Virus record (IMG/VR): IMGVR_UViG_3300020433_000743
Location: 1-64,000 of that record
DNA from: a virus
DNA length: 64,000 nucleotides
Reading direction: 5' to 3' (one strand)
In this document: piece by piece, positions 1-64,000 of the stretch
Position numbering within the stretch: the first letter of the stretch is position 1
Layout: every line of letters begins with the position of its first letter
The notes under the pieces: generated by a model
Told to the model about the DNA's origin: nothing
Seen by the model: only the letters and a program-made list of their open reading frames with translations
Database searches by the model: none
Translations under genes and position numbers: made by a program

Positions 1-825
1 GAAGAAGTGAAGACTTCTTGAGTTGTTGAATGAAGCATACTGGAAGATAAGACGACCAAAGTAACCGTGTGCAGCTACTATGTTGTATGTTTCTTCTTCT
101 TGTCCGAACTTATAACCGTAGTTCTGAGACTCAAGCCCTGTAGTTTCTCTGATAAGAGATGATGTAACTAAAGAACCGTGCATTGCACTAAAGAGTGATC
201 CCCCAAACATACCTGCTACACCAGCCATATGGAATGGGTGCATTAGGATGTTATGCTCTGCTTGGAACACGAACATAAAGTTAAAGGTACCTGATATACC
301 TAAAGGCATACCATCAGAGAATGAACCCTGACCGAAAGGATACACTAGGAACACAGCAAATGCTGCTGATACTGGTGCTGAGTATGCTACACAGATCCAT
401 GGTCTCATACCTAGTCTGTATGATAATTCCCACTGTCTGCCCATGTAAGCAGAGATTCCGATTAGGAAGTGGAAGATTACCAACTGGTATGGGCCACCGT
501 TGTATAACCACTCGTCTACAGTTGCTGCTTCCCAGATTGGGTAGAAGTGTAGACCTATAGCGTTTGATGAAGGAACAACTGCACCTGAGATGATGTTGTT
601 ACCATATAAGAAAGAACCCGCTACTGGTTCTCTGATTCCGTCGATATCGACTGGAGGTGCTGCAATGAATGCAACGATGAAACATGCTGCTGCTGCGAGT
701 AAGCATGGAATCATGAGTACACCGAACCAACCAACGTAAATTCTGTTGTTTGTTGATGTTACCCATTCGCAGAACTGAGGCCATCCTTGTAAGATGCCTT
801 GTTCCCTTTTTGCTATTGTTGTCAT
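1..825 (-). CDS. psbA: Photosystem II D1 protein, 3' end outside window
   Basis: Encodes the first 275 residues of D1, the PSII core subunit that turns over fastest under light; phages carry it to keep PSII repaired during infection. The translation shows the usual N-terminus with the GWPQFCEW motif, the helix containing [11 protein letters not shown], the region holding the YZ tyrosine ([14 protein letters not shown], with the Asp of the Mn cluster) and the [10 protein letters not shown] stretch. The position equivalent to D1-130 is Gln (MGRQWELS), as in the low-light D1 isoform of cyanobacteria. The reading frame is open to base 1, so roughly the last 85 residues are missing. ATG at 825 is preceded by no clear Shine-Dalgarno; the structured leader listed next may govern initiation. 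Confidence 0.98.
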
Positions 826-848
826 GAGGACGTAATTGAATTAATAAG

Positions 849-898
849 GCACAAAGGGTAGTGCGGTATTAATATTTCACCAATCCCTTCACTGGTGA
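849..898 (-). promoter_or_regulatory. psbA 5' leader with two hairpins and complementary loops
   Basis: On the minus strand hairpin 1 pairs TCACCA with TGGTGA (877-898) and hairpin 2 pairs GCAC with GTGC (849-864). The loop of the first contains AAGGG and the loop of the second contains CCCTT, which are exact complements (885-889 with 854-858), so a kissing interaction is possible. A TATAAT -10 box at 914-919 would start the RNA just before hairpin 1, though no good -35 is visible. psbA leaders with conserved structure (the PhotoRC motifs) are known in marine cyanobacteria and their phages; whether this is one of them is inference. Confidence 0.6.
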
Positions 899-1032
899 TA
901 TGAAAGACGAGGTATTATAGTGCCTACAGAGGTCTTGGTTGGGAGCACTTTGAAAGATGTTTAAATCAACATCCCTCCATTTATATATGTTAACAAATGT
1001 TTACATAAAAGTCAATAGGTATATATACTTAT

Positions 1033-1155
1033 TTACATATCGAATTCTTCTTTCATCATAGCCTTCATCATTACCACGAAGAGTGTGGTCAATGTGACAG
1101 TTCCTGCTGTTATCTCTAGGAACATAAGTAGGATGTTTGGTATGCTTAATGACAT
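1033..1155 (-). CDS. 40-residue single-helix membrane protein, unknown
   Basis: Starts with MSLSIPNILLMFLEI, has one hydrophobic segment over about residues 5-30 and ends in the acidic tail EEFDM. Its ATG overlaps the stop of the preceding micro-ORF (TAATG at 1153-1157), a sign of translational coupling. It lies between psbA and the hli genes, in a run of tiny membrane ORFs that may be accessory photosystem or thylakoid peptides. I do not recognise the family. Upstream of psbA no other gene separates them. Confidence 0.55.
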   Translation of the reverse strand: MSLSIPNILLMFLEITAGTVTLTTLFVVMMKAMMKEEFDM

Positions 1156-1256
1156 TAGATTAGTCCAAGAGATCCACATGTGATCCCTACTGTTAAAAAG
1201 AATATAAATTCAAACACGGGCATGAACCCTGCGTTCTTTATCATAAATTGAGTCAT
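1155..1256 (-). CDS. 33-residue single-helix membrane protein, unknown
   Basis: Begins MTQFMIKNAGF and has a hydrophobic segment rich in Phe and Leu from about residue 12 to the C-terminus, long enough to cross a membrane once. The stop overlaps the start of the next micro-ORF as TAATG, which favours both being real genes. No family recognised; size and topology resemble the small subunits of photosynthetic complexes, but I see no diagnostic residue. Confidence 0.5.
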   Translation of the reverse strand: MTQFMIKNAGFMPVFEFIFFLTVGITCGSLGLI

Positions 1257-1285
1257 TTGTGCTTGTGCTCCTCAGCGTTTTAGTT

Positions 1286-1366
1286 TTAGGAATATACTAC
1301 TTGAAGAATAGTATCACCGAATGCGATATATGCTCCAAGGACAGAGATGAAAATTGCTTGATACAT
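1286..1366 (-). CDS. 26-residue hydrophobic micro-ORF
   Basis: Begins MYQAIFISVLGAY and is hydrophobic throughout, consistent with one membrane helix. It is the first ORF after the promoter at 1390-1418, with a predicted start of transcription about 17 bases before the ATG. No Shine-Dalgarno is obvious and the length is near the limit of what can be claimed, so the call rests on the promoter, the position and the hydrophobic pattern. Confidence 0.4.
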   Translation of the reverse strand: MYQAIFISVLGAYIAFGDTILQVVYS

Positions 1367-1371
1367 GATAG

Positions 1372-1408
1372 GTAAAAATACTTATTAATATTATATAGGT
1401 ATTTTTAC
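1372..1408. repeat. Perfect 10-bp inverted repeat spanning a promoter
   Basis: GTAAAAATAC at 1372-1381 and GTATTTTTAC at 1399-1408 are exact reverse complements separated by 17 bases that include the -10 box. The arrangement fits an operator for a dimeric repressor, or a hairpin in a read-through transcript. Confidence 0.65.
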
Positions 1409-1418
1409 TCTCAGTCAA
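1390..1418 (-). promoter_or_regulatory. Host-type promoter TTGACT-17-TATAAT
   Basis: -35 TTGACT at 1413-1418 and -10 TATAAT at 1390-1395 with a 17-base spacer, pointing toward the micro-ORFs and psbA. The -35 overlaps the last codons of the 58-residue gene. One arm of a perfect 10-bp inverted repeat lies in the spacer and the other just past the predicted start site. Confidence 0.7.
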
Positions 1419-1591
1419 GCCTGTGCTCCCTGATACACAGGAGACATAAGACCACCACCTTCGTCGTCATCATCATCTCCATCGGATGCTCTCAAGATTA
1501 ACTCATAGAGAACAAGTGCAGCAAAAGGATAGAAACACCAAAGAACTGCGGTAAAAGGAGATATTGAATTTTCAGCGATGAGGCTGCCCAT
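1415..1591 (-). CDS. 58-residue membrane protein with acidic Gly-rich tail
   Basis: One membrane helix at about residues 12-32 (PFTAVLWCFYPFAALVLYEL), then a run of acidic residues (DGDDDDDE), GGG, and the C-terminal motif MSPVYQGAQA. The tail looks conserved and could dock on a partner at the membrane surface. It lies between the hli genes and the micro-ORFs leading to psbA, so a role at the thylakoid is likely but not shown. I have the impression of similar small proteins in marine picocyanobacteria but cannot name the family. Confidence 0.7.
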   Translation of the reverse strand: MGSLIAENSISPFTAVLWCFYPFAALVLYELILRASDGDDDDDEGGGLMSPVYQGAQA

Positions 1592-1636
1592 ATGTATTAA
1601 GATTTGTTGCGAATAATTATTTAGTTATGTAAAGTT

Positions 1637-1726
1637 TTACACCCACACCTGAGTCAGTGTGCTGAGTGTAGCAGCACACATAAAGATGTAGGGTACAACT
1701 TTGAAAGGTACAGGTGCTCTATTCAT
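1637..1726 (-). CDS. 29-residue membrane micro-protein coupled to hli
   Basis: Starts MNRAPVPFKVVPYIF and continues as one hydrophobic helix. Its ATG overlaps the stop of the preceding hli gene (TAATG at 1724-1728), exactly like the junctions among the hli genes. This places it in the same translationally coupled series. Function unknown; a thylakoid partner of the Hli proteins is a guess. Confidence 0.55.
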   Translation of the reverse strand: MNRAPVPFKVVPYIFMCAATLSTLTQVWV

Positions 1727-1896
1727 TACACAATACCTGGAATTAGTTGGCCAGTTGTAAGATATGCTCCTACTGCTGCGATAACTCCTAACATGGCGAA
1801 TCTACCATTGAGTTTCTCTGCTACAACCTTTTCTCTTTCGGGTTGTCTTCTAGTTTGTGTGACGTTTTCTACGTCTGCTGTTTTTGTTCCGAACAT
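1726..1896 (-). CDS. hli: High-light-inducible protein (Hli), 56 residues
   Basis: One-helix chlorophyll-binding protein of the LHC superfamily, which protects photosystems from excess light. It carries the signature EKLNGRFAMLG (Glu and Asn/Arg ligands of the ExxNGRxAMxG motif) followed by the hydrophobic helix and the phage-typical C-terminal TTGQLIPGIV. Start chosen at 1896 because the ATG overlaps the stop of the upstream hli in TAATG; a longer frame extends into that gene. Last of five tandem hli copies, with a longer charged N-terminus than its neighbours. Confidence 0.95.
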   Translation of the reverse strand: MFGTKTADVENVTQTRRQPEREKVVAEKLNGRFAMLGVIAAVGAYLTTGQLIPGIV

Positions 1897-2009
1897 TATA
1901 CTATACCTGGAATTAGTTGGCCTGTTGTTAAGTAAGTTCCGCATAGGAGAATGAATCCTAACATTGCGGGTCTTCCTACTGCTTTTTCAAAAATGTCTTT
2001 GTTGTTCAT
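1896..2009 (-). CDS. hli: Short high-light-inducible protein, 37 residues
   Basis: Hli helix with FEKAVGRPAMLGF replacing the usual EKxNGRxAMxG: the Asn is Val, so one chlorophyll ligand may be altered. Ends in the same TTGQLIPGIV as its downstream neighbour. Overlaps both neighbours by TAATG junctions. At 37 residues it is little more than the chlorophyll-binding helix and could act as a heterodimer partner of the other Hli copies. Confidence 0.9.
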   Translation of the reverse strand: MNNKDIFEKAVGRPAMLGFILLCGTYLTTGQLIPGIV

Positions 2010-2116
2010 TAAAAAATACCTGGTACGATTTGTCCTGTTGTTGCGTATGCTCCGACTGCTGCTACGAATCCTAGCATAGCCATCCATCCGTTAAACTTTT
2101 CTGCTTCTGGTGTCAT
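2009..2116 (-). CDS. hli: Short high-light-inducible protein, 35 residues
   Basis: Starts MTPEAEKFNGWMAMLG: the ExxNGxxAMLG motif is present but the Arg after Gly is Trp. Helix and C-terminal TTGQIVPGIF follow. Stop overlaps the next hli start (TAATG at 2007-2011). A 25-base gap separates it from the upstream hli, the only break in the coupled series. Confidence 0.9.
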   Translation of the reverse strand: MTPEAEKFNGWMAMLGFVAAVGAYATTGQIVPGIF

Positions 2117-2141
2117 TGTTTTGTCCTGTGTGTGAATTGAA

Positions 2142-2267
2142 TTAAAATAAGCCTGGTGCTATCCATCCGAATAGACCATAATTGATTGTGCCGATTACTA
2201 AACCGAGCATTGCGAGACGACCATTGACCTTCTCTGCATATTTCCAGTACTTGTGTGTAGTATCCAT
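2142..2267 (-). CDS. hli: High-light-inducible protein, 41 residues
   Basis: Contains AEKVNGRLAMLGLVIG, a complete Hli motif, but the C-terminal part (NYGLFGWIAPGLF) differs from the TTGQxxPG ending of its neighbours, so it is a different Hli subtype rather than a recent duplicate. ATG overlaps the upstream stop as TAATG at 2265-2269. Confidence 0.93.
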   Translation of the reverse strand: MDTTHKYWKYAEKVNGRLAMLGLVIGTINYGLFGWIAPGLF

Positions 2268-2464
2268 TAGAATACACCTGGAATTATTTGTCCTGTGGTA
2301 ACGTATGCACCTAGCAGTGCTACGAATCCAATCATTGCCCAACGACCATTTACTTTCTCAGCGTTTTCTGGATAACTCTTATAGTCGATAGACTCATCAA
2401 CGTATGAGAGTGTTTCTGTTGGGTACATGTTCTGGCGACCACCGCCTTCTGTAACTGTTGTCAT
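2267..2464 (-). CDS. hli: High-light-inducible protein, 65 residues
   Basis: First gene of the hli series, with a 35-residue polar N-terminal extension before the motif AEKVNGRWAMIG and the TTGQIIPGVF ending. Transcription should start about 20 bases upstream from the promoter at 2491-2519. Five Hli copies in a row suggest selection for several Hli dimer types or for high dosage. Confidence 0.95.
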   Translation of the reverse strand: MTTVTEGGGRQNMYPTETLSYVDESIDYKSYPENAEKVNGRWAMIGFVALLGAYVTTGQIIPGVF

Positions 2465-2490
2465 TGTGCTTTATTAAGAACTGTAACAAT

Positions 2491-2519
2491 ATTATATAGG
2501 AAATCTTAAATTTTGTAAA
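2491..2519 (-). promoter_or_regulatory. Host-type promoter TTTACA-17-TATAAT for the hli operon
   Basis: -35 TTTACA at 2514-2519, 17-base spacer, -10 TATAAT at 2491-2496, start of RNA near 2484 and ATG of the first hli at 2464. A perfect -10 and 5/6 match at -35 fit recognition by the cyanobacterial primary sigma factor, so early expression is expected. Confidence 0.7.
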
Positions 2520-2556
2520 GTTTCTTAACAATTGATTTTGTAGGGGAAACCGAACA

Positions 2557-2581
2557 CAATAAAGGGGATCTTATGATCCCC
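2557..2581 (-). terminator. Hairpin terminator of the glycan operon
   Basis: Perfect 7-bp stem GGGGATC/GATCCCC with a 4-base loop (2564-2581), starting 8 bases after the GT25 stop codon and followed on the minus strand by TTTATT. It separates the long glycan operon from the hli promoter. The U-tract is short, so termination may be partial. Confidence 0.65.
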
Positions 2582-2588
2582 ATAAATT

Positions 2589-3377
2589 TTACTTATTTTC
2601 AAAACCTGGCGGGAGTCTCCCTGCGTACGGATCATAATCGAATACTTGTGGCCAATTGTCTATAGTGTTTGCATCATTTCTCCAGAAGTTCCACATACCT
2701 GTATGACTAGATCTATGAAACACATCCAAATGTTCTGCATGGATAGTAGATCCTAATTCAATCTTGTATAGGAACAAAGGAATAGCAAACGTATTACCAG
2801 AGTTATAAATCAAATCATCTGCAACTGCTCTTGGTTTAACACCTTGATCGAGTTTGTACTTATCTCCTCTACAATGTAACCTCACAAGTTTCTCTGCATG
2901 ATGTCTGGTAATAATATAACATGCTGTAGAAAAATCATTAACAAATCTTCTATGCAGTTGTAAACTGATCTGTGCAGGATTAATAATTGCTAACTGAACA
3001 ACATCAAAATCATATGGTAGTTTTGCTTGAAAGTCTTTCCATTCAAATGGCCAATACTGAACAGTTGAAATATCACAATCATCTTCCATCATAATTGCAT
3101 ATGGATCACCTGTTTCTAAGAACATCTTCATTGCATTGAGATGTGAGGTAACACATCCTATCTCACCACCAGACATCAGATCAGGATATCTACCTTTTAA
3201 GATACCACCTAGATCATCCTCTCTTCCATCATATGCAGATACACGAGTATAATTTTCTACCTGCCAGTAATTCAACATACTCTCTGCAGCAGCCCACCTA
3301 CTTACCTGATCATCAAGATTAATCACATATACATGTGGAATACCTTTTAGTTTAAATGCTGCTTTATTCTTTTCCAT
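2589..3377 (-). CDS. Glycosyltransferase family 25 (LPS-type)
   Basis: 262 residues, the full GT25 domain length. Shows the family start (HVYVINLDDQVSRW), the GEIGCVTSHLNAM motif near residues 71-83 and the acidic metal-binding motif MMEDDCDI near 97-103. GT25 enzymes add galactose or glucose to lipooligosaccharide or to hydroxylysine. Last gene of the glycan operon; overlaps the upstream gene by 14 bases. A role in altering host surface LPS or glycosylating virion proteins is inferred from the operon. Confidence 0.85.
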   Translation of the reverse strand: MEKNKAAFKLKGIPHVYVINLDDQVSRWAAAESMLNYWQVENYTRVSAYDGREDDLGGILKGRYPDLMSGGEIGCVTSHLNAMKMFLETGDPYAIMMEDDCDISTVQYWPFEWKDFQAKLPYDFDVVQLAIINPAQISLQLHRRFVNDFSTACYIITRHHAEKLVRLHCRGDKYKLDQGVKPRAVADDLIYNSGNTFAIPLFLYKIELGSTIHAEHLDVFHRSSHTGMWNFWRNDANTIDNWPQVFDYDPYAGRLPPGFENK

Positions 3378-3639
3378 CTTCGTCAGGTCTTTTGATTTTG
3401 TTCAACTCATTCAAAACATGAATCATTTCTTCTTGCAATCTTTCAATTCTCTGGTTAGCAGATTCAAGTTGTGAGTGTATGAAAGATGATTCATCTACAT
3501 CATCATCTTGTTCATCAAAGATACTATCTACTGGTCTATCATAATAGGGGTATAACCAGTTCTCAATCTCATGTACAATGACCCAGATTATCTCATGGAT
3601 ACCAAAGAAGAATCTTTTTATTTTTTTAATTAATCTCAT
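3364..3639 (-). CDS. Coiled-coil protein, unknown
   Basis: 91 residues: a basic N-terminus (MRLIKKIKRFFFG) and aromatic amphipathic segment that may bind a membrane, then an acidic stretch and a heptad-like region (about residues 55-85, IERLQEEMIHVLNELNK). Start at 3639 makes a TAATG overlap with the upstream GT6 gene. Position between two glycosyltransferases suggests an adaptor that holds them at the membrane; that is inference. Confidence 0.65.
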   Translation of the reverse strand: MRLIKKIKRFFFGIHEIIWVIVHEIENWLYPYYDRPVDSIFDEQDDDVDESSFIHSQLESANQRIERLQEEMIHVLNELNKIKRPDEDGKE

Positions 3640-4382
3640 TACCATTGGAAGTTGTTTAACGATTTATTATCTTTGTGAAGATGCATCATCTTATTAGGGA
3701 AGTTGCAATGTTGTTTGAACATCTCAGGATAAGCATAGTCAGGCATAAGAGTATGTACATCCTTTCTATGAGTAAGGAAGAATTTGTTTAGATAACTCTC
3801 CTCATAATATTGACCTACAGAATCTCTAGGAATATCTTCCTTAGTCCATTGGTCTATCTGACGCATCATATCAAATACATATGGTATCTTACCACCCCAT
3901 AGGCAACCTTGCCAGTACACATTCATATCAATAATATCATCACCAACATATGCGTTTGATCTTTGATTTCTATCATAAGAGCCAGGTGCTTGATGATGAG
4001 GCATCATTCCTAAGTAATGACATGGATGATGAACACCAAAATATTTTTTAGAATCATTGAAGAACTCATCATAATCAATTTTTTCTTGTGTGTATAGATC
4101 AGCATCTACAGATACCAACCAATCATAATCAGAAACTAGTTTTTCAATTTTTAATATCTCTTCAAAAGTTTTATAAAAAGTTTCTGGAAATCCATAGTGT
4201 GGTATCTCCATCAATGTAATATTATCTGGTGTACCCTCTAGTTCAGCATCAGTAAAAACAAAATACTGCTTCTCCATATCAGGTAGAAAATATTTTTCTA
4301 ACCTTTCATACCATTCAGATAAAAATTCAGCATAGGATTCTGTACCCCAGAATGTAATTGCTACCTTATTAATTTTTTTCAT
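3639..4382 (-). CDS. Glycosyltransferase family 6 (ABO/alpha-Gal type)
   Basis: Retaining GT of the family that includes human ABO transferases. Family features in order: VAITFWG at the start, a VSVDADLYT segment with DAD at residues 93-95 in the DXD position, FGVHHPCHY, the acceptor region VYWQGCLWGG, and YYEESYLNKFFL followed by LMPDYAYPE, matching the ESxLNKyf...LsPEY motif. Vertebrate GT6 enzymes use DXD and Mn2+, while most bacterial members have NXN, so a DXD phage member is notable. Product would be an alpha-1,3-linked Gal or GalNAc. Overlaps its upstream neighbour by 4 bases. Confidence 0.85.
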   Translation of the reverse strand: MKKINKVAITFWGTESYAEFLSEWYERLEKYFLPDMEKQYFVFTDAELEGTPDNITLMEIPHYGFPETFYKTFEEILKIEKLVSDYDWLVSVDADLYTQEKIDYDEFFNDSKKYFGVHHPCHYLGMMPHHQAPGSYDRNQRSNAYVGDDIIDMNVYWQGCLWGGKIPYVFDMMRQIDQWTKEDIPRDSVGQYYEESYLNKFFLTHRKDVHTLMPDYAYPEMFKQHCNFPNKMMHLHKDNKSLNNFQW

Positions 4383-5176
4383 AATAAGTACCCTCTATCC
4401 CATTGATACAGTGATTCAGCCTTTGAAGGGTCAATACTTATAGTTGTTTTTTCCTTTCCTTTTTGGTTTATTTTAATATTCAAAGATCCTCTCTCCGATA
4501 CCTTTCCTATTATATCACATATTGATAGAGATTGACCACCCACCAGAAATAGTTGATGATATTTGGGGGAATCGTGATGAATCACCTTTAATATAAGAGT
4601 CACTAAATCATCTACATGAATCAAATCAATTTCACTTTTTAAGTTAGCATATATTTCTGTAGTTCTATTAGTGTTGAGAGAACTTATTAATTTATCCACC
4701 AAACCATTGACCCTATGCTCATCTATATCACCACCCCATACGTTAGAAACTCTAAGTACAACTGATTTACATGGAGAACTCATTTCAAGTTCCTGTTCCA
4801 CCCGTAATTTAGCCTGTCCATATAAAGTACGAGGACATGGGTTTGAACTTTCTTTTACCCAAGTCTGATTTTGATGCATGTCTCCTGCAGTAGATACAAA
4901 TATAATTTTGCCTTCGGGATTCTTCTCATGAAACTTTTGAAATAATATTTCACTATTAACAATGTCTAATTTAGTTTGATCCATAACACTTGTACGAGTG
5001 TTGGATGACCACCCTAAGTGAACTAGACAAGGAGGTTCTAGATGATCGTCTATAAAGATATCTTCTCTCTCTTTTCTTAAATCTCTATATGTGATAGTCT
5101 TTACTTCAAAATTATTTTTACAGAATTGTTGGAGTCTAGTTCCAATTAAACCACTAGCACCTGTAAGATAAATCAT
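4379..5176 (-). CDS. NAD(P)-dependent sugar epimerase/reductase (extended SDR)
   Basis: 265 residues with the nucleotide-binding start YLTGASGLIG and catalytic YGQAK (YxxxK). Start placed at 5176, giving an ATGA overlap with the upstream stop; a longer frame with seven extra residues lies inside that gene. The operon has rmlA, rmlB and rmlC but no obvious rmlD; this protein, of RmlD-like size, could be the missing 4-keto reductase. Substrate cannot be read from sequence. Confidence 0.8.
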   Translation of the reverse strand: MIYLTGASGLIGTRLQQFCKNNFEVKTITYRDLRKEREDIFIDDHLEPPCLVHLGWSSNTRTSVMDQTKLDIVNSEILFQKFHEKNPEGKIIFVSTAGDMHQNQTWVKESSNPCPRTLYGQAKLRVEQELEMSSPCKSVVLRVSNVWGGDIDEHRVNGLVDKLISSLNTNRTTEIYANLKSEIDLIHVDDLVTLILKVIHHDSPKYHQLFLVGGQSLSICDIIGKVSERGSLNIKINQKGKEKTTISIDPSKAESLYQWDRGYLL

Positions 5177-5973
5177 ATAACCTCCCAATGTGGACAATAC
5201 AAATCAGATGTATCTTTATTATCTGGGAACCAATTCTTAGGTGCAATAACTTTTCCACTATTACCTAACCAAGCTGCCCACCAAGAGAAACTTGAGTTAC
5301 CTATAATATAATCAGTACACATAGTCATAAGACACATATCAATATACCCATCATCATTCTCAGAAATCAAAAACCTATCATCCTCAAACAAAGGTTGTTC
5401 AAGACACCATTTAGAATCATCAGAAAATACTATTACCTGTGTGTTCTCTGAAAATTTAGAGAGTGCTTCTTTATAATAATCTAATCCAACAAACTGATGA
5501 TTAGGATTAGTAAGATAATCTGTTCTGCGAATATGTAACCCTATTACTCTACCACCTTCTAAGAATCCTTGCATCATATCGTCACAAGGTGTTAATATTT
5601 CATCACGAAACTCAAAATCTCTACGAATAGTTTCTTCTACATTCTTAAAATATTTTTCACTCTGAAAGAATCCCCATAAAGATACCCAATCACCTACATT
5701 AAATATTTTTTCATCAAAATTAAATCCACTCTCAGGAACTACAGGTCTTTTATCATCAATGAATTGAATATTAAAATCATTTACTGATTCCATTTTAAAG
5801 CAATCAAACAATTCAGTCTTAAGCATATTACCTAGACCATCATCAACTTCATTATCCCATTTTGGTAAACAGAAATTTGTATTATTGTTTGCAGCAATAC
5901 CTCTGAGTGCAGCATACTGAAACATCTGATTCCCTATTCTTCCTAGTCTTCCTAAGTGATTAAATCCGATCAT
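5173..5973 (-). CDS. Alpha-1,2-fucosyltransferase (GT11)
   Basis: 266 residues. N-terminal LGRIGNQMFQYAA is the GT11 donor-site start and GLHIRRTDY near residue 145-153 is the HxRRxD GDP-fucose motif; the NSSFSWWAAWL segment near the C-terminus is also typical. It transfers fucose from GDP-fucose, which Gmd and Fcl encoded in the same operon would supply. Overlaps both neighbours by 4 bases. Fucosylation of LPS O-antigen or tail components is the likely role. Confidence 0.92.
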   Translation of the reverse strand: MIGFNHLGRLGRIGNQMFQYAALRGIAANNNTNFCLPKWDNEVDDGLGNMLKTELFDCFKMESVNDFNIQFIDDKRPVVPESGFNFDEKIFNVGDWVSLWGFFQSEKYFKNVEETIRRDFEFRDEILTPCDDMMQGFLEGGRVIGLHIRRTDYLTNPNHQFVGLDYYKEALSKFSENTQVIVFSDDSKWCLEQPLFEDDRFLISENDDGYIDMCLMTMCTDYIIGNSSFSWWAAWLGNSGKVIAPKNWFPDNKDTSDLYCPHWEVI

Positions 5974-6629
5974 GAATTAAACCCCTTCTTATCAAGACCC
6001 ATTGTTCTATAACCAATCCTATCCATATTTTGTTTTTGATCATACTGTAAGAAACATCCTAACATATATTTTGCGTAACCGTTTTTAGGTGGTCTTCCTC
6101 TATGTAGATATGTCCATGCAACAGGAAATAAAGCCAATGTTCCTGTCTCAACTTTTGTTCTAAAATTTAATTGTGGGAACTCTGTCTCTCCATCATCAAA
6201 ATCATCATTCAAATAACATACCAATGCTAAGAATCTCTTTGCAGTATCAGCATTACCTACATCTACGTGAGTATCATGTTGTTGGTCTGTATCACATAAG
6301 AATCTTTTGATTCTAAGATTTTCATATCTAAATGTTCTAGGCCATTGATGCTTATGAAGATTACAATCCTTCTGATACTGACCAATTTGTGCTTGAAATC
6401 TTGCAATGACCTGTTGAAATGGTTCATTAAATTCCTGATGCTGCATGATATCAAGTCTCTGACAGTTGCAAGCACCACAAGTTTTAACACCTTGTGAGTT
6501 ATAACAAATGCTCATTCTTTTTATTCTTTCTTCTTGCTCAGCCCATAATTTTTCATAGGTATCTATCATCTGTTTACACAGATCTCTGGGAAGTACATTT
6601 CTATAAACTTTAATAAACTGTGCTTCCAT
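5970..6629 (-). CDS. 2OG-Fe(II) dioxygenase, prolyl-4-hydroxylase type
   Basis: 219 residues. Metal triad visible as H121-x-D123 (THVDVGN) and a distal His near 176 (YLHRGRPP), with the FDDGETEFP segment typical of phage P4H-like enzymes. Uses 2-oxoglutarate and O2 to hydroxylate a protein or small molecule. Start at 6629 overlaps the upstream stop as TAATG; the longer frame begins inside the upstream gene. In a glycan operon it could hydroxylate a sugar or the Lys/Pro that a GT25 enzyme then glycosylates. Confidence 0.85.
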   Translation of the reverse strand: MEAQFIKVYRNVLPRDLCKQMIDTYEKLWAEQEERIKRMSICYNSQGVKTCGACNCQRLDIMQHQEFNEPFQQVIARFQAQIGQYQKDCNLHKHQWPRTFRYENLRIKRFLCDTDQQHDTHVDVGNADTAKRFLALVCYLNDDFDDGETEFPQLNFRTKVETGTLALFPVAWTYLHRGRPPKNGYAKYMLGCFLQYDQKQNMDRIGYRTMGLDKKGFNS

Positions 6630-7570
6630 TATCCTAATACTTTTTTGACGTTTGGAAGATATGTATTCTGAATAACGTTTTTCCAATCAAATTGTTTACT
6701 GTACTCTCTAATTTCATCTCTATGTTCTACTGAATATTTTCTATTCTTTTCTATTTCATACTCAATAAAATCAATATCATTAATATGCTTTTCCTCAATC
6801 ACTGTGATAAATTCTTTACTAGTATCAAGATTTGCTTTACCCCACTGACATACAACTACTCCTAGGCCAGCAGCAAATGCTTCCATACACACTAGAGGAT
6901 GTGCCTCACCATCAGAAAGAAGAACTAAGTTACCATACTCTGTAAGGTTTTCATGAAGATGTTCTTTTGTCCATTCACCAAGATAATTTTTTGTTGTATC
7001 AAATCTATCATCAGCAATATTACCTGCAAAATGAAGACTATCAATAGATTGAAATAGATGTTGTCGCTTACGATAATCTATCTTTGCAAGGTAGATACTA
7101 CGATGTCCAAAGATAGGTAAATCAGAAAATCTAAATGCACTACAATTAACTCCATTAGGACTAATATATAATTTTTCTTTAGGGATATCAAACATCACAT
7201 TATATACTTGCTTGATTCCTTCAGACAAACAAAATACTCTAGGTTTAATTTTTGCAAATGTGTTAGCAATATTTACATACCCACCAAACATATTTGGTCT
7301 TTCCAAATACCCATAATGACTTGTACATACACAAGGATATTGAATGTATGGATAAAGGCCAACCCAATCATCATAATGTATATGAACAAAATCTGGACTG
7401 TAGTGATTAATCTGATCTAATATATCTTTCGGATCTGTTGTATTAACAATATCAACTTCATGTCCTAGTTCTTTTAGAACATTACTCATATCCCATACTA
7501 AAGATTCAACTGCTCCCCACCCTACAGGAGGTATGGGTGTATGTCCTGGCCCAACAATAGAAAATTTCAT
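6629..7570 (-). CDS. Glycosyltransferase family 4, copy 1
   Basis: 313 residues. N-terminus KFSIVGPGHTPIPPVGWG is the GT4 acceptor-side start with the Gly-rich loop, and SDGEAHPLVCMEAFAAGLG near 230-248 is the E(x7)E donor motif region. A second copy at 11265-12200 has the same start and the same donor motif, so they are paralogues. Donor sugar unknown; GDP-mannose-, dTDP- or heptose-based donors made by the operon are candidates. Confidence 0.85.
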   Translation of the reverse strand: MKFSIVGPGHTPIPPVGWGAVESLVWDMSNVLKELGHEVDIVNTTDPKDILDQINHYSPDFVHIHYDDWVGLYPYIQYPCVCTSHYGYLERPNMFGGYVNIANTFAKIKPRVFCLSEGIKQVYNVMFDIPKEKLYISPNGVNCSAFRFSDLPIFGHRSIYLAKIDYRKRQHLFQSIDSLHFAGNIADDRFDTTKNYLGEWTKEHLHENLTEYGNLVLLSDGEAHPLVCMEAFAAGLGVVVCQWGKANLDTSKEFITVIEEKHINDIDFIEYEIEKNRKYSVEHRDEIREYSKQFDWKNVIQNTYLPNVKKVLG

Positions 7571-8475
7571 CGACTAGTGATCCATTCTAAAACATCAACT
7601 TCAGGCTTCCATCCTATGGTTTCACCTATCTTAGTTATATCAGCAAGAGTGGTGTCCATTTCACCACTACGTTCAGCAATATAAGTTTGATTATCAGATA
7701 TACTATCTGCTATCTGTTGAACAGAATAATTCTTACCACTACCAACATTAAATACCTCACCTATGTTATCTTTTAGAGGCATAATTGAAGCAAGATAGTT
7801 TGCTCTTGCAATATCTTTAACGTATATAAAGTCACGCTTCTGTGACCCGTCACCAACGATAGTAAGTGGTTCACCTGATTCTTTCTGTCTATCAAATATA
7901 CCTATTACAGGAGCATATTGACCCCTTGTAGGGCATCTTTCCCCAAAGACATTAAAATATCTCAAAACAATTGTTTCCAATCCATAAAGACTAGAATACA
8001 TCTTACAAAATTTTTCTCCTGCAGCCTTTGATGCTGAATATGGATTCAAACAATCGTCTAGTTGAGTCTCTACATTTGGATATGGATTGTTTCCATAGGC
8101 AGATGATGTAGATGAATAAACTAATCTCTTAACACCTGCTTCTCTAGCACATTGAAGGACAGTAGTTGTTCCAACACAGTTTCTATAGACTGCATCAATA
8201 GGATTATTAATAGCAGGTTGTAGTCTTGCTTCTGCTGCTAAATGAAAACAATAATCTACATTAGTAAATGCATTTTTAAGTGCTTTGTAATCTGTTATAT
8301 CAACATTAACATTCCATGCATCTTCATTCCAATGAAACTTATCATTATCAGCACTTTCATTATCCACACAAACAACATTATGTCCTCGTTCCAGTAGATA
8401 ATCTACTAAATTGGAACCAATAAATCCTGCTCCACCTGTTACTAATGATATTGGATTACTTTGTGAACTGTTCAT
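7567..8475 (-). CDS. UDP-sugar 4-epimerase-like SDR (GalE/WbpP type)
   Basis: 302 residues: TGGAGFIGSNLVDYL nucleotide-binding motif, STSSAYG around the catalytic Ser/Thr, and YSASKAAGE with YxxxK. Best general fit is a UDP-glucose or UDP-GlcNAc 4-epimerase. ATG at 8475 chosen over an in-frame GTG three codons earlier. Overlaps the upstream oxygenase by 20 bases and the downstream GT4 by 4. Confidence 0.85.
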   Translation of the reverse strand: MNSSQSNPISLVTGGAGFIGSNLVDYLLERGHNVVCVDNESADNDKFHWNEDAWNVNVDITDYKALKNAFTNVDYCFHLAAEARLQPAINNPIDAVYRNCVGTTTVLQCAREAGVKRLVYSSTSSAYGNNPYPNVETQLDDCLNPYSASKAAGEKFCKMYSSLYGLETIVLRYFNVFGERCPTRGQYAPVIGIFDRQKESGEPLTIVGDGSQKRDFIYVKDIARANYLASIMPLKDNIGEVFNVGSGKNYSVQQIADSISDNQTYIAERSGEMDTTLADITKIGETIGWKPEVDVLEWITSR

Positions 8476-9088
8476 GATAACCACTCTTGTATAATTGATC
8501 CAGATGTCTTGCTTGAGGTGTTGAAAAATCTTCGTAGAAATTAATGTTCATAACGACCCTTCTACTCGTATCTGTACAGGTAGTTCCTGTATGTTTTAAA
8601 TTGTTATCAAAGATAACTATTCTATTTTCTTTAGTATACACCTTTTCTCCAGTTTTTTCAAACATAGTGTAACCATCGTTATCATTAAAGTAAAGGACTG
8701 CAGTTTTGGCCTTAGGAAGATCATTATCTACATGAAATCCATGTTCCATAATTTTACTGCGTCTTGGATTTAGATTCAATTTCATTTTAATCAATACCTT
8801 ACAATTCAATTTTGGGTTTTGAAGAATAGGAAGAAATAATTGAAAGGATCCTCGGTTAAAAGTAGGTATGTTTGTCCTTGGTGGAATGTTGGGATTATCA
8901 CTTGAACTCAGAATTGTATATGGAGTATGTACAAATTGATATGCATCTAATGGATTAACCTTCATTAGATGTTGTTGAACTGTCTCTGGAGCAAAAGACC
9001 ATGGAAATGCATTATGAGGAATCATTACAACATCTCTTATCTGAGACCACACATCCTCAGGCATAAAATTATCAATTACTTTAATCAT
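8456..9088 (-). CDS. 2OG-Fe(II) oxygenase-fold protein
   Basis: 210 residues. Carries the H119-x-D121 motif (GFHVDND), a distal His at 166 (NNLKHTG) and Arg 176/177 for 2-oxoglutarate, in the spacing of the double-stranded beta-helix oxygenases. Otherwise little similarity to the P4H-like gene at 5970. Located inside the sugar-nucleotide block, so its target may be a carbohydrate, but the sequence does not show it. Confidence 0.75.
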   Translation of the reverse strand: MIKVIDNFMPEDVWSQIRDVVMIPHNAFPWSFAPETVQQHLMKVNPLDAYQFVHTPYTILSSSDNPNIPPRTNIPTFNRGSFQLFLPILQNPKLNCKVLIKMKLNLNPRRSKIMEHGFHVDNDLPKAKTAVLYFNDNDGYTMFEKTGEKVYTKENRIVIFDNNLKHTGTTCTDTSRRVVMNINFYEDFSTPQARHLDQLYKSGYHEQFTK

Positions 9089-9824
9089 ATTCTCCGTAAA
9101 TTTTACCGTTAATTGTGTGGTAAATTTCTGTTTTTAATTTAGTGCTTGAATATTCATGTTCTCTACTTAACCATACAATTTCAATAGATAAATCTTTACC
9201 AGTGTAACTTCCATCCATGTAATCTGTACCCAAGAAACGAATATCATAATCATTTAAGTAACTAAGGAAAGTATCCTCTGCCTGATATACTATAACATCG
9301 TCAACATATCTGATTGATTCTAATATCTCTTTTCTATCATCAACACTCTGCACTGGTTTAAGTTTATATGGTCTGGCCATTGATGGATCTTCATGTAAGG
9401 CTACAGTAAGATGATTACAATGTGTTTTTGCCTCTTCAAACATTCTAATATAACCAGGATGAATTACATCAAAGGCACCTGCAATAATACCTTTCTTAGG
9501 TGGTACAGTTTTCTTCCACTCCTCTACATTTATACCCTTATCATCTATAAAAATATCAGCAGTAGGTTTATGAAACATAGGTTCTAGATCATGGTACTTA
9601 ACACCCCATCTATCCAACTGTTCAATTGTGAGTTGTGTCCAATCAATACCAGATCCTCTACCCCTAGCAGTCATTATAATTATATGATTTCCTTCATCAA
9701 ATAATCTATTAACCTGTTCCACCATGAATGGAAAGGGAATTGCTTCTAGGTAGCCTGGCTTTAAATCTTCTTCACGTAATGGAGTATCACAAATAGTTCC
9801 ATCTAAATCAAAACAATACTTCAT
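9081..9824 (-). CDS. HAD phosphatase fused to nucleotidyltransferase (heptose pathway)
   Basis: 247 residues in two domains. Residues 1-105: HAD phosphatase of the capsule type with D6-x-D8-GT, TARGRG near 52 and IDDK near 93. Residues 111-247: cytidylyltransferase/HldE-C-like domain with GAFDVIHPGY. The nucleotide-binding HxGH signature reads HPGY here, so the second His is Tyr125. With the adjacent SIS isomerase and GHMP kinase it completes the logic of a nucleotide-activated heptose pathway (isomerase, 1-kinase, 7-phosphatase, nucleotidyltransferase). Start at 9824 gives an ATGA overlap. Confidence 0.8.
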   Translation of the reverse strand: MKYCFDLDGTICDTPLREEDLKPGYLEAIPFPFMVEQVNRLFDEGNHIIIMTARGRGSGIDWTQLTIEQLDRWGVKYHDLEPMFHKPTADIFIDDKGINVEEWKKTVPPKKGIIAGAFDVIHPGYIRMFEEAKTHCNHLTVALHEDPSMARPYKLKPVQSVDDRKEILESIRYVDDVIVYQAEDTFLSYLNDYDIRFLGTDYMDGSYTGKDLSIEIVWLSREHEYSSTKLKTEIYHTINGKIYGEYD

Positions 9825-10324
9825 ACCACTCCATGTAAAAATATTTGGTGTACACATTCTACCACACCATAATTATCACTTGCAATATGATAATTAAAGA
9901 GTGCGTTAGTTGCCTCACTCCTTATAGTATTATCGGATTCAAATCCTGTCAATACTCCATAAGAAATTTTATTGTCTTCACACCAATCTACACAGTTCAA
10001 CATATTTAAAGACTCTCCACCAGAACTCATAATAATTACAAGAGTATCTTGCTCAACATAATATTGTAAAAACTTTTCATATGCTTTATCGTATCCAAAA
10101 TCGTTCGTAAGCATAGTAATCATAGAAGGATCAGAAAGAATAGAAACTTTCTTATTATGAAACTTCATATAATCTTGAGAGATGTGTGAAGCAACTGAAT
10201 TGCTACCACCATTACCTAAGATAATAATTCTTTTATGGTTAGTAAATGCTTTCTGAAACTTATTAAACTCACTCTCCATATGAGCACATTGAAGAGTCTC
10301 AACATATTCATTAAATGGATTCAT
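9821..10324 (-). CDS. gmhA: SIS-domain sedoheptulose-7-phosphate isomerase (GmhA type)
   Basis: 167 residues, close to the usual GmhA length. IILGNGGSNSVASHISQD is the SIS phosphosugar-binding loop and IIMSSGGES the second Ser-rich loop. GmhA converts sedoheptulose-7-phosphate to D-glycero-D-manno-heptose-7-phosphate. Its substrate belongs to the pentose phosphate and Calvin network that phage TalC also touches. Overlaps both neighbours by 4 bases. Confidence 0.82.
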   Translation of the reverse strand: MNPFNEYVETLQCAHMESEFNKFQKAFTNHKRIIILGNGGSNSVASHISQDYMKFHNKKVSILSDPSMITMLTNDFGYDKAYEKFLQYYVEQDTLVIIMSSGGESLNMLNCVDWCEDNKISYGVLTGFESDNTIRSEATNALFNYHIASDNYGVVECVHQIFLHGVV

Positions 10325-11265
10325 ACTTTTGATCCGTAAACACCGTTTGGTTCTACAGTTATTCTAACACAATCGTATGGAATATTCAAGGTATCTTTCT
10401 CAGAAAATACTAGAAAGAATCCTCCATTACCTGCACCACACAATTTATGTGCACATACAGTATCATTTTTTTCTAGCACATAATCTATTTCAACTATAGT
10501 ATCACACTCTGCAATAGATGGAGAGGTCTCTTTCTTTTGATGCCAACTCTTTCCTAATAAGAATAAAAATTTATCAAGATTTTCCTTCATCAAAGTATCA
10601 TATGCATTATCACAAGTCTTTAGAAGTGGTTTAACTTTGTCTAAGTTTTTTGAGACTTTTTTGAGGATTCCTTTTGAGTTCCTTGTAACACCAGAAAACA
10701 CAAGATGAGTATCATAGCATTCAAATAAATCAGTAGGTAGAAACTCATATGTAACAGAGTTATCCCCCATAAAATTAATCCTTTTAAACCCGCCAACACC
10801 GCACCCATAAGGGTCTTGATACCCACAATAGGGGTTATAAGTCCTTTCCAAATGATAGGCCAATTTACATGCATCGTTATCTGTAATAGATTTGTCTAGG
10901 AATAAACAACAAGCCTTGATTAAACTTATCGTATAAGATGATGAAGATGCAAGTCCACTTCCTTGTGAGTATGCATCACTTGTGAGTGTAACTTGTACTG
11001 GAGGCATATTATAATACTCCAATACTGTTCTTACAACCTCATTTTCTATTTCATTAATACTAGAAACTTCTTCACGTCGTGAATAGTTTATTATATATTT
11101 CCCTTGATTATTATACCCTATTGTATCCTGACTAATTGCAACATAAGTTTTAAGGTTAGATGTAAAACTAATTACAGAACCACGGCCATACTTCTCCACA
11201 AAATATGGATTATCTGTAGAACCACCGAATAATGAAACCCTTAAAGGACAAGAAGCAATGTACAT
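10321..11265 (-). CDS. hddA: GHMP kinase, heptose-7-phosphate 1-kinase (HddA type)
   Basis: 314 residues. PLRVSLFGGSTDNP is the N-terminal GHMP motif, SGLASSSSYTISLIKA the ATP loop (GLxSS) near 110, and CGAGNGGFFLVF the C-terminal motif near 277. DPYGCGVGGF is typical of the HddA/sugar-kinase branch. Expected to phosphorylate heptose-7-phosphate at C1. Sits directly after the isomerase gene in transcription order (kinase first, then isomerase, then HAD-transferase). Confidence 0.82.
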   Translation of the reverse strand: MYIASCPLRVSLFGGSTDNPYFVEKYGRGSVISFTSNLKTYVAISQDTIGYNNQGKYIINYSRREEVSSINEIENEVVRTVLEYYNMPPVQVTLTSDAYSQGSGLASSSSYTISLIKACCLFLDKSITDNDACKLAYHLERTYNPYCGYQDPYGCGVGGFKRINFMGDNSVTYEFLPTDLFECYDTHLVFSGVTRNSKGILKKVSKNLDKVKPLLKTCDNAYDTLMKENLDKFLFLLGKSWHQKKETSPSIAECDTIVEIDYVLEKNDTVCAHKLCGAGNGGFFLVFSEKDTLNIPYDCVRITVEPNGVYGSKV

Positions 11266-12200
11266 TATATACTAGAGATAATATTTTTATATTGTTGTAT
11301 TATATTTACCCAATCGAAATTGTCCTTACAATATTTACGTATGCGTTTCCTCATACTTAATGATATCTTTCTATTCTCTTCAATTTTATTTTTAAGATAC
11401 TCAGTATCTTCTAATTTTTTATCAGGAATAACAGTAATAAAAGGTTGGGATAAATCAAGATTAGCAGTACTTTGTTCAGATAAAACTAACCCAAGTCCAG
11501 CAGCCATGCCTTCCAAACATACGAATGGATGTGCCTCTCCAGAACTTAATAGTATCATGTTAGCATAGGCCGTCAGATTGTCCATAATATCTTGCTTACT
11601 CTGCTCACCAAAGTAACAAGGATCTGTCGTATCAAAAGATGGATCTGCATTATTACCAATGAAATCAATATTCAAACCTTTCTTCTGTAAAAATGCTTGT
11701 CTCTTTCTTGGTTCTAGTTTACCGACAATAACAGATCTATCTGGATGTAATGCTTCATCATCTATAGTGTAAGCATCAGTATCAATAGCACAAGGAAGCA
11801 CTGATACATTTGTACTATCAATACCTCTTCTCACGAATTCTTTTTTTATCCTATCAGATAGTGATACTATATGACTCTGAGAGTTCTTGAGTAAATCATA
11901 TAAAAATAGATAATGAGGTTCTGGATTTTCTAGGTATGGATAATGGCTTGTGACCATTTTCTTTTTACAATTTAAGTGAGGCATTACATTTGAGTAATGA
12001 TCATAATGTAAATGTACAGCATCAAAATTTCCTGAGTTGACTGTACGTACAACAGAATTCAAATCCTTTGTATTAATAATTACAACCTCATCACCAATCT
12101 TCTTTAACTGATTATTATAATTCCATATAAGATGTTCTACACCACCCCATCCTGTAGGAGGAATGGGCATGATTCCAGGCCCAATCAATGCTATTTTCAT
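11265..12200 (-). CDS. Glycosyltransferase family 4, copy 2
   Basis: 311 residues. Starts KIALIGPGIMPIPPTGWGGVE, nearly the same as the GT4 at 6629-7570, and shares SSGEAHPFVCLEGMAAGLG as donor motif. The two copies flank the epimerase-oxygenase-heptose block, suggesting duplication around an inserted cassette or stepwise growth of the operon. Stop TAA and the next start overlap by one base at 11265. Confidence 0.85.
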   Translation of the reverse strand: MKIALIGPGIMPIPPTGWGGVEHLIWNYNNQLKKIGDEVVIINTKDLNSVVRTVNSGNFDAVHLHYDHYSNVMPHLNCKKKMVTSHYPYLENPEPHYLFLYDLLKNSQSHIVSLSDRIKKEFVRRGIDSTNVSVLPCAIDTDAYTIDDEALHPDRSVIVGKLEPRKRQAFLQKKGLNIDFIGNNADPSFDTTDPCYFGEQSKQDIMDNLTAYANMILLSSGEAHPFVCLEGMAAGLGLVLSEQSTANLDLSQPFITVIPDKKLEDTEYLKNKIEENRKISLSMRKRIRKYCKDNFDWVNIIQQYKNIISSI

Positions 12201-13018
12201 TCTACAAATCCTAGTTCTTGTATAAACTCATAATCTTTATGCATGTTAGCATGATTTTCAAATGGTAGAAAGAGTTCGGGATTATTTTTATACACATAAG
12301 CCATAGCAATCTGTTCGTTGTTCACTAAATTATTACCAATCATTTTATTTTCAAATACATCATGGATTAGTTCAGCAAATTTCAGCATTGGTTCTTTATA
12401 ACCACCCCACAGTCCAGCCATGACCCAACTTCTATTATCCCAAAGATAATCTTCACCACAACTATCAGCATACACCAAATCAGGGTAGTAAGACATTGAT
12501 GTTTGAATGATTGCTTTATCTGGATTAGCATTTATTGCTGCTAGTCCTTGTGGAGATGGGTATGGTTTATCCAAATCAGTTTCATAAAATAACCTAGACA
12601 ACCCTGCATCCATCCATAGAAAAACATCTGTATTGAAATGATCTTCTTCGATAGCTCTTTTAACCCATTGAAACTTAGAAAAAATTACAAGAGGATATAG
12701 AGGATTCCTACATTCCAATCTCTCTGGATCATCAATCTTATCCTTATATTTTTTTGAGTTAAGAATCTTATTTACTTTTTTATACAGATAGAAGTAAGGT
12801 ATTTCATCTATCTCATGAGTTATAATTTTAGTAGGTCTATCTGCTCTAAACTCTTCAACAAATTTCTTTGAAGAAGGATCTACATAGACAACCATGGGTG
12901 AAGGTATGCGTAGAGTATTTGCAAACCAATTGATATACTCTTCCCATTTTCTTCCATCTCCTTTTTCTTCATCCTCTCTTTGAATATCATAGAGGGCAGT
13001 AACTAAAGTAGCAGTCAT
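12197..13018 (-). CDS. WlaTC/HtrL-type glycosyltransferase
   Basis: 273 residues. ATLVTALYDIQRE at the start, MVVYVDP near 45, and VFLWMDAGLSRLF near 130-142 are the marks of the WlaTC/HtrL/YibB family, whose Campylobacter member adds a sugar to lipooligosaccharide. The DAG motif occupies the DXD position. Overlaps the downstream GT4 by 4 bases. Confidence 0.82.
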   Translation of the reverse strand: MTATLVTALYDIQREDEEKGDGRKWEEYINWFANTLRIPSPMVVYVDPSSKKFVEEFRADRPTKIITHEIDEIPYFYLYKKVNKILNSKKYKDKIDDPERLECRNPLYPLVIFSKFQWVKRAIEEDHFNTDVFLWMDAGLSRLFYETDLDKPYPSPQGLAAINANPDKAIIQTSMSYYPDLVYADSCGEDYLWDNRSWVMAGLWGGYKEPMLKFAELIHDVFENKMIGNNLVNNEQIAMAYVYKNNPELFLPFENHANMHKDYEFIQELGFVE

Positions 13019-13021
13019 AAT

Positions 13022-13927
13022 TTAAGATAATTGTGCGGGTCTTCGCCATTGTTGCCAATCAGCGTCGTCAGTATAGTGCAGTCCTTCTTCACAGTAATCG
13101 CAAAGATCTGCACCTTCTTTTCTAATCCTTTTTACAGTCTCAGAATTTTCATATTCTTCCCAAGTATTCTCTACAAGATTACCTAAGACTTCATCAAGGC
13201 CATAGTCTTGACAGCAGAGAGATAAGGATCCATCAGGTAATAAAACATTCTGATATACTCTAGAACAATTACCTCTAATATTTTGATCAGGTGGAACCTT
13301 ACCTTTTTTCTCTAATAATATATTCATTGCTCTACTATTAACCTGACGTTCACCAACATAAAAATAATTCCGCAAGTCATTAAGTTCTGGATGAAGATCT
13401 CCTAGACAATGGAAGTCAAGTTTATATTGACCCCATCCATTACCAGGATTTTGTATTATAAAATTTAACATATCATAATATTCTTCACTAAGTTTCTTTA
13501 TTCTCCTACCATTTTCTTCATATACTTCAACTGGAATTTGAACTCCAATCATTTCATCGAACGCACCAGAAGGTAAATGTATATGCAATTCTCTAAAATT
13601 AATATCTTTAACTCTCATCCAATCATCTTTTTTTAAACCAACCAAAGTTGTATTTAAAAGAATGCTATAACCTCTTTCATAAGCATGTAATAACATATCA
13701 GGTGTTACTGGATTGAGAAATGGTTCTACATATCCAGTAAAATTTAATCCAACATGTAATGGAATAGTACTAAGACATTTTTTAAATGTCTCTAAGGTCA
13801 TCATAGTATCTTTATCATGACCAATTCTTTCCCTATACCTTTTTATTAGGGTGGATTGAGGACAATATTCACAATAATTCTTACACCCTATTCTGGGTGT
13901 TATTTCTATATTGTGTTTGATGTTCAT
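13022..13927 (-). CDS. Radical SAM protein with C-terminal SPASM-like cysteines
   Basis: 301 residues. C15-x3-C19-x2-C22 (GCKNYCEYC) binds the SAM [4Fe-4S] cluster. The C-terminal third has NCSRVYQ, SLCCQDYG and DLCDYCEEG, a Cys pattern like SPASM/Twitch domains that bind extra Fe-S clusters. Such enzymes modify peptides or sugars by radical chemistry. In this operon it could epimerise or dehydrogenate a sugar. Needs Fe-S supply; a phage Nfu-like scaffold is encoded at 33006-33242. Confidence 0.83.
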   Translation of the reverse strand: MNIKHNIEITPRIGCKNYCEYCPQSTLIKRYRERIGHDKDTMMTLETFKKCLSTIPLHVGLNFTGYVEPFLNPVTPDMLLHAYERGYSILLNTTLVGLKKDDWMRVKDINFRELHIHLPSGAFDEMIGVQIPVEVYEENGRRIKKLSEEYYDMLNFIIQNPGNGWGQYKLDFHCLGDLHPELNDLRNYFYVGERQVNSRAMNILLEKKGKVPPDQNIRGNCSRVYQNVLLPDGSLSLCCQDYGLDEVLGNLVENTWEEYENSETVKRIRKEGADLCDYCEEGLHYTDDADWQQWRRPAQLS

Positions 13928-14790
13928 TCTTCGATTCTCTCCAGAATAACTTCTTTACCAATTCTATTATACTGAAGATAATCTACACCATTGTAAATGG
14001 GATCTTGATCTATTTGATAGTTAGTCCAATCACCAAAGTAAGGACGATTAACATCAATGATCCCTGCAATAGCATCTATAGAAGATCCTACATCAAGGAA
14101 TACTGCATCAGTATACTTCTTTAGCCTATGTAGGAGACCAGACTTGACGTGTCCTATACCAACTAAGAATATTTTAGAGGTAGAGTTTTTAAGTTGTTCA
14201 CCAACCATCTTTTCTGTTGCATCAAGATCATCACAAGCAAACTTTTGAGGAATAGTAATATAGTCCTCAAACTTTTCAATACCCAAATAATCTTGATACT
14301 GTTCTGCTTCTAAAATATTTTCAATAATATTTAATTTAGTATTAGCACCAAGTAAACCTATCTTTCCTGCAAAGGTTTGTAGTAACCATTTGTTAGCAAC
14401 TAGACCATACCCATACTCTGCAGGATAATCAATCTTCCTAGCAATTACTTCTCTAAAATTAGCCATGTTCTCTGGATATATTTCACAAGTATAGTAATCA
14501 CATAGTTGTGCACCCCTTACAAATGCTTCATGGTCTATTTCTTCATAAGGTTTTCCCAGAGCCCTCTTACCAGGTGTTGCACTCCCAACAGATCTTTTCT
14601 GTAAGAAATAATAATCTCCATCACCAAATTTGTAAAAGGTTTTACTCTCACCTTTATCTACAAGATCAACTAAGAGAGATTTAAACTCTTCTAATTTTTC
14701 TTGGAATTTTGGAAACGCAGTTTTATCACCAAAACAATAATGGGAATCTAAATTTTCTGATCCCTCAATTTTATACATGCTTAGATACAT
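13924..14790 (-). CDS. GT-D-type glycosyltransferase (SP_1767/DUF1792-like)
   Basis: 288 residues. FYKFGDGDYYFL near 60 matches the (R)xGDGE motif of GT-D enzymes and VFLDVGSSIDAI near 234 matches their conserved C-terminal DxGSxxDAI. The start at 14790 is 2 bases past the upstream stop; an eight-residue longer frame is less likely. Assignment rests on these two motifs. Confidence 0.7.
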   Translation of the reverse strand: MYLSMYKIEGSENLDSHYCFGDKTAFPKFQEKLEEFKSLLVDLVDKGESKTFYKFGDGDYYFLQKRSVGSATPGKRALGKPYEEIDHEAFVRGAQLCDYYTCEIYPENMANFREVIARKIDYPAEYGYGLVANKWLLQTFAGKIGLLGANTKLNIIENILEAEQYQDYLGIEKFEDYITIPQKFACDDLDATEKMVGEQLKNSTSKIFLVGIGHVKSGLLHRLKKYTDAVFLDVGSSIDAIAGIIDVNRPYFGDWTNYQIDQDPIYNGVDYLQYNRIGKEVILERIEE

Positions 14791-14792
14791 AG

Positions 14793-15980
14793 TTACTCCC
14801 AGAACCTCCACCAAGGTTTTTCTATTTCTACAGTAGGTTCTTCTACCTCTGCAGGTTGTGGTGCATTGTCTTTAAAATATTGTAAGACCCAGTATATAAC
14901 ATAATCAATATCCTCATCATTCATACCAGGATGACATGGTAAACTAATTAGTTTTTTCCATTCTACATTTGCTACAGGATAATCACGTTGATTCATATCC
15001 TTAACAACATCATATAAATGGAGTGGTTTAAAATGCACACTAGTATGTATCTTCTTATCAGCAAGGTAATCTATAAGATCATCACGCACTTCTGGATCTA
15101 CTTTAGCACAGTAATACTGAACAGTTTCACTATGTGGAGGTGCTTGAATAACATCACCTAACTCTTCATTATATCTTTTCTGTACATGCCTTCTCCATTC
15201 TAGATTCTTAGGCAACTTTTTCATTTGCTCCAAACAAATTGCTGCTTGAAGATCAATCATATAACACTTATAACCTAACATATCTACTTCATAATCCCAA
15301 GAATAGCCAGGCTTTCCTGTTAGACCATCATCCTTTTTAACTCTGGAATATGTACTGGTAATTCCTAACCAAGTCATAGGAACTAACTTATCATATAACT
15401 CTTTATCATTTGTAGTAATCATACCACCATCACCACAAGGCATTGTTTTAACTGCTTGGAAAGACCAGACAGCAACATCACCCTTTGTACCTGCACCTTC
15501 TGTATAACAACTGTGTGCACAATCTTCTATAATTAATCCATCATAAAACTTACGGATCTCATCTATAGGAGCAGGAACACCTGCCTGATTTACAGCAATG
15601 ATTGCTTTAGTATTAGGTTTTAAACTCTTCCTTACATCCTCTGGATCTAAACACATGGTAACTGGATCTACATCTACAATATTAGATGTACAATTATTCC
15701 ATAAAGGAACAACAGCAGTAGTCATAAAAGATATAGTAGGATTAATAATATCACAATCTTTAATTCCAAGTGCTTTCAAAACTAAGTCTTGGCCACTGGT
15801 AGCACTATTAACTGCTACAGCATACTTAGCACCCACCATCTCAGCAAACTCTTTTTCAAACTGAGCAACCTTAGGGCCTTTACCCCACCAACCACTTTCA
15901 ATTGATTCTCTAATAGCATTTACTTCTTCATCTCCACCAACTGGACGAAGAACAGGTAACATGGTGTCTCTAATTTCCAT
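14793..15980 (-). CDS. DegT/DnrJ/EryC1-family sugar aminotransferase
   Basis: 395 residues, full family length. PLP-dependent: aspartate in IIEDCAHS near 151-156 and the Schiff-base lysine K178 in FQAVKTMPCGDGGM. It transaminates a nucleotide-linked keto sugar. Two possible substrates are made by this operon: the 4-keto-6-deoxy products of Gmd (giving perosamine) and of RmlB (giving 4-amino-4,6-dideoxyglucose). A C-terminal tail after residue 375 (PAEVEEPTVEIEKPWWRFWE) is outside the fold. Confidence 0.9.
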   Translation of the reverse strand: MEIRDTMLPVLRPVGGDEEVNAIRESIESGWWGKGPKVAQFEKEFAEMVGAKYAVAVNSATSGQDLVLKALGIKDCDIINPTISFMTTAVVPLWNNCTSNIVDVDPVTMCLDPEDVRKSLKPNTKAIIAVNQAGVPAPIDEIRKFYDGLIIEDCAHSCYTEGAGTKGDVAVWSFQAVKTMPCGDGGMITTNDKELYDKLVPMTWLGITSTYSRVKKDDGLTGKPGYSWDYEVDMLGYKCYMIDLQAAICLEQMKKLPKNLEWRRHVQKRYNEELGDVIQAPPHSETVQYYCAKVDPEVRDDLIDYLADKKIHTSVHFKPLHLYDVVKDMNQRDYPVANVEWKKLISLPCHPGMNDEDIDYVIYWVLQYFKDNAPQPAEVEEPTVEIEKPWWRFWE

Positions 15981-15981
15981 T

Positions 15982-16644
15982 TTAATTTAACTTATAAAGA
16001 TTATGATCTGTATCATTATTTACTGTACCTAAAATTTCATACTTTTCAGTCATCTTAGGTAGGCCTAATTGATCCCATTTAGGTTCACTTAATATAGCAC
16101 AGTTTGTAACTTTTGGCAAAACAGTAAACATCTGTGCAACCTCCTCAGGAATGTGATCATTCCCATGGAAGAAATTTAATATTGAAACACATTCAAAAAC
16201 TGGTCGATCAAAGTAACCAAAGAAATCTATAAAGGTTCTAAAGTTTCCGATGTATCCATATTTCTTCCCACCATAATGATGTTCAAAAGCAGCATCAGAT
16301 GTTCTCACACAATCTTCTCTAGGGTCTACACCTACAGAAAATATATCATTCTTATTACATAGGAAAGAGAAATGATTATTAGCACATCCCATATCTAAAT
16401 TAGATTTGATATTGTTCTTCTTAAAAAGATCAATTACTTCCATCCAAAAATCATACCTTGTGTGTTTAGCATAAGCATCTTCCTTATAAAAATCAGTAAT
16501 ACCTTCATCATCAAAGTGACCCACACAATTTGCATGCCATCTGATATCTTGATTGTTACTATACCATCCACGTGTCTGAATGATATTATCATATGAATAG
16601 TCATTAAAACTACTCATCATATTAAAGATAGTGCTCTTTTCCAT
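15982..16644 (-). CDS. SAM-dependent methyltransferase-like protein
   Basis: 220 residues. NLDMGCANNHFSFLC near 92-106 looks like motif I of class I methyltransferases (DxGCxxxxxS) and SVGVDPREDC like motif II. No acceptor clue. Start at 16644 uses the ATG that overlaps the upstream stop (TAATG). Sugar O-methylation fits the operon. Confidence 0.7.
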   Translation of the reverse strand: MEKSTIFNMMSSFNDYSYDNIIQTRGWYSNNQDIRWHANCVGHFDDEGITDFYKEDAYAKHTRYDFWMEVIDLFKKNNIKSNLDMGCANNHFSFLCNKNDIFSVGVDPREDCVRTSDAAFEHHYGGKKYGYIGNFRTFIDFFGYFDRPVFECVSILNFFHGNDHIPEEVAQMFTVLPKVTNCAILSEPKWDQLGLPKMTEKYEILGTVNNDTDHNLYKLN

Positions 16645-17369
16645 TAGCAAATGTGAAAGTTATTTAAGTCTCTAGTATTACCACTTCGTTCCCATTCGTT
16701 ACGAACAATGCCTAACCAATCAAGTATTTCATATTGTACTTTCTTCTCATGAATAAACTCATAGAGATGTACCTCTGATGAAATATGTTTATCAGAAAGT
16801 TCTTGTAATCTATCAGCACTATACTGAGCATACTCTAACATATCAGCAGTCTTCATAGAAAAATATGTATCATTAAAATTATCCTTTTCATTACATCTAA
16901 CTGCACCATCAAAATATATGTGACAGTTTTGTACAACAACCGCACCTTCAGATACTGCACTTCTTTCAAATGAATAAGGACAAGTCCACATTCTTCTTCC
17001 AGTTACATAAGAAATATTATCATATTGAGGAAGTTCATCCTTCAGTTCTGATAATGCTTCATTCAACATTAATAATTCACCACAACCTTTATTTCTCTGA
17101 CCTGCATTAGCTTGACTTCCTAATGATATGATTTCCATGTTAGAAAAATATTCCCTTATCTTAGGGTTCTTAATTTCATTAGGATCATCAATAGTATTTT
17201 CAACCAATACCATATCATAATTACTAGGCATTATCCTCTCAAGTTGTTGAACTGTCTGATAATATTCCTCTTCCCTATAATCACATACAGATGGTTTAAG
17301 TTGTTCAGGCCTAATAGAACAAAATACTAATGCTAAGTTATTAGGTCTAATAATTTTAGGGGTTATCAT
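16644..17369 (-). CDS. Unrecognised protein of the glycan operon
   Basis: 241 residues, soluble, alpha/beta in appearance (LALVFCSIRP at the start, YDMVLVENT near 55, DNISYVTGRRMW near 117). The order of a beta strand, a short acidic loop and QANAGQRNKG resembles nucleotide-sugar glycosyltransferases of the GT-A fold, but no DXD is evident. Flanked by fcl and the methyltransferase with overlapping ends. Confidence 0.6.
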   Translation of the reverse strand: MITPKIIRPNNLALVFCSIRPEQLKPSVCDYREEEYYQTVQQLERIMPSNYDMVLVENTIDDPNEIKNPKIREYFSNMEIISLGSQANAGQRNKGCGELLMLNEALSELKDELPQYDNISYVTGRRMWTCPYSFERSAVSEGAVVVQNCHIYFDGAVRCNEKDNFNDTYFSMKTADMLEYAQYSADRLQELSDKHISSEVHLYEFIHEKKVQYEILDWLGIVRNEWERSGNTRDLNNFHIC

Positions 17370-18283
17370 TTTATATAATCCTGATAAGTTGATTTAATAC
17401 CGTCACGTAAACTAATAGTAGGTTGCCAACCCATTGATTTAATTTTACTCACATCAAGAACTTTGCGTGGAGTACCATTAGGTTTGGATGTATCCCATTC
17501 TATTTTTGTATTTCCAATAATACCACTAACAGTTTCAGCAAGTTCTTTGATAGTTATATCTTCTCCTGTACCTACATTGATGGGTGATGCTTCATTATAA
17601 TTATTGAGTAAAAGATGAAGTGCTTCTGCTAAATCATCCACATGAAGAAACTCTCTTCTAGCAGAACCATCACCCCATAGAGTAACTTTATCATGACGAA
17701 GATGTGCTGCCTCATGAAACTTACGTATCATAGCAGGAAGAACATGTGATTTTTCTAAATCATAGTTATCATTTGGCCCATATAAATTTGTAGGCATTAC
17801 TGATATAGCATTAAAACCATACTGTTGACGATATGCCTGACACATTTTAATACCTGCAATCTTAGCAGTTGCATAGGCATCATTGCTAGGTTCTAACGCA
17901 CCAGTCATTAGTTCTTCTTCTTTGATTGGTTGGTTAGCAAACTTAGGATAGATGCAAGATGAACCTAAGAAGATAAGTTTCTTTGCACCATAACGGTAAG
18001 CACAATCTATGATATTAGTTTGAATCATCAAGTTATCATAGATGAAGTGGGCTGGTGATTCGGTATTAGCACCTATACCACCTACCTTTGCAGCAGCAAG
18101 GAAGACATAATCTGGTTGATTAATTCTAAAAAATTGCTCTACTCTACTTTGAACTGTTAGATCCCAATGAGATGAAGGTGAAGATATGATATTATAAAAT
18201 CTTTTCTTCTTAAGCATACGGACTATAGCCGATCCTACTAGTCCTGTATTACCTGCAACATAAAATTTACTATTACTGTCCAT
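17366..18283 (-). CDS. fcl: GDP-L-fucose synthase
   Basis: 305 residues. [16 protein letters not shown] binds NADP(H), FLGSSCIYP holds the catalytic Ser and YATAKIAG the YxxxK pair; [14 protein letters not shown] is diagnostic of GDP-fucose synthase (WcaG/Fcl). Epimerises and reduces GDP-4-keto-6-deoxymannose to GDP-fucose, the donor for the GT11 at 5173. Overlaps gmd by 11 bases, giving the classic gmd-fcl pair. Confidence 0.95.
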
Positions 18284-19277
18284 AAAGTACCATGTCTTCT
18301 ATTAATTGATCAAAAGTTATTTTAGGTTCCCAACCTAATTTTTCTTTTGCTTTGGTTGGATCTCCTAACAAAGATTCAACTTCAGCTGGTCTAAAGTATC
18401 TAGGGTTGACTTTAATGACCGTTTTTTGGGAGGTTAAGTCATAACCAAATTCATCCATTCCCTCACCTCTCCACTCTATTTTAAAACCGAAGAAGGGTGC
18501 TACCTTATTAACAAAATCTTTAACAGAGTATTGTTCTCCAGTAGCGATAACATAATCATCTGGTTCATCTTGCTGAAGCATTAACCACATTGCTTCAACA
18601 TAATCCTTTGCATGACCCCAATCTCTTTTTGCATTAAGATTACCGAGTTCTAATATACTCTGAAGTCCAACAGATATTTTTGATAGACCTTTTGTAATCT
18701 TACGAGTTACAAATGTCTCACCTCTTCTTGGACTCTCATGGTTAAAAAGAATACCAGTGCTGCAATGCATTCCATATGCTTCACGATAATTTTTAATTAT
18801 CCAATATCCATATAGTTTTGCAACTCCATATGGAGAACGTGGATGGAAAGGAGTGGTTTCTGTTTGTGGTGTTGCTTGCACAAGACCATAAAGTTCTGAT
18901 GTAGATGCTTGATATATTCTAACATCTTTCTCCATTCCTAGTGATCTAACTGCTTCAAGAACTCTAAGAGTTCCTATAGCATCTACCTGTCCAGTATATT
19001 CTGGTATCTCAAAGGAAACTTTTACATGACTCTGAGCACCTAGATTGTATATCTCTTGTGGTTTAACTTTTTGAATAACACTAATCAAACTAAAAGCATC
19101 AGTTAGATCACCAAAATGAAGTTTTAGTTTTGGATAGATATGATCTATTCTATCTGTGTTAAGTAATGAAGCACGACGAACAATTCCGTGTACCTCATAT
19201 CCTTTTTCCAATAGTAGTTCAGCAAGGTAAGAACCATCCTGTCCTGTAATACCTGTTATTAAGGCAACTTTAGTCAT
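18273..19277 (-). CDS. gmd: GDP-mannose 4,6-dehydratase
   Basis: 334 residues. [19 protein letters not shown] is the Gmd start, with [10 protein letters not shown] (catalytic Thr/Ser, Glu) near 125, [10 protein letters not shown] (YxxxK) near 150 and [16 protein letters not shown] near 178. Makes GDP-4-keto-6-deoxymannose, which Fcl converts to GDP-fucose and the DegT enzyme could convert to GDP-perosamine. Confidence 0.96.
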
Positions 19278-19795
19278 AATTCTTCGAAGGAATGTCCTTT
19301 TGTATCTTTGAGAGAAAGAATAGGATCACCATCAAGTGGCCATTCTATATCTACAGAATTCCACATCAAAGTTCTTTGATGTTGTGGGTAATAATAATCA
19401 GTACATTTATATTGAAACTCTGCAGTATCACTCAGAGTATAAAACCCATGAGCAAAACCAGGAGGAATCCAAAGTAGTTGTTCTGGTCTGTCTAGTACTA
19501 TACCAAGAGACTTACCAAATGTCTCAGAATGTTTTCTTATATCAACAAATGCATCATATACAGCACCCTGAGTACAACGAATCAGTTTACCTTGAGGATG
19601 TTCTATTTGATAATGAAGACCTCTTAGTACACCCTTAGAAGACTTTGAATGATTGTCTTGAACAAATTCATAGAAACCAATTTCTTTTTGAATTGCCTGT
19701 TCACTATAGGATTCCATAAAGAATCCTCTATCATCTTCAAACTTATCTACAGTAATAAGTAAGACATCAACTAGATTAGTTTCTTCTACTTTCAT
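19274..19795 (-). CDS. rmlC: dTDP-4-dehydrorhamnose 3,5-epimerase
   Basis: 173 residues. [19 protein letters not shown] (catalytic His) and [22 protein letters not shown] with [13 protein letters not shown] are the RmlC cupin signature. Acts after RmlB in dTDP-rhamnose synthesis. Overlaps rmlB by 20 bases. Confidence 0.95.
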
Positions 19796-20711
19796 ACCAT
19801 TGTATTGTTTTTAATAAACCCTCTTCCAGACTATGCTTAGGAGAGAAATCTAATTCAAACCTTATTTTAGCATTATTAATAGAATATCGCAAGTCATGAC
19901 CTGGCCTATCATCAACATATTCTATCAAATCCTCACTTGCATTCATCATTTTAATAATAGTCTTTACAAGATCGTTATTTGTAACTTCACATTCTCCACC
20001 AATATTATATTTTTCTCCTACCTTACCATTATTAAAGACATTAAGAATACCTTCACAATGATCTTCAATATAAATCCAATCTCTTATATTCTCACCTTCA
20101 CCATACACAGGTATCTTTTTACCCTCTAATATATTAGTAATTGTTTTAGGAATTAATTTTTCTAGATGCTGTCTAGGGCCATAATTATTAGAACAATTAG
20201 TAATAATAGTTGGGAGACCATATGTATTGTTATAGGCTTGTACAAAATGATCACTTGCTGCTTTAGATGCTGAATAAGGATTCATTGGATCATATGCGGT
20301 CATCTCAGTAAAGGATTGATCATACCATTTAAGAGAACCATATACCTCATCAGTAGAAATATGATGAAACTTTTCTACCTCATATTTAACTGCAAGATTA
20401 AGAAGATTTACAGTTCCTATAATATTAGATTGAATAAAAGGATCTGGATCATTAATAGAATTATCTACATGAGTTTCAGCAGCAAAATGAAATATAGCCT
20501 TTGGTTTATACTTTTCAAATAGTGTTGTTAACTGATCCTTAGATGATATATCTACCTGTTCAAGAGGATATCCTAACGGATATAAATTTTTTTTATTAGA
20601 AGCATATGAAAGTTTATCAACTACAACAATATCTTTATAGCCCTTTGATGATAAGTAATGTACAAAATTACTACCTATGAATCCTGCACCACCAGTAACA
20701 AAAGTAATCAT
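19776..20711 (-). CDS. rmlB: dTDP-glucose 4,6-dehydratase
   Basis: 311 residues. TGGAGFIGSNFVHYL, HISTDEVYG (Thr-Asp-Glu triad), YSASKAASD (YxxxK) and NNYGPRQ are all present. Converts dTDP-glucose to dTDP-4-keto-6-deoxyglucose. Shares one base with rmlA. Confidence 0.96.
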   Translation of the reverse strand: MITFVTGGAGFIGSNFVHYLSSKGYKDIVVVDKLSYASNKKNLYPLGYPLEQVDISSKDQLTTLFEKYKPKAIFHFAAETHVDNSINDPDPFIQSNIIGTVNLLNLAVKYEVEKFHHISTDEVYGSLKWYDQSFTEMTAYDPMNPYSASKAASDHFVQAYNNTYGLPTIITNCSNNYGPRQHLEKLIPKTITNILEGKKIPVYGEGENIRDWIYIEDHCEGILNVFNNGKVGEKYNIGGECEVTNNDLVKTIIKMMNASEDLIEYVDDRPGHDLRYSINNAKIRFELDFSPKHSLEEGLLKTIQWYESRRN

Positions 20712-21589
20712 TAATAATCCTCAATAATACTTTCAAGGTAATTACCATACCCACTCTTAGGATATGCCTTTGCTAATTGATATAGTTCTATACCATTTAT
20801 CCATCTATTTTTATATGCAACTTCTTCTGGACAGGATACTTTATATGATTGTATTTGTTCACAATTGGCTACAAAATTAGAGGCTAAAAGAAGAGAATCA
20901 AATGTACCTGCATCTATCCAAGTCATTGATCTGGTTAGATTTTTTACATTTAATTCTTCAGTTTCCAAATATTTTTTACAGAGATCTATAATCTCAGTCT
21001 CTCCTCTACTAGAGGGTTTTAATTGTTTTGCATATTCAATACATTTATTATCAAAGAAATATATTCCAATCAATGCCCTATTAGATTTTGGATGTTCTGG
21101 TTTCTCCTCGATTGATACTACATCTCCTTCATCATAACCATCAAATTCAATCACACCAAATCTTTCTGGATCTTTCACTGGATATGAAAGTATGGTTGCT
21201 CCTGTTTCTTTCTGTGCTTCTTGTAGAATAGAATCTAAATTATTTCCAAATATAATATTATCACCCAATACCATGCATACATTATCGTCACCGATAAAAT
21301 CTTCTGCAATTACAAATGCTTCTGGTAAACCATTTGGTTTGTCTTGTATCTTATATGTTATGTTTATACCCAGATGCATTCCATTTCCAAGTAGTTTTTT
21401 AAATTGATCTACCTGATCTTCATTTGTAATGATAAGTATATCCCTAATACCTGCAATCATTAATGTACATAGAGGATAGTATATGAGAGGTTTATCATAT
21501 ACATTCATCAACTGTTTAGATACTACTAAAGAGGATGGATGAAGACGAGTTCCACTTCCTCCAGCCAAGATAATACCTTTATACATCAT
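20711..21589 (-). CDS. rmlA: Glucose-1-phosphate thymidylyltransferase
   Basis: 292 residues. [15 protein letters not shown] is the nucleotidyltransferase start, followed by [18 protein letters not shown] and LGDNIIFG. Makes dTDP-glucose from glucose-1-phosphate and dTTP. Glucose-1-phosphate is the product of the phage glycogen phosphorylase at 57675-60068, a direct link between the two loci. Tandem ATG codons follow GGAGATC. Confidence 0.96.
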
Positions 21590-21924
21590 GATCTCCCATA
21601 ATTATCATCAAAACGTTCTATATCATCTTCTTCAAGATAAGCACCACTTTGCACCTCAACGATTCTTAAGGGTATCTTACCACGATTTGATAGTCTATGC
21701 TTTGAACCTAATGGTATATATGTGCTCTCATTTTCTTTTATTATAGAGATTTTTCCATCCACTTCAACTTGAGCAGTACCTTCTACAACTACCCAATGTT
21801 CTGCCCTATGCAAATGTTTCTGTAAAGAAAGACTTGCATTGGGCTTAACTTCTATACGTTTTACTTTATAACGATTACCTTGGTCGATAACTTCATACCA
21901 ACCCCAAGGTCTTTCTTCTTTCAT
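21586..21924 (-). CDS. Mannose-6-phosphate isomerase-type cupin
   Basis: 112 residues. [27 protein letters not shown] and [10 protein letters not shown] form the cupin domain normally found at the C-terminus of bifunctional ManC/AlgA, here free-standing. It could supply mannose-phosphate for GDP-mannose, the substrate of Gmd, although no GDP-mannose pyrophosphorylase domain is present in the window. Start at 21924 (ATGA overlap); the longer frame lies in the upstream gene. Confidence 0.85.
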
Positions 21925-22157
21925 CTTGTAACATGATCCTGTACATAACATGGTACACCCGCAGGGTCTAACCATTTGGTGTATTCAAAATCTGCAATAG
22001 CTGTTTTCATTTGCATCCAATTATCACAAAGGTACATGTCTTTGTAACCATTGTGATTATTCCATTTTTGAATACGATAATCTGGATGTCCATTTTCTAG
22101 AAGATCAGGCATCTTTACATACCTGTATGGATCATGTTGATATAAAACTTCAATCAT
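21921..22157 (-). CDS. Small soluble protein at head of glycan operon, unknown
   Basis: 78 residues, aromatic-rich, no domain recognised. The start at 22157 is decided by a strong Shine-Dalgarno (GGAGG, 5 bases before ATG), better than the longer in-frame start. It immediately precedes the sugar genes with an ATGA overlap to the cupin gene. Confidence 0.7.
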
Positions 22158-22158
22158 A

Positions 22159-22554
22159 TTAACCTCCTGCAGCATCACATCCAATCTTACTACCTACAAC
22201 TGCACCTATTGGAATTGCCCACCAACGTCCATCTCCTTTGGACATAGCAGCTCCTGCAGCACCACCTAATAATGCACCTGCAACTTTTCCATCTGTACAA
22301 TCATTCTCATCATACTCAACTACAGACTCTCTTTTAAGAACACGATTAGTTGTATGATCATCAGGACAGGGATATTCAATTAGTTCATTAAAAGTTCTTA
22401 CAAAGCCAGGATCGTCTTTTGTACCTGGTACATACTCTTCTCTATATGTTTCTCTGTAACAAGTTTTGCTAGTTGTTTCCCATCTAATAACATCATCATC
22501 AGCAAGTACTGAAACAGGTGTGAGTGCTATAAGTGATGCAAGTAAAATTTTCAT
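22159..22554 (-). CDS. Secreted glycine-zipper protein
   Basis: 131 residues. Signal peptide MKILLASLIALTPVSVLA with a likely cut after VLA. The C-terminal 35 residues (VAGALLGGAAGAAMS then IPIGAVVGSKIG) form a glycine-zipper hairpin of the kind found in membrane-inserting or outer-membrane lipoproteins. Four Cys in the mature part could form disulphides in the periplasm. Likely an envelope protein acting during infection; function unknown. Confidence 0.75.
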   Translation of the reverse strand: MKILLASLIALTPVSVLADDDVIRWETTSKTCYRETYREEYVPGTKDDPGFVRTFNELIEYPCPDDHTTNRVLKRESVVEYDENDCTDGKVAGALLGGAAGAAMSKGDGRWWAIPIGAVVGSKIGCDAAGG

Positions 22555-22763
22555 AATGTTCCTGTAATGTCTTCTTCAATACAACTTAATACTTCACTAT
22601 AATCAGCATCTGGATCTTCTCCATTAAGTTGTAGTCCTTCACTCTCATAATATCTTCTAATCTTTTTGTAAAGTTTAGGATCTTTTACATCCAGATAGAT
22701 TTCTTTATTCACAGCAGCACGTAGTGTCTCTATGTTTTTCTTAAATTTTGAGTTGAGAGTCAT
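22551..22763 (-). CDS. Small soluble protein, unknown
   Basis: 70 residues, charged, largely helical in appearance, acidic C-terminus. Follows directly after the promoter at 22788-22816 (start of RNA about 18 bases before ATG), and overlaps the secreted glycine-zipper gene by 4 bases. No recognised domain. Confidence 0.7.
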   Translation of the reverse strand: MTLNSKFKKNIETLRAAVNKEIYLDVKDPKLYKKIRRYYESEGLQLNGEDPDADYSEVLSCIEEDITGTL

Positions 22764-22787
22764 TGCTCTATAACGGTTTACCCTTCT

Positions 22788-22816
22788 ATTATAATGGATA
22801 AATGTTATCTAGTCAA
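22788..22816 (-). promoter_or_regulatory. Host-type promoter TTGACT-17-TATAAT
   Basis: -35 TTGACT at 22811-22816, 17-base spacer, perfect -10 TATAAT at 22788-22793. It lies in the 57-base gap upstream of the 70-residue gene and is the best candidate for driving the 20-kb glycan operon as an early transcript. Confidence 0.75.
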
Positions 22817-22820
22817 GCAA

Positions 22821-23018
22821 TTAGTCTATTCCGTATGGTGTTAAATCGTATTCTATTTTAGATAAACCCTCTTCTTCCTTTGTATTAGGTTGACCTATCT
22901 TTTCTAGGATATCAGCAGGTATTTTTTTCTTTGTAATGTCGTAGGGTATGGGTGCGTTATTTACACATACCCTTACACATTCCCATTCTTCTTCAGTAAG
23001 AGAATAATTATTCGTCAT
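22821..23018 (-). CDS. Small acidic protein, unknown
   Basis: 65 residues, begins MTNNYSLTEEEWECVRVCVNN, acidic, two Cys close together (C14, C18). Overlaps the upstream membrane gene by 11 bases. No family recognised. Confidence 0.65.
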   Translation of the reverse strand: MTNNYSLTEEEWECVRVCVNNAPIPYDITKKKIPADILEKIGQPNTKEEEGLSKIEYDLTPYGID

Positions 23019-23310
23019 GGTTGTGTCTTAATTTATCCCAATCACCACCTTCATGGCCATGAGCAATACCTAACTCATGCATTCTAGCATGGTCTTTGAT
23101 AGGATCTTTAAGATCTTTACCACCTTTACCAAAAGTAGTATATAAACCATATCCTATGAGTGCTAGTACACATACTCCTATGAATACTAGAAAGGCAGCA
23201 CCTCCTTGTAGATGGCCTATTGGAATAATATATGCTTTACATGTTTGTGGATCAAACTTTTGCCAAGTACCAGGCAAAGTATAAACAGGTGGACAAGAGA
23301 GAAAAAACAT
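23008..23310 (-). CDS. Single-span membrane protein, unknown
   Basis: 100 residues with a short N-terminal stretch, one strong membrane helix at about 37-58 (FLVFIGVCVLALIGYGLYTTF) and a His-rich charged C-terminus (HARMHELGIAHGHEGG). The His residues might bind metal. Upstream neighbour is 4 bases away. Unknown function. Confidence 0.7.
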   Translation of the reverse strand: MFFLSCPPVYTLPGTWQKFDPQTCKAYIIPIGHLQGGAAFLVFIGVCVLALIGYGLYTTFGKGGKDLKDPIKDHARMHELGIAHGHEGGDWDKLRHNHDE

Positions 23311-23313
23311 AAG

Positions 23314-23709
23314 TTACCTTCTATTAATTATTATATCCCCATCATCATCGTCATCTTCTTCATCTTCATTCAATTCTTCAATCCTATCTTGTAAGGATTT
23401 ATGTAAAGGATCTCCTAGATTATGAAGTTCTGGCGAATCTAATTTGAATCTACTGCGATCAATTTGATCTGGTTCATCGAATCTTACTACTAATAACTCA
23501 TCACCGTTTTGGACATCTTCCATTTCGGGATGAGGTTTTTTAGTAACAGTCATCTTATCTATACTAAACGATCCTAAAGGAAATTGTGTTTTAGGTAATG
23601 GTTTCGTAACATCTGCGTATGCACTCCAACCACCAACCATTAATCTTATTGCGTATGCTAATAAGATAAACCAACATATTGCAAAAACAATTTCAGTTAC
23701 CGCGTTCAT
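23314..23709 (-). CDS. Membrane-anchored acidic protein, unknown
   Basis: 131 residues: N-terminal membrane helix at about 5-25, then a polar domain ending in a very acidic tail (ELNEDEEDDDDDGDIII). Start overlaps the stop of the 51-residue gene upstream (TAATG). Likely cytoplasmic tail; function unknown. Confidence 0.7.
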   Translation of the reverse strand: MNAVTEIVFAICWFILLAYAIRLMVGGWSAYADVTKPLPKTQFPLGSFSIDKMTVTKKPHPEMEDVQNGDELLVVRFDEPDQIDRSRFKLDSPELHNLGDPLHKSLQDRIEELNEDEEDDDDDGDIIINRR

Positions 23710-23864
23710 TAGATACCAGTTTCATCATCAACCAAAACTTTATGAGCCGTACCCATACCATCATATTTATCCGAGTCGTAGTAACCTCCTTTAGTTCCAA
23801 AAAACAATGTTAGTCCTACAAAAGGAACACAAGTAACTAACAATACAATAGCTAATTGATCCAT
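23709..23864 (-). CDS. 51-residue membrane protein, unknown
   Basis: N-terminal membrane helix (AIVLLVTCVPFVGLTLFFG) followed by the polar motif GGYYDSDKYDGMGTAH. TAATG overlaps at both ends strongly support translation. The shape, one helix and a short conserved tail, resembles small subunits of membrane complexes. Confidence 0.7.
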   Translation of the reverse strand: MDQLAIVLLVTCVPFVGLTLFFGTKGGYYDSDKYDGMGTAHKVLVDDETGI

Positions 23865-24241
23865 TATCGGTTGAATAGTCTTTGTATTGGTACTTGCTTT
23901 AATTTATCAATCACATCTACTTCTACTCTATCAACAATCTTATCAAGGACATCTATATCAATCTGCATAAAAGGTGGGATAATACCAAGTAGACGAAGTA
24001 AACCATCTACAAACAATGCAAGAGCAGTGAATCCAAGAATCATAGAGATAACCGTTGCGTCTCTATTATGCTTACGCATTGACTCTTCATCAATTCTTCT
24101 CGCTTCAGCAACTGCTACGTTAACTGCATACTCAATCATTCTATCTACTTCTTCTTTGGTATATGCTACTTTACGAATTCTCTCTTCCGACATTTTTGCT
24201 CCTACGTCTGTAAGGGGGAACTCTTTTATTAATTCTACCAA
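23864..24241 (-). CDS. Membrane protein with C-terminal helical domain, unknown
   Basis: 125 residues: charged helical N-terminus (about 20-60), a membrane helix at about 66-90 (VISMILGFTALALFVDGLLRLLGI), and a C-terminal segment with DxxVDRVEVDVIDKLK. First gene after the promoter at 24267-24295. Function unknown. Confidence 0.7.
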   Translation of the reverse strand: MVELIKEFPLTDVGAKMSEERIRKVAYTKEEVDRMIEYAVNVAVAEARRIDEESMRKHNRDATVISMILGFTALALFVDGLLRLLGIIPPFMQIDIDVLDKIVDRVEVDVIDKLKQVPIQRLFNR

Positions 24242-24266
24242 GACTGTCCTCCGTCTATTTGATTAT

Positions 24267-24295
24267 AGTATAACACCCACTTATAGGTTAGTCAA
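24267..24295 (-). promoter_or_regulatory. Host-type promoter TTGACT-17-TATACT
   Basis: -35 TTGACT at 24290-24295, 17-base spacer, -10 TATACT at 24267-24272, followed by the membrane-protein gene starting at 24241. Same -35 as several other promoters in this window. Confidence 0.65.
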
Positions 24296-24311
24296 TATAA
24301 ATTATATATTG

Positions 24312-24464
24312 TTAAGTAATTTCATGCAAGTGTGTTGATGGTCTTTTGCCCATCTTCACACTTCTATCTTGTTCCATCTGATACATTTTCTGCATCATGT
24401 CTTGTTTCTTTTCGATTGCGTCTATCTTTTTTTGAACTTCATTGAGTTCTTTCTTGATATCCAT
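24312..24464 (-). CDS. 50-residue coiled-coil protein, unknown
   Basis: Begins MDIKKELNEVQKKIDAIEKK and keeps a heptad-like pattern to about residue 35, ending in a basic tail. It fills the otherwise empty 300-base stretch between its neighbours. No strong Shine-Dalgarno, so the call rests on the coherent coiled-coil composition. Confidence 0.5.
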   Translation of the reverse strand: MDIKKELNEVQKKIDAIEKKQDMMQKMYQMEQDRSVKMGKRPSTHLHEIT

Positions 24465-24540
24465 ACGTCGTAAAAATTCTTCCCTTATGACCTCCTCACA
24501 AAGGGTAAATGCGGTGAGTTCTGGTCTAAGTATAAATTAT

Positions 24541-24795
24541 TTAGCGAACTTCGAAGTCTAACCTACGAACTTTACGCTTTCTACGATCCTCTTGCCACTG
24601 CATATCTTGGTCTGTTAAACCTTCTTTAACAGTTTTTTTATGTGAGTTTACAAGAATGATATCATCCATATTAACAGCAGATACATTACTACCTCTAATG
24701 GTCATCATGTTTGGACAACCACAAGAATAAGTTTTTCCACTATTAGCTTCTAACTCTTTACCACACGCACGACACCGTACTTTTAGTTTTTCCAT
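24541..24795 (-). CDS. Zinc-ribbon protein, unknown
   Basis: 84 residues. Two Cys pairs, CRACG at the start and CGC about 18 residues later, form a probable zinc ribbon; the middle NMDDIILVNSHKK and a basic C-terminus (DRRKRKVRRLDFEVR) suggest nucleic-acid contact. ATG overlaps the upstream stop (TGATG). Confidence 0.7.
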   Translation of the reverse strand: MEKLKVRCRACGKELEANSGKTYSCGCPNMMTIRGSNVSAVNMDDIILVNSHKKTVKEGLTDQDMQWQEDRRKRKVRRLDFEVR

Positions 24796-25379
24796 CAACA
24801 GTTTTTGTTAAGATCCTCAGCCATATTTCCACCAATTTCTGCACCTTGATCCATACCTATCATCGTAGCAGCACCTGCAAGTACCCAACCAACAAAAGGA
24901 ATAGAGGAGATACCAGTATTAGCAACAGCAGCACCAACTGAAGCACCGACCACTTTACCTGTTTGTTTTCCTCCACCGATTGCTTCGATGCAAGCTTCGC
25001 TTTTGTTACTGGCGATAGAATCGCCAACACCTCCTTTTACTTGCCACTCTTTTTGTATATGAACATCACCATCCATTGTGTATTCTTCTGTAATTTCTTT
25101 GGTTTCGTTTGCTAATCCTAAGAATCCACCCTTCTCTTTAATAGTAGTGGTTTTAAACATTGTCTTTGGATCATTTCCAACGTAACTCATCTTGTATCCT
25201 TCTTTGTCTGCTGATACAACATAAGATGTGTAAGGGCCTACAGGTGGTTGTATTACAGGTATATCACTTCGTCTTGCTATCATACCTATCATACCAATAT
25301 GAGAAAGACCAAGTAGTCCACCCGCACTGAGAGCGAACCACTTAGTCCAATTTATTTTCTTCTTTTCATCTTGATCCAT
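24795..25379 (-). CDS. Membrane protein with C-terminal glycine zipper
   Basis: 194 residues, start at MDQDEKKKINW (25379). Membrane helix at about 12-33, an exposed beta-rich middle with two Cys, and a Gly/Ala-rich hydrophobic hairpin near 135-180 (GKVVGASVGAAVANTG, WVLAGAATMIGMDQGAEIGG). Resembles in plan the secreted protein at 22159. Envelope location is likely; role unknown. Confidence 0.7.
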   Translation of the reverse strand: MDQDEKKKINWTKWFALSAGGLLGLSHIGMIGMIARRSDIPVIQPPVGPYTSYVVSADKEGYKMSYVGNDPKTMFKTTTIKEKGGFLGLANETKEITEEYTMDGDVHIQKEWQVKGGVGDSIASNKSEACIEAIGGGKQTGKVVGASVGAAVANTGISSIPFVGWVLAGAATMIGMDQGAEIGGNMAEDLNKNC

Positions 25380-25419
25380 AATATTAGCAATTACTAACGT
25401 ATATATACTACCAATAATT

Positions 25420-25491
25420 TTACCAATCTGGATAGAGATAATTGGCAAGAAGTATAATTAAAACAAATAATATAAAGTAAACTACTATCAC
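25420..25491 (-). CDS. Possible 23-residue membrane peptide (GTG start)
   Basis: A fully hydrophobic frame starting at a GTG that overlaps the stop of the upstream gene (GTGA). Ends NYLYPDW. Only the overlap and the hydrophobic pattern support it, so it may be chance in AT-rich DNA. Confidence 0.3.
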   Translation of the reverse strand: MIVVYFILFVLIILLANYLYPDW

Positions 25492-25673
25492 CAATCATCC
25501 TCCGCGTTCAAGGACTCTTGATATTCCATATTTTGTTTGCAATGTGCGTGAACATCAATCTCCATATTATAGTGAGCATGAGTATGAACTACCTGTATGA
25601 GGATGAGAGAACCCACCAATATACTATTGCACACTGTTAGTGGGTGAGTGATTGCATTAATTATTTTTTTCAT
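25488..25673 (-). CDS. Small membrane protein with His/Cys tail, unknown
   Basis: 61 residues: membrane helix near 10-28 (VCNSILVGSLILIQVV) then HTHAHYNMEIDVHAHC, a His-rich stretch that could bind a metal. ATG at 25673 overlaps the speD stop (ATGA), so it is co-translated with speD. Confidence 0.65.
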   Translation of the reverse strand: MKKIINAITHPLTVCNSILVGSLILIQVVHTHAHYNMEIDVHAHCKQNMEYQESLNAEDDW

Positions 25674-26011
25674 ATCCAAAGAGATCTATCGCATGCCCAT
25701 CTCTTAACCTCACAAGAATGAAAACGATCCTGCATGTATTGTATCACTGCTTTGTAATTTGTTTTTGGATTGCATGAGAATAGATCACATCTAACAATGT
25801 CTTCCTCTGGCCATGTGTGTATGCTTATATGACTCTCTGCAAGTAATGCATAACCAGTCACACCATGTGGTTCAAACTTATGAGTATCAACCTTTAGCAC
25901 TTCTAACTTACCGATCTTTGCTGCTTCTATTAAGGTTTCTTTTACATACTCTTCATCATCTAATGGTGGAGTCATTAGACATTGTTTTAAATCAAATAAT
26001 ACGTGTTTCAT
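25670..26011 (-). CDS. speD: S-adenosylmethionine decarboxylase
   Basis: 113 residues, the short bacterial proenzyme type. Self-cleaves between E59 and S60 in LAESHISIHTWPE to form the pyruvoyl group. Makes decarboxylated SAM for spermidine synthesis; common in cyanophages. Transcription could start at a TATAAT at 26018-26023 with a weak -35 (TTGCAG), overlapping the terminator of the upstream gene. Confidence 0.95.
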   Translation of the reverse strand: MKHVLFDLKQCLMTPPLDDEEYVKETLIEAAKIGKLEVLKVDTHKFEPHGVTGYALLAESHISIHTWPEEDIVRCDLFSCNPKTNYKAVIQYMQDRFHSCEVKRWACDRSLWI

Positions 26012-26026
26012 ATGAATATTATAGCA

Positions 26027-26057
26027 GAAAAAAAAGACCCCTGCAATGCAGAGGTCT
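26027..26057 (-). terminator. Rho-independent terminator
   Basis: Stem AGACC..CTGCA paired with TGCAG..GGTCT (26035-26057) followed on the minus strand by eight T. It ends transcription of the beta-barrel gene 23 bases after its stop. Confidence 0.9.
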
Positions 26058-26079
26058 CGATTGTTAAGGTATATAGACC

Positions 26080-26439
26080 TTAGAATGTGAATCTAACACC
26101 TGCTTTAGCAGAGAAGTCAATATCATCACTAGAGTTTGTTACACCATATAGTTCACCGTAGAACTTATCGTATGTTGCACCAACGTATCCAGCTAACTCA
26201 ACGTCACCGAATTCGTCAGATGATTCTGTATGAGTAACTGTAGGGCCACCAGAAACGTACCAACCGATTCCACCAGGTGTTGTTCCTTCATAACCAACTT
26301 GTGCTTCAAGAGCACCAGATGTGTATGTTCCATCAGGATATGAACCGTTTGCTTCTAAATTCACATATGGGCCAGCAAAAGCAGCACCAGAGGCTAGAAG
26401 AGGAGCAGCAGCAAGAGCTGCGATTGAAGTTTTAAACAT
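26080..26439 (-). CDS. Small exported beta-barrel-like protein
   Basis: 119 residues. Signal peptide MFKTSIAALAAAPLLASGAAFA, cut before GPYVNLEA. The mature 97 residues alternate polar and hydrophobic residues in several strands (YVNLEANGSY, GYVGATYDKFYGELYGV) and end in GVRFTF, the C-terminal Phe typical of outer-membrane proteins. Probably inserted in the host outer membrane. It has its own unit: two promoters (26558-26565 and 26601-26629), a leader of over 100 bases and a terminator. Superinfection exclusion or permeability change are possible roles. Confidence 0.75.
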   Translation of the reverse strand: MFKTSIAALAAAPLLASGAAFAGPYVNLEANGSYPDGTYTSGALEAQVGYEGTTPGGIGWYVSGGPTVTHTESSDEFGDVELAGYVGATYDKFYGELYGVTNSSDDIDFSAKAGVRFTF

Positions 26440-26557
26440 TTGTAATTTTTAGTGTCTCGCAAGAAAAAATCCTGCGGATGTTAGATTCCCCGACATGGGA
26501 TTCTTTTTATACATCTACGCAGGGTTACGATCTTTCGAGTCCTTCGTTATGTAAAGT

Positions 26558-26565
26558 TATTTATA
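26558..26565 (-). promoter_or_regulatory. T4-type late promoter TATAAATA
   Basis: Exact TATAAATA on the minus strand, 119 bases before the beta-barrel start codon and downstream of the host-type promoter of the same gene. Confidence 0.6.
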
Positions 26566-26600
26566 CAACTGTCACACTAGTAGTGTGCCAGTTCGTGAGT

Positions 26601-26629
26601 ACTATAACACATTTAACCTTGTTAGTCAA
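26601..26629 (-). promoter_or_regulatory. Host-type promoter TTGACT-17-TATAGT
   Basis: -35 TTGACT at 26624-26629 (inside the last codons of talC), 17-base spacer, -10 TATAGT at 26601-26606. Drives the beta-barrel gene with a leader of about 150 bases that contains the 15-base dyad CACACTAGTAGTGTG. Confidence 0.7.
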
Positions 26630-27272
26630 GGCCCTCTTGAACCTTTTTCCAATCTTTATCAAACTGTGCTAGTCCTGCATCAGTAAGAACATGTTTGTAC
26701 ATTTTATGGAATACACCTGTTGGTAATGTACATACATTAGCACCATATTCAAATGCTCTACCTACATCTCTTACATTACGAATTGATGCTGCAAGTATCT
26801 CAGTATGTATATTTTGTGTGCAGTATATATTAGCAATATCTTTAATAAGGCATAGACCACCAAATGAGTTATCATCAACTCTTCCTACAAATGGTGATAC
26901 ATATTTTGCACCTGCTTTTGCTGCAAGTATGGCTTGTGCAGGTGAGAATATAAGAGTAACATTAACCTGTATAACAGGTGCTAATTGTTTACAAACCCAT
27001 AAACCTTCTGGTGTACATGGTACTTTAATAGTAGCATTTCTACCAAACTTTTGATAAAGTCTTTTTCCTTCAGCAAGCATTATTTCATCATCACCTACGA
27101 CTTCCATACTTATATCAGGAATACCATAGTCTATTAACTCTTTATATACTTCTTCTGGATCTCTACCACTCTTCATTATCAGAGAAGGATTAGTAGTGAC
27201 TCCATCAATTAAGCCAGTATCATAACCATCTTTAATTTCTTGAGTGTTTGCTGTATCTAAAAAGATTTTCAT
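26622..27272 (-). CDS. talC: Transaldolase (TalC/FSA type)
   Basis: 216 residues. MKIFLDTANTQEI start, TTNPSLI, Schiff-base K83 in ATIKVPCT and VNVTLIFSPAQA are the short transaldolase signature. In cyanophages it pushes the pentose phosphate pathway toward NADPH and ribose for DNA synthesis. Start at 27272 matches the family; a longer frame adds 11 residues. The upstream 235 bases hold a structured RNA rather than a gene. A short stem CCTTG/CAAGG spans its stop. Confidence 0.94.
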   Translation of the reverse strand: MKIFLDTANTQEIKDGYDTGLIDGVTTNPSLIMKSGRDPEEVYKELIDYGIPDISMEVVGDDEIMLAEGKRLYQKFGRNATIKVPCTPEGLWVCKQLAPVIQVNVTLIFSPAQAILAAKAGAKYVSPFVGRVDDNSFGGLCLIKDIANIYCTQNIHTEILAASIRNVRDVGRAFEYGANVCTLPTGVFHKMYKHVLTDAGLAQFDKDWKKVQEGLD

Positions 27273-27319
27273 TGTATTAGGTGTGTCGTATATTGTTACC
27301 GTCATTATATATTTTGTAG

Positions 27320-27510
27320 AAAAAAGAGGGAGGTCGGATTCCTGTATACCGACAAATAACGGGCATTACTACAGAAGTAAAATACGTTATTGCCTGAGAC
27401 CCGACTGGTAGGTCGGTTCTGACTCGCATCAGCAGCACCACCTGTGTCTCATCACCTTAACTAGCGGTTGCCAGTAAGTTTATTCAGTCACTCCCAACGT
27501 TGCGTCCAAC
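27320..27510 (-). ncRNA. Structured non-coding RNA or long talC leader
   Basis: A 190-base unit without ORF, from the promoter at 27517-27544 to a GTCGG/CCGAC hairpin and six T (27320-27353). Helices seen on the minus strand, 5' to 3': GTTG/CAAC (27499-27510), ACTGGC/GCTAGT with one G-U (27460-27475), TGAGAC/GTCTCA (27395-27451) enclosing CCGAC/GTCGG (27401-27416), AATAACG/CGTTATT (27355-27391) enclosing TTACT/AGTAA, then the last hairpin. Either an independent small RNA or a cis-regulatory leader of talC if the last hairpin is weak. I do not recognise a known family. Confidence 0.7.
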
Positions 27511-27516
27511 AAATGT

Positions 27517-27544
27517 ATTATAACACATGTAATTAATTCGTCAA
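27517..27544 (-). promoter_or_regulatory. Host-type promoter TTGACG-16-TATAAT
   Basis: -35 TTGACG at 27539-27544 overlapping the stop of the upstream gene, 16-base spacer, perfect -10 at 27517-27522. RNA would start near 27510, at the base of the first hairpin of the ncRNA. Confidence 0.75.
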
Positions 27545-27771
27545 GAGCCTTTTGATTTTGATTTTGGTTTTGCTGTTGGTTCTGGTGTTACCACTGGTGT
27601 TTGTTCTTGAAGTGTTACACCTATCTGTTGTAGATATTCTATTGCACCTAATGCTCTAAGTAATAAATCTTTCTTTGCTTGTGCTTGTGCATTCAAATTA
27701 TTAATCTCAACTTTAATCTCTTCCGCTTGTTTTAATAATTCTCTAAGATGGTTTTGCTGTTCTGTCATCAT
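27541..27771 (-). CDS. Coiled-coil protein with Pro/Lys/Ser tail, unknown
   Basis: 76 residues: residues 3-50 form a heptad-like helix (LRELLKQAEEIKVEINNLNAQAQ), followed by VTPEPTAKPKSKSKGS. Two start ATG codons lie in tandem. The promoter at 27793-27820 is upstream. It is the last minus-strand gene before the plus-strand cassette. Function unknown. Confidence 0.7.
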   Translation of the reverse strand: MMTEQQNHLRELLKQAEEIKVEINNLNAQAQAKKDLLLRALGAIEYLQQIGVTLQEQTPVVTPEPTAKPKSKSKGS

Positions 27772-27792
27772 TATGATACATTAATGTTTTTC

Positions 27793-27820
27793 ATTATATC
27801 ATATATATGGGGCTTTTCAA
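27793..27820 (-). promoter_or_regulatory. Host-type promoter TTGAAA-16-TATAAT
   Basis: -35 TTGAAA at 27815-27820, 16-base spacer, -10 TATAAT at 27793-27798, 22 bases before the start of the coiled-coil gene. It lies in the divergent region shared with the plus-strand cassette. Confidence 0.6.
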
Positions 27821-27872
27821 CTCTAGGTATTTTATCGCTAAATAAAGCCGACAAACTATCTTTACCAACAGC

Positions 27873-28442
27873 ATGAAGAAAGTTCTATCACTAATTGGAA
27901 TGGTATTGATGACGGGTGCGGTAGTAGCACCAGCAGCCAAGGCTGATATTATACATACGATCTCTGCTTCAACTCAACTTCGTGTTGATGCAGCTGCAAC
28001 AGATGCAACAAGAATTGGATCCTCATATACTGTACAAGGTACAAATATTACCGCAGGTACAATGGGTGGTCTTTCTGCACAAACTGGTACAGCAGCAGCA
28101 GGACATACTGATGGTGTCTATACAGTTACAACAGCAGGTGATGCATTCAGCTTAAGTGAGTCATTCACAGCTGGCGATGCAGTAAATACTATCGGTTCTG
28201 GTGTTGACGTAACTGCACATACATACACTGCTGAAGTAACAGGTGATAATGCTGCTCCTGCGATTAACTCATACGGAACAATTATGGACTTACCTGCATT
28301 TGGTAATACTGTAACAACATCAGGTGGTCACGCTGGAAGTCTAGCTGGTACTATTGCAACAGACGGTGCTATCGGTCTAACAGCAGGTGGTGCTGGAACC
28401 ACAGCCACTGGCCAAGTAGTTACTACATTGACCATAAACTAA
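27873..28442 (+). CDS. Secreted Thr/Gly-rich protein, unknown
   Basis: 189 residues. Signal peptide MKKVLSLIGMVLMTGAVVAPAAKA, then a low-complexity beta-rich protein full of Thr, Ala and Gly without Cys. Contains SSYTVQGTNI, echoed in the next gene as YQYVITGTNI. First gene of a four-gene plus-strand cassette in an otherwise minus-strand region. Composition suggests an extracellular fibre or adhesin-like protein; no family recognised. Confidence 0.75.
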   Translation: MKKVLSLIGMVLMTGAVVAPAAKADIIHTISASTQLRVDAAATDATRIGSSYTVQGTNITAGTMGGLSAQTGTAAAGHTDGVYTVTTAGDAFSLSESFTAGDAVNTIGSGVDVTAHTYTAEVTGDNAAPAINSYGTIMDLPAFGNTVTTSGGHAGSLAGTIATDGAIGLTAGGAGTTATGQVVTTLTIN

Positions 28443-28450
28443 GATGAGAA

Positions 28451-28894
28451 ATGAAACGGTTATTTGTCCTAACTGCGGTTGCAACTGTCCTTGCGAGTGC
28501 GAGGACTGCGGTTGCTGTGCCCGTAGTGCCTAATTTTACACAGGGCTCGATGCAATCAACGACGGAAACAACGTCTACGGTGACCGAGACCATAAATTCG
28601 ATAGACTATAATACAGGCTATCAATATGTGATAACAGGGACAAACATACAGCACGATGGAGATACTCTATCGGCACCTTCCGTAACAAATGGAACTAATA
28701 CTATACAGGGAGTGACTTCAACATGGACTGGAATGGATCTAAACAACAAACCAAACTTTTCAATCGTAAATCCAGCAGGTTCCTTTCAATACAGCGAAAG
28801 TTACATGGGGCCTGGCCTTGCGACGCAAACAATCATCCAGAGAACTACAACAATAGAAAGCGTCACAAGCACACAATCAACATTCAGCCAGTAG
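28451..28894 (+). CDS. Secreted Ser/Thr-rich protein, unknown
   Basis: 147 residues. Signal peptide MKRLFVLTAVATVLASARTAVA, then a repetitive Ser/Thr/Gln-rich chain with YQYVITGTNI, matching the motif of the previous protein, so the two may be distant paralogues. Ends TQSTFSQ. Eight bases separate it from the previous gene. Probably exported and beta-structured. Confidence 0.75.
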   Translation: MKRLFVLTAVATVLASARTAVAVPVVPNFTQGSMQSTTETTSTVTETINSIDYNTGYQYVITGTNIQHDGDTLSAPSVTNGTNTIQGVTSTWTGMDLNNKPNFSIVNPAGSFQYSESYMGPGLATQTIIQRTTTIESVTSTQSTFSQ

Positions 28895-29637
28895 CCAAAA
28901 AACTTGCCCTATTAGTTTTAAGTGCACTTACATGTACCCCTTCCTACGCAACTGATGTGGGAGGGGTTTCTGCTACCGCAAATCCAATAGCAAATTCCTC
29001 TGGCTCGGTTACGAATCAAGCCATACAAGTTTTGCAGGGCCCATACATAACTAATCAATATGGAAATGGTATTGCATGTCAAGGGCCTACCATGAATATC
29101 ACACCATACGTCAACGGAACGGGAAGTTTCAAGAGGCCATTTGAACGATATTATCAAGATCCAGTGTACAACAACGCAGATAATGACGATGACAATATAC
29201 CCGACAATCCTGGCGAGATCCTTTATTATATTCCTACAAGAACTGGACAGACAGAAAATTATAATCTCTCCGTAGGTCTCTCTGCTACATGGTCAAGACC
29301 ATTAGATAAAGAACTACAGAAACAATGTAAAGATGCAGCAGCAGCAAACATTGCATTAATGAATCAGGCAACTGCAAATAAAAGATTAGACTTTGAGATA
29401 GCTCGTTTGAAAAACTGTGGTGAATTAATGAAGGCTGGTATCATGTTCCATCCGAAATCACCTTATGCATCTGTATGTGCTGATGTAGTATTAGTAAATC
29501 CACCAGGTGTTGTAGCACCACATCAACATGATATTCCACCAGTTGATTATAAAGTTGAACTTGAAGAACCAAAAGAAGTATCATATGGTGATGCATCTGT
29601 ATTAAACCCAATGAGCATTGGTAACACACCAGAATGA
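28876..29637 (+). CDS. Secreted protein with apparent ATC/ATT start, unknown
   Basis: About 253 residues. A clear signal peptide (VAKKLALLVLSALTCTPSYA) begins about 4 codons after an in-frame ATC (28876) or 2 after ATT (28882), with no ATG, GTG or TTG nearer than 28723, deep inside the previous gene. Either a rare start codon is used, helped by coupling to the previous stop at 28894, or translation starts far upstream. The mature part has six Cys, an acidic loop DNDDDNIPDNPGE and a Pro-rich C-terminus. Exported, unknown role. Confidence 0.65.
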   Translation: MNIQPVAKKLALLVLSALTCTPSYATDVGGVSATANPIANSSGSVTNQAIQVLQGPYITNQYGNGIACQGPTMNITPYVNGTGSFKRPFERYYQDPVYNNADNDDDNIPDNPGEILYYIPTRTGQTENYNLSVGLSATWSRPLDKELQKQCKDAAAANIALMNQATANKRLDFEIARLKNCGELMKAGIMFHPKSPYASVCADVVLVNPPGVVAPHQHDIPPVDYKVELEEPKEVSYGDASVLNPMSIGNTPE

Positions 29638-30389
29638 CTATACCATATATTAAAGTAGAAGATCCTAGAATATTCACTCATCCAATTTCGAATATTGGAA
29701 TCTATCGTTTACCGCAATTAAACTTATGGAATATACATCCTCCAATAACAGTTAAACTTGGTTTCCCTATTGTAGAATTACCAGGTTGTGTAGAGTTTCA
29801 TCCTGATGATCAAAACAAAGTAACTAAATTACCTTTTGATAAGAACCTTGTAAATGATGATCCTAAAGGTGCACAAACAGCCTGTCCTAATGGTCAATAT
29901 CCAACGTATAATGCAATTAATTATGAACCAGAACAAAGACTACCTACATTAATTACTGAGGTACCACCAGTAGCTCCACCACCTCCACCAGAAGTACCAG
30001 ATACAGGAGATGTAGTTCCTCCATTAAAATGCCCTGGCCCAGGCCAACTAAGAGTTGGTGATACTACTCAGTCTGGTGATGAGAAAGTAATTGGTCATGA
30101 ACTAAGTCCAGATGGTAAAACCTGTGTAACATTGTATGAGCCAACGTCTCAACTAGAGAAGTATCTTCCATCATTAAATCAAGCATCAAGTGTTACGGTA
30201 CTAGCAATCGCAGCTACAGCAGGTGCAGCAGCAACTCCATTGCTTATAAGAATTATAAAACCTGCAATCAAAAAATTATGGACAACTATACAAAAGAAAT
30301 TAGGTAAAAAAGTAAGAAGACCTTCTCTCTCAGAAAGACGGACAAATAAGTACCGTGAGAAAAAAGGCCTTCCACCACTTAAAATTTAG
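29634..30389 (+). CDS. Proline-rich protein with C-terminal membrane helix
   Basis: 251 residues. No signal peptide; four Cys in the N-terminal half, a polyproline hinge near 118 (PPVAPPPPPEVPD), and one membrane helix near 185-207 (VTVLAIAATAGAAATPLLI) followed by a basic cytoplasmic tail. ATG overlaps the previous stop (ATGA). With the three secreted proteins before it, it could be the membrane anchor of an exported assembly. Ends 4 bases into the convergent gene. Confidence 0.7.
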   Translation: MTIPYIKVEDPRIFTHPISNIGIYRLPQLNLWNIHPPITVKLGFPIVELPGCVEFHPDDQNKVTKLPFDKNLVNDDPKGAQTACPNGQYPTYNAINYEPEQRLPTLITEVPPVAPPPPPEVPDTGDVVPPLKCPGPGQLRVGDTTQSGDEKVIGHELSPDGKTCVTLYEPTSQLEKYLPSLNQASSVTVLAIAATAGAAATPLLIRIIKPAIKKLWTTIQKKLGKKVRRPSLSERRTNKYREKKGLPPLKI

Positions 30390-30829
30390 TTATAATCACA
30401 CTCATCAATACTACCCATACAGTCTGCCTCATCAATAATTTCCATACATTCTCCTACCATCTCAAAGTCTGGTAAATACTCACGACACCTATAAAGGTTG
30501 TAAAGACTTCCTGTTCTACGAAAGTACCATCCATGTATAGGTTGGACATAGTTCATACTTATATGATTATAGAAAGGATCCCAAAGTTCCTTTTCAATTA
30601 TATCTTCTGCTATAAAATTTTGATACCGATTATCAAACTCTTCCTGACATTCCTCTCTGGTTCCTAAACCTTTGTCTGCTAAATTTCTACAAGCAATTAA
30701 GGCATCAGCATCATCCAACTTTTTATTCCACCATGCAGAATAATGATCGGTTATACCATTCACTATAAGTAAAGGCATTGCAAAAGTCAATGTGAAATTT
30801 ACATATGCCTTCTTAAGTTTAGCCAGCAT
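30386..30829 (-). CDS. Unrecognised protein with N-terminal hydrophobic segment
   Basis: 147 residues, starts MLAKLKKAYVNFTLTFAMPLLIVNGI (possible membrane anchor), Tyr/Asp-rich, six Cys in total and an acidic C-terminus. Overlaps the nuclease gene upstream by 11 bases. Confidence 0.65.
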   Translation of the reverse strand: MLAKLKKAYVNFTLTFAMPLLIVNGITDHYSAWWNKKLDDADALIACRNLADKGLGTREECQEEFDNRYQNFIAEDIIEKELWDPFYNHISMNYVQPIHGWYFRRTGSLYNLYRCREYLPDFEMVGECMEIIDEADCMGSIDECDYN

Positions 30830-31283
30830 TTAACGTACCAAATGATCTACGAATCTCTCTGAGTTCCTCAAAGTTTTTATTCTTCGTACCACCATCATAT
30901 TCCCAAGCATATCCTTGCTTGATCATTTCCTCATTAAGTGACACATCCCCATCCCCGATATATAACCACCCCAAAAGACGACCATATTTGCCGATGCCAC
31001 CACTAAGTTCAGTCCTAATAGTAAGCTCGTCGTCACCAGTAATGGCTTGACCCAGTTTCTCTTTGAGCCAGTTTGTTGCGTCGATTCCAAGTGCTTTCTC
31101 CTCTAAGTCACGGGTACGTTTCTCAGGAGTATCAATCCCAGCTACGCGAACCCTTTCTTTTTTGTATAGATCAAATCCAAGATCTATTGTAACATCAATT
31201 GTGTCACCGTCAACTACTTTGTTAATCTTCGTTACTCGGAAGTTGTAACAACTCTTCCGACTTGGGGGTATCATTGCTCCCAT
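30819..31283 (-). CDS. Staphylococcal nuclease-like endonuclease
   Basis: 154 residues. VVDGDTIDVTI, RVRVAGIDTPE and GKYGRLLGWLY are the SNase-fold motifs (Asp pair, Arg, Glu, Arg). Ca2+-dependent cleavage of DNA or RNA, possibly host DNA salvage. The ATG at 31283 is preceded by GGAG with 7-base spacing and is preferred over ATG at 31274 and a TTG further out. The N-terminus overlaps the lipoprotein gene by about 60 bases. Confidence 0.85.
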   Translation of the reverse strand: MGAMIPPSRKSCYNFRVTKINKVVDGDTIDVTIDLGFDLYKKERVRVAGIDTPEKRTRDLEEKALGIDATNWLKEKLGQAITGDDELTIRTELSGGIGKYGRLLGWLYIGDGDVSLNEEMIKQGYAWEYDGGTKNKNFEELREIRRSFGTLNAG

Positions 31284-31479
31284 TTTCAAACTCCATTAGT
31301 GCATTATTTATCATGGAATCAATATCAAGATTTTTTTCTGTTACTCTATATCCTTCTGCATAATCTATTATCCTGTACAGCAATTCTTCTTCAACTTCTA
31401 AAGCATGTGCAGGAGGATCTGTAATTGGTGCTGTGCAACCAACTAATATTAACGGTAGCAATAAAAATTTAATCATCAT
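31222..31479 (-). CDS. Small lipoprotein, unknown
   Basis: 85 residues (or 84 from the second ATG). MMIKFLLLPLILVGC is a lipoprotein signal with lipobox LVGC, so the mature protein is a lipid-anchored periplasmic helix-rich polypeptide of about 70 residues. Phage lipoproteins often block superinfection or form spanins; here the neighbour is a nuclease and a tiny membrane peptide, which would fit a spanin pair only weakly. Confidence 0.7.
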   Translation of the reverse strand: MMIKFLLLPLILVGCTAPITDPPAHALEVEEELLYRIIDYAEGYRVTEKNLDIDSMINNALMEFENGSNDTPKSEELLQLPSNED

Positions 31480-31564
31480 AAGTTAGTATAGCATAGATTA
31501 CAAAAGAAACTGCAACTAGCAATATAAACACCATAATATTTACACTATGAACTACTGTAACCAC
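31469..31564 (-). CDS. 31-residue membrane peptide (GTG start)
   Basis: Starts at a GTG overlapping the stop of the upstream gene (TAGTG) and is one hydrophobic helix (VFILLVAVSFVIYAILTY). It overlaps the lipoprotein start by 11 bases. The tight coupling on both sides argues for translation. Confidence 0.5.
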   Translation of the reverse strand: MVTVVHSVNIMVFILLVAVSFVIYAILTYDD

Positions 31565-31863
31565 TAATCTCTCTGTCGCCAATCATCACTACGTTCTTGA
31601 TGAAACCAATCTACTATCTCATCTGGTGAACCAAAACCCCTTTTATGATTACTTGAATCGGGGTCTCCTATGTTCAAGTTATTCAGAAAAGAATCGTTCG
31701 GATTTGTTGCTTGTCTTCTTGCTTGTTTTAACATACCTCTTGCACTCGTATTTGCTTTTGATAATTTTTGTGCCCAGATCATATCATCTATACTTACTTC
31801 TGTTCCAGCTGCAATAGATTTGCAGATGCCCTCTAACCGAAGGCGGTATGCGGTTGATAACAT
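31564..31863 (-). CDS. Small soluble protein, unknown
   Basis: 99 residues, begins MLSTAYRLRLEGICKSIAAG, helical N-terminal 60 residues and polar C-terminus. A 19-base palindrome (31866-31884) lies directly before the ATG. No family recognised. Confidence 0.7.
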   Translation of the reverse strand: MLSTAYRLRLEGICKSIAAGTEVSIDDMIWAQKLSKANTSARGMLKQARRQATNPNDSFLNNLNIGDPDSSNHKRGFGSPDEIVDWFHQERSDDWRQRD

Positions 31864-31865
31864 TT

Positions 31866-31884
31866 ATTAATACGTAGTATTAAT
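31866..31884. repeat. Palindrome directly upstream of a start codon
   Basis: ATTAATAC-GTA-GTATTAAT: 8-bp perfect arms with a 3-base centre, ending 2 bases before the ATG at 31863. Would fold over the ribosome-binding region or serve as a protein site. Confidence 0.6.
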
Positions 31885-31928
31885 ATAATTTATACGTTTA
31901 ACAATCTATTCACATTAGTGTGTAAGTA

Positions 31929-32042
31929 CTATAACATTCCGACTAATATTAGTCCAAAAGCAACAAACACCATAACCCCCATAGAGATTACAGTGTTATA
32001 AAACCATCTTGGTATTTTGTCTACTTTGTCGATGTCATCCAA
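31929..32042 (-). CDS. 37-residue membrane protein downstream of ndhI (TTG start)
   Basis: Starts at a TTG inside the end of ndhI, 8 bases after AGAGG, a good Shine-Dalgarno. Acidic-basic N-terminus ([16 protein letters not shown]) and one membrane helix ([15 protein letters not shown]). Small single-helix proteins are normal NDH-1 subunits in cyanobacteria, so it is a candidate NDH-1 or thylakoid subunit; identity not shown. Confidence 0.55.
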
Positions 32043-32602
32043 TCGAGTACCTCTGATGGAAGTTTACCGACTCTAGGGTCAGAGTCCTTGACGTTGTGAG
32101 GATCCATCTCACCCTTGGGTAGATAAGTAAGTTCACGCAATGCTCTAACTGAGGGATCAGTTGTAACATTAGTGGGAAGTCGTCCAAGAGCGACATTATC
32201 ATAGTTAAGTTGATGCCTGTCGTAAACAGATAGTTCATACTCCTCCGTCATTGATAAACAATTCGTTGGACAGTATTCTACACAATTTCCACAGAAAATG
32301 CAAGCACCAAAGTCAATAGAATAATTACGTAACTCTTTTTTCTTTGTCTGTTTATTCATCACCCAGTCAACGACTGGTAGATTTATAGGGCATACTCTTA
32401 CGCATACCTCACAAGCAATACACTTATCAAACTCATAGTGTATGCGTCCTCTATATCTTTCGGAAGGAATTAATTTTTCATAAGGGTATTGGACTGTTAC
32501 TGGCCTTCTCCCCATGTGTGAGAGAGTTACAGAAAATCCATCAAACAAATACTTTGCTGCGTTCTTAATTTCTTTTAGATAATCAAGGACTCCTTTAATC
32601 AT
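32021..32602 (-). CDS. ndhI: NAD(P)H-quinone oxidoreductase subunit I
   Basis: 193 residues, full length for cyanobacterial Ndh[21 protein letters not shown] and two ferredoxin motifs, C61-x2-C64-x2-C67-x3-C71P and C101-x2-C104-x2-C107-x3-C111P, bind two [4Fe-4S] clusters. NdhI takes electrons from ferredoxin in the NDH-1 complex of cyclic electron flow. A phage copy would replace or add a short-lived subunit. Its ATG overlaps the stop of a 30-residue membrane ORF (ATGA) and its end overlaps another one. Confidence 0.96.
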
Positions 32603-32691
32603 ATTACGTATGCGTGATTAATCGAAACTATAAGTGCGATTGCAATAGTTCCAAAAATTATTGTTGCTGATCTGATTGGTAAGTTTTTCAT
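32599..32691 (-). CDS. 30-residue membrane protein upstream of ndhI
   Basis: [14 protein letters not shown] followed by one hydrophobic helix. Its TGA overlaps the ndhI ATG, and its own ATG abuts the upstream stop. Coupling to ndhI and the single-helix form suggest a small subunit of the same complex; the family was not recognised. Confidence 0.55.
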
Positions 32692-32922
32692 TTAACATCC
32701 GAAGGGTATACCACAGGATCTAAGATAAAAGTATTTATCAACCTGTGTTGGAACAAAATTGCAATAATCTATAAAAGAAGGATGTGCCTTTAGATAAGGT
32801 ACATCCTCTTTACTGTGTTCTATTGCTGAGTATGCATCATCTGCGTATTCGCAGATTTCGTGATGGTGTTCTTCTGCGTCGTGGTATCCGACGGTATAGT
32901 GCTTTTGCTGAGTAAAGGGCAT
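32692..32922 (-). CDS. His/Tyr-rich small protein, unknown
   Basis: 76 residues. YHDAEEHHHEICEY in the first half, then a Tyr/Phe-rich C-terminus ending CGIPFGC. Four Cys and a His cluster suggest metal binding. First gene of the ndhI group, after the promoter at 32954-32981. Confidence 0.7.
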   Translation of the reverse strand: MPFTQQKHYTVGYHDAEEHHHEICEYADDAYSAIEHSKEDVPYLKAHPSFIDYCNFVPTQVDKYFYLRSCGIPFGC

Positions 32923-32948
32923 GATCTTTCAATCCTGTACTACGATAT

Positions 32949-32981
32949 TATTTATTATACCATATAAGTATTTTTACGCAA
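32949..32981 (-). promoter_or_regulatory. Promoter of the ndhI group; overlapping -10 and late box
   Basis: -35 TTGCGT at 32976-32981, 16-base spacer, -10 TATAAT at 32954-32959. The -10 runs into AATAAATA (32949-32956), an NATAAATA late box, giving the composite TATAATAAATA. The same composite occurs at 33523 and 33724. Confidence 0.55.
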
Positions 32982-33005
32982 CTGTGTGTGGACTCACGGA
33001 CAGTG

Positions 33006-33242
33006 TTAAAGAACCTGTACAACTCCATTACAATCAGGAAAGTCTGCAAATAATTTTTTTTCTATACCCATCTTTAAAGTCATAGCACTCATAGCACATG
33101 TCTCACATGCACCACTAAGTCTTATCTTAACAAACTTAGTGTCTTCTTCTATCTCTATAAATTCAAGATACCCTCCATCAGCCTCAATGTATGGAGAGAT
33201 TTCTTTAAGTGAGTTTACTACATTATCTCTAGTTAGTTCCAT
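33006..33242 (-). CDS. Nfu-type iron-sulfur cluster scaffold
   Basis: 78 residues, exactly the NifU C-terminal/Nfu domain. EADGGYLEF and SGACETCAMSAMTLKMGIE with C46-x2-C49 are the signature; the CxxC pair holds a [4Fe-4S] cluster at a dimer interface for delivery to apo-proteins. In cyanobacteria Nfu supplies photosystem I. Located just upstream of the NdhI gene, which needs two such clusters. Confidence 0.93.
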   Translation of the reverse strand: MELTRDNVVNSLKEISPYIEADGGYLEFIEIEEDTKFVKIRLSGACETCAMSAMTLKMGIEKKLFADFPDCNGVVQVL

Positions 33243-33318
33243 AAGATATTAATAATACACCTAATACAAAAAGCACCAATGGTGCGATTACGAATGTTAA
33301 TGATTCACTTAATTCCAT
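33229..33318 (-). CDS. 29-residue membrane peptide upstream of nfu
   Basis: MELSESLTFVIAPLVLFVLGVLL: a short acidic N-terminus and one helix. Overlaps the nfu start by 14 bases. A third single-helix peptide in the ndhI neighbourhood; unknown. Confidence 0.45.
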   Translation of the reverse strand: MELSESLTFVIAPLVLFVLGVLLISYGTN

Positions 33319-33326
33319 TCAGAACC

Positions 33327-33497
33327 TTATTTCTTTTTAGGTGCTTTACCACCAACCCATGCTTCATTCTCTGGGGTGCTAGGATCATCTTTAATGTAAT
33401 GTCCTTTATCGTTTCTTGCTCTCTTTGGTTCTACAACTGGTTTTGCAACCTCAGTCTTTGGGGTTTTACCAGCTATAAGGTCTCCGAAATGTGACAT
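33327..33497 (-). CDS. 56-residue Lys/Pro-rich protein, unknown
   Basis: Starts MSHFGDLIAGKTPKTE; conserved-looking middle (GHYIKDDPSTPENEAWVGGK) and basic end. Preceded by the composite element TATAATAAATA at 33523-33533. Function unknown. Confidence 0.65.
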   Translation of the reverse strand: MSHFGDLIAGKTPKTEVAKPVVEPKRARNDKGHYIKDDPSTPENEAWVGGKAPKKK

Positions 33498-33522
33498 TTT
33501 AATGTACTAATAACTACGGTTA

Positions 33523-33533
33523 TATTTATTATA
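33523..33533 (-). promoter_or_regulatory. Composite TATAATAAATA element
   Basis: TATAAT and AATAAATA overlapping, 26 bases before the ATG at 33497. No good -35, so it more likely acts as a late promoter. Confidence 0.45.
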
Positions 33534-33702
33534 AAAGAATTGCACCAATGATAAAACCTTTAGCAAAGGCAATACATTGAATTTGATAATCAGTCAAGTT
33601 AAATTTATCTTGAAACTTCTTTATGATTTTCTTATCCCATTCTTTTGCATGGTACAAAGCATGCACAATAGGATTCATTTTGTCGTGATCATTACAAGAC
33701 AT
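33529..33702 (-). CDS. 57-residue protein, unknown
   Basis: Starts MSCNDHDKMNPIVHALYHAKEW; amphipathic helix in the middle and hydrophobic C-terminus (FAKGFIIGAILL). GGAG lies 7 bases before the ATG, supporting translation. No family recognised. Confidence 0.65.
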   Translation of the reverse strand: MSCNDHDKMNPIVHALYHAKEWDKKIIKKFQDKFNLTDYQIQCIAFAKGFIIGAILL

Positions 33703-33723
33703 TGTTTTTCTCCGAGTGTATAT

Positions 33724-33734
33724 TATTTATTATA
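33724..33734 (-). promoter_or_regulatory. Composite TATAATAAATA element
   Basis: Third copy of this element, 22 bases before the ATG at 33702. Confidence 0.45.
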
Positions 33735-33843
33735 GTAATACAAGTATCAATGCGATTGTTGAAAGGATAACAGAGATCTTAGGAAGCACAGTTGTTTTCT
33801 CTAATACTTCTACTCTTTTAACTACATCATTAAGTTTAGCCAT
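33730..33843 (-). CDS. 37-residue membrane protein, unknown
   Basis: MAKLNDVVKRVEVLEK (helical, charged) followed by one membrane helix to the C-terminus. ATG overlaps the upstream stop (TAATG). Confidence 0.55.
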   Translation of the reverse strand: MAKLNDVVKRVEVLEKTTVLPKISVILSTIALILVLL

Positions 33844-34295
33844 TATGTTGATTTTTTAGGGGGTACTACGGGTGCAATAGCAAGAGGTGCTTGTTCTATT
33901 CTAATGGTTTGAGCAGGTGCAGACTGTGCTGCTTTCTCAATTAACATCTCCATATCTTTTTTAGATATCTGTCCGTTAGGGCCACTTCCACCGCCCTTGT
34001 CCATCTTCATAGTTCCATCACCTTTCTTGCTTGCTGTTTGAATTCCAAAGCTAGCCAAAACCCCAGTGAAAACCGAGGCTATGAAAGTTGGATCTATTTT
34101 TTGTTGAGGCACACCTGGTATAGCCACGTAATTCAATGTTAGTATTCCACCTGACCAGACAAGAACACCCAGCCGTACAAGTGTACTGATAATGGCTGCT
34201 TGCTCTTCTGAATCAGGAATGATTGCTTCCTTTAACTTACCAAGAGGGCCTTTCTTCTCTTCTTTTTCTTCTTTTGCTTCGACTTTTTCAGCCAT
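33843..34295 (-). CDS. Membrane protein with two helices, possible holin
   Basis: 150 residues: charged N-terminus (KEEKEEKKG), two hydrophobic segments at about 36-58 and 68-88, then a polar tail with GGGSGPNG and a Pro-rich end. The two-helix topology with charged ends would suit a holin or other lysis or membrane factor, but nothing diagnostic is visible. A 9-bp inverted repeat (34300-34319) precedes it. Confidence 0.65.
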   Translation of the reverse strand: MAEKVEAKEEKEEKKGPLGKLKEAIIPDSEEQAAIISTLVRLGVLVWSGGILTLNYVAIPGVPQQKIDPTFIASVFTGVLASFGIQTASKKGDGTMKMDKGGGSGPNGQISKKDMEMLIEKAAQSAPAQTIRIEQAPLAIAPVVPPKKST

Positions 34296-34299
34296 AGGA

Positions 34300-34319
34300 A
34301 TAGGAATAACTATTCCTAT
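34300..34319. repeat. 9-bp inverted repeat in leader
   Basis: ATAGGAATA-AC-TATTCCTAT at 34300-34319, 5 bases before the ATG at 34295. The only purine-rich stretch usable as a Shine-Dalgarno lies in its stem. Confidence 0.6.
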
Positions 34320-34327
34320 ATAGCAAC

Positions 34328-34570
34328 TTAAAGACCTAGAGGTGCAGAAGGTGCTGCAGGTGCAGCTTGAGGTGCTGTTGGAAGACCAGTTGTAGTAGGT
34401 AGTGAACCACCTATAGCACCTGGAAGTGCGTCACTAACTGCGTCCATAACTTTGGACTTAACGCTATCAATGAGTTGATCTCTCTGTACATAAGTAAATA
34501 TGCCCAACCCAATAACGGCAGCAGATACAACACCAGACGACAACGCGATGACATTTACGATTTTTTGCAT
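34328..34570 (-). CDS. Membrane-anchored Pro/Ala-tail protein, unknown
   Basis: 80 residues: one membrane helix at 5-28 (VIALSSGVVSAAVIGLGIF), an amphipathic helix, and a low-complexity tail rich in Pro, Ala and Thr. Promoter at 34598-34626. Confidence 0.7.
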   Translation of the reverse strand: MQKIVNVIALSSGVVSAAVIGLGIFTYVQRDQLIDSVKSKVMDAVSDALPGAIGGSLPTTTGLPTAPQAAPAAPSAPLGL

Positions 34571-34576
34571 TTTGTG

Positions 34577-34747
34577 TTAATGTTTTTTATATTCTTCATT
34601 ATAGTACGCTTTGTAATAATTTACAAGGCCTATGGTGGTGACTTGATTGCTTGACCAATCAGTTGCACACTTTTCTATACTATCAATAGTTGAGTGAGGG
34701 AACTTTCTATTCAATATTCCTTTCGCTTGTTCTTTAATTGTATTCAT
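34577..34747 (-). CDS. 56-residue soluble protein, unknown
   Basis: Starts MNTIKEQAKGILNRKFPHST; basic, helix-rich, ending in NYYKAYYNEEYKKH. Overlaps the upstream gene by 14 bases. Fills the gap between two longer genes. Confidence 0.6.
   Translation of the reverse strand: MNTIKEQAKGILNRKFPHSTIDSIEKCATDWSSNQVTTIGLVNYYKAYYNEEYKKH
34598..34626 (-). promoter_or_regulatory. Possible promoter TTGTAA-17-TATAAT
   Basis: -10 TATAAT at 34598-34603 is perfect, -35 TTGTAA at 34621-34626 is a 4/6 match; start codon 28 bases downstream. Confidence 0.45.
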
Positions 34748-34940
34748 CATCTCCAAGATATTCTAATGAGTATATATCATGGACATCATCAGATGTGTGC
34801 AAATCCAACCATTCCTCATACTCGTGAATTATAGCCCAAGCATCAGCCTCTCTACCTTCTTCGATTAATTCATTTAATCGTTTTACAGCATGAGTGTGAG
34901 TTGCATATAAACTACCGTCTAGAGGATTAGAAGTCTCCAT
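34734..34940 (-). CDS. Small acidic protein, unknown
   Basis: 68 residues, METSNPLDGSLYATHTHAVKRL, acidic helical remainder. Overlaps its upstream neighbour by 14 bases. No family recognised. Confidence 0.65.
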   Translation of the reverse strand: METSNPLDGSLYATHTHAVKRLNELIEEGREADAWAIIHEYEEWLDLHTSDDVHDIYSLEYLGDDEYN

Positions 34941-35355
34941 AATCTTTCTTCATGTATCTACCTAGAATATTGCTATTATAATATGCAGGAGTTCCATCGT
35001 CAAGAGCTTCCATCAAAACATTATTTAAAAATAATTGTTTTGTCTCTTCGTAATTTACCTTTCCGAGGGTGGTATGGAGGGATAAGATTTCTCTGGAAAA
35101 ATTTTCCTTTCCATAGGTGGATATGTCGGACTTGAGTTCTGGCGAACTTCCATAATACTTTTTCCAATCTGACTCAGAAGTAACTCTACGCTTTCCTCCC
35201 TTTGGTTTACGTTTTTGCACAAAGTACTTTCTACCGATGTACTTTTTACCTGTTGACTTATTAGTAATGAGGTAGACGTAACCGAAGAAGTCGCCAATAT
35301 CGTCAGAAGTGAAAGCTGTACCTTTGTAGTACCAGGGATTTTCATACTTCTCCAT
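34927..35355 (-). CDS. GIY-YIG-like endonuclease
   Basis: 142 residues. GYVYLITNKSTGKKYIGRKYF near 24-44 matches the GIY-YIG core (YVY...YIG with the catalytic Arg), and KKYYGSS with a later Glu/Asn (YYNSN) completes the fold. May be a homing-type or repair nuclease; as a free-standing gene in a phage it could cut competing DNA. Confidence 0.75.
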   Translation of the reverse strand: MEKYENPWYYKGTAFTSDDIGDFFGYVYLITNKSTGKKYIGRKYFVQKRKPKGGKRRVTSESDWKKYYGSSPELKSDISTYGKENFSREILSLHTTLGKVNYEETKQLFLNNVLMEALDDGTPAYYNSNILGRYMKKDYGDF

Positions 35356-35596
35356 CTTCAGCAGGTGTCTCTGGTGTTGGAGGTTCCTCTACATCTGCTA
35401 GAATATTATCAATCTCAGTAGCAGAGAACTTACCTGTTGCTTCTAGTTCATCTCTTTTACTTATAGCACCTGCAGGAGGATCATATGGCTCTGGTGTTAC
35501 AGGTGTATCATCTGGAGGAGTCTTGGTGGGATCTGTAATGTTCTTCCATATATCACCAATATCCTTCAGTTCTTTAGGATCTAATGTAGGTTGCAT
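35342..35596 (-). CDS. Acidic proline-rich protein, unknown
   Basis: 84 residues, very rich in Pro, Asp and Glu (TPPDDTPVTPEPYDPP), probably unstructured apart from a short helix. Follows a terminator. Unknown. Confidence 0.6.
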   Translation of the reverse strand: MQPTLDPKELKDIGDIWKNITDPTKTPPDDTPVTPEPYDPPAGAISKRDELEATGKFSATEIDNILADVEEPPTPETPAEDGEV

Positions 35597-35631
35597 AACT
35601 AATACAAATTATTGTAAAAATATTTAGACAC

Positions 35632-35659
35632 AAAAAAAAGAGGATTAAGAATCCTCTGT
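35632..35659 (-). terminator. Rho-independent terminator
   Basis: AGAGGATT-CTT-AATCCTCT stem followed on the minus strand by eight T, overlapping the stop codon of the gene at 35645. It closes the nrd-region transcript. Confidence 0.9.
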
Positions 35660-36022
35660 ATCTTTATATACTTCATATGCATCGTATTCACCGAACAACC
35701 ATGCATCTGCTTTTGCTGCTTCACGATATGCTTCAATACTCATATCTTTCAAACCTTCTACCTCTGATTCAGTTTCAACATATTTAACTCTGGGTTGTGT
35801 GTATCCATCCCAACCTTTATGAATCTCTCTGATTTGTTCATCCACACTATTCATTTCCATTTTAATTTTACCCTCAATCCAAAATTCTTTTAACCATGCA
35901 ACAAATCCTAATGCTAGATGTTGGATAAATGGATTCTTAAATTTCTTCTTAACCCATCTCTCGGCCTTTGCGTACCAAGGATCTGTGCCCTTGCCGAACT
36001 GTTTTTCGAATTCTATTTTCAT
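35645..36022 (-). CDS. Unrecognised protein downstream of nrdB
   Basis: 125 residues, charged, helical; WVKKKFKNPFIQHLALGFVAWLKEFWIEG is an amphipathic or partly hydrophobic helix near 23-51. One base from the upstream gene. Unknown. Confidence 0.65.
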   Translation of the reverse strand: MKIEFEKQFGKGTDPWYAKAERWVKKKFKNPFIQHLALGFVAWLKEFWIEGKIKMEMNSVDEQIREIHKGWDGYTQPRVKYVETESEVEGLKDMSIEAYREAAKADAWLFGEYDAYEVYKDTEDS

Positions 36023-36223
36023 TTAAAAAGATGAGTCTATGAGTGTTGATTCGTCAATATCAATTTCAGAATATGTAAGGCCATCCCAGTAAGAGTGGTA
36101 CAGCCTTCCCCAAATCACATCAAATTCTTCTTGGTTTAAATTTTTAAATAAACACTTGTCATGTAGATATACATGATATGTTTTATTAGAGTTTAAAACC
36201 TGAGAAGGTGTCTTTTTTAACAT
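36023..36223 (-). CDS. Small protein overlapping nrdB, unknown
   Basis: 66 residues, TYHVYLHDKCLFKNLNQEEFDVIWGRLYH; overlaps the nrdB end by 38 bases. The sequence looks compact and folded. Position after nrdB suggests a nucleotide-metabolism accessory, unproven. Confidence 0.65.
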   Translation of the reverse strand: MLKKTPSQVLNSNKTYHVYLHDKCLFKNLNQEEFDVIWGRLYHSYWDGLTYSEIDIDESTLIDSSF

Positions 36224-37316
36224 CTTGTTTAATTCCTCCTACAATGTAAGATTCTACTTCAGTTTCTTGTGGTGCAACTTGTAATCCTTTTGAGGATATC
36301 CAATGCTCTGTCCATGGTAATGGATTGTTTCTGATTGGTACATCATAAACAGGTTTAAGACCTATTGATCTCATACGCTTGTTAGCGACCCACTCAACAT
36401 ACTGTTGTAGTAATTTATGATTAAGTCCAATCATAGAACCATCTTTAAAGAGATACTCTGCCCATCTCTTTTCCTCATCAACAGTATTCATAAATGCTTG
36501 GATTATCCATGGTTCTTGCTCTTTAGCAATTTGAAGCATTTCTGGATCATCACCTTTTTTCCAATTATTTAGAATGTTTTGGGTGATTGCGAGGTGTTGA
36601 TTTTCATCTCTTGCAATGAGGGAGATGATCTTTGCAGATCCTTCCATGAGTTTGAGTTCACCAAAAGCAAAGCTACAAGCAAAAGATACGTAAAAACGGA
36701 TACCCTCAAGAATGTTAACATTAGCAACTGCCCTATATAAATGTTTTTTAAGATCTCTACGTGTCCATTCGGCATTGATATGATCTTTCCAACCCTCTCT
36801 CCAATTGTTACTTTGATCATACTCATGTGCTAGATTAATAAAATCATCATATGCTTTAGTAACACTGGATGCACGTTCTAGGATTCTTTCGTCAGTAAGA
36901 ATAGTATCAAACACCTCAGAGGGATCTGAATATACATTCTTAACTATGTAAGTGTATGAACGACTATGAATCATTTCCATAAGTTGCCATACATTCATAC
37001 AACCTTCCAACTCAGGAAGAGAACAATATGGTGCAAAAGCCATACCAGGTGCACGACCTTGAACACTATCTAACATTGTTTGATACTTTAAGTTAGATGT
37101 AAAGATATGCTTTTGTTGGTCATCTAATTGTTGATAGTCTCCCCTATCTTTCTGTAAGGAAACTTCTTCTGGTCTCCAAAAATATCCTAACTGAGACTTA
37201 GTTAAGTTCTCAAATGCAGGGTACTTAAAACCATCGTACCTCTGAACACCTAAAGGTGCACCAAAAAACATTGGTTGTTTTTTAGTATCAACTTGTTCTG
37301 TATTAAATACAGTCAT
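36186..37316 (-). CDS. nrdB: Ribonucleotide reductase small subunit (class Ia)
   Basis: 376 residues. MTVFNTEQVDTKKQPMFFG matches the T4 NrdB start, so 37316 is preferred over a start 17 codons upstream inside nrdA. Di-iron ligands appear in MEMIHSRSYTYI and DENQHLAITQN, with the radical Tyr in the first. Provides the radical for NrdA. Confidence 0.95.
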   Translation of the reverse strand: MTVFNTEQVDTKKQPMFFGAPLGVQRYDGFKYPAFENLTKSQLGYFWRPEEVSLQKDRGDYQQLDDQQKHIFTSNLKYQTMLDSVQGRAPGMAFAPYCSLPELEGCMNVWQLMEMIHSRSYTYIVKNVYSDPSEVFDTILTDERILERASSVTKAYDDFINLAHEYDQSNNWREGWKDHINAEWTRRDLKKHLYRAVANVNILEGIRFYVSFACSFAFGELKLMEGSAKIISLIARDENQHLAITQNILNNWKKGDDPEMLQIAKEQEPWIIQAFMNTVDEEKRWAEYLFKDGSMIGLNHKLLQQYVEWVANKRMRSIGLKPVYDVPIRNNPLPWTEHWISSKGLQVAPQETEVESYIVGGIKQDVKKDTFSGFKL

Positions 37317-37356
37317 TGAATCAACCACTTTTCTCCTCTTGGTAGTAGAATTTTTT

Positions 37357-39657
37357 TTAAATTGCACAGCTCTCGCAGACCTCCTCTTCTGAATCCATTA
37401 TATCATCGACTAAAGATTTTAATTCATTATCATCCGCATCTACATCATCTGACTTATTATCATATGTATTTTGATAATAAGAAGTCTTCCAACCATACTT
37501 ATATGTAGTTAAAAGATCTTGTGCCATCACTGAAGTAGGAACCTCAGCACCCTCATATTGTTGTGGGTTATAACTCCAGTTTCCGCTAATCGCTTGATCG
37601 AAGAATTTCTGCATAACAGCAACAATATTAATATATCCAATATTGCTAGGCATCTCCCAAAGAAGCGTATAGTTATTCTTAAGGGTGTTATAAGAAGGAA
37701 CAATTTGCTTAAGAGGGCCTTTCTTAGATTTTTTAACTGAGAGATAATCTCTTGGTGGTTCAATACCATTCGTTGCATTACAGACAACTGATGATGATTC
37801 GGATGGCATTTGTGCGGATAAGGTACTGTTTCGTACTCCATATTTTTTAACATCGTTTCTTAGTGTTTCCCAATCATAATGTAATTCATTAGGAACAATC
37901 TCATCAACGTCTTTTTTGTATGTGTCGATAGGTAATATACCGTGAGAATATTTAGTATTATCTGAATATTCACATGCTCCTTTTTCTTTTGCAAGTTGCA
38001 CAGTTGATTTAATTAGATTGTATTGGAATGCTTCTGTAAGATCATGTACTAATTTCCATGCTTCTGCATCCCCATAATTATAACCATTCTTAGCAAGATA
38101 GTGTGCTAATCCTATGAAACCAACACCGAGGGATCTTCTTGCCTTTGTAGCGACTTCTGCTGCTCTGACGGGGTATCGTTGAAAATCAATAAGTTCATCA
38201 AGACTCCTAACAGTAAGATCGCAGAGGCTTTCAAGATCCGAAAGATCCCTAATTTTGCCAATATTAATAGCAGAAAGGATACAGAGAGCAATTTCCCCAG
38301 AGTCATCGTCAATATGTTGTATAGGTTTAGTTGGTAATGTAATCTCCTGACACAAGTTACTCATCTCTACTTTATCAATAAATGATGAGTGAGAGTTGCA
38401 GTGGTCAATATTCATTATGTATATTCTACCAGTTTCTGCTCTTTCTTTCAAGAGGTCAAGTATTAATTCTTGAGCTCCGACTGTGATTCTTGGGATGGAT
38501 TCATCCAATTCGTAACTGCAATATAACTCATCAAAGTCAGGGGTGCCAAAACTCTCAAACAAGTTAGGACAATCATGAGGGGAAAAAAGCGAGATTTCCT
38601 TATTGTCGATAAACCTTTGGTAAAATAATTCACTTAACTGGATACTGTAGTCGAGTTTTCTGACTCGGTTGTCTTCTGTTCCTTTATTGTTTTTGAGGAC
38701 GAGGATGTCTTGGATTTCTTTATGCCAGATAGGGAAGTGGACGGTTGCTGAACCACCTCTGATACCGTTCTGAGTACAGCATCGTACAGTTGCTTCAAAT
38801 TTTTTAAGGAAGGGGACGACACCTGTGTGCTGAACTTCTCCCCCACGGATTTTAGAATTGATTCCCCTGATTCTACCTGCGTTAATACCGATACCAGCCC
38901 TCTGTGCGACATATTTGCCAATAGCCATATCACTGCTAAAGATACTATCGAGGGTGTCATCAATATCAACCAGAACACAAGATGCAAATTGACGAATGGG
39001 TGTTCGGACACCCGCCATGATCGGTGTCGGGATGTTGATCCTGTGCTTGGAGATTGCGTTGTAGTAGTTTCGGACATAATCAAGTCTAGTTTCTATAGGG
39101 TATTTTGAGAATATGGATGCTGCAATAAGCAAGTACATAAACTGTGGTGTCTCATATACTGCTCCTGTGCTTCTGTCTTGTACTAGATATTTATCTGCTA
39201 CCTGACGAAGACCTGCATAGGTGAAGAGATAGTCTCTATCGTGATCTATGAACGACTGGAGTTTAACATACTCCTCGTCAGAATACAAATCTAGTAACTC
39301 TTTGTCATATACTCCTGCATCTACACATCTAATCACATGATCCTTAACACTTGGATGCTCATGATAACGACCATACAGACTCTTCCTGAGTCCAAAGAGA
39401 AGCAGTCTAGCAGCAACATATTGATAGTTAGGTGTATCTAAAGAAATTAAATCACTAGCAGACTTAACTAATATCTCTTGTATCTCTGCAGTGGTAATAC
39501 CATCATAGAACTGAATACCTGATTGTATTTCAACCTGACTTGCAGAAACTCCTGCAAGACCTTCACAGGCCATATCGACCATCTTATGCATTTTTTCAAG
39601 TTGAAGAGGTTCCATGCCTCTTCCATTACGCTTTTTAACGTTAATAACGTTGCTCAT
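37357..39657 (-). CDS. nrdA: Ribonucleotide reductase large subunit (class Ia)
   Basis: 766 residues. Active-site region NSKIRGGEVQHTGVVPF, NIDHCNSHSSF, LGVGFIGLAHYLAKNG and SESSSVVCNATNGIEPPRDY are in order, and the C-terminus CESCAI holds the redox-active Cys pair that re-reduces the active site. Reduces NDPs to dNDPs. Transcribed with primase and nrdB from the promoter at 40649-40677; the stop overlaps no other gene but nrdB starts 41 bases downstream. Confidence 0.96.
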   Translation of the reverse strand: MSNVINVKKRNGRGMEPLQLEKMHKMVDMACEGLAGVSASQVEIQSGIQFYDGITTAEIQEILVKSASDLISLDTPNYQYVAARLLLFGLRKSLYGRYHEHPSVKDHVIRCVDAGVYDKELLDLYSDEEYVKLQSFIDHDRDYLFTYAGLRQVADKYLVQDRSTGAVYETPQFMYLLIAASIFSKYPIETRLDYVRNYYNAISKHRINIPTPIMAGVRTPIRQFASCVLVDIDDTLDSIFSSDMAIGKYVAQRAGIGINAGRIRGINSKIRGGEVQHTGVVPFLKKFEATVRCCTQNGIRGGSATVHFPIWHKEIQDILVLKNNKGTEDNRVRKLDYSIQLSELFYQRFIDNKEISLFSPHDCPNLFESFGTPDFDELYCSYELDESIPRITVGAQELILDLLKERAETGRIYIMNIDHCNSHSSFIDKVEMSNLCQEITLPTKPIQHIDDDSGEIALCILSAINIGKIRDLSDLESLCDLTVRSLDELIDFQRYPVRAAEVATKARRSLGVGFIGLAHYLAKNGYNYGDAEAWKLVHDLTEAFQYNLIKSTVQLAKEKGACEYSDNTKYSHGILPIDTYKKDVDEIVPNELHYDWETLRNDVKKYGVRNSTLSAQMPSESSSVVCNATNGIEPPRDYLSVKKSKKGPLKQIVPSYNTLKNNYTLLWEMPSNIGYINIVAVMQKFFDQAISGNWSYNPQQYEGAEVPTSVMAQDLLTTYKYGWKTSYYQNTYDNKSDDVDADDNELKSLVDDIMDSEEEVCESCAI

Positions 39658-40625
39658 ACCTTCTTCCAGTTGTTAAATTTAATTTTTGCTTCTAATCCCG
39701 AATATGTATTCGATTCTAATATGGGCATTATATCATACTTTGAAAGAACCATATCATTTATGTCCTTTTCCTTTATATTTTGTGGCCAGATAACAACACG
39801 CTCACCTCTGTCGATGGTAGATTCGATTCGTTTAAGAATCTCACTACTACGCGGCTCATTATCATACACCCATACAGGACGGCTAATACCCCACCCCCGA
39901 ACATCACCGTCTGCACCGCACATTGCAATGCTATTTCGAATGAATGTTGCGTCGAAGGGGCCTTCTGTAACATAGACTGTTTTTGTTTTGTTGATTTGTT
40001 CCAATCCGAACACTTTTGGTGCGTCATTATTAAACATCACAGTGATATATTTAACAAAGTTAGGGCCTAGAGCCCTTCCTTGAATCCCAATAAGATTACG
40101 TTCTGTATCATACATGGGAATAATAATTCGACTCTCATCCTTTTGGACAGAATCGAATGTTCTTTTTTTAGTATTTACCCAAGCTCTAAACTTCTTTGCA
40201 AAATAAAAGTTTGCAGGATCTAACATCCTTTTTTTAAGATACTCTTTTGCAATCGGAATCTCAGATGCTCTTGGAAGATCTAATTGTTTCTTAAAAATAG
40301 GTTTTTTAAATTCTAGTTTTGGTTCTTCTACAACAAAATTCTTACCAGTATAACCCTCTTTAAATTTCTCCATAGTATATTGTTTATGGAGTGTAGGATC
40401 TATCTGTTTTATAAAATTATTGAAGGACATACTAGCACCACAATTATGGCACTTGTAGTTGGTGTTAGTCTTAACTTGATATAAGTATCCTCTAGCCTTG
40501 TTTTTGTGCTTCTGAGAGTCACCACAGAGTGGACAACGAAAATTATATAAGTCTGCCTTCACTCTTTTAAATTTTTGAAGACGTGAAGACACTAATCCAA
40601 TAAACTTGGAATCAATGATATCCAT
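39654..40625 (-). CDS. 61: DNA primase (gp61)
   Basis: 323 residues. N-terminal zinc ribbon with C31-x2-C34 and C59-x2-C62 (CPLCGDSQKH, CHNCGAS), then a Toprim domain with VYVTEGPFDA and VWVYDNEPRS. Works with gp41 helicase in lagging-strand priming. Overlaps nrdA by 4 bases. Confidence 0.93.
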   Translation of the reverse strand: MDIIDSKFIGLVSSRLQKFKRVKADLYNFRCPLCGDSQKHKNKARGYLYQVKTNTNYKCHNCGASMSFNNFIKQIDPTLHKQYTMEKFKEGYTGKNFVVEEPKLEFKKPIFKKQLDLPRASEIPIAKEYLKKRMLDPANFYFAKKFRAWVNTKKRTFDSVQKDESRIIIPMYDTERNLIGIQGRALGPNFVKYITVMFNNDAPKVFGLEQINKTKTVYVTEGPFDATFIRNSIAMCGADGDVRGWGISRPVWVYDNEPRSSEILKRIESTIDRGERVVIWPQNIKEKDINDMVLSKYDIMPILESNTYSGLEAKIKFNNWKKV

Positions 40626-40635
40626 GTGGATATTT

Positions 40636-41022
40636 CTATTTTGTTTGTATTATACTAGATTCTACTACTGGTGTCAACACACCGCCCATAATTCTTTGTC
40701 CAACAGGACTAACTAAGAAACTTATTATACTTAACGCACCAAAAATACTCCACATCTTCTTCTCCATGATGCGAAGTCTTTCATCTACCTTGCGAATATC
40801 TCTCTCACACCCCTTCTTAATCTCTGTAGTAGAACGTGTGACTTCTTTGTGAAGCGATTCCACCTTCTCAAATAATACCGCATCTATTCTATCCTGCTTA
40901 TCTAACTTTTCATTATGGACAGCAAGTAACTGACCCATCTTAACAGAGTTATCCTGTAAAGATTGAACTACCTTTTCTAATCTTTCTAATATTGCTGCAT
41001 TTACGTTGTTCTTATCTTCCAT
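40636..41022 (-). CDS. Coiled-coil protein with C-terminal membrane helix
   Basis: 128 residues, start MEDKNNVNAAILERLEK (41022). Long coiled coil over residues 1-95 and one membrane helix near 98-118. A promoter for the primase operon lies inside its last codons. Function unknown. Confidence 0.7.
   Translation of the reverse strand: MEDKNNVNAAILERLEKVVQSLQDNSVKMGQLLAVHNEKLDKQDRIDAVLFEKVESLHKEVTRSTTEIKKGCERDIRKVDERLRIMEKKMWSIFGALSIISFLVSPVGQRIMGGVLTPVVESSIIQTK
40649..40677 (-). promoter_or_regulatory. Consensus promoter TTGACA-17-TATAAT for primase-nrdA-nrdB
   Basis: -35 TTGACA at 40672-40677 and -10 TATAAT at 40649-40654, 17-base spacer: a full match to the sigma-70 consensus. Start codon of gp61 is 24 bases downstream of the -10. 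Expected to be strong and active from the start of infection. Confidence 0.85.
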
Positions 41023-41026
41023 CTCT

Positions 41027-41203
41027 CTACTTCTGTGACCACCTCTTTCTAGCACCAGGCATCAATCCTCTTGCTAAGATTGGTGGTTTCTTTTTCTTGT
41101 TAAACACTGGAGGTGCTTCCCCTCCAACGGCTCCTGCAATAGCACCACCGCCAACATTGTTGACTGGTGCATCTTCGTCCATGAATTGTCTAAAAGTTTT
41201 CAT
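41027..41203 (-). CDS. Small basic protein with capsid-targeting-like leader
   Basis: 58 residues. MKTFRQFMDEDA resembles the T4 internal-protein leader (MKTxxEFxxE), with a possible prohead-protease site after MDE. Then a Gly-rich segment and a basic tail (NKKKKPP, ARKRWSQK). ATG overlaps the upstream stop (TAATG). Candidate internal head protein. Confidence 0.7.
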   Translation of the reverse strand: MKTFRQFMDEDAPVNNVGGGAIAGAVGGEAPPVFNKKKKPPILARGLMPGARKRWSQK

Positions 41204-41574
41204 TAGAGTTCTTGCAGTTGTTTTAAACATTCTTTGTCCTCGACAATATCATTAATTGCAGTTCGAGGATACTCCGCAATCCTATTCAGAAATACGAGAA
41301 AACTCTTTAGATAAGGCCAAAGATCTTCTTCTAAATTGTAAAACAATAATGCTACAGCAGCATCATCAAATACGTTGAAGAGAACTGTTAGATGATTCAA
41401 AATAAGATGAACCTTAAGTTCACCTGTATTTTTATATCTTTTCAGTAATCTTTTTATGTATTTGATTCGCTTCAAATCATCCTCAAAGTCATCTCTAGTG
41501 AGAGCTTGGGGATTGTCGTAGAATTTTATAGCAAATAACAAATAGTTGTTTTCATTCAATTCATCAAATTTCAT
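41203..41574 (-). CDS. Conserved-looking late-region protein, unknown
   Basis: 123 residues, starts MKFDELNENNYLLFAIKFYDNPQAL; all-helical, no Cys-rich or catalytic motif. I associate this type of sequence with T4-like marine phages, near structural genes, without a known function. Confidence 0.75.
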   Translation of the reverse strand: MKFDELNENNYLLFAIKFYDNPQALTRDDFEDDLKRIKYIKRLLKRYKNTGELKVHLILNHLTVLFNVFDDAAVALLFYNLEEDLWPYLKSFLVFLNRIAEYPRTAINDIVEDKECLKQLQEL

Positions 41575-41597
41575 ATCAAATCAAAGATTTATTTTAA

Positions 41598-42119
41598 TTA
41601 GCTATCAGGTAAGATTGCGTCGTCATTAGCATCACCAGTAATGAATCCATCTCCACCACCAGCAACTAGTGTTTCGGTCTTAACTCTTGCAACACCGTGC
41701 ATATCTGTATATGTAGTAATTCCAACCCATCCAGAACATGCTGGTTTGTACTTGGAACCATCATCTCTTGCAGCTTGTGCTTCCGCTACATCTACACCGT
41801 AGATTTGATTAATACCGAAAGATCCACCTCTAACTTCATATAAAGGTGTCTCACGAATTTCGTAATCCACATCTGAGAATGAACCAGGAAGATCAAGTCT
41901 TTGTTCATCTAATGTGATTTGAGTATTGGAATCTATACTCTTGATTATACCCTGACCTGGCCCAGCACCATCAGTTGCTAGTGTAAGTACTTGTCCTACT
42001 TTAACACCATTTCCTGCTGTCCAAGCAATACCTCCACTTTGTTTCGTTACTACTCCAGCAGTCGAACAGTTTACTTTTCCTGTAGAATAAACTGTATCTT
42101 TTTTACCCCAAAGAGGCAT
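41598..42119 (-). CDS. Probable virion structural protein
   Basis: 173 residues, starts MPLWGKKDTVYSTGKV, beta-rich with many Gly, Val and Thr (GVKVGQVLTLATDG, ITLDEQRLDLPG), one or two Cys. A perfect late promoter lies 34 bases upstream. Fold and context suggest a head or tail decoration protein. Confidence 0.75.
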   Translation of the reverse strand: MPLWGKKDTVYSTGKVNCSTAGVVTKQSGGIAWTAGNGVKVGQVLTLATDGAGPGQGIIKSIDSNTQITLDEQRLDLPGSFSDVDYEIRETPLYEVRGGSFGINQIYGVDVAEAQAARDDGSKYKPACSGWVGITTYTDMHGVARVKTETLVAGGGDGFITGDANDDAILPDS

Positions 42120-42152
42120 AGCTCTATCTCCAAAAAATATTGTTTCTAGGAA

Positions 42153-42160
42153 TATTTATA
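42153..42160 (-). promoter_or_regulatory. T4-type late promoter TATAAATA
   Basis: Exact TATAAATA on the minus strand, 34 bases before the ATG of the structural gene at 42119. Confidence 0.8.
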
Positions 42161-42163
42161 AAC

Positions 42164-42352
42164 TCAAGAACCTAGTAGAGCCTTCTCTAGTGCAGCGACT
42201 AGTTGGTCATCTACTTTGTTGCCTGATTTAGCAGCAGCCTTTTTTAGTATTCCGATAACGAACACTTTGATTTTGTCCTCTAGGTCTTCTGGGATTTTAT
42301 CTACTGCTTTTTCTATAATATTAATAGCAATAGGTAGGAAAAATTTAGTCAT
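42164..42352 (-). CDS. Small helical protein, unknown
   Basis: 62 residues, MTKFFLPIAINIIEKAVDKIPEDLE, amphipathic, with KVFVIGILKKAAAKSG and an end ALEKALLGS. Surrounded by structural genes; could be a minor head or membrane-active peptide. Confidence 0.65.
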   Translation of the reverse strand: MTKFFLPIAINIIEKAVDKIPEDLEDKIKVFVIGILKKAAAKSGNKVDDQLVAALEKALLGS

Positions 42353-42386
42353 GATTAATTTATGATTGCTAATCTATATAGCAAGT

Positions 42387-43163
42387 TTAATCATAAACTT
42401 TTTTACCTGCCTTAATTCTACCTGATCCTTTTGCGTCTGAGAACTTTATTCCGTGTTTTCTACTATCTGATCTTGTTGCGTCTGCTTGTTTTTTTGCTTT
42501 AGCTTCCTTTGCTTTCTTATAAAAATCCACAAACTTCTGTCTACTTTTTGCTCTGTCTTCGTAGTTTTCAACCAATTTACCTTGTGGTTCGTAACCACAG
42601 TTCCACTTACGAAGTGACTTATTAATTCTTGAATCTGGATCTCTTGCAGTCTTAGCGGAGGTGAGTTTCTTTTTCATACCCTTCATTCTCTTACAGAATG
42701 ATTTTCTCCTGTTCGCTGACTTAGATCCTTTCTTTAACTTAGATGGTTTAGTTGTAACAGGTGCTTTTAAATCAGAACCAGGATTCTGTGCTTCGTAAGA
42801 CTTTCTCCCTTTCTCATTTAAACCACCTTCACTATTCTTTCCTGCCTTTTTTGTCCATGCTGCACCTTCACTGTGCACAATCTTTTCATCTTTCTCATTA
42901 CGTGCAAGATTTTTTGCTCTTTCTTTTTTAGAGATCTTTGGCCCACCAATTGGATCTCCATACTCATCTCTCTTAATTGCTTCTTCTACCTTTTTCTTTT
43001 CGGGTAAACCTTTATGCTTAGTCTTTGCAAACTTCTTCGCATCCTTCATACTAATTTCACTAGCAACATCTGATACTTCAGATGAAGGATTCTTCATCTC
43101 ACCCTTTTGGGCTGCACGAACCATCCCAAAAAATCTTTGTTGCTTTTTAGATACTGCTGGCAT
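42387..43163 (-). CDS. Very basic DUF3008/DUF6321-type protein
   Basis: 258 residues, strongly basic. Residues 1-55 (SKKQQRFFGMVRAAQKGE, KFAKTKHKGLPEK) resemble DUF3008; a middle part (GGLNEKGRKSYEAQNPGSDL, RRKSFCKRMKGMKKKLTS, RINKSLRKWNC) resembles DUF6321. Likely binds nucleic acid, for example DNA inside the capsid. Overlaps its upstream neighbour by one base. Confidence 0.75.
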   Translation of the reverse strand: MPAVSKKQQRFFGMVRAAQKGEMKNPSSEVSDVASEISMKDAKKFAKTKHKGLPEKKKVEEAIKRDEYGDPIGGPKISKKERAKNLARNEKDEKIVHSEGAAWTKKAGKNSEGGLNEKGRKSYEAQNPGSDLKAPVTTKPSKLKKGSKSANRRKSFCKRMKGMKKKLTSAKTARDPDSRINKSLRKWNCGYEPQGKLVENYEDRAKSRQKFVDFYKKAKEAKAKKQADATRSDSRKHGIKFSDAKGSGRIKAGKKVYD

Positions 43164-43516
43164 TAGGTTCCTAAGCCTCCTTTACGCACTGCCCGTACAT
43201 TCACATAATCCTGTGTGCTCTTGTAACCTTTTGCTTTTGCTTTTGCATCTAATGCTTTGCTCTTTGCCTGTTGATCTTTTTTCTTTGCTAACATTTTAGT
43301 GTACTTACCAGTACCCTCATCAGACTTAGCACCTTTCACTTTCTTAGGTTCATTAGCACCCATGCGTTGTTTCGCATATTTTTTGGCTACATATTGAAAT
43401 GCCTTATCATCTTTAGCAGTTCCACCCTTTGTTACGGGTTTACCTGTCTTGGTATCTGTACCCTTCTCTTTCTCAAAACGATTGAGTTCGGTTAAAAATT
43501 CTTCAAAATTTTTCAT
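43163..43516 (-). CDS. Basic protein with capsid-targeting-like leader
   Basis: 117 residues. MKNFEEFLTEL matches the T4 internal-protein leader with a (L/I)xE prohead-protease site (LTE, residues 8-10). The rest is Lys/Ala-rich and repetitive (KAKAKGYKS), like DNA-packing internal proteins. Overlaps neighbours by one base at each end. Confidence 0.75.
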   Translation of the reverse strand: MKNFEEFLTELNRFEKEKGTDTKTGKPVTKGGTAKDDKAFQYVAKKYAKQRMGANEPKKVKGAKSDEGTGKYTKMLAKKKDQQAKSKALDAKAKAKGYKSTQDYVNVRAVRKGGLGT

Positions 43517-45732
43517 TACATACCTCTATCGGCCATGAATTTTTTAAATGCAGGAGAGTTGATTCCTCTCTTTGGATCTCTCATTCTAGCAGCTTTAGAT
43601 CTCTTTGCATATGGTTTATCAGACTCGTCTGGATCCTTATGCTTTTCAGGATTCATAGCAACTTGTCTATTTTCTAAGATACCTCTAATTAGATCAATAC
43701 CTTCTTTGTATAATGCACTTGCTTCTTTATGCTTGCCTTGATTGGTTAAGGACTTAACCTTTTCCATCTTCTTCCTCTTAGCAAGTTGCATAGCAGTAGG
43801 TTTCTTTTCATTGTAATACTTACCAGTTCCTGACTCAGGAGTAGCCATACCTTCATCAATTCCTTCCTCTTTTACACAGTTAGGAACTTTTTTTCCACCC
43901 TTATCCTTAGTGCCTTTTGCTTTGTAACCATCCCAACATTTATCTGCACCTACATTCTTACGTGCTTGCTTAAGACTTTCTACATTAAGAGTTTTTGGAT
44001 AGTCCTCGTCACCTGGTTTAGCAGGTTTTTCACCACGTTTTCTCTTTGCGTGAATGTTATCCCAAAGACCTTTCTTCTTACCTTCAACTAATTCACCTTC
44101 TGGTTCCTTAGAAGCCATGATACCTTGTGCTCTCAATTTATTTTTAACAAGATTAATTGCAGTAGGAAGTTCTCTTGGATCTCCAGTTCCATTAATTGTT
44201 GTTGGAATTGCAGCACCAGCATCGAAAGTTACATCAACCTTTGCTGATGGTGTATCATCTTTCTTTTCAACAGGTCTATCAATCTCACCATAAGTTCCTT
44301 CGAACATAGCACTCTGCCAAGATTTTAAACCTAACCTATTGGTAGATTCTTTCACACCTTTTTTAGCCATGGCTTTTTTAATTGCTTTGTCTCTTGATCC
44401 AAAATACTCATCCTTACCAGATTCGATTTTACCATCACCATCATAGTCTTTCTTGGCTTTCTTTTCTTCCACTTGAACTTCCTCCTTGTTGTGTACATGT
44501 GCAAGATAAGTAGGAGATTTCTTCTCTACCGTACCACCTGCTCTTTTTTTCGCTTTGTTACCAGCACCCCTATCAGAATCTGGCCAATCACCACCACCTT
44601 TGGTAGCTTTCCTTGAATAACCTTTACCACCTAATCTTTCATCAAGGACTTCCTCCTTCATACCCTTAGTCTTTACACCTCTTCTTGCTCTGTGCTCTTC
44701 TCCTCTTTTTGCTGCAAGTTTTGCTCTCTCCGATGTGCCTTGACCACGAGGCCCAGCTCCAGCTGGATCGAAGTGACCTTTTTTACCAAACCTTCTCTCA
44801 TTTCGGTCTGCTGCTACACCAAATACTTTTTTATCATCTACCTTTGCTTCATCAAGGACTTCACCCTCCAATTCAGTATGTGCAACTATGTCTGCACCTG
44901 CACCAGATCTAACTGCTTGCATTTTCTTTTGGAGAATCATACGCTTTGCTATAGCAACTCGTTTCTCCTTTGGATCCATTTTGGGTTTTTCTTCTTTATC
45001 AGGTTCAACCTGTTCAGATTGAGTAGGGTTAATAGTAACCTTATTTTTACCCTTCATTACATCAATCTTCTTATTATTAGCTTCAGGATTTTCTCCCTCA
45101 CCTACCTCAGCAATAAATTCTTCCTTAACCTTTTCTACATCACCAGGAATACCTTTACCTGCTTTTACACTAGCAGTTGCTGCTCCTTTCTTTTTCTCAC
45201 CTTCATATGGTGTACCTGCTCCACCAGTCATCTCAACAGATGCTATGTTAGGATTCTTTCTTAGTTCAGAGATCTTTGCACGATCAGCCATTCTTACGTA
45301 TGATCTACCAGTCTTCTTATCCTTTACTCTTACTTTAAACTTTTTACTTACTTCTGCTTCAACTATTTCTTCTTCTTTCTTACCACCACCAATAGTAAAT
45401 ACACTATTCAATACATCAGAAACAGAAGACTTTACAGTATCAGTAATATCAACAAAATCGTAGGACTCACCAACAAGCATCTTCTTAGCAACTGCCTTAA
45501 CAGGGCCAGGTGCAGGTGACTTTCCTAGTTGAGAAAGATATGCTCTTTTTAATGAAACAGGGTCTGCTTTTTGACCTTCTTTAAATCCTTGCTTTACCTT
45601 ATACCTAACATCATATGCAAGTTGACGTGCTTGCTTTCTAACTTTCTGGTCGGCACCTTGATCGCCACCACCAGAAGGAGCAGGTTTAGCAGGTTGTGCA
45701 GAGGGATTTTCTTCAACTATATGGTTACTCAT
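43516..45732 (-). CDS. Large Lys/Glu-rich virion-associated protein
   Basis: 738 residues of low complexity: alternating charged blocks, several KxxxEEVLDE-like segments, an EF-hand-like loop DYDGDGKIESGKDE near residue 420, and a basic C-terminus. Lies between genes with capsid-targeting leaders and after a CATAAATA box, so a virion-internal or scaffold role is likely. Function unknown. Confidence 0.7.
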   Translation of the reverse strand: MSNHIVEENPSAQPAKPAPSGGGDQGADQKVRKQARQLAYDVRYKVKQGFKEGQKADPVSLKRAYLSQLGKSPAPGPVKAVAKKMLVGESYDFVDITDTVKSSVSDVLNSVFTIGGGKKEEEIVEAEVSKKFKVRVKDKKTGRSYVRMADRAKISELRKNPNIASVEMTGGAGTPYEGEKKKGAATASVKAGKGIPGDVEKVKEEFIAEVGEGENPEANNKKIDVMKGKNKVTINPTQSEQVEPDKEEKPKMDPKEKRVAIAKRMILQKKMQAVRSGAGADIVAHTELEGEVLDEAKVDDKKVFGVAADRNERRFGKKGHFDPAGAGPRGQGTSERAKLAAKRGEEHRARRGVKTKGMKEEVLDERLGGKGYSRKATKGGGDWPDSDRGAGNKAKKRAGGTVEKKSPTYLAHVHNKEEVQVEEKKAKKDYDGDGKIESGKDEYFGSRDKAIKKAMAKKGVKESTNRLGLKSWQSAMFEGTYGEIDRPVEKKDDTPSAKVDVTFDAGAAIPTTINGTGDPRELPTAINLVKNKLRAQGIMASKEPEGELVEGKKKGLWDNIHAKRKRGEKPAKPGDEDYPKTLNVESLKQARKNVGADKCWDGYKAKGTKDKGGKKVPNCVKEEGIDEGMATPESGTGKYYNEKKPTAMQLAKRKKMEKVKSLTNQGKHKEASALYKEGIDLIRGILENRQVAMNPEKHKDPDESDKPYAKRSKAARMRDPKRGINSPAFKKFMADRGM

Positions 45733-45747
45733 TGGAAATCCTTAGAT

Positions 45748-47031
45748 TCAATTACTCTTTTTTCTATATTTATTTATGAATTGTTTTCCCCAGTCTTGGC
45801 CAGGAACCATTGACTTAGCATAATTGAGCAATGCAGGGGTACCAACTTCACGTTGGTTTGCAGGAACACCAGAAACTTTAGTATCGTTATTGTACTTGTT
45901 AGCTTCTGTAACATCCTTGATCCACGACTTGAACATAACATTATCTTCAGTCACGCAGATCAAATAGTTTGTGCCTCTACGGATAATCCTACCAACCAAT
46001 CCGTGGTTAAGATTTTCAACTAAATCACCAACTTGATATATCTTTTTACCTACAAAATGTTCTCTTAAATTTTCCCAGTCTAACTTAGGTGCGATTTTCC
46101 AAAGACTCCATCCTTCTTTAATATTCATACCTGCACGAATATTTTTAAAAAGTTCTCTAGCAACCTTCTTATTCATTGCTGTTGGAACACCTTTTAAGAA
46201 GTTTTCAAAATCATTCTCTGCAGCATACTTTCTTTGCTTTGATGCAGACATTCCTGTTATATCATCAGCATCAGGATCTCTATCACCAGCAGAACGAACT
46301 TCTACTTTATCAAAGTCATAATGTAATCCGTTGTAATTATTGACTAACTTATCAAATTCTTTCTGTCTATCAGCACCACCTACAATTCTTACTCCTGCAT
46401 AACCATCCATATGAGCCTTCTTCAATACATCAAAGATAGTTCTATTCTGAGCATCATTAACAATTCTCTCACTATGATTAGGGAACATCTGTCTCATCAC
46501 AGCAACTTTCTGATCAGCATCTAAAGGATTCTTTTTCTTATCCTGACTGCGTGAAGGTACTATAATATAGTCACCATCATCAGAAGATTTAGCCACAGTA
46601 TCTAATAATTTCTCATGTCCTGTTGTTGGTGGATTAAATCTACCAAATGCAATAGTTAAAGTTCCCTTTGTTTTCTCAACTTGAGGAGGCATTAACTTCT
46701 CAGGATTTGCGGGTGCATCTGGATCATCCTCTTGTTTCATAGGTTCCTGAGGTGCAACATCCTGTTGAGGTACTTTACCTTTTGGTTGTGCCTGTGGTTG
46801 TGGTTGTGCTCCTGCTGGCAGTTTACCAGATAAATTCTTTTCTTTTTCTGTTGATGCTGGATCTTTACCACCTACTTTCTGTCTCTTATTATAAAACTTT
46901 AATCTTCCTTTCTCTGTCTTTGCAACAAACTCTCCATCCTTGTACCAGCCTCCATGACCATCACCAGTCAACCCCATACGGGCTGCCTGTTGTGTAGCAG
47001 ATTCTGATAAAAAATTTAAAAAGGATTTCAT
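45748..47031 (-). CDS. Nucleotidyltransferase with capsid-targeting-like leader
   Basis: 427 residues. Residues 1-10 MKSFLNFLSE match the T4 internal-protein leader with a (L/I)xE cleavage site (LSE). A Gln/Pro-rich linker (about 70-115) leads to a HIGH-type nucleotidyltransferase domain, 122-275, with FGRFNPPTTGH (TxGH) and NDAQNRTIFDVLKKA, most like NMN/phosphopantetheine adenylyltransferases. The C-terminal 140 residues include a VGDLVENLNHGLVGRI beta domain. If packaged, the enzyme would be injected with the DNA. Confidence 0.8.
   Translation of the reverse strand: MKSFLNFLSESATQQAARMGLTGDGHGGWYKDGEFVAKTEKGRLKFYNKRQKVGGKDPASTEKEKNLSGKLPAGAQPQPQAQPKGKVPQQDVAPQEPMKQEDDPDAPANPEKLMPPQVEKTKGTLTIAFGRFNPPTTGHEKLLDTVAKSSDDGDYIIVPSRSQDKKKNPLDADQKVAVMRQMFPNHSERIVNDAQNRTIFDVLKKAHMDGYAGVRIVGGADRQKEFDKLVNNYNGLHYDFDKVEVRSAGDRDPDADDITGMSASKQRKYAAENDFENFLKGVPTAMNKKVARELFKNIRAGMNIKEGWSLWKIAPKLDWENLREHFVGKKIYQVGDLVENLNHGLVGRIIRRGTNYLICVTEDNVMFKSWIKDVTEANKYNNDTKVSGVPANQREVGTPALLNYAKSMVPGQDWGKQFINKYRKKSN
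45771..45778 (-). promoter_or_regulatory. Possible late promoter CATAAATA
   Basis: NATAAATA box 39 bases before the ATG at 45732, inside the end of the upstream gene. Confidence 0.5.
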
Positions 47032-47249
47032 TTATTTAATTCTAATTTTATCTCTTCTTCATGTGCAAGGATATACTTAACGAGACTTGTTCGTAAGTTA
47101 TCATATTTATTTAGTTTCTTTTTAGAATGAGTCTTTTTCTTAGGAATCTTAATACCATAGAAACAGTACTGTAAGAAAGCATTAAACCTCTGCTGACCTG
47201 ATAGATCAGATTCAAAAGTTTTTATAAGGTTTTTCATTTCAGATTTCAT
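47028..47249 (-). CDS. Small basic protein, unknown
   Basis: 73 residues, MKSEMKNLIKTFESDL, basic centre (KIPKKKTHSKKKLNK). Its N-terminus only loosely resembles the capsid-targeting leaders of its neighbours. Overlaps neighbours by 1-4 bases. Confidence 0.65.
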   Translation of the reverse strand: MKSEMKNLIKTFESDLSGQQRFNAFLQYCFYGIKIPKKKTHSKKKLNKYDNLRTSLVKYILAHEEEIKLELNK

Positions 47250-48565
47250 TAAAATATCTTTCCATAAGGGCCATATCTTTTACCTGCTTTCTCTGCAGTA
47301 AAGATTAAAGAAGTACAGAAGTCATCTCTTTTATTTTTTGGAAGAGTCATTAAGGCATATAAAAATCTAAGTTGTTGTAATTTAGATACCGCAACCCAAG
47401 GTTGACCTCTATTAAGATCATAGGTTTCTTTTATATTAATTATAGCAGTTTCTACATCAACCTTTCCAAGATCTACAAACCTATCAGAAATTAATTCATC
47501 AATGATTTTTCTATAATCATCTTCGACATCTCTAAACTCAGTTTTATTTCTTGGAAATGCTTTATTGTTTGGTTCATATGATTTCATTATACCATAAACT
47601 TTCATTAAATCCAATACTAATTCTACCGTTGCTTTACCTAATCTTGCTGCACCTTTACCTACAATAGTTGGTTCCCATTTTAAGTTACTAAATTTTGTAG
47701 AATCATTTGCTTTAATTTGAACTTTAAAATCTATTTTTTTCCCACTAACAATACCAGGATCTTTAATAGTTAGAATTGTATCTTGAGTTAAAGTAGCTGC
47801 ACCTGGTGACCCACGTTTTTTTCCTCTCTCAATATCTTTCTTTGCTTTATCAGGATCAATTCTTTTTGTTCCTAAAAGACACTTTGCACTATCAAGAGTC
47901 ATTTTAGTAGCCTTAAGGTTTTTAAAAAACGATCCACTTACATTAACTTCTTTCCATGATGCAGAACCCCCACCAATTTTTTTCAATGAGATTCCCATTA
48001 TTTGTTTTGTCTTAAAAAGAGCTCTAAAAATAGCATTGAGTTTTGCTAATTCAGATTCTATAGAGGCAGTTGGATCTTTCTTATTCTTGAAAGATTCCAT
48101 AATTTTTTTCTTCCACTTTGCTTCATCCTGTATTAACCAAATATCAGCAGGGTTCCAATTATCTTTTTGTCCTATATCAAATTCTTCTTTAACTAAATCA
48201 GTAACCCAATCCATAAAAGTCTCTCCACCTTTACTACCAGGTAAAATATATGCAGGTTTAGGGCCACCATCACGAGAAAATTCTGTAAATTTTGGTTTAC
48301 CTATTTTCTTTAAAAGTATTTTTGTTTGTTTATAAAAATTTATTACCCACTCACCATCAATATCATCATCCCATTCACATTTACCAACAGTTTTCCATAC
48401 TTTAACTAACTCATCATATGTTACACTATCGTTAACAATATCATTAGCACTATTAAATACAACGTTGTCTTGAATAGCCCTTTTAAAAACCCACGCAGAA
48501 CCTAGTTCCTGCATGCGAGTCATTGTTGCGGAAGAAACATCTTTACTAGTTTTCTTCTTAACCAT
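47249..48565 (-). CDS. Probable virion protein, unknown
   Basis: 438 residues, basic, mixed helix and strand, starts MVKKKTSKDVSSATMTRMQ. No catalytic motif recognised. First gene of a late-type cluster; a GATAAATA box lies 25 bases upstream. A structural or internal head protein is inferred from context. Confidence 0.7.
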   Translation of the reverse strand: MVKKKTSKDVSSATMTRMQELGSAWVFKRAIQDNVVFNSANDIVNDSVTYDELVKVWKTVGKCEWDDDIDGEWVINFYKQTKILLKKIGKPKFTEFSRDGGPKPAYILPGSKGGETFMDWVTDLVKEEFDIGQKDNWNPADIWLIQDEAKWKKKIMESFKNKKDPTASIESELAKLNAIFRALFKTKQIMGISLKKIGGGSASWKEVNVSGSFFKNLKATKMTLDSAKCLLGTKRIDPDKAKKDIERGKKRGSPGAATLTQDTILTIKDPGIVSGKKIDFKVQIKANDSTKFSNLKWEPTIVGKGAARLGKATVELVLDLMKVYGIMKSYEPNNKAFPRNKTEFRDVEDDYRKIIDELISDRFVDLGKVDVETAIINIKETYDLNRGQPWVAVSKLQQLRFLYALMTLPKNKRDDFCTSLIFTAEKAGKRYGPYGKIF

Positions 48566-48572
48566 GTTTGAA

Positions 48573-48776
48573 TTACTTTTTAAAATATTTATTTATCACA
48601 TCTACTTGGTCTTGATACTTAGCGATTATATTTAATTCAGTTTCAATCGCTTCTGTTATGTCAGAGTGTTCCCCAATACCTGCAGGATTAGACAAATAAA
48701 CTTCTACATTCGCAACATGTTTTTGTATGTCTCCATGTGCGTGTGCTAATAGTGCTTTGATTAGTTGTTCCCTCAT
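48573..48776 (-). CDS. Small helical protein, unknown
   Basis: 67 residues, MREQLIKALLAHAHGDIQKHVANVEVYLSNP, His-rich helix hairpin-like. Lies 21 bases downstream of purM. Unknown. Confidence 0.65.
   Translation of the reverse strand: MREQLIKALLAHAHGDIQKHVANVEVYLSNPAGIGEHSDITEAIETELNIIAKYQDQVDVINKYFKK
48590..48597 (-). promoter_or_regulatory. Possible late promoter GATAAATA
   Basis: NATAAATA box 25 bases before the ATG at 48565, inside the last codons of the 67-residue gene. Confidence 0.5.
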
Positions 48777-48797
48777 AGTAACATTTTATACTCTGTA

Positions 48798-49745
48798 TTA
48801 TATATGTGTGATTTCACCAATCACCCATGATTTATCAATATGAGGAAAACGAACTGTTGGTGAATGAATCGCCTCTTGTATATCTGATACCACTTCATCT
48901 GGAACAATCAAACAATATCCTATTCCTATATTAAATACTCTTCTCATTTCATCTTCTTCTATCTCACCTGCTTGTTGTATCTTATTAAAGATCTCTGGTC
49001 TCTTCCAAGAACTATAATCAATCTCTGCTTTTAATCCTTCTGGAATACATCTTGATACATTGCTAAGTAATCCACCACCAGTTATATGGGCCATTCCAAC
49101 TATTGGAAACTCTTCTAAAAGTTTCATAATAAATGGTGCATAGATTGTAGTAGGAGTAAGTAACTCTGGAGTATTTGATAATGCTATCTTATGTCTCCAT
49201 AACATTTCATTTATTAATGTAAATCCATTACTATGTAATCCACTACTTTCAATACCAATTATCTTATCACCTGCTTGAATGAGACTACCATCTATAAGTT
49301 CATTCTTTTCTACAATACCTGTACAAAATCCTGCAAGGTCGTATTCACTTTGATCAGTATGTTCAGCAGTCTCTCCACCTATAAGTTCCATTTCTGAAAT
49401 CTCACATCCCTTAAGAATACCTACCATAATATCAGCAAGATTATCATCTATCTTTTGAGTAGAAATATAATCTAAAAAATATAATGGTTTAGCACCACAT
49501 GTGATTATATCATTCACACACATAGCAACTAAGTCTTGGCCTATCTTCTGGTAAGCAAACGGATCACTAGAGATTCTACATAGACTAATTTTAGTTCCAA
49601 CACCATCAGTACCAGATACCAAAATAGGTTCCTCATATCCACGAGGAACCTTAAACATACCACCAAACCCACCAATGGTTGGTGCTTTCTCTTTTAGTTT
49701 TTCAACAAAAGCATCTCCTGCTTCTATATCTACACCGTATTTCAT
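48798..49745 (-). CDS. purM: Phosphoribosylaminoimidazole synthetase
   Basis: 315 residues, slightly shorter than bacterial PurM. SGTDGVGTKISL, GQDLVAMCVNDI, GGETAEHTD and AHITGGGLLSNV are the AIR synthetase motifs. Makes AIR in purine synthesis; common in cyanophages. Shares a base with pyrE. Confidence 0.95.
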   Translation of the reverse strand: MKYGVDIEAGDAFVEKLKEKAPTIGGFGGMFKVPRGYEEPILVSGTDGVGTKISLCRISSDPFAYQKIGQDLVAMCVNDIITCGAKPLYFLDYISTQKIDDNLADIMVGILKGCEISEMELIGGETAEHTDQSEYDLAGFCTGIVEKNELIDGSLIQAGDKIIGIESSGLHSNGFTLINEMLWRHKIALSNTPELLTPTTIYAPFIMKLLEEFPIVGMAHITGGGLLSNVSRCIPEGLKAEIDYSSWKRPEIFNKIQQAGEIEEDEMRRVFNIGIGYCLIVPDEVVSDIQEAIHSPTVRFPHIDKSWVIGEITHI

Positions 49746-50377
49746 TAATATGAGATATTATCTAGAGTGAATAAACTTATAAATTCAATATTCTCTTTTT
49801 CAAATAAATCATCTGCTTCGTCATTTTCTTGACGATCAACAATAGAAAGAACTTGTTCTACCTTATATCCAGCTTCACGTAATACCCTAACTGCCTTCAT
49901 TGCAGATTCACCTGTTGTGACTACATCTTCTAACACACATATTTTACATCCTTGAACTGGTAATCTACCTTCAATCTGAGAAGTTGTACCATGATCTTTT
50001 GCTTCTTTACGAATAATTAATGCATCAAGTTTAGTTCTTTTATTTTGATCTAACCAAGAAGTCATTGCAACAGATGTTACTAAAGGATCACCACCTAATG
50101 TAAGACCTGCTACTGCTAAAGTTTCATCATCAACCAAATCAAGAAGAAGTGTTCCTACTAGAATACTACCATCACCAGATAATGTAACTGGTTTACAATT
50201 TACATAATGATCTGTTTTCTTACCAGAAGAAAGAGTATAATCTCCTTTACGATAAGCATCTGTTTGTAGATCTTTTAAAAGACGATCCCTAAACATACGA
50301 AAGTGTTCTTCTTTCGTAGGGGGGTTTTTAGGTACACCTGTCTTAGGATCCCAGTTCTTAGGATTAAATGCAGTCAT
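49745..50377 (-). CDS. pyrE: Orotate phosphoribosyltransferase
   Basis: 210 residues. The PRPP-binding loop VLEDVVTTGESAMKA near 150 is the PyrE signature, and GDYTLSSGKKTDHYVNC near 43 the orotate part. Uses PRPP, which the pentose phosphate route supplies. Confidence 0.93.
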   Translation of the reverse strand: MTAFNPKNWDPKTGVPKNPPTKEEHFRMFRDRLLKDLQTDAYRKGDYTLSSGKKTDHYVNCKPVTLSGDGSILVGTLLLDLVDDETLAVAGLTLGGDPLVTSVAMTSWLDQNKRTKLDALIIRKEAKDHGTTSQIEGRLPVQGCKICVLEDVVTTGESAMKAVRVLREAGYKVEQVLSIVDRQENDEADDLFEKENIEFISLFTLDNISY

Positions 50378-50787
50378 TAGATATCTCCCTCTCTACGATT
50401 TTCTGAATAGTGAACATCAAACTCTCCACCAGGATATCTTGCTTTTAATTTCTCCACATTTCTTTCTACAACATCATCAAATGATACATCTAAAGCCATA
50501 CATGCTTGTGCTACGTACCAGAGAACGTCACCCAACTCAACAATAAGATGTTCTCTGTTAGCGTCGTTCCAAGGCTTACCTTGGAAAACCATCTTCTTAA
50601 CGATCTCCATAAATTCACCACCTTCAGCATTAATACCAACAGCAGCAGTAAGAAGCCTGTGAATATCGGAACCTTCTCCGTCAAGATATTTAAGACTCTC
50701 AAGGAAAGATTTATAATCTTTACTGGGATCGGATGTGACACCATCCACGAAATTAAGGTATCTATTAAAGTCAACTTTCTTAGTCAT
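50377..50787 (-). CDS. mazG: MazG nucleotide pyrophosphohydrolase
   Basis: 136 residues. EGGEFMEIVKKM and VELGDVLWYVAQACMAL carry the ExxE/ExxD Mg2+ motifs of MazG. Hydrolyses NTPs or dNTPs to monophosphates; in cyanophages its role is debated between dNTP supply from the host genome and alarmone control. Confidence 0.92.
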   Translation of the reverse strand: MTKKVDFNRYLNFVDGVTSDPSKDYKSFLESLKYLDGEGSDIHRLLTAAVGINAEGGEFMEIVKKMVFQGKPWNDANREHLIVELGDVLWYVAQACMALDVSFDDVVERNVEKLKARYPGGEFDVHYSENRREGDI

Positions 50788-52163
50788 TAAAATTTAAACT
50801 CCGCAAATGATTTTGTATGTTTCTTATCCTCAGTATTATACTCTTCTTCTTGTCCACTGTCAACTATATCCTGTTGTGCGGATTGTTCACAATCATACAA
50901 TCTCATCTTAGCACGATCAATACCAATAACAAATCTTTTGTATATTGTAGGATCATTATATCTATTCTTTAATTGCTTAACCATTATCTGATTTAAACCT
51001 TCCAATTCTTCTGTACTAATGAGAGCAAACATAAGGTCAGCAGTAGCGGGAAGACCGAATGACTCAGAGGTATCAGTAAGATCAACGTCGCTACTAGCAA
51101 ACCCACTACGAGTTGTTTGAGTTGCCGAGACGATGGGAAGATTTGCTTCAACCGCAAGACCACGGAGTTCTTCTGCGATTGCTTTGATGTATGAGTAACT
51201 GTTGACATTTGCTGCTGCCCGATAACGTGAAGACGCACATATATTTAAGTAATCTATGAATATAATATCAGGTTTAAAAGATTTTTTCAGTGCTAGTTCA
51301 TTCAATAGTGCTTTGAAATGACCACTATGTGCTGATGCAGTTGGATATTCTTTAATAATTAATTGTCCTTGTGTTTTCTTACTGAGGTTAGTAACCTTTG
51401 TACCAAACATTGGTTTGGGTATATCAATTATATTTTGTATATTAACGTTTAAAAGATTAGCATCAATTCTTTCAGCAATCTTCTCCTCAGCCATCTCAAG
51501 CGTGATGTATAATACGTTCTTGCCTTGGAGTAACACACTGCTTGCGACATGACACATAAACAGAGACTTACCAACACCAGTGCCAGCGAGAGCAATATTG
51601 AGTGTTTTATTTGGAAGGCCGCCCTTTGTAACTTTGTTGAAAAATTCAAGGTCGAACGGTATCTTGTCTTCTTTCTTGTGATATGACTCATATCTTTCCT
51701 CATAATCATTTAGATAATCATGTCCTATATGATTATCGAAAGAAACAGAAAGAGCGTCAGAGAGAATGCTAGGAATAGCATCCCTTCCTTTTTTGTCATC
51801 TTTTCCATCTGCTAAAGATATTGATTCCATTAGTGCTAAGTATATAGCACGATCACGACACCACTTTTCTGTAGAATCAAGTAACCATTGATTCTCTACA
51901 ACTGTTTCTTCAAAAGAACTATTAAGTTCACGTATTTCTTTTATCTCATTCTCTGTAAGGTCTGTTCTATTTTCAGTTTCAATATTTAATGCTTCAACTG
52001 TAATAGCAGAACCATACTTCACAATGAAGTTAGTTACTTCTTCAAAGATAACCTTTTCAGATCTTAGTTCAAAATATTCTGGTTTAATAAAGGGAATTAC
52101 TTTGCGTGAGTATTCTTCATTGTAAATTAAATTTTTGAGAATAGTAGTCTCAATTCGTTCCAT
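50787..52163 (-). CDS. 41: Replicative DNA helicase (gp41, DnaB-like)
   Basis: 458 residues. Walker A AGTGVGKS at 193-200, Walker B FIDYLNI, and the RecA-like core that follows. Moves 5'-3' and works with primase gp61. Overlaps uvsX by 14 bases. Confidence 0.95.
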   Translation of the reverse strand: MERIETTILKNLIYNEEYSRKVIPFIKPEYFELRSEKVIFEEVTNFIVKYGSAITVEALNIETENRTDLTENEIKEIRELNSSFEETVVENQWLLDSTEKWCRDRAIYLALMESISLADGKDDKKGRDAIPSILSDALSVSFDNHIGHDYLNDYEERYESYHKKEDKIPFDLEFFNKVTKGGLPNKTLNIALAGTGVGKSLFMCHVASSVLLQGKNVLYITLEMAEEKIAERIDANLLNVNIQNIIDIPKPMFGTKVTNLSKKTQGQLIIKEYPTASAHSGHFKALLNELALKKSFKPDIIFIDYLNICASSRYRAAANVNSYSYIKAIAEELRGLAVEANLPIVSATQTTRSGFASSDVDLTDTSESFGLPATADLMFALISTEELEGLNQIMVKQLKNRYNDPTIYKRFVIGIDRAKMRLYDCEQSAQQDIVDSGQEEEYNTEDKKHTKSFAEFKF

Positions 52164-53157
52164 AACTAAAGTGTTGCTGTGCTATAGCATCAAGTTTTTC
52201 CATTATATCATTAGTAAAGTAATCTGTGGGGTTTGCGTAGATTTGTTTCGCATAAACCTTTTTATCACCCATCTGATATCTACCTGCTACATTTTTCCAC
52301 AGGCCTCCAATCTCTCCTAATTCAAGAAGACCATAATAACGATCAAGTCCTCTCTCATCAAAATACAGACGTATTTCTACATCTTTATTCTCTCTACTTA
52401 AGCGAGATTTAACCGTCTTAGCTTTAATAATGTTACCAACAACTTCCGTCTTATCCTTTTCTTTTTTCTTTGAAAGATAAATGATTGTAGACGCGGCATA
52501 CTTGAGGCCACTACCGCCTCCCATTTCTTTAGTCGGGACATAAGATCCGATGACATCATAGGTGTGATTTGTAACTATAAGGGGAATGTCTGCTTGACCC
52601 AACTTTAAAGTTAACATTCTAAACGCACCTTTGACTAATTGAGATTTAGTCATATCACGGACTTGCTTATCGTCCAGTGCATCTCGGATTTCCTTCTCCG
52701 TGGAAAGCATTCCTAAAGAGTCTAACACAAACATACATGGTTTGCGATCTTCTATAGGCATTTCTAGATATTTAGCAACTGCCTTAAGTGCCTTTGTTCT
52801 AAACTCTTCTATTGTTACTACATTTACTACTACTGTACGTGTTAGATCTAGCCCACGTGATTCAAGTAATCCTTTATTAACGGCAGCCTCAGTATCGAAA
52901 TAGAGACAGTAACCATCAGGGTTCCTATCCAAAAAATTCTTGACCACTGCGAGGGAGAAGTAAGTTTTACCAGTGCTAGACTCACCAGCAATAGCAGTGA
53001 TTTTATTACTAGACACACCACCATAAATGGAACCACTAACCAATCCGTTAAAGATGTACGATCCTGTGTCGATGTATCTTTCTGTTTCATCTATGTCTGC
53101 TGCTATTTGGGTGTATTCGTCACCAATTTCTTTAACAATGTCTTTAAGAAAATCCAT
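52150..53157 (-). CDS. uvsX: RecA-like recombinase
   Basis: 335 residues. Walker A GESSTGKT at 58-65, Walker B MFVLDSLGML near 146, IVTNHTYD near 205. Drives recombination-dependent replication and repair in T4-like phages. Confidence 0.95.
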   Translation of the reverse strand: MDFLKDIVKEIGDEYTQIAADIDETERYIDTGSYIFNGLVSGSIYGGVSSNKITAIAGESSTGKTYFSLAVVKNFLDRNPDGYCLYFDTEAAVNKGLLESRGLDLTRTVVVNVVTIEEFRTKALKAVAKYLEMPIEDRKPCMFVLDSLGMLSTEKEIRDALDDKQVRDMTKSQLVKGAFRMLTLKLGQADIPLIVTNHTYDVIGSYVPTKEMGGGSGLKYAASTIIYLSKKKEKDKTEVVGNIIKAKTVKSRLSRENKDVEIRLYFDERGLDRYYGLLELGEIGGLWKNVAGRYQMGDKKVYAKQIYANPTDYFTNDIMEKLDAIAQQHFSYGTN

Positions 53158-53186
53158 AATTTTTTAATTCATTAAGTAGTTTAGTG

Positions 53187-53333
53187 TTAGATATCACACT
53201 CATATTGTTCAGGTCTTTCTACATTCAACTCATCTCTAATATTTTTTAAAAGATAATATAGTCTAGTATCACCACCTAAGGCAAGAGCCCTTACAATAGT
53301 ATCTAAATCTTTATAGTTGATAGGTAATTCCAT
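53187..53333 (-). CDS. 48-residue protein between gp43 and uvsX
   Basis: MELPINYKDLDTIVRALALGG: short, leucine-rich helices, acidic end. ATG at 53333 overlaps the gp43 stop (TAATG); the longer frame lies in gp43. Could be a small polymerase-associated factor; unknown. Confidence 0.65.
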   Translation of the reverse strand: MELPINYKDLDTIVRALALGGDTRLYYLLKNIRDELNVERPEQYECDI

Positions 53334-55834
53334 TAGGAGAAAAATGATTCTAACGTTACAGTTTTTTCTACATTCCAACCAATCGCATCAAGAATTGCTT
53401 TGAGTGGTTCCACGAAACTCTTCTCGAATTGTAGGTCATAATCAATGTATTTGTCAAGTCCAAGTTCTTTAGGAAAATCTTGAATGAATGATACAACGTT
53501 TTCCTGTATAGTGTTCGGTTTTCTAAGATAGAGAAACTTGACCTTCTCTCCATTACCGATAAGTGAATACTTATTAGTCAACTTTTTCTGTTTAACATAA
53601 TGGTTGAATAATAATGCACCCCGTATATGTATAGGAGTTCCCTTTGCATATATCGTAGAGGATGCCTGATACTTGCGAACATCAGATGCAGTACGAGGAA
53701 ATGCTATGTCTTCTGGTGGTAATGTTTTGAATTCCTTACGACATGCATCAATGTAATCAATCACTTCATCTTCTGTTCCATTCATCATTATCTTCAATGC
53801 ATCTTTAATCATTGTGCGACATGGTGCAGGAGTAGAAGACTTAACTGCTTCAATACCCATCATCTTTAGTTTGGGTTCATCATATCTAACTCCCTCACTA
53901 TCCCATACATTTAAGATGTATCTTTTCTTTGCAGTCCAGATACCACGATCAGCAATGTTCTCACGTTTCATCACCATCTTGTTATCATACGCATTTACGT
54001 ACGAGGCCAACGTCTCATAAGAACTCTCAATATACTTTTCAAATTCCACTTCACACACCTTATTAAGGAACGTGCAAATCCCCGAACCATCCTTCTCTCT
54101 ATCTTTGTATACGACCTCCACCAAAGGCCCAAGATTAAGATAGATGGAATCAGTATCTGAAGCAATAACATAATCTTCATTCTCCGTTTTTAATATTTTG
54201 TTTAAGTACCTATTCATGCGGTTCTCTATCCAACGAATAGAAACCTGACCAGATAGTGTAATAGCTTCTGCGTTGGCAAGTTTATAATAGCGAAAATATT
54301 GATTGCCAATAGCACCATAAGCACTATTAAGTTGAATCTTCCTCGCCATCTGAATGTTGTTACATCTAGCGATCTCCTTCTCCAACTTTTTAGATTTTTT
54401 CTTTTCATACTCCTGCTTTGCTTGTAGCATTTTCTTTTTGTAAATGGTTCGATCTTTATAGATCTTCTCCATTAGTTCTGGTAGGAAACCACGAACATCC
54501 TTTCGATACATTGCACCATTTGCACAGATTGCATTATCCTTATGCATCTCAAAAGTCAATTCCTCATTAAGTATTTTATCAACAGTTGCTGTTGGATGTT
54601 TTTGTTCAAGGAGTGTCTCTGGGGAAATATTATATTGCATAATAAGATGAGGGTACAGAGAGTTAAGGTCAAAACTAACCACCCAATCATACTTGCCTGG
54701 TATTGGTTCTTTTACATAAGCACCTGCGTACTTTGCGTCCTTATCAGTTTGTTCTTTAGGAGGAATAACAACATTTCTTTTTTTAAGATAGTTGTAGATA
54801 ATTGTATCCCACATACGAACTTGAGAGAATACATCAGCATAGTTTGCCTTAGCATCATAAGCCATAACTATTGCTAGTTCAATCAATTTCATCTTGTCTT
54901 CCAGACGGTCAACAAGTTCAACGTCAATGATGTTGTATTCTACAAACTTCTGCCAACCTTTTGTATAGAAATCCTTGAATGTATCAAACTCTGAGTGATC
55001 AAGTTTTTTCTCTCCAAGTTCAACACTAGCAATATAATCCAAACGATATGATTCTTGTGCCTTGTATGTAAACTTCTTATACAGATTGAGATAATCAAGT
55101 TGAGTTACACCACCAATATCATAAGATATTTGTTTACGACCCATTATATGGATTTCTCTTTCAGTCACTAATCCCCATGGAGACATTCTCCTCATTAGTT
55201 TCTCACCAAGAACACGATCAAGTCTTCTGGTCAAATATGGAATATCATATAGTTCACTGTTCCATCCAGTCACAACCTCTGGTGTATTTTCTTCTACCAT
55301 CCACCAGTTAATAAAACTAAGTAAGAGTTCATACTCCGTTTTAAATGATTTGTATATTACATTGTCTTGTTTATTATCAAAATTTCCTAGACCCCATGTA
55401 CGAATCTGTTTGGTATTATAATCTTGAAGACTAATGAGTAGAATTTCTTCAGCAGCAGATTCTACATCAGGGAAACCATTCTCTGACTTTACCTCAATAT
55501 CGAGTGTAGATATTTTAATCTTGTTTATATCAAACTTTATCTCATCCTCTGGATACTGCTCAGAAATATACTGGTATATAAATCTCTCATTACCAAAAAC
55601 TTTAAACCCTTCTACACCATCATACTTCTTTATAAAATCTCTACTCTCACGTACAGTTCCAGGCTTGACTGCCTCAACATAATCACCTTCTAAGGTTTTA
55701 TACTTGGTCTTCTTATTAGAAGAGACAAAAAGGGTTGGATAAAACTTCTCTCTGTTCGCAAAATGTTTTCCATTTTCGTAACCACGAACTAAGAAGTTGT
55801 CTCCAACCATCTGGACGTTTGTATAGAATCGCAT
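53333..55834 (-). CDS. 43: DNA polymerase, family B (gp43)
   Basis: 833 residues (T4 gp43 has 898). Exonuclease motif with TLDIEVKSE near 110, WNSELYDIPYL, then polymerase motifs DLNSLYPHLIMQYNISPE, KIQLNSAYGAIGNQ and IASDTDSIYLNLG. Shorter mainly in connecting regions. Shares one base with the upstream Sm-like gene. Confidence 0.97.
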   Translation of the reverse strand: MRFYTNVQMVGDNFLVRGYENGKHFANREKFYPTLFVSSNKKTKYKTLEGDYVEAVKPGTVRESRDFIKKYDGVEGFKVFGNERFIYQYISEQYPEDEIKFDINKIKISTLDIEVKSENGFPDVESAAEEILLISLQDYNTKQIRTWGLGNFDNKQDNVIYKSFKTEYELLLSFINWWMVEENTPEVVTGWNSELYDIPYLTRRLDRVLGEKLMRRMSPWGLVTEREIHIMGRKQISYDIGGVTQLDYLNLYKKFTYKAQESYRLDYIASVELGEKKLDHSEFDTFKDFYTKGWQKFVEYNIIDVELVDRLEDKMKLIELAIVMAYDAKANYADVFSQVRMWDTIIYNYLKKRNVVIPPKEQTDKDAKYAGAYVKEPIPGKYDWVVSFDLNSLYPHLIMQYNISPETLLEQKHPTATVDKILNEELTFEMHKDNAICANGAMYRKDVRGFLPELMEKIYKDRTIYKKKMLQAKQEYEKKKSKKLEKEIARCNNIQMARKIQLNSAYGAIGNQYFRYYKLANAEAITLSGQVSIRWIENRMNRYLNKILKTENEDYVIASDTDSIYLNLGPLVEVVYKDREKDGSGICTFLNKVCEVEFEKYIESSYETLASYVNAYDNKMVMKRENIADRGIWTAKKRYILNVWDSEGVRYDEPKLKMMGIEAVKSSTPAPCRTMIKDALKIMMNGTEDEVIDYIDACRKEFKTLPPEDIAFPRTASDVRKYQASSTIYAKGTPIHIRGALLFNHYVKQKKLTNKYSLIGNGEKVKFLYLRKPNTIQENVVSFIQDFPKELGLDKYIDYDLQFEKSFVEPLKAILDAIGWNVEKTVTLESFFS

Positions 55835-56085
55835 TATGTAATAAGTTTTTCGTACTTTTTAAGTAGAGTTGCCTTAGGATCAACAAGGGTCAATATCTTA
55901 TCTGATGATATCATAATTTCACGTTGATTGCTAACATCTATTAACCATTGTGAAAGAGTATCCTTATCACCTATAAGATAAGGATCAATTAATTTACAAT
56001 CAGGTTCACCTAATTCAGTTGATACTTCTTCAATCTGTGAAATTAATTTCTGATGATTCGTCAGGAGTATAATCTTTATCGACAT
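55834..56085 (-). CDS. Sm-like small protein, copy 2
   Basis: 83 residues. MSIKIILLTNHQKLIS parallels the start of the neighbouring MSIKLAILKSGEHVIS, and MISSDKILTLVDPKATLLKKYEK parallels PVRADWLVTIVEPVPRLKEIYEE, so the two are paralogues. The layout (beta strands with a C-terminal hydrophobic strand) resembles LSm or Hfq-like proteins, which is inference. Lies directly before gp43. Confidence 0.7.
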   Translation of the reverse strand: MSIKIILLTNHQKLISQIEEVSTELGEPDCKLIDPYLIGDKDTLSQWLIDVSNQREIMISSDKILTLVDPKATLLKKYEKLIT

Positions 56086-56383
56086 TTATTCTTTCCTCGT
56101 AAATTTCTTTTAGTCTAGGTACAGGTTCAACAATAGTAACTAACCAATCAGCCCTAACAGGTATTTTTCTCTCATCAGAAAATATAAGCCATGGTGATAA
56201 CATTACTTCAACATCATGTTTACCAGTTTCTCTTTGTTCTTCTGTTAAAAACTCAGGTGGTCTAGACTCTATAACATAAGCGTTTTGAAAAAGATAACCA
56301 TGTAGTTTCTCATCAGCAACTAATTCTTTTACATCTGATATCACATGTTCACCAGATTTTAATATAGCAAGTTTTATAGACAT
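56030..56383 (-). CDS. Sm-like small protein, copy 1
   Basis: 117 residues. Same N-terminal and C-terminal pattern as the next gene, with a longer middle and an acidic tail. Widespread in cyanophages next to gp43 as far as I recall. Overlaps copy 2 by 56 bases. Promoter at 56404-56432. Confidence 0.7.
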   Translation of the reverse strand: MSIKLAILKSGEHVISDVKELVADEKLHGYLFQNAYVIESRPPEFLTEEQRETGKHDVEVMLSPWLIFSDERKIPVRADWLVTIVEPVPRLKEIYEERINVDKDYTPDESSEINFTD

Positions 56384-56403
56384 TGTTTTTATCGGTTAAT
56401 AAT

Positions 56404-56432
56404 AGTATAGCATAAAAAAAGAGGACAGTCAA
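56404..56432 (-). promoter_or_regulatory. Host-type promoter TTGACT-17-TATACT for the replication operon
   Basis: -35 TTGACT at 56427-56432, 17-base spacer, -10 TATACT at 56404-56409, ATG 21 bases downstream. Drives the Sm-like genes, gp43, uvsX, gp41 and following genes. It overlaps the hsp20 terminator. Confidence 0.7.
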
Positions 56433-56455
56433 CTAAGTTGGCGGCCCTCGGTTCC
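56411..56455 (-). terminator. Terminator of hsp20
   Basis: Outer stem GAGG/CCTC and inner stem CAAC-TTA-GTTG followed by seven T on the minus strand, 20-60 bases after the hsp20 stop. The same bases hold the -35 box of the next promoter. Confidence 0.65.
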
Positions 56456-56474
56456 ATCTCGAACTCATGGTTAT

Positions 56475-56906
56475 TTATATGTAATCCTTACGAGCATGAT
56501 GCTCTGGAACAACTTTGTTTAAGTTAACAGTTAAGAGTCCATCTTCAAACTTGACGGATCCAATCTCCGTATCGTCGGTGATCGTCCAAACTCGTTCGAA
56601 GGAACGTTGGGCCAGTCCTTTATAGACATATTCTCCAACATTTTCTGATTCTTCTTTCTTACCTTCGACATATAATTTTCCAAACTCTGTGTAGACTTTA
56701 ACTTCATCTTTTTTGAAGCCCGCCAATGCAATCTCAAGTTTTGATTCATGGTTGTTTAGTTGTATCAAATTATATGGTGGGTAATTTGATTGCGGTGATT
56801 CGTTAAAAAATCTATTTAGATAGTCATCCATTCCTATGCCATTTTGTCTTATCACCTTCATTAGTTCTGGAAGGTTGGCTGTATGATAAGTTGCTAAGTT
56901 AGTCAT
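56475..56906 (-). CDS. Small heat shock protein Hsp20
   Basis: 143 residues. Alpha-crystallin domain about 42-135: LEIALAGFKKDEVKVYTEFGKLYVEGKK and FEDGLLTVNLNKVVPE, the GLL(T)V motif of the family. AAAGGAG lies 7 bases before the ATG. Common in cyanophages, thought to help folding of phage or host proteins. A TATAAT at 56963-56968 without good -35 could drive it. Confidence 0.95.
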   Translation of the reverse strand: MTNLATYHTANLPELMKVIRQNGIGMDDYLNRFFNESPQSNYPPYNLIQLNNHESKLEIALAGFKKDEVKVYTEFGKLYVEGKKEESENVGEYVYKGLAQRSFERVWTITDDTEIGSVKFEDGLLTVNLNKVVPEHHARKDYI

Positions 56907-56987
56907 GATAGTTCTCCTTTAAAAGCGAGTGTTTAGTTTTTGTACCCGAAGCGTACACTACTAATTATATCTTAAACTACTTTTATG

Positions 56988-57134
56988 CTAGGAGGACAAC
57001 CCAACAACATAGGTTCGGGTTTCGTCTTCACTCTTTACTTGGTACGTTTTACCGCACCTTTTTTTTACTGTTGCCTTTAGTGGATTTGCATTGAAAGAAA
57101 TCTTAGCAATATCTTCTGGTGTAAATTTTCTCAT
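56988..57134 (-). CDS. 48-residue basic protein, unknown
   Basis: MRKFTPEDIAKISFNANPLKA then KKRCGKTYQVKSEDETRTYVVGLSS. ATG overlaps the upstream stop (ATGA). Occupies most of the gap before hsp20. Unknown. Confidence 0.6.
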   Translation of the reverse strand: MRKFTPEDIAKISFNANPLKATVKKRCGKTYQVKSEDETRTYVVGLSS

Positions 57135-57685
57135 TGGAATTTGGGGCCTGAATAAAAAAGTGTTATGCTGTGTCTTTTTCCTTTTGTTACTGGAGTAACT
57201 CTATGAGGAATGCTTGATTTAATTATAACAACATTACCTGGTTTTGCAAGTTCTCCAACTTCTCTTTCTCCACCATTACCAAATATAAAAAATTTACCTC
57301 CTTCATATGGTTCGAGTGAAGCATTGATTAACATTGTGAATTTAATATCATAGGTTGCACTATTAGATCCATCACAATGCCAACCATACTCTCCTTTGTG
57401 CTGACTAGAATATTCATTTAGTCTTATGTAATTAGCATCATATTGAGGCCAAATATTATAACCAAACTGTTCCTGATTGATTCTTAAGAATGCTTGCTCT
57501 AATGGTTCGAATGGTTTTTTAAAATGAATCCATTGAGCCATTTTAACATTTGCTATCTTAGTTACACCAATAGCAGGTTCATCTTCCGCATCTGCTGTTA
57601 CTTTAGAAAATGCATCATGTAGTTGTACTAAATCTTCAGATGAAAAAATGTCAGGAAAATACCAATATGCTAAATTAGTTATCAT
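57131..57685 (-). CDS. 2OG-Fe(II) dioxygenase
   Basis: 184 residues. Complete triad and 2OG site: H103-x-D105 (WHCDGS), H161 (IPHRVTPV), R171 (GKRHSITLFY). P4H-like phage oxygenase. Overlaps glgP by 11 bases, so it is made together with it. Target unknown; a protein hydroxylase is usual for this group. Confidence 0.88.
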   Translation of the reverse strand: MITNLAYWYFPDIFSSEDLVQLHDAFSKVTADAEDEPAIGVTKIANVKMAQWIHFKKPFEPLEQAFLRINQEQFGYNIWPQYDANYIRLNEYSSQHKGEYGWHCDGSNSATYDIKFTMLINASLEPYEGGKFFIFGNGGEREVGELAKPGNVVIIKSSIPHRVTPVTKGKRHSITLFYSGPKFQ

Positions 57686-60068
57686 TTATATTCCAGATTC
57701 TATCACAATAATCTTTTATAGATCTATCAGAGGAGAAGAAACCAGATCTTGCGATGTTCAACAATGACATTCTATTCCATGTATCCTTTTTTGTCCAGGC
57801 CTGACTGACTTTATCTTGAGCATTGATATAATCCTCAAAGTCAGCCATTACAAAAAATGGATCATTATTTTTTAAATTATATATTAAAGGTGAGAACATA
57901 TCTCTATCACCTGCACTGAAATGTCCACCCTCAATAAGACGTATTGCTTCACCTAATTCTGTACCAATATAATGTTGTGGATCATAATGATTCTTTTGCA
58001 GTTCAGCAATCTCAGATTCAGTCTTACCAAATAAGAAGAAGTTCTCCTCACCCACAAGGTCACGTATCTCTACATTAGCACCATCTAATGTACCTATAGT
58101 CAGAGCACCATTCATTTGGAACTTCATGTTTCCTGTACCTGATGCTTCTTTACCTGCGGTAGATATTTGTTCTGATAAGTCGGCAGCAGGATATACTTTC
58201 TCTCCTAGTTTTACACTATAATTTGGTAGGAATATAACTTTTAAAAGATCTCTACTATCAGGATCATTATTAACTACCTCTGCAATATTACAAATAAAGT
58301 TAATAATCATCTTAGCCATATAATAACCTGGTGCTGCTTTACCACCAAAGATTACCGTGCGTGGAACAATATTATCTGTCTGTCCATTTTTAATACGAAG
58401 ATACTGTACAATAACTTCAAGAGCACGAAGATGTTGTCTCTTATATTCATGTATTCTTTTAACATGAACATCAAACATACTTAAAGGGTTAACAGTAATA
58501 CCGAGATTATCTTGAATATAAACAGATAACTCATGTTTACCAAGTAACTTAGTTTGTTCAATCTTTTCTAATGCTTCTACATCATATTGATTGTCTTCTA
58601 ACTTTTTAAGTGACTCCATATTAGTAATCCAATCTTCACCAAGATATTCATTTAAAAAATCCTTAATCATAGGAGACACCCATCTGCGTGGAGTAACACC
58701 ATTAGTTACGTTAGTAAACTTATGAGGCCACAAGTCATAGAAATCAGGCATTAAGTTTGTCTTAATCAATTCCGAATGTAATGCTGCAACACCATTAACA
58801 TGATGAGATCCTACAGTTGCAAGATGAGCCATACGAACTGACTTACTACCAGACTCATCAATAATAGATAATTTACCTAACATAGATTCATCACCAGGAT
58901 AATTCAATCTTACTGTCTGTAAGAACCTAGCATTAATTTCATAGATAATTTCTAAATGCCTTGGTAGTAGATATTTGAATAAACCAAGATCCCATTTTTC
59001 CAATGCTTCTGGAAGTAGAGTATGGTTTGTATATGCTATAGACCTAGTTGTTATATCCCATGCAGTATCCCAATCAAAACGTTTATCATCTACAAGTAAT
59101 CTCATCAATTCTGCAACAGCAATAGAGGGATGAGTATCATTAAGTTGTACTTGATATCTGTCTGGAAAATCTTCTAAAGGTACTCCACACTTTTCTAAGT
59201 TACGAATCATATCTTGAAGAGACGCACTTACAAAGAAGAACTGTTGTTTCAATCTAAGTTGTCTTCCTTGATCTGTACCATCATTAGGATAAAGAACTTT
59301 AGATATAGTTTCTGATTGTACTCCTTGTTCTACTGATCCAAGATAGTCACCTATGTTAAATGCATAGAAGTCAAATATCTCAGTAGCATCTGCTCTCCAT
59401 AGTCTTAGTCTATTACAACTATCAACTCTATATCCTAACTGTAATACATCATAAGGAACTGCTACAACCTGTTCTTCTGGAACCCAACGACATCTGTAAT
59501 TACCATGATCTGATGTATAGTGTTCTACCTTACCACCAAATCCTACAAGACAAGACTCATCTGGATAACACATCTCCCATGGCCAATCTCCATGCAACCA
59601 GTTATCAGTAACTTCTATTTGTTGTCCTTCTTTTATTTCTTGTTTAAATATACCAAACTTATATCTTATACCATAACCAGTAGCAGGTACTTTCAGAGTC
59701 GCAAGAGACTCCATATAACATGCAGCAAGACGACCAAGACCACCATTACCTAATCCTGGTTCTTCTGCTAATTCTAGCACCTGATCTAATGTTGTATTAT
59801 AATCCTTTACTGCTTCTTCTGCTTCTTTATATACACCTAAATTTAAAAGATTATTTCCTAACTGTGGGCCAATCAAAAATTCTGCAGAAAGATATGCTAC
59901 TTTTTTTTCTACACTACAAATATCAGGTGCAAGATGATAGTCTATCATCCTATCCCTTATAGCATAACACAATGCCATGTAGATATCATGAGATGAAGCA
60001 GTCTCAGATCTCTTCCCTAATGTATAATAAAGACGATTCTTGATTGCAACAGATAAATTACTCGTCAA
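57675..60068 (-). CDS. glgP: Glycogen phosphorylase, full length
   Basis: 797 residues, normal bacterial length. N-terminal GLGNGGLGRLAACYMESLATL, YGIRYKFGIFKQ, QLNDTHPSIAVAELMR, GKAAPGYYMAK and the PLP motif EASGTGNMKF with Schiff-base K649 followed by NGALTIGTLDGANVE. All catalytic landmarks are intact. Cleaves glycogen with phosphate to glucose-1-phosphate. Apparent start is TTG (60068), overlapping regA by 11 bases, after AAGAAG. In transcription order it sits between regA and the oxygenase, inside what is normally a pure replication block. Glucose-1-phosphate is the substrate of phage RmlA. Confidence 0.97.
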   Translation of the reverse strand: MTSNLSVAIKNRLYYTLGKRSETASSHDIYMALCYAIRDRMIDYHLAPDICSVEKKVAYLSAEFLIGPQLGNNLLNLGVYKEAEEAVKDYNTTLDQVLELAEEPGLGNGGLGRLAACYMESLATLKVPATGYGIRYKFGIFKQEIKEGQQIEVTDNWLHGDWPWEMCYPDESCLVGFGGKVEHYTSDHGNYRCRWVPEEQVVAVPYDVLQLGYRVDSCNRLRLWRADATEIFDFYAFNIGDYLGSVEQGVQSETISKVLYPNDGTDQGRQLRLKQQFFFVSASLQDMIRNLEKCGVPLEDFPDRYQVQLNDTHPSIAVAELMRLLVDDKRFDWDTAWDITTRSIAYTNHTLLPEALEKWDLGLFKYLLPRHLEIIYEINARFLQTVRLNYPGDESMLGKLSIIDESGSKSVRMAHLATVGSHHVNGVAALHSELIKTNLMPDFYDLWPHKFTNVTNGVTPRRWVSPMIKDFLNEYLGEDWITNMESLKKLEDNQYDVEALEKIEQTKLLGKHELSVYIQDNLGITVNPLSMFDVHVKRIHEYKRQHLRALEVIVQYLRIKNGQTDNIVPRTVIFGGKAAPGYYMAKMIINFICNIAEVVNNDPDSRDLLKVIFLPNYSVKLGEKVYPAADLSEQISTAGKEASGTGNMKFQMNGALTIGTLDGANVEIRDLVGEENFFLFGKTESEIAELQKNHYDPQHYIGTELGEAIRLIEGGHFSAGDRDMFSPLIYNLKNNDPFFVMADFEDYINAQDKVSQAWTKKDTWNRMSLLNIARSGFFSSDRSIKDYCDRIWNINDN

Positions 60069-60492
60069 CTTTTTTCTTCTTGCTACCTATATTATACTTT
60101 GTTTCAAGTATCCAGTCATCTTTGTCTCTATATGCTAATACTTTGATCTGGTTTAAAGGAGCAATATCTTGTATCTTAGTTACATCCACAATCCCAATAA
60201 GTCCCCAATCAGCAAGAAGCTGAGCAATACGATTCCGACGCTGAACATCGTTAGAAGTAAGGTTAGCGTGTTTCCCGTCAAGAGCAAAAAGTTCTTTAAA
60301 GTGGACAAGGTAATACCTCCCTTGTTTATGAAGTATATGACAACTTTGATATATCTTTTTCTCTTTCCTTGATGCTACTCCGATTCTAGTTAGAGTCTCT
60401 CTAACTTTTAAAAAGTCATCTGGTTCTTTTAATGTAACTTCTACCATTTGATCGGTAGTCCATTTCACTTCAGGCTCTTGCACCACACTCAT
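60058..60492 (-). CDS. regA: RegA translational repressor
   Basis: 144 residues. VEVTLKEPDDFLKVRETLTRIG, YQSCHILHKQGRYYLVHFKELFALDG and IAQLLADWGLIGIVDV follow T4 RegA closely. Binds start regions of early mRNAs to repress translation. About 20 residues longer than T4 RegA at the ends. Overlaps gp62 by 4 bases, as in T4. Confidence 0.96.
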   Translation of the reverse strand: MSVVQEPEVKWTTDQMVEVTLKEPDDFLKVRETLTRIGVASRKEKKIYQSCHILHKQGRYYLVHFKELFALDGKHANLTSNDVQRRNRIAQLLADWGLIGIVDVTKIQDIAPLNQIKVLAYRDKDDWILETKYNIGSKKKKVDE

Positions 60493-60872
60493 CGTTTTCC
60501 TCCAGTTTCAAATTTCGATTTTATAAAATTAAGTTGTTCAGTTGTGAGGATTTTAAGAGCTTGTTTTGCTTTCTCGTTACTATAACCATAATAACGTTTT
60601 ACCATGTCAAGATCTTTAATCTCATCTTTACGGAGCCAAGGAGAGAATCTCTTCTTAGGTCTGAGTGTATTTAGATAAAAATCATATTGCAACTTTTTAG
60701 GTAAAAAATGATACTGATTCATTTCATTTGCAAACATGATTGAATCTAGGTGACCAGAATAAATACGGTTCACAATATAGGGTGCATAGTCCTTCTCCAA
60801 TGAAGGATCTTCTTCAATAAGATTTTTCTTTGTTTGGTTAATTGAGTTCAACCAATCTTTCAATTCAGTCAT
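60489..60872 (-). CDS. 62: Clamp loader small subunit (gp62)
   Basis: 127 residues. LKDWLNSINQTKKNLIEEDP, YAPYIVNRIYSGH, and the SPWLRKDEIKDLDMVKRYYGYSNEKAK stretch match phage gp62. Works with gp44 (not in window) to load the gp45 clamp. Here it is followed by regA as in T4 but preceded by oxygenase genes instead of gp44. Confidence 0.93.
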   Translation of the reverse strand: MTELKDWLNSINQTKKNLIEEDPSLEKDYAPYIVNRIYSGHLDSIMFANEMNQYHFLPKKLQYDFYLNTLRPKKRFSPWLRKDEIKDLDMVKRYYGYSNEKAKQALKILTTEQLNFIKSKFETGGKR

Positions 60873-61381
60873 GATTTAATAAATTTATATGCTAGTGAGA
60901 CTCTAAATCCAGTGTAATATCTATGCGTTCCATCTGCATAGTGTGTTATATGAGATGGAAACATTATAGCACGGTTTGGTTTATATCCAATAATTTTTGT
61001 TGGTTCGTTACCATCCTCTGAAAAGATAAGATGACCACCCCAGTTTATTTCCCATACTGGATTTGGATAATATAGAAAGGTATAATCTCCATCATCTGTA
61101 TGAGGATTTCCTGACTGGCCTGCTGATTGACCATTAGCATATATTCTGCGTACTCTATAAGATATCCCTAGTTTATGGCAGATAATATCATACAAATATT
61201 TACTGAAGTATTCTTCTTTATGGAGTTTATCCATATGCCAAAACCAATTATTATTGTTGCCTCCACTTGGAGCCCACTTAGGTCTTAACAATAGATCAAA
61301 GATCTCCTTTCTAATATCTTCAGTAAAGAAATTATCATAGACATTAATACTAGGAGTAATAACAACCTTACTTAATTCCAA
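60869..61381 (-). CDS. 2OG-Fe(II) dioxygenase (TTG start)
   Basis: 170 residues from the TTG at 61381, which follows GGGGG by 10 bases; a further TTG at 61411 is the alternative, and no ATG is in frame. H94-x-D96 (PHTDDGDY), distal His 144 or 147 (SHITHY), R160 (GFRVSLAY). P4H-like. The start lies inside the preceding 54-residue gene. Confidence 0.83.
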   Translation of the reverse strand: MELSKVVITPSINVYDNFFTEDIRKEIFDLLLRPKWAPSGGNNNNWFWHMDKLHKEEYFSKYLYDIICHKLGISYRVRRIYANGQSAGQSGNPHTDDGDYTFLYYPNPVWEINWGGHLIFSEDGNEPTKIIGYKPNRAIMFPSHITHYADGTHRYYTGFRVSLAYKFIKS

Positions 61382-61536
61382 TGTCGGATTACCCCCGCAA
61401 TAATAAAGCAATTAGTGATAAGATAACTGAAAAATATAAGAGTCCGTACCACAAGTACGTGATTGTCATATTTTTTTGTTCGCTCGTCTGCGAATGATCC
61501 GAGTGCATACTTCCAGATTCTCCAGAGCCTAATCAT
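61372..61536 (-). CDS. 54-residue membrane protein, unknown
   Basis: MIRLWRIWKYALGSFADERTK followed by a membrane helix (LIFFSYLITNCFIIAGVI). I associate this kind of sequence with cyanophages near gp44/gp62. Start at 61536 chosen; a longer frame begins in the upstream gene. Confidence 0.7.
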   Translation of the reverse strand: MIRLWRIWKYALGSFADERTKKYDNHVLVVRTLIFFSYLITNCFIIAGVIRHWN

Positions 61537-62173
61537 ATTTAATCCAATGCCGATCTTCACGACGTGTATTATCTATCTTCCTATTAAAAGGAAAACTAAC
61601 AGATAGTCTTTTAGTATGTGATGTTGCTAAATGAGGATAATATCTTGGTATCCAAATAGCATCACCTGGTTGCATATCAACGTCCAATATAGGTTTTTGA
61701 TCAATCTCTATCTTAACATCTTTCTTATCTTTTAGCAATTCCTCAGGATTAGAAACTGCCTCCCATACTTTAAAATTTGTTGTTCCCTCACATTGAACTA
61801 TAACATTATCACTCATATCAAAATGAATTTCAAATGGATGTACTGGTTTTAAATTACGACACAAGTAAATATGTGCATCTGTTTCTTGATCATATTCATC
61901 TTCTAAATTTTTAGCAAACTCATTTATTTTTTCTGTAACTCTAGACATGTCTGTAAAATAACAAACACCACTTTCCTCAATAATTTTTTCTAGTAAACTA
62001 GACGGATAACAATTAGCATCAGTGCACCAGTAATTATTTTTCCATGTATCAGTTCCTTCTCCAAATACCCTCACTCTACGTACAGACATTAAAGGTCTTA
62101 TATTAAGAATATCAGACATTTCTTTCCAAGATAATAAATTAGGATAGTATCCTTTTTCAAATTTAGGAATCAT
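61529..62173 (-). CDS. Cupin/JmjC-like oxygenase
   Basis: 214 residues. H117-x-D119 (IHFDMSDN) and H181 (RYYPHLATS), with MQPGDAIWIPRYYPH typical of cupin-8/JmjC hydroxylases. Iron and 2-oxoglutarate dependent hydroxylation of a protein is likely. Confidence 0.8.
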   Translation of the reverse strand: MIPKFEKGYYPNLLSWKEMSDILNIRPLMSVRRVRVFGEGTDTWKNNYWCTDANCYPSSLLEKIIEESGVCYFTDMSRVTEKINEFAKNLEDEYDQETDAHIYLCRNLKPVHPFEIHFDMSDNVIVQCEGTTNFKVWEAVSNPEELLKDKKDVKIEIDQKPILDVDMQPGDAIWIPRYYPHLATSHTKRLSVSFPFNRKIDNTRREDRHWIKYD

Positions 62174-62823
62174 TTATCTACAAGATACACGTTACCAGAA
62201 ATTGATATACGCTTTTCATCTGACGTATAGAATGGATTTACTCCATGATACATTTTGGCGGGGAAAAATACCATAGACCACTCCCATTTACTATCAAGGT
62301 TTATATGGTAAGACTCTTGCCCACCAAGAGTGCTATTATATGAAAAATAAAATGCTGAAGTCTCATTACCCTTTACCTTTGGATATACTTTTTGTTCTTT
62401 CATATAATCAAAAGGTATCTTCACCCAAATTACAAATGAAAATGAACCTGTATGAATATGGGCTGGATTAAAATCATACTTACTTTGATAGTTAACCCAT
62501 AGTTCACCTAACTGGAAATCAGGATTCTTTTGCTGAAGTTTTTCTAAAGGTAAAATTGAAGCAAGATAGTTTGCTTGTACTCCAGTCATACTTGGATGCA
62601 AATTAAATTGTTCCATATACTGGTATGATAATAATTGTGCAAACCTAGAAACTTCTTTAGTTATAGGAAGTGTATATTCTTCTTGAAGATGACCCCTGAG
62701 AGTGTTTCTAGCATCTTGTCCATGATTCTGCATAGAAGAAAGCAGTTCTTCTCTCACGGACTGAGGAACAACCGCATGTAACCAACCTGGTGATTTTATC
62801 CAGTGGGGTTTAATCTGTATCAT
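62170..62823 (-). CDS. 2OG oxygenase-like protein with H-x-H
   Basis: 217 residues, in the style of the TIGR02466-type putative oxygenases. Metal site H122-x-H124 (PAHIHTGS) in place of H-x-D, distal His 193 (MYHGVNPF), R205. The H-x-H may change metal binding. Overlaps the cupin gene by 4 bases. Confidence 0.72.
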   Translation of the reverse strand: MIQIKPHWIKSPGWLHAVVPQSVREELLSSMQNHGQDARNTLRGHLQEEYTLPITKEVSRFAQLLSYQYMEQFNLHPSMTGVQANYLASILPLEKLQQKNPDFQLGELWVNYQSKYDFNPAHIHTGSFSFVIWVKIPFDYMKEQKVYPKVKGNETSAFYFSYNSTLGGQESYHINLDSKWEWSMVFFPAKMYHGVNPFYTSDEKRISISGNVYLVDK

Positions 62824-62971
62824 ATTTTTTTAATTGTGCCTCCAATACATATTCCATACTCTCAATATTTTCCCTTAAATAATCTTCCCAAGGATTTCCC
62901 TCTATATGATCATGCAAATGAGCAAGATGATTTAAAGCAAATATCAATTTGGTTTTATCATTCAACTTCAT
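62810..62971 (-). CDS. 53-residue helical protein, unknown
   Basis: MKLNDKTKLIFALNHLAHLHDHIEG; acidic helical tail. Start at 62971 preferred over a longer frame that lies in the preceding gene. Unknown. Confidence 0.6.
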   Translation of the reverse strand: MKLNDKTKLIFALNHLAHLHDHIEGNPWEDYLRENIESMEYVLEAQLKKYDTD

Positions 62972-63122
62972 TTTTTCTAGACCTATTCTTAATAATAATC
63001 CTATCGTTTTCGTAGTCAGCCACAAACTCCAAGACATCCATGTGATCCCACATTAACTCTTCATAGAGTGCATTCAGTCTCTCCATATCTTCATAGAGAT
63101 CATTTACATGTTCTTCGCTCAT
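62958..63122 (-). CDS. 54-residue acidic protein, unknown
   Basis: MSEEHVNDLYEDMERLNALYEE, helical, then a short strand-rich end (DRIIIKNRSRK). ATG overlaps the upstream stop (ATGA), supporting translation. Confidence 0.6.
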   Translation of the reverse strand: MSEEHVNDLYEDMERLNALYEELMWDHMDVLEFVADYENDRIIIKNRSRKNEVE

Positions 63123-64000
63123 CGAATAATTTGAATGTTGTTGTCCTCAGTCCAGAGTTCGACTTCATCTCTGAAACGACCATCTTGTTTTAGTTTGTCG
63201 TATCTTTTGGTTGCTTTACGTTTCCACCAAGAAATTATATTCTCTAAATGGAACTTGTCCCAATTCTGACCTTTCTTTAATTTATCTTCTTCTCCAAGTA
63301 ACACTTCTCTAATGTTAGCATATCCATAATCAGAAATATAAAATCTTTTCTTTTGAGTAAGTCCAAAAGCCATATCTATAACATCGTTGAACTTAGATAA
63401 CTTAGCATCTCGTCCATATTCTTTTAATGAATTCTTAATCCATGAAATCATTTTTGTTTGACGTTTCATTTTTTTAGAAGATGCCTTATTATCTGTAAGG
63501 GGTTGATTACCATTTAGTTTACTAAAATGATCATGAAGTTTATGGAAGGCATCTGCATGGAGCAGAGGAAGGAACTTACTCTCAGTTAGACCTTTATACC
63601 TTATATAAGGTTTAAGACCGTCATACTGCGATGCAGAGGTTGTAGAACCATATAAGGATGTAGTTTCAAATAATCCAATATCTTTCTCAAAGACTTCGTT
63701 CAATGTCTCTCTAGCAAAATGAGATACACATAGAAGTGCTAATAGTTTACCACCAAGATAATTGTATCCAAAAGGTTGTGATGGAACTATAACGAATCCC
63801 ATAACAGCATGACGATTGAATATAGAAAGATTAGGTTGATTGCCTAACCAAATATTTCTAGGTTTAGAATTAATAGTAGGAGAACCAAAACGAATGAATC
63901 CCAATACTTGTTGGGATCTTTTCTCATAGACCATCCAACGAAGTTCTCTACCTGGTATATTACTTTCGTTATTGTGTGATGAAACTGCTTTTAAAAGATT
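63119..64000 (-). CDS. DUF4338/DruA-like protein, start outside window
   Basis: The frame is open to base 64000, giving 293 residues without the N-terminus. GRELRWMVYEKRSQQVLGFIRFGSP and AVMGFVIVPSQPFGYNYLGGKLLALL are typical of the DUF4338 family, to which the Druantia defence component DruA belongs. It is also common in T4-like marine phages. Enzyme activity unknown. Confidence 0.75.
   Translation of the reverse strand, partial: NLLKAVSSHNNESNIPGRELRWMVYEKRSQQVLGFIRFGSPTINSKPRNIWLGNQPNLSIFNRHAVMGFVIVPSQPFGYNYLGGKLLALLCVSHFARETLNEVFEKDIGLFETTSLYGSTTSASQYDGLKPYIRYKGLTESKFLPLLHADAFHKLHDHFSKLNGNQPLTDNKASSKKMKRQTKMISWIKNSLKEYGRDAKLSKFNDVIDMAFGLTQKKRFYISDYGYANIREVLLGEEDKLKKGQNWDKFHLENIISWWKRKATKRYDKLKQDGRFRDEVELWTEDNNIQIIR

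Follow-up and report, generated by a model that had tools for sequence, protein, structure and literature searches.

Genes and RNA features at the talC locus

The window, the whole stretch of 64,000 nucleotides analysed here, covers positions 1 to 64,000 of the 69,470-base virus record of a marine cyanophage (IMG/VR IMGVR_UViG_3300020433_000743). On its minus strand, a structured RNA is located between a small phage ORF and talC, which encodes a transaldolase. From 5′ to 3′ on that strand, the features are:

27541..27771, minus strand: upstream phage ORF of 76 amino acids (phrog_20934), with its stop codon within the -35 box
27517..27544, minus strand: predicted sigma-70-type promoter, -35 TTGACG at 27544-27539 and -10 TATAAT at 27522-27517 (pattern and conservation)
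27323..27511, minus strand: manA RNA (RF01745), full length (Rfam match and covariation)
27498..27511, minus strand: 5′ hairpin P0 (TGTTG-GACG-CAACG), where transcription is expected to begin
27491..27495, minus strand: 5′ strand of the closing helix P1, GGGAG (Rfam fold, covariation)
27328..27332, minus strand: 3′ strand of P1, CTCCC (Rfam fold, covariation)
27320..27325, minus strand: run of six T 3′ of manA, read from the sequence and not called as a terminator
26622..27305, minus strand: talC, with ATG at 27305 or in-frame ATG at 27272 (ORF; Pfam PF00923, phrog_440)

The structured RNA before talC is manA RNA, a family already catalogued. Positions 27511-27323 matched RF01745 over model positions 1-192, scoring 187.2 bits where the curated cut-off is 55.2, and this was the sole Rfam match up to E = 1 between 27200 and 27700. 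The ORFs overlapping it in the window were mechanical ones of 54-55 amino acids. The original prediction of a structured RNA was thus borne out by the Rfam match and by the covariation described below, and the RNA, which the prediction could not place in a known family, does belong to one.

manA RNA was described in 2010 in T4-like cyanophages, in the accessible part of PMC2864571, where a figure legend puts a question mark beside a tentative pseudoknot. The RNA in the window shares with RF01745 the fold, the T4-like cyanophage origin and a downstream gene of sugar metabolism, matches it over the full length and differs from it in nothing, and the window adds one ordinary member of a known family, on talC. 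New beyond RF01745 are the fixed promoter, the loci with a tRNA gene downstream, and an extra 3′ hairpin in some relatives. Beside talC, also on the minus strand, lie genes for an S-adenosylmethionine decarboxylase (25670-26011) and for a cyanophage outer-membrane-like barrel protein (26080-26439).

Conserved fold

The folding energy of the manA region was -57.3 kcal/mol (z = -1.62), and 14 of 200 shuffled sequences folded equally well. Thermodynamic stability by itself is unremarkable, and the structure is shown by covariation. We aligned 31 manA sequences less than 90% alike and mapped the Rfam structure through the row of the window. Compensatory changes were found in 26 of 48 pairs, while the shuffled mean was 10.9 and none of 500 shuffles reached the observed number; when the partners were slid, 3-7 pairs showed a compensatory change. 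In this alignment 94.7% of the cells were paired according to the Rfam fold. Support was weaker for two of the 11 helices, which lie in gapped or length-variable parts and had 75.0% and 66.1% of their cells paired. Covariation in homologues had been set beforehand as the refuting test of the original prediction, and the fold survived it.

Homologue sample

Through a strict core pattern we obtained at least 120 stretches in IMG/VR and 31 in species genomes, and phage records were added. Searching with nhmmer gave 137 manA hits among the matches listed, 9 incomplete and 128 complete. Four complete hits (L002, L157, L161 and the second copy of L065) had no flank anchor string, and the remaining 124 formed 111 nonredundant clusters among the matches listed, 107 of them with 80 bases upstream. 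Downstream ORFs were assigned by a simple ORF caller instead of a gene finder. The IMG/VR proportions given below refer to a sample of the main type, among the matches listed for the strict core pattern.

By nhmmer, manA was contained in two of the 31 pattern matches in species genomes (L133 and L141), and the other 29 are taken as chance. One single-cell genome titled Prochlorococcus sp. AG-418-C09, out of 200 genomes of its genus, contained manA; because the adjoining gene matches phage family phrog_459, this contig was taken as phage. The 2010 paper states, in its accessible part, two gamma-proteobacterial cases (PMC2864571). These were not recovered among 369 genomes from the class of the Hafnia locus, none of which contained manA in a search that had no positive control.

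Promoter and P0 hairpin

The predicted promoter in the window (TTGACG-16-TATAAT) showed 11 of 12 matches, carries TG ahead of the second hexamer and ends five bases before manA. It was among the three best of 46 sites in the region 22000-33000. Because shuffles of this region yielded 41.8 sites, the match by itself means little, and the promoter gains its weight from conservation in homologues. At least 10 of 12 positions matched in 105 of the 107 homologues among the matches listed, with nearly fixed spacing, compared with about 3.7 of 107 in dinucleotide-preserving shuffles. This conservation supports the near-consensus promoter of the original prediction.

In 81 of 107 loci among the matches listed, P0 begins 4-5 bases past the -10 box, so the transcript should start at the first bases of manA. 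The sequence of P0 varies freely, with 55 distinct stems among the matches listed, and stems of at least eight pairs were found in 43 of these 107 loci versus 3.6 in shuffles. Compensatory changes in P0, whose sequence is free to vary, and in 26 of the 48 pairs mean that selection acts on the fold of the RNA. Judged by its conservation in the homologues, the promoter is part of the manA unit. What is new here is the tight tie between manA and its promoter despite very different downstream genes.

In 41 of 107 loci among the matches listed (0.55 in shuffles), the -35 box lies within a terminator hairpin of the upstream gene, and the T-run of this terminator is the promoter spacer. Such an overlap of the upstream intrinsic terminator with the manA promoter can be seen in L160, L053 and L004; the promoter in the window is not among the 41. 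The combination resembles the PeSL cassettes of T4-type phages, an early promoter plus stem-loop terminator at gene-swap borders (PMC4503421). Unlike in PeSLs, the manA promoter is followed by a structured RNA of about 190 bases, and in the window it has no overlapping terminator. Promoter coupling or terminator overlap for manA was not found in the accessible main text of the literature searched, including PMC2864571, PMC9964418, PMC12197685 and PMC10665884.

Region between manA and talC

The talC start lies 22 or 55 bases beyond P1, depending on the ATG used (27305 or 27272), and comparison with relatives suggests the start at 27272. The terminator of hairpin and T-run in the original prediction was not confirmed: the T-run trails the helix that closes the domain instead of a compact hairpin, and pattern scans called no terminator in the manA-talC interval. 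At least five T in a row within 10 bases after the closing helix were found in only 32 of 111 homologues among the matches listed.

We found no purine-rich ribosome site or Shine-Dalgarno sequence before talC in the window. Among the matches listed, only 20 of 105 downstream ORFs were preceded by a Shine-Dalgarno-like sequence, and a ribosome-site switch is therefore unlikely as a general mechanism. Two further candidates were dropped. Mimicry of the anti-Shine-Dalgarno by the 3′ CCUCCC was rejected because these bases are paired in P1 and talC has no Shine-Dalgarno sequence. A late promoter between manA and the gene was not clearly enriched: among the matches listed, 13 of the 111 loci had WTAAATA no more than 90 bases away, versus 9.3 in shuffles.

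Of the features of a stand-alone RNA gene, the window has the own promoter and has no own terminator or defined 3′ end. The position of manA fits a possible 5′ UTR, with the promoter end just upstream and talC downstream of P1. The original prediction had given a regulatory leader of talC as one of two options, and as a placement this option agrees with the own promoter and with the RNA upstream of talC.

Neighbouring genes and copy number

The downstream ORFs at 106 loci among the matches listed belong to many families: gp32 (22 loci), talC (18), an acidic protein of 52-60 amino acids (10), the phage protein phrog_431 (7), a phosphomannomutase-like protein (6), Hsp20 (3), PurS (3) and many singletons. 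The downstream ORF was on the same strand as manA in 105 of 106 loci and the upstream ORF in 94 of 101 loci among the matches listed (Fisher p 0.03); a strand-switch background of 77/485 includes spurious ORFs, and only the upstream-downstream comparison is relied on. The downstream ORF started at most 60 bases away in 59 of the 106.

A tRNA gene was located directly 3′ of manA in 11 of 111 loci among the matches listed, eight by ARAGORN and three by sequence likeness, one of them also by Rfam; L122 and L018 have the order manA, tRNA, talC. A terminator-like hairpin within 130 bases after manA was found in 20 of 111 loci among the matches listed, versus 9 of 293 random stretches.

Thirteen cyanophage records carried exactly one manA apiece, at different places; the cultured phages with one copy include P-HM1, P-HM2, P-SSM2 and P-SSM4. 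All 40 records matched in a further search had one manA place each, three of them with short partial matches only. In annotated phage regions manA follows gp23, pstS, regA, ferredoxin, ferredoxin oxidoreductase, NAD synthetase or small ORFs. Among the matches listed, manA stands between RegA upstream and any of five different downstream families, and between another upstream family and any of four. Some of the gene swaps in metagenomic contigs may be assembly chimeras; the cultured phages vary as well.

In P-SSM4 (L003, 2744-3753) and P-SSM3 (L165, 2701-3751), about 1 kb of tiny annotated ORFs separates manA from talC, and some of these ORFs may be non-coding. Contig L065 carries two full-length manA copies, at 137-312 and 3657-3833, 3.5 kb apart, in contrast to the one copy of the 13 phage records.

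An additional hairpin 3′ of manA

In 22 of 111 loci among the matches listed, a hairpin (strands CCUAAGAUGCAA and GGGCAGAUGG), which we call hairpin B, was found 10-18 bases past manA. It is about 37 bases long with a conserved internal loop (for example L015:3494-3526). An IMG/VR scan for hairpin B alone gave at least 120 stretches; 96 were newly obtained, of which 94 had manA just upstream and two ended at the contig edge. Among the matches listed, hairpin B thus appears confined to the position just downstream of manA. Rfam gave no hit to it at E values up to 1. Covariation in its stems is modest (4 of 9 pairs, 0-2 in slid controls), and its most conserved parts were preset by the search pattern. 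Hairpin B was present in four of five loci that share the gene order of the window among the matches listed, and it is absent from the window.

Possible role of manA

We consider it probable that manA is a cis-acting 5′ leader of the talC mRNA, carried in a mobile promoter-leader cassette. The family, the fold, the coupling to the promoter and the position before talC are established by the analysis; the cis effect on the talC transcript is our inference. Host sigma-70 RNA polymerase would be recruited by the adjacent early-type promoter and start at P0, the next 185 or so bases would form a compact domain of several helices with P1 as its closing helix, and talC translation would start at one of the two ATG codons past it. 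Promoter and RNA would move as one cassette, which T4-like cyanophages would put before various early or middle genes, and the domain would act in cis on its own transcript. Because the talC locus has no terminator and no Shine-Dalgarno sequence to hide, action at the transcript 5′ end is the most likely, and a classical terminator or ribosome-site switch is less likely at this locus. We might speculate that manA at the 5′ end protects the phage message against decay of the RNase E type in the host, or alternatively that it senses a factor or metabolite altering 5′ protection or polymerase passage. According to a review (PMC10989914), host RNase E rises when a different, T7-like phage, P-SSP7, infects Prochlorococcus MED4.

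Several observations count against the cis leader. Where a tRNA directly follows manA, tRNA processing should separate manA from the mRNA; the terminator-like hairpins after manA point in the same direction; and a single copy at varying places is unusual for a gene-specific switch. The tRNA and terminator loci favour an RNA that works regardless of what lies downstream. It is possible, in our judgement with a chance below even, that Prochlorococcus phages carry a portable module of promoter and RNA, mostly in a single copy, and that manA is the part of it that does the work. Such a module would be active whatever gene follows, either as a freed RNA or by action at the 5′ end or on the polymerase, with hairpin B as an optional add-on, and would not be a gene-specific metabolite switch.

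The proposal of 2010, in which a small molecule that changes in infection would, once bound to the aptamer, switch the gene downstream, we regard as rather unlikely. manA resembles classical metabolite riboswitches as a compact, strongly conserved 5′ leader domain of several helices, it is marked as a riboswitch candidate ("y") in the accessible part of PMC2864571, and several metabolic genes lie downstream (talC, phosphomannomutase-like, PurS). Unlike them, manA is a riboswitch candidate and lacks a uniform expression platform. In the window neither a terminator nor a purine-rich ribosome site precedes talC, although another type of platform is possible, and the downstream gp32, Hsp20 and tRNAs share no obvious metabolite.

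Slightly less likely still is a free trans-acting phage RNA, transcribed from its own promoter and released by a terminator, tRNA processing or cleavage, with talC co-transcribed or reached by read-through. The promoter in 105 of 107 listed loci, the one copy per record at differing places, the tRNA genes and terminator-like hairpins downstream and the highly diverse neighbours would agree with it. On the other side, neither the window nor most relatives have a terminator, talC follows within 22-55 bases, the next ORF is almost always co-directional and in many loci no more than 60 bases away, talC and gp32 are repeatedly the downstream genes, and L065 has two copies.

A recombination border is very improbable: the promoter would be the useful part, the conserved sequence a border for gene swaps as in T4 promoter-terminator cassettes, and the RNA a passenger, as the terminator overlap in 41 of 107 listed loci and the varied families downstream of one upstream gene might suggest, but the compensatory changes and P0 indicate that the fold is selected, and part of the metagenomic swaps could be assembly chimeras.

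manA has been a riboswitch candidate since 2010. If the unit includes the promoter, and with tRNAs and gp32 among its neighbours, screens for ligands from "mannose or fructose metabolism" may be misdirected. The question would then be what such an RNA, placed where early transcripts begin, does during infection of Prochlorococcus.

Other cyanophage RNAs

wcaG RNA (RF01761) is likewise a cis-regulatory candidate of marine cyanophages, and both are given in the accessible part of PMC2864571. It is a separate Rfam family from manA and had no match in the window. A link between the two was dropped, as a search without positive control gave no wcaG match in 15 records, including the 13 phage records with manA. 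Elsewhere in the window, a PhotoRC-II RNA (RF01717) was found at 864-962 on the minus strand with 64.4 bits.

Follow-up and report, generated by a model that had tools for sequence, protein, structure and literature searches.

A cyanophage nucleotidyltransferase with a T4-type leader as a probable cargo of the phage head

The window, the whole stretch of 64,000 nucleotides that was analysed, encodes a nucleotidyltransferase of the HIGH superfamily, the first ten residues of which are well supported as a T4-type capsid-targeting sequence. The enzyme is probably packed into the head and delivered with the DNA, because the leader matches the T4 tag and close relatives have been found in purified particles, and we consider it likely that it represents a new cargo of a known T4-type packaging route. 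The original prediction, made from the sequence alone, picked up a real signal and its reading was largely correct. In the available text of the relevant reports, this cyanophage core gene is repeatedly recorded among virion proteins, with carry-over allowed by the authors. A targeting leader of the T4 type, in which the mapped residues are conserved, offers a convincing and testable mechanism for this presence in virions. It also predicts delivery with the DNA for further proteins of cyanophages, a group of viruses that is abundant in the ocean, and a partnership with DUF6267 provides a second lead on the role of the enzyme.

The gene at 45748-47031 (minus strand) is a real gene of 427 aa with an ATG start by ORF calling, and it shares a 4-nt overlap with the upstream ORF. 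The window belongs to a 69,470-base virus record with genes for DNA polymerase, helicase, primase, nrdA/B, a mazG-like protein and purM, in an order resembling that of P-SSM2 and S-SKS1; the record is a piece of the genome of a T4-like phage of marine cyanobacteria. This fragment showed no head morphogenesis genes, and an Rfam scan of 45-50 kb gave zero matches. The closest annotated relatives of the enzyme are in T4-like cyanophages, including S-SKS1 (about 72% over 87%), P-SSM2_194 (59.7% identity over the full length, including the leader) and S-SCSM1 (46% identity). The S-SKS1 record has no CDS for the ortholog, the frame of which is interrupted. The features of the gene are as follows.

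45748..47031, minus strand: HIGH-type nucleotidyltransferase with leader, 427 aa, ortholog of T4-GC190 / phrog_395
47002..47031, minus strand: residues 1-10, leader MKSFLNFLSE, putative capsid-targeting sequence with a predicted cut after E10; positions 4, 7, 8 and 10 constrained
46861..46998, minus strand: residues 12-57, 'GDGHGGWY..GEFVAKT..G.LKF' module, related versions of which occur on unrelated phage proteins
46669..46860, minus strand: residues 58-121, low-complexity P/Q/K linker, 5-7% identity between subfamilies
46126..46668, minus strand: residues 122-302, catalytic domain, from invariant columns, Pfam, AlphaFold and Foldseek
45880..46086, minus strand: residues 316-384, beta-rich C-terminal module, phrog_4808

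The predicted HIGH-type domain was confirmed by a match to PF01467 (CTP_transf_like) above the gathering cut-off (E=2.5e-9) and to phrog_395 (E=1.6e-103), together with an (H/T)xGH motif and a matching predicted fold. The catalytic motifs are FGRFNPPTTGH (129-139), GGADR (218-222) and SASKQR (262-267). AlphaFold modelled the catalytic domain with a pLDDT near 90, while the leader and most of the linker (residues 69-109) fell below 50. No relatives came up in PDB searches by sequence, whether with the leader, the whole protein or its profile; Foldseek matched the catalytic domain to NadM (2qjo, E=1.6e-5), PPAT (1tfu, 4e-5) and NadD (5db4, 6e-5), a set of matches which fixes the superfamily and not the substrate. 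The motifs FGRFNPP, GH, NPL, GxDR and SAS-x-x-R were invariant across 43 divergent members, which makes an active enzyme probable, and the pN/pS of the domain was about 0.19-0.23. The C-terminal module is a standalone 91-aa gene in some leaderless phages. Proteins of 91 aa resembling this module are annotated as NrdB or ribonucleotide reductase subunits, an annotation that looks wrong.

The enzyme starts MKSFLNFLSE/S (the slash marking the site after E10), which follows the T4 IPII/IPIII pattern, MKTYQEFIAE/A; MKSFLNFLSES matches T4 ipII, MKTYQEFIAEARVG, and ipIII, MKTYQEFIAEASVV, in register. In a T4 stretch of 22 genes only ipII and ipIII passed the pattern, and ipI failed it. For IPIII, the ten N-terminal residues are enough to direct packaging, and mutagenesis has assigned residues 4 and 7 to targeting and residues 8 and 10 to processing (review of T4 head assembly, PMC9026906). 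The same positions were conserved when 43 representatives of three subfamilies, sharing 39-96% identity with the query, were aligned: F4 in 42/43, and F7, L/I/F8 and E10 each in 43/43, with positions 5, 6 and 9 variable. The claim that the N-terminus has the form of a T4 internal-protein leader is thus borne out by the in-register pattern and the conservation of the mapped residues. Subfamily B leaders lack one residue at the start (MRFRQFIIEA), and for this reason the register there is reached by alignment and not by count. Identity between subfamilies was 32-54% in the leader against 5-7% in the linker, and in all three subfamilies the pN/pS of the leader was lower than that of the stretch separating it from the catalytic domain. 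The pattern was kept in 240/241 homologs, a figure biased by its seeds as it derives from three leader-bearing searches, the exception being the broken frame of S-SKS1. Leaderless enzymes occur in cyanophages S-PM2, S-CAM3, MED4-213 and S-H9-1, and also in Cr30, Munch, PA5oct and a Vibrio phage; a search of IMG/VR with the Vibrio enzyme gave zero relatives.

The frequency of the pattern was compared with that expected by composition. With the loose pattern M-x(1-3)-[FYL]-xx-[FY]-[LIVMF]-x-E, about 0.2 matches are expected among 218 cyanophage-genome proteins, and 0.03 with the strict pattern. S-SZBM1 has three loose-pattern proteins against a shuffle mean of 0.18, these being the enzyme and two small head-region genes. 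The record holds three plausible leader genes (start bases 47031, 43516 and 41203), all in one 6-kb cassette at 41.0-47.0 kb; a fourth match, an internal start of Hsp20, was rejected. The leader is also found with other bodies. An 892-aa protein of ACG-2014f with a different body begins MITPKSLLSFLSEA, followed by a module of the same kind; it is annotated as a cytitidyltransferase and gave no Pfam match. In S-N03 and S-CRM01 the module and a leader-like stretch are carried by other proteins, and in the S-CRM01 enzyme the leader is fused straight to the catalytic domain. Judged from these sequences, the leader is mobile and is also present on unrelated cyanophage proteins. The capsid-targeting reading draws on the constraint at positions 4, 7, 8 and 10, the occurrence of the leader on unrelated proteins and the presence of leader-bearing orthologs in virions.

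The proposal that the enzyme is packaged is supported by published proteomics of four orthologs, cited here from the available portions of each report, and is not in itself new. T4-GC190 was detected in purified particles of S-SM1; it is encoded by S-PM2 and was undetected in the particles of that phage (PMC3037559), which has a leaderless version. The S-SZBM1 enzyme (S-SZBM1_140) was detected with two peptides and its neighbour S-SZBM1_139 with four (PMC9146016), the S-CREM2 enzyme (ORF154) was detected with three peptides (PMC10665884), and the NMNAT of S-SCSM1 is a virion protein by published proteomics and record annotation, most of its gene neighbours also being annotated as such (gp089, gp282, gp280, gp279 and gp277; PMC9602691). 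Leaders were read directly for S-SM1 (MKKFSAFLNE), S-SZBM1 (MRFRQFIIE) and S-SCSM1 (MKSFLQFLKE), and that of S-CREM2 was taken from the equal-sized enzyme of its relative S-CRM01 (MKLFNQFFKE). The contrast between leader and detection comprises five phages studied in different laboratories, four of them positive and one negative. In S-SZBM1 and S-SCSM1 together, only two of the five proteins with a leader were detected, the three missed being small, so in this small sample from two genomes detection cannot be predicted from the leader alone. Sequences like the leader site, FLAE-A and LTE-A, lie near the N-termini of the major capsid proteins of S-SCSM1 and S-SZBM1. No published peptide showing a cut after E10 was found in the literature searched. 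The packaging half of the explanation is already in the literature; within the literature searched, the leader as its likely reason appears to be new.

The genes following the enzyme resemble the virion cassette of S-SCSM1.

43516..45732, minus strand: 738-aa low-complexity modular protein, directly downstream of the enzyme, in the position of virion protein S-SCSM1 gp280
43163..43516, minus strand: 117-aa protein with a second leader, MKNFEEFLTE
42387..43163, minus strand: 258-aa DUF6321 protein, the first 58 aa of which share 67% identity with virion protein S-SCSM1 gp279
41598..42119, minus strand: 173-aa protein, homolog of virion protein S-SCSM1 gp277 (E=5e-16)
41027..41203, minus strand: 58-aa ORF with a third leader, MKTFRQFMDE

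Gene order agrees between the window and S-SCSM1 for the enzyme, the 738-aa, the DUF6321 and the 173-aa proteins. The 738-aa protein has only short stretches in common with gp280, and a 55-aa module in common with virion protein S-SZBM1_139. The 117-aa and 58-aa products are candidates for packaged proteins on account of their leaders. On the other side of the enzyme, 47249-48565 (minus strand) encodes a phrog_1462 protein with a stretch, NPADIWL...GISLKK, that resembles a PD-(D/E)XK nuclease pattern; S-SCSM1 gp282, which carries a virion-protein annotation, has a comparable stretch, with a pairwise E of only 0.087.

These data are best explained by a leader-tagged nucleotidyltransferase that is packaged in the head, freed of its leader and delivered with the DNA to transfer a nucleotide, a sequence of events to which we assign a fairly high likelihood. 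The first ten residues would function like the capsid-targeting sequences of T4, binding to the prohead core through F4 and F7 and being cut off by the prohead protease after L8-S9-E10, a compatible LxE site. The freed enzyme would be kept in the head and enter the cell with the DNA, like T4 Alt and the internal proteins, and there would pass a nucleotide, most probably the AMP of ATP, on to a small acceptor that carries a phosphate group.

As to the acceptor, the original prediction described the domain as most like NMN-type enzymes. This held in so far as the NCBIfam NMN-type models were the best specific matches across the enzyme family, weakly so; all scores lay far below the curated cut-offs (NadR NMN-AT 2.4e-6, NadD 3.4e-5, CoaD 9.4e-5), with 24-27 bits against the 112-341 of the NMN-type equivalogs. 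The NMN-adenylyltransferase idea has already been published for cyanophage orthologs, in the available text. NMN or NaMN may be the single likeliest substrate, at somewhat below an even chance. NAD synthesis is only a possibility, since neither the fold nor the profiles distinguish NMN/NaMN adenylyltransferases from PPAT, and since NadV is absent from the cyanophages sampled. Phage NadM is reported always together with NadV (PMC9503650). NadV (PF04095) was present in the Vibrio phage, in 0/15 sampled cyanophage genomes and not in the incomplete 69-kb record; a standalone salvage pathway would then need host NMN.

The commonest genomic partner of the enzyme is DUF6267. All 16 carriers tested had it, 15 of them cyanophages and the other a T4-like phage of Vibrio; as such co-occurrence is expected of two cyanophage core genes, adjacency and fusion are the stronger evidence. 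DUF6267 matched just upstream of the enzyme in 79/83 subfamily B and 78/80 subfamily C loci (about 96%), and S-PM2 has a fusion of the enzyme with the C-terminal half of DUF6267. Within that genome, S-PM2p139, annotated as a cytitidyltransferase, opens with this half, and the frame appears to be broken between S-PM2p138 and p139. The invariant residues of DUF6267 (K50-x-D52-G53, E366-G367-F-V and K378) are ones which we take to resemble ligase motifs I, IV and V, and the protein is predicted to be a covalent nucleotidyltransferase of the ligase/capping type. Neither sequence searches of the PDB nor Foldseek gave a significant match, ligase adenylation domains recurring among the weak Foldseek matches, so the ligase nature is an assignment by motif.

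An enzyme unrelated to NAD, acting with DUF6267 to modify a nucleic acid or a cofactor and in some lineages also packaged, is accordingly a serious contender at roughly a one-in-three level of belief, and it contests the substrate part of the preferred explanation and not packaging. Adjacency, fusion, co-occurrence, the ligase-like residues and the lack of NadV in all 15 cyanophages speak for it. It is weakened by the absence of a significant structural match and by Cr30, Munch and PA5oct, which carry the enzyme with no DUF6267 match. Adjacency, moreover, was seen in only 3/81 loci of the query's own subfamily, DUF6267 was not found in the incomplete 69-kb record, and the DUF6267 proteins of S-SZBM1 and S-SCSM1 are absent from the virion protein lists as available.

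Packaging itself would be challenged if an abundant enzyme were merely carried over and its N-terminus conserved for another use, such as binding a cell partner. The low peptide counts in S-SZBM1 and S-CREM2 fit this, and the proteomics authors themselves caution, in the available text, that an enzyme expressed at a high level could remain associated with particles purified on CsCl. Detection in four different phages, the like detection of neighbouring cassette genes, the constraint on exactly the mapped residues of the T4 pattern and the leaders on unrelated proteins make carry-over unlikely. Less likely still is a catalytically idle domain in a structural internal head protein: the gene sits in a cassette of low-complexity virion-type proteins, but the invariant catalytic motifs and the pN/pS of the domain argue against loss of function. 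A bolder extension is about as improbable, namely that T4-like cyanophages use the leader as a general import tag, shuffled between proteins, to load a changeable set of enzymes into the head, this one acting early with the phage-made, ligase-like DUF6267 protein. Were it true, the enzyme would act during the opening minutes of infection, for instance by regenerating NAD from NMN released by an NAD-using ligase, and NAD or nucleic-acid ends could withstand a host NAD-depleting defence.

The preferred reading, a packaged and delivered enzyme, has clear precedents. T4 IPII/IPIII and Alt share with it the ten-residue N-terminal leader, in the IPII/IPIII pattern and register, and orthologs of the window enzyme have likewise been detected in virions; here, however, the putative cargo is a HIGH-type nucleotidyltransferase, from a phage known only from a metagenomic virus record, and the leader, with its predicted cut, is followed by a DGHG module and a linker. 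The cyanophage T4-GC190 'citidylyltransferase' or NMNAT-like virion protein is an ortholog with the same catalytic domain and leader, differing by sequence divergence and in the content of its N-terminal module; in the available literature on it the leader is not discussed as a capsid-targeting sequence. NadM, NadR and NadD share the fold and the (H/T)xGH and SxSxxR motifs and are the best, weak, profile matches, whereas the window enzyme lies far below their family cut-offs, has no Nudix or kinase partner domain and comes from a group in which NadV is absent from the genomes searched. A parallel with Namat/NARP1 was rejected, Namat being a Nampt-type and not a HIGH-type enzyme.

Several other regions of the window were noted. 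PADLOC gave no match to any of seven proteins taken from the window or from the DUF6267 partner; a match to Druantia DruA at 63119-63934 (minus strand) was weak (E=6e-4, under the cut-off), and PADLOC found none. A surface-sugar block at 2589-20711 (minus strand) includes a GT25 glycosyltransferase, epimerases, GDP-mannose dehydratase types, a DegT aminotransferase and a GHMP kinase. At 57675-60068 (minus strand) lies a 797-aa carbohydrate (glycogen-type) phosphorylase (PF00343 at 1019 bits), possibly a carbon-metabolism gene, the sole close phage relative found being in cyanophage S-SCSM2R (70%).
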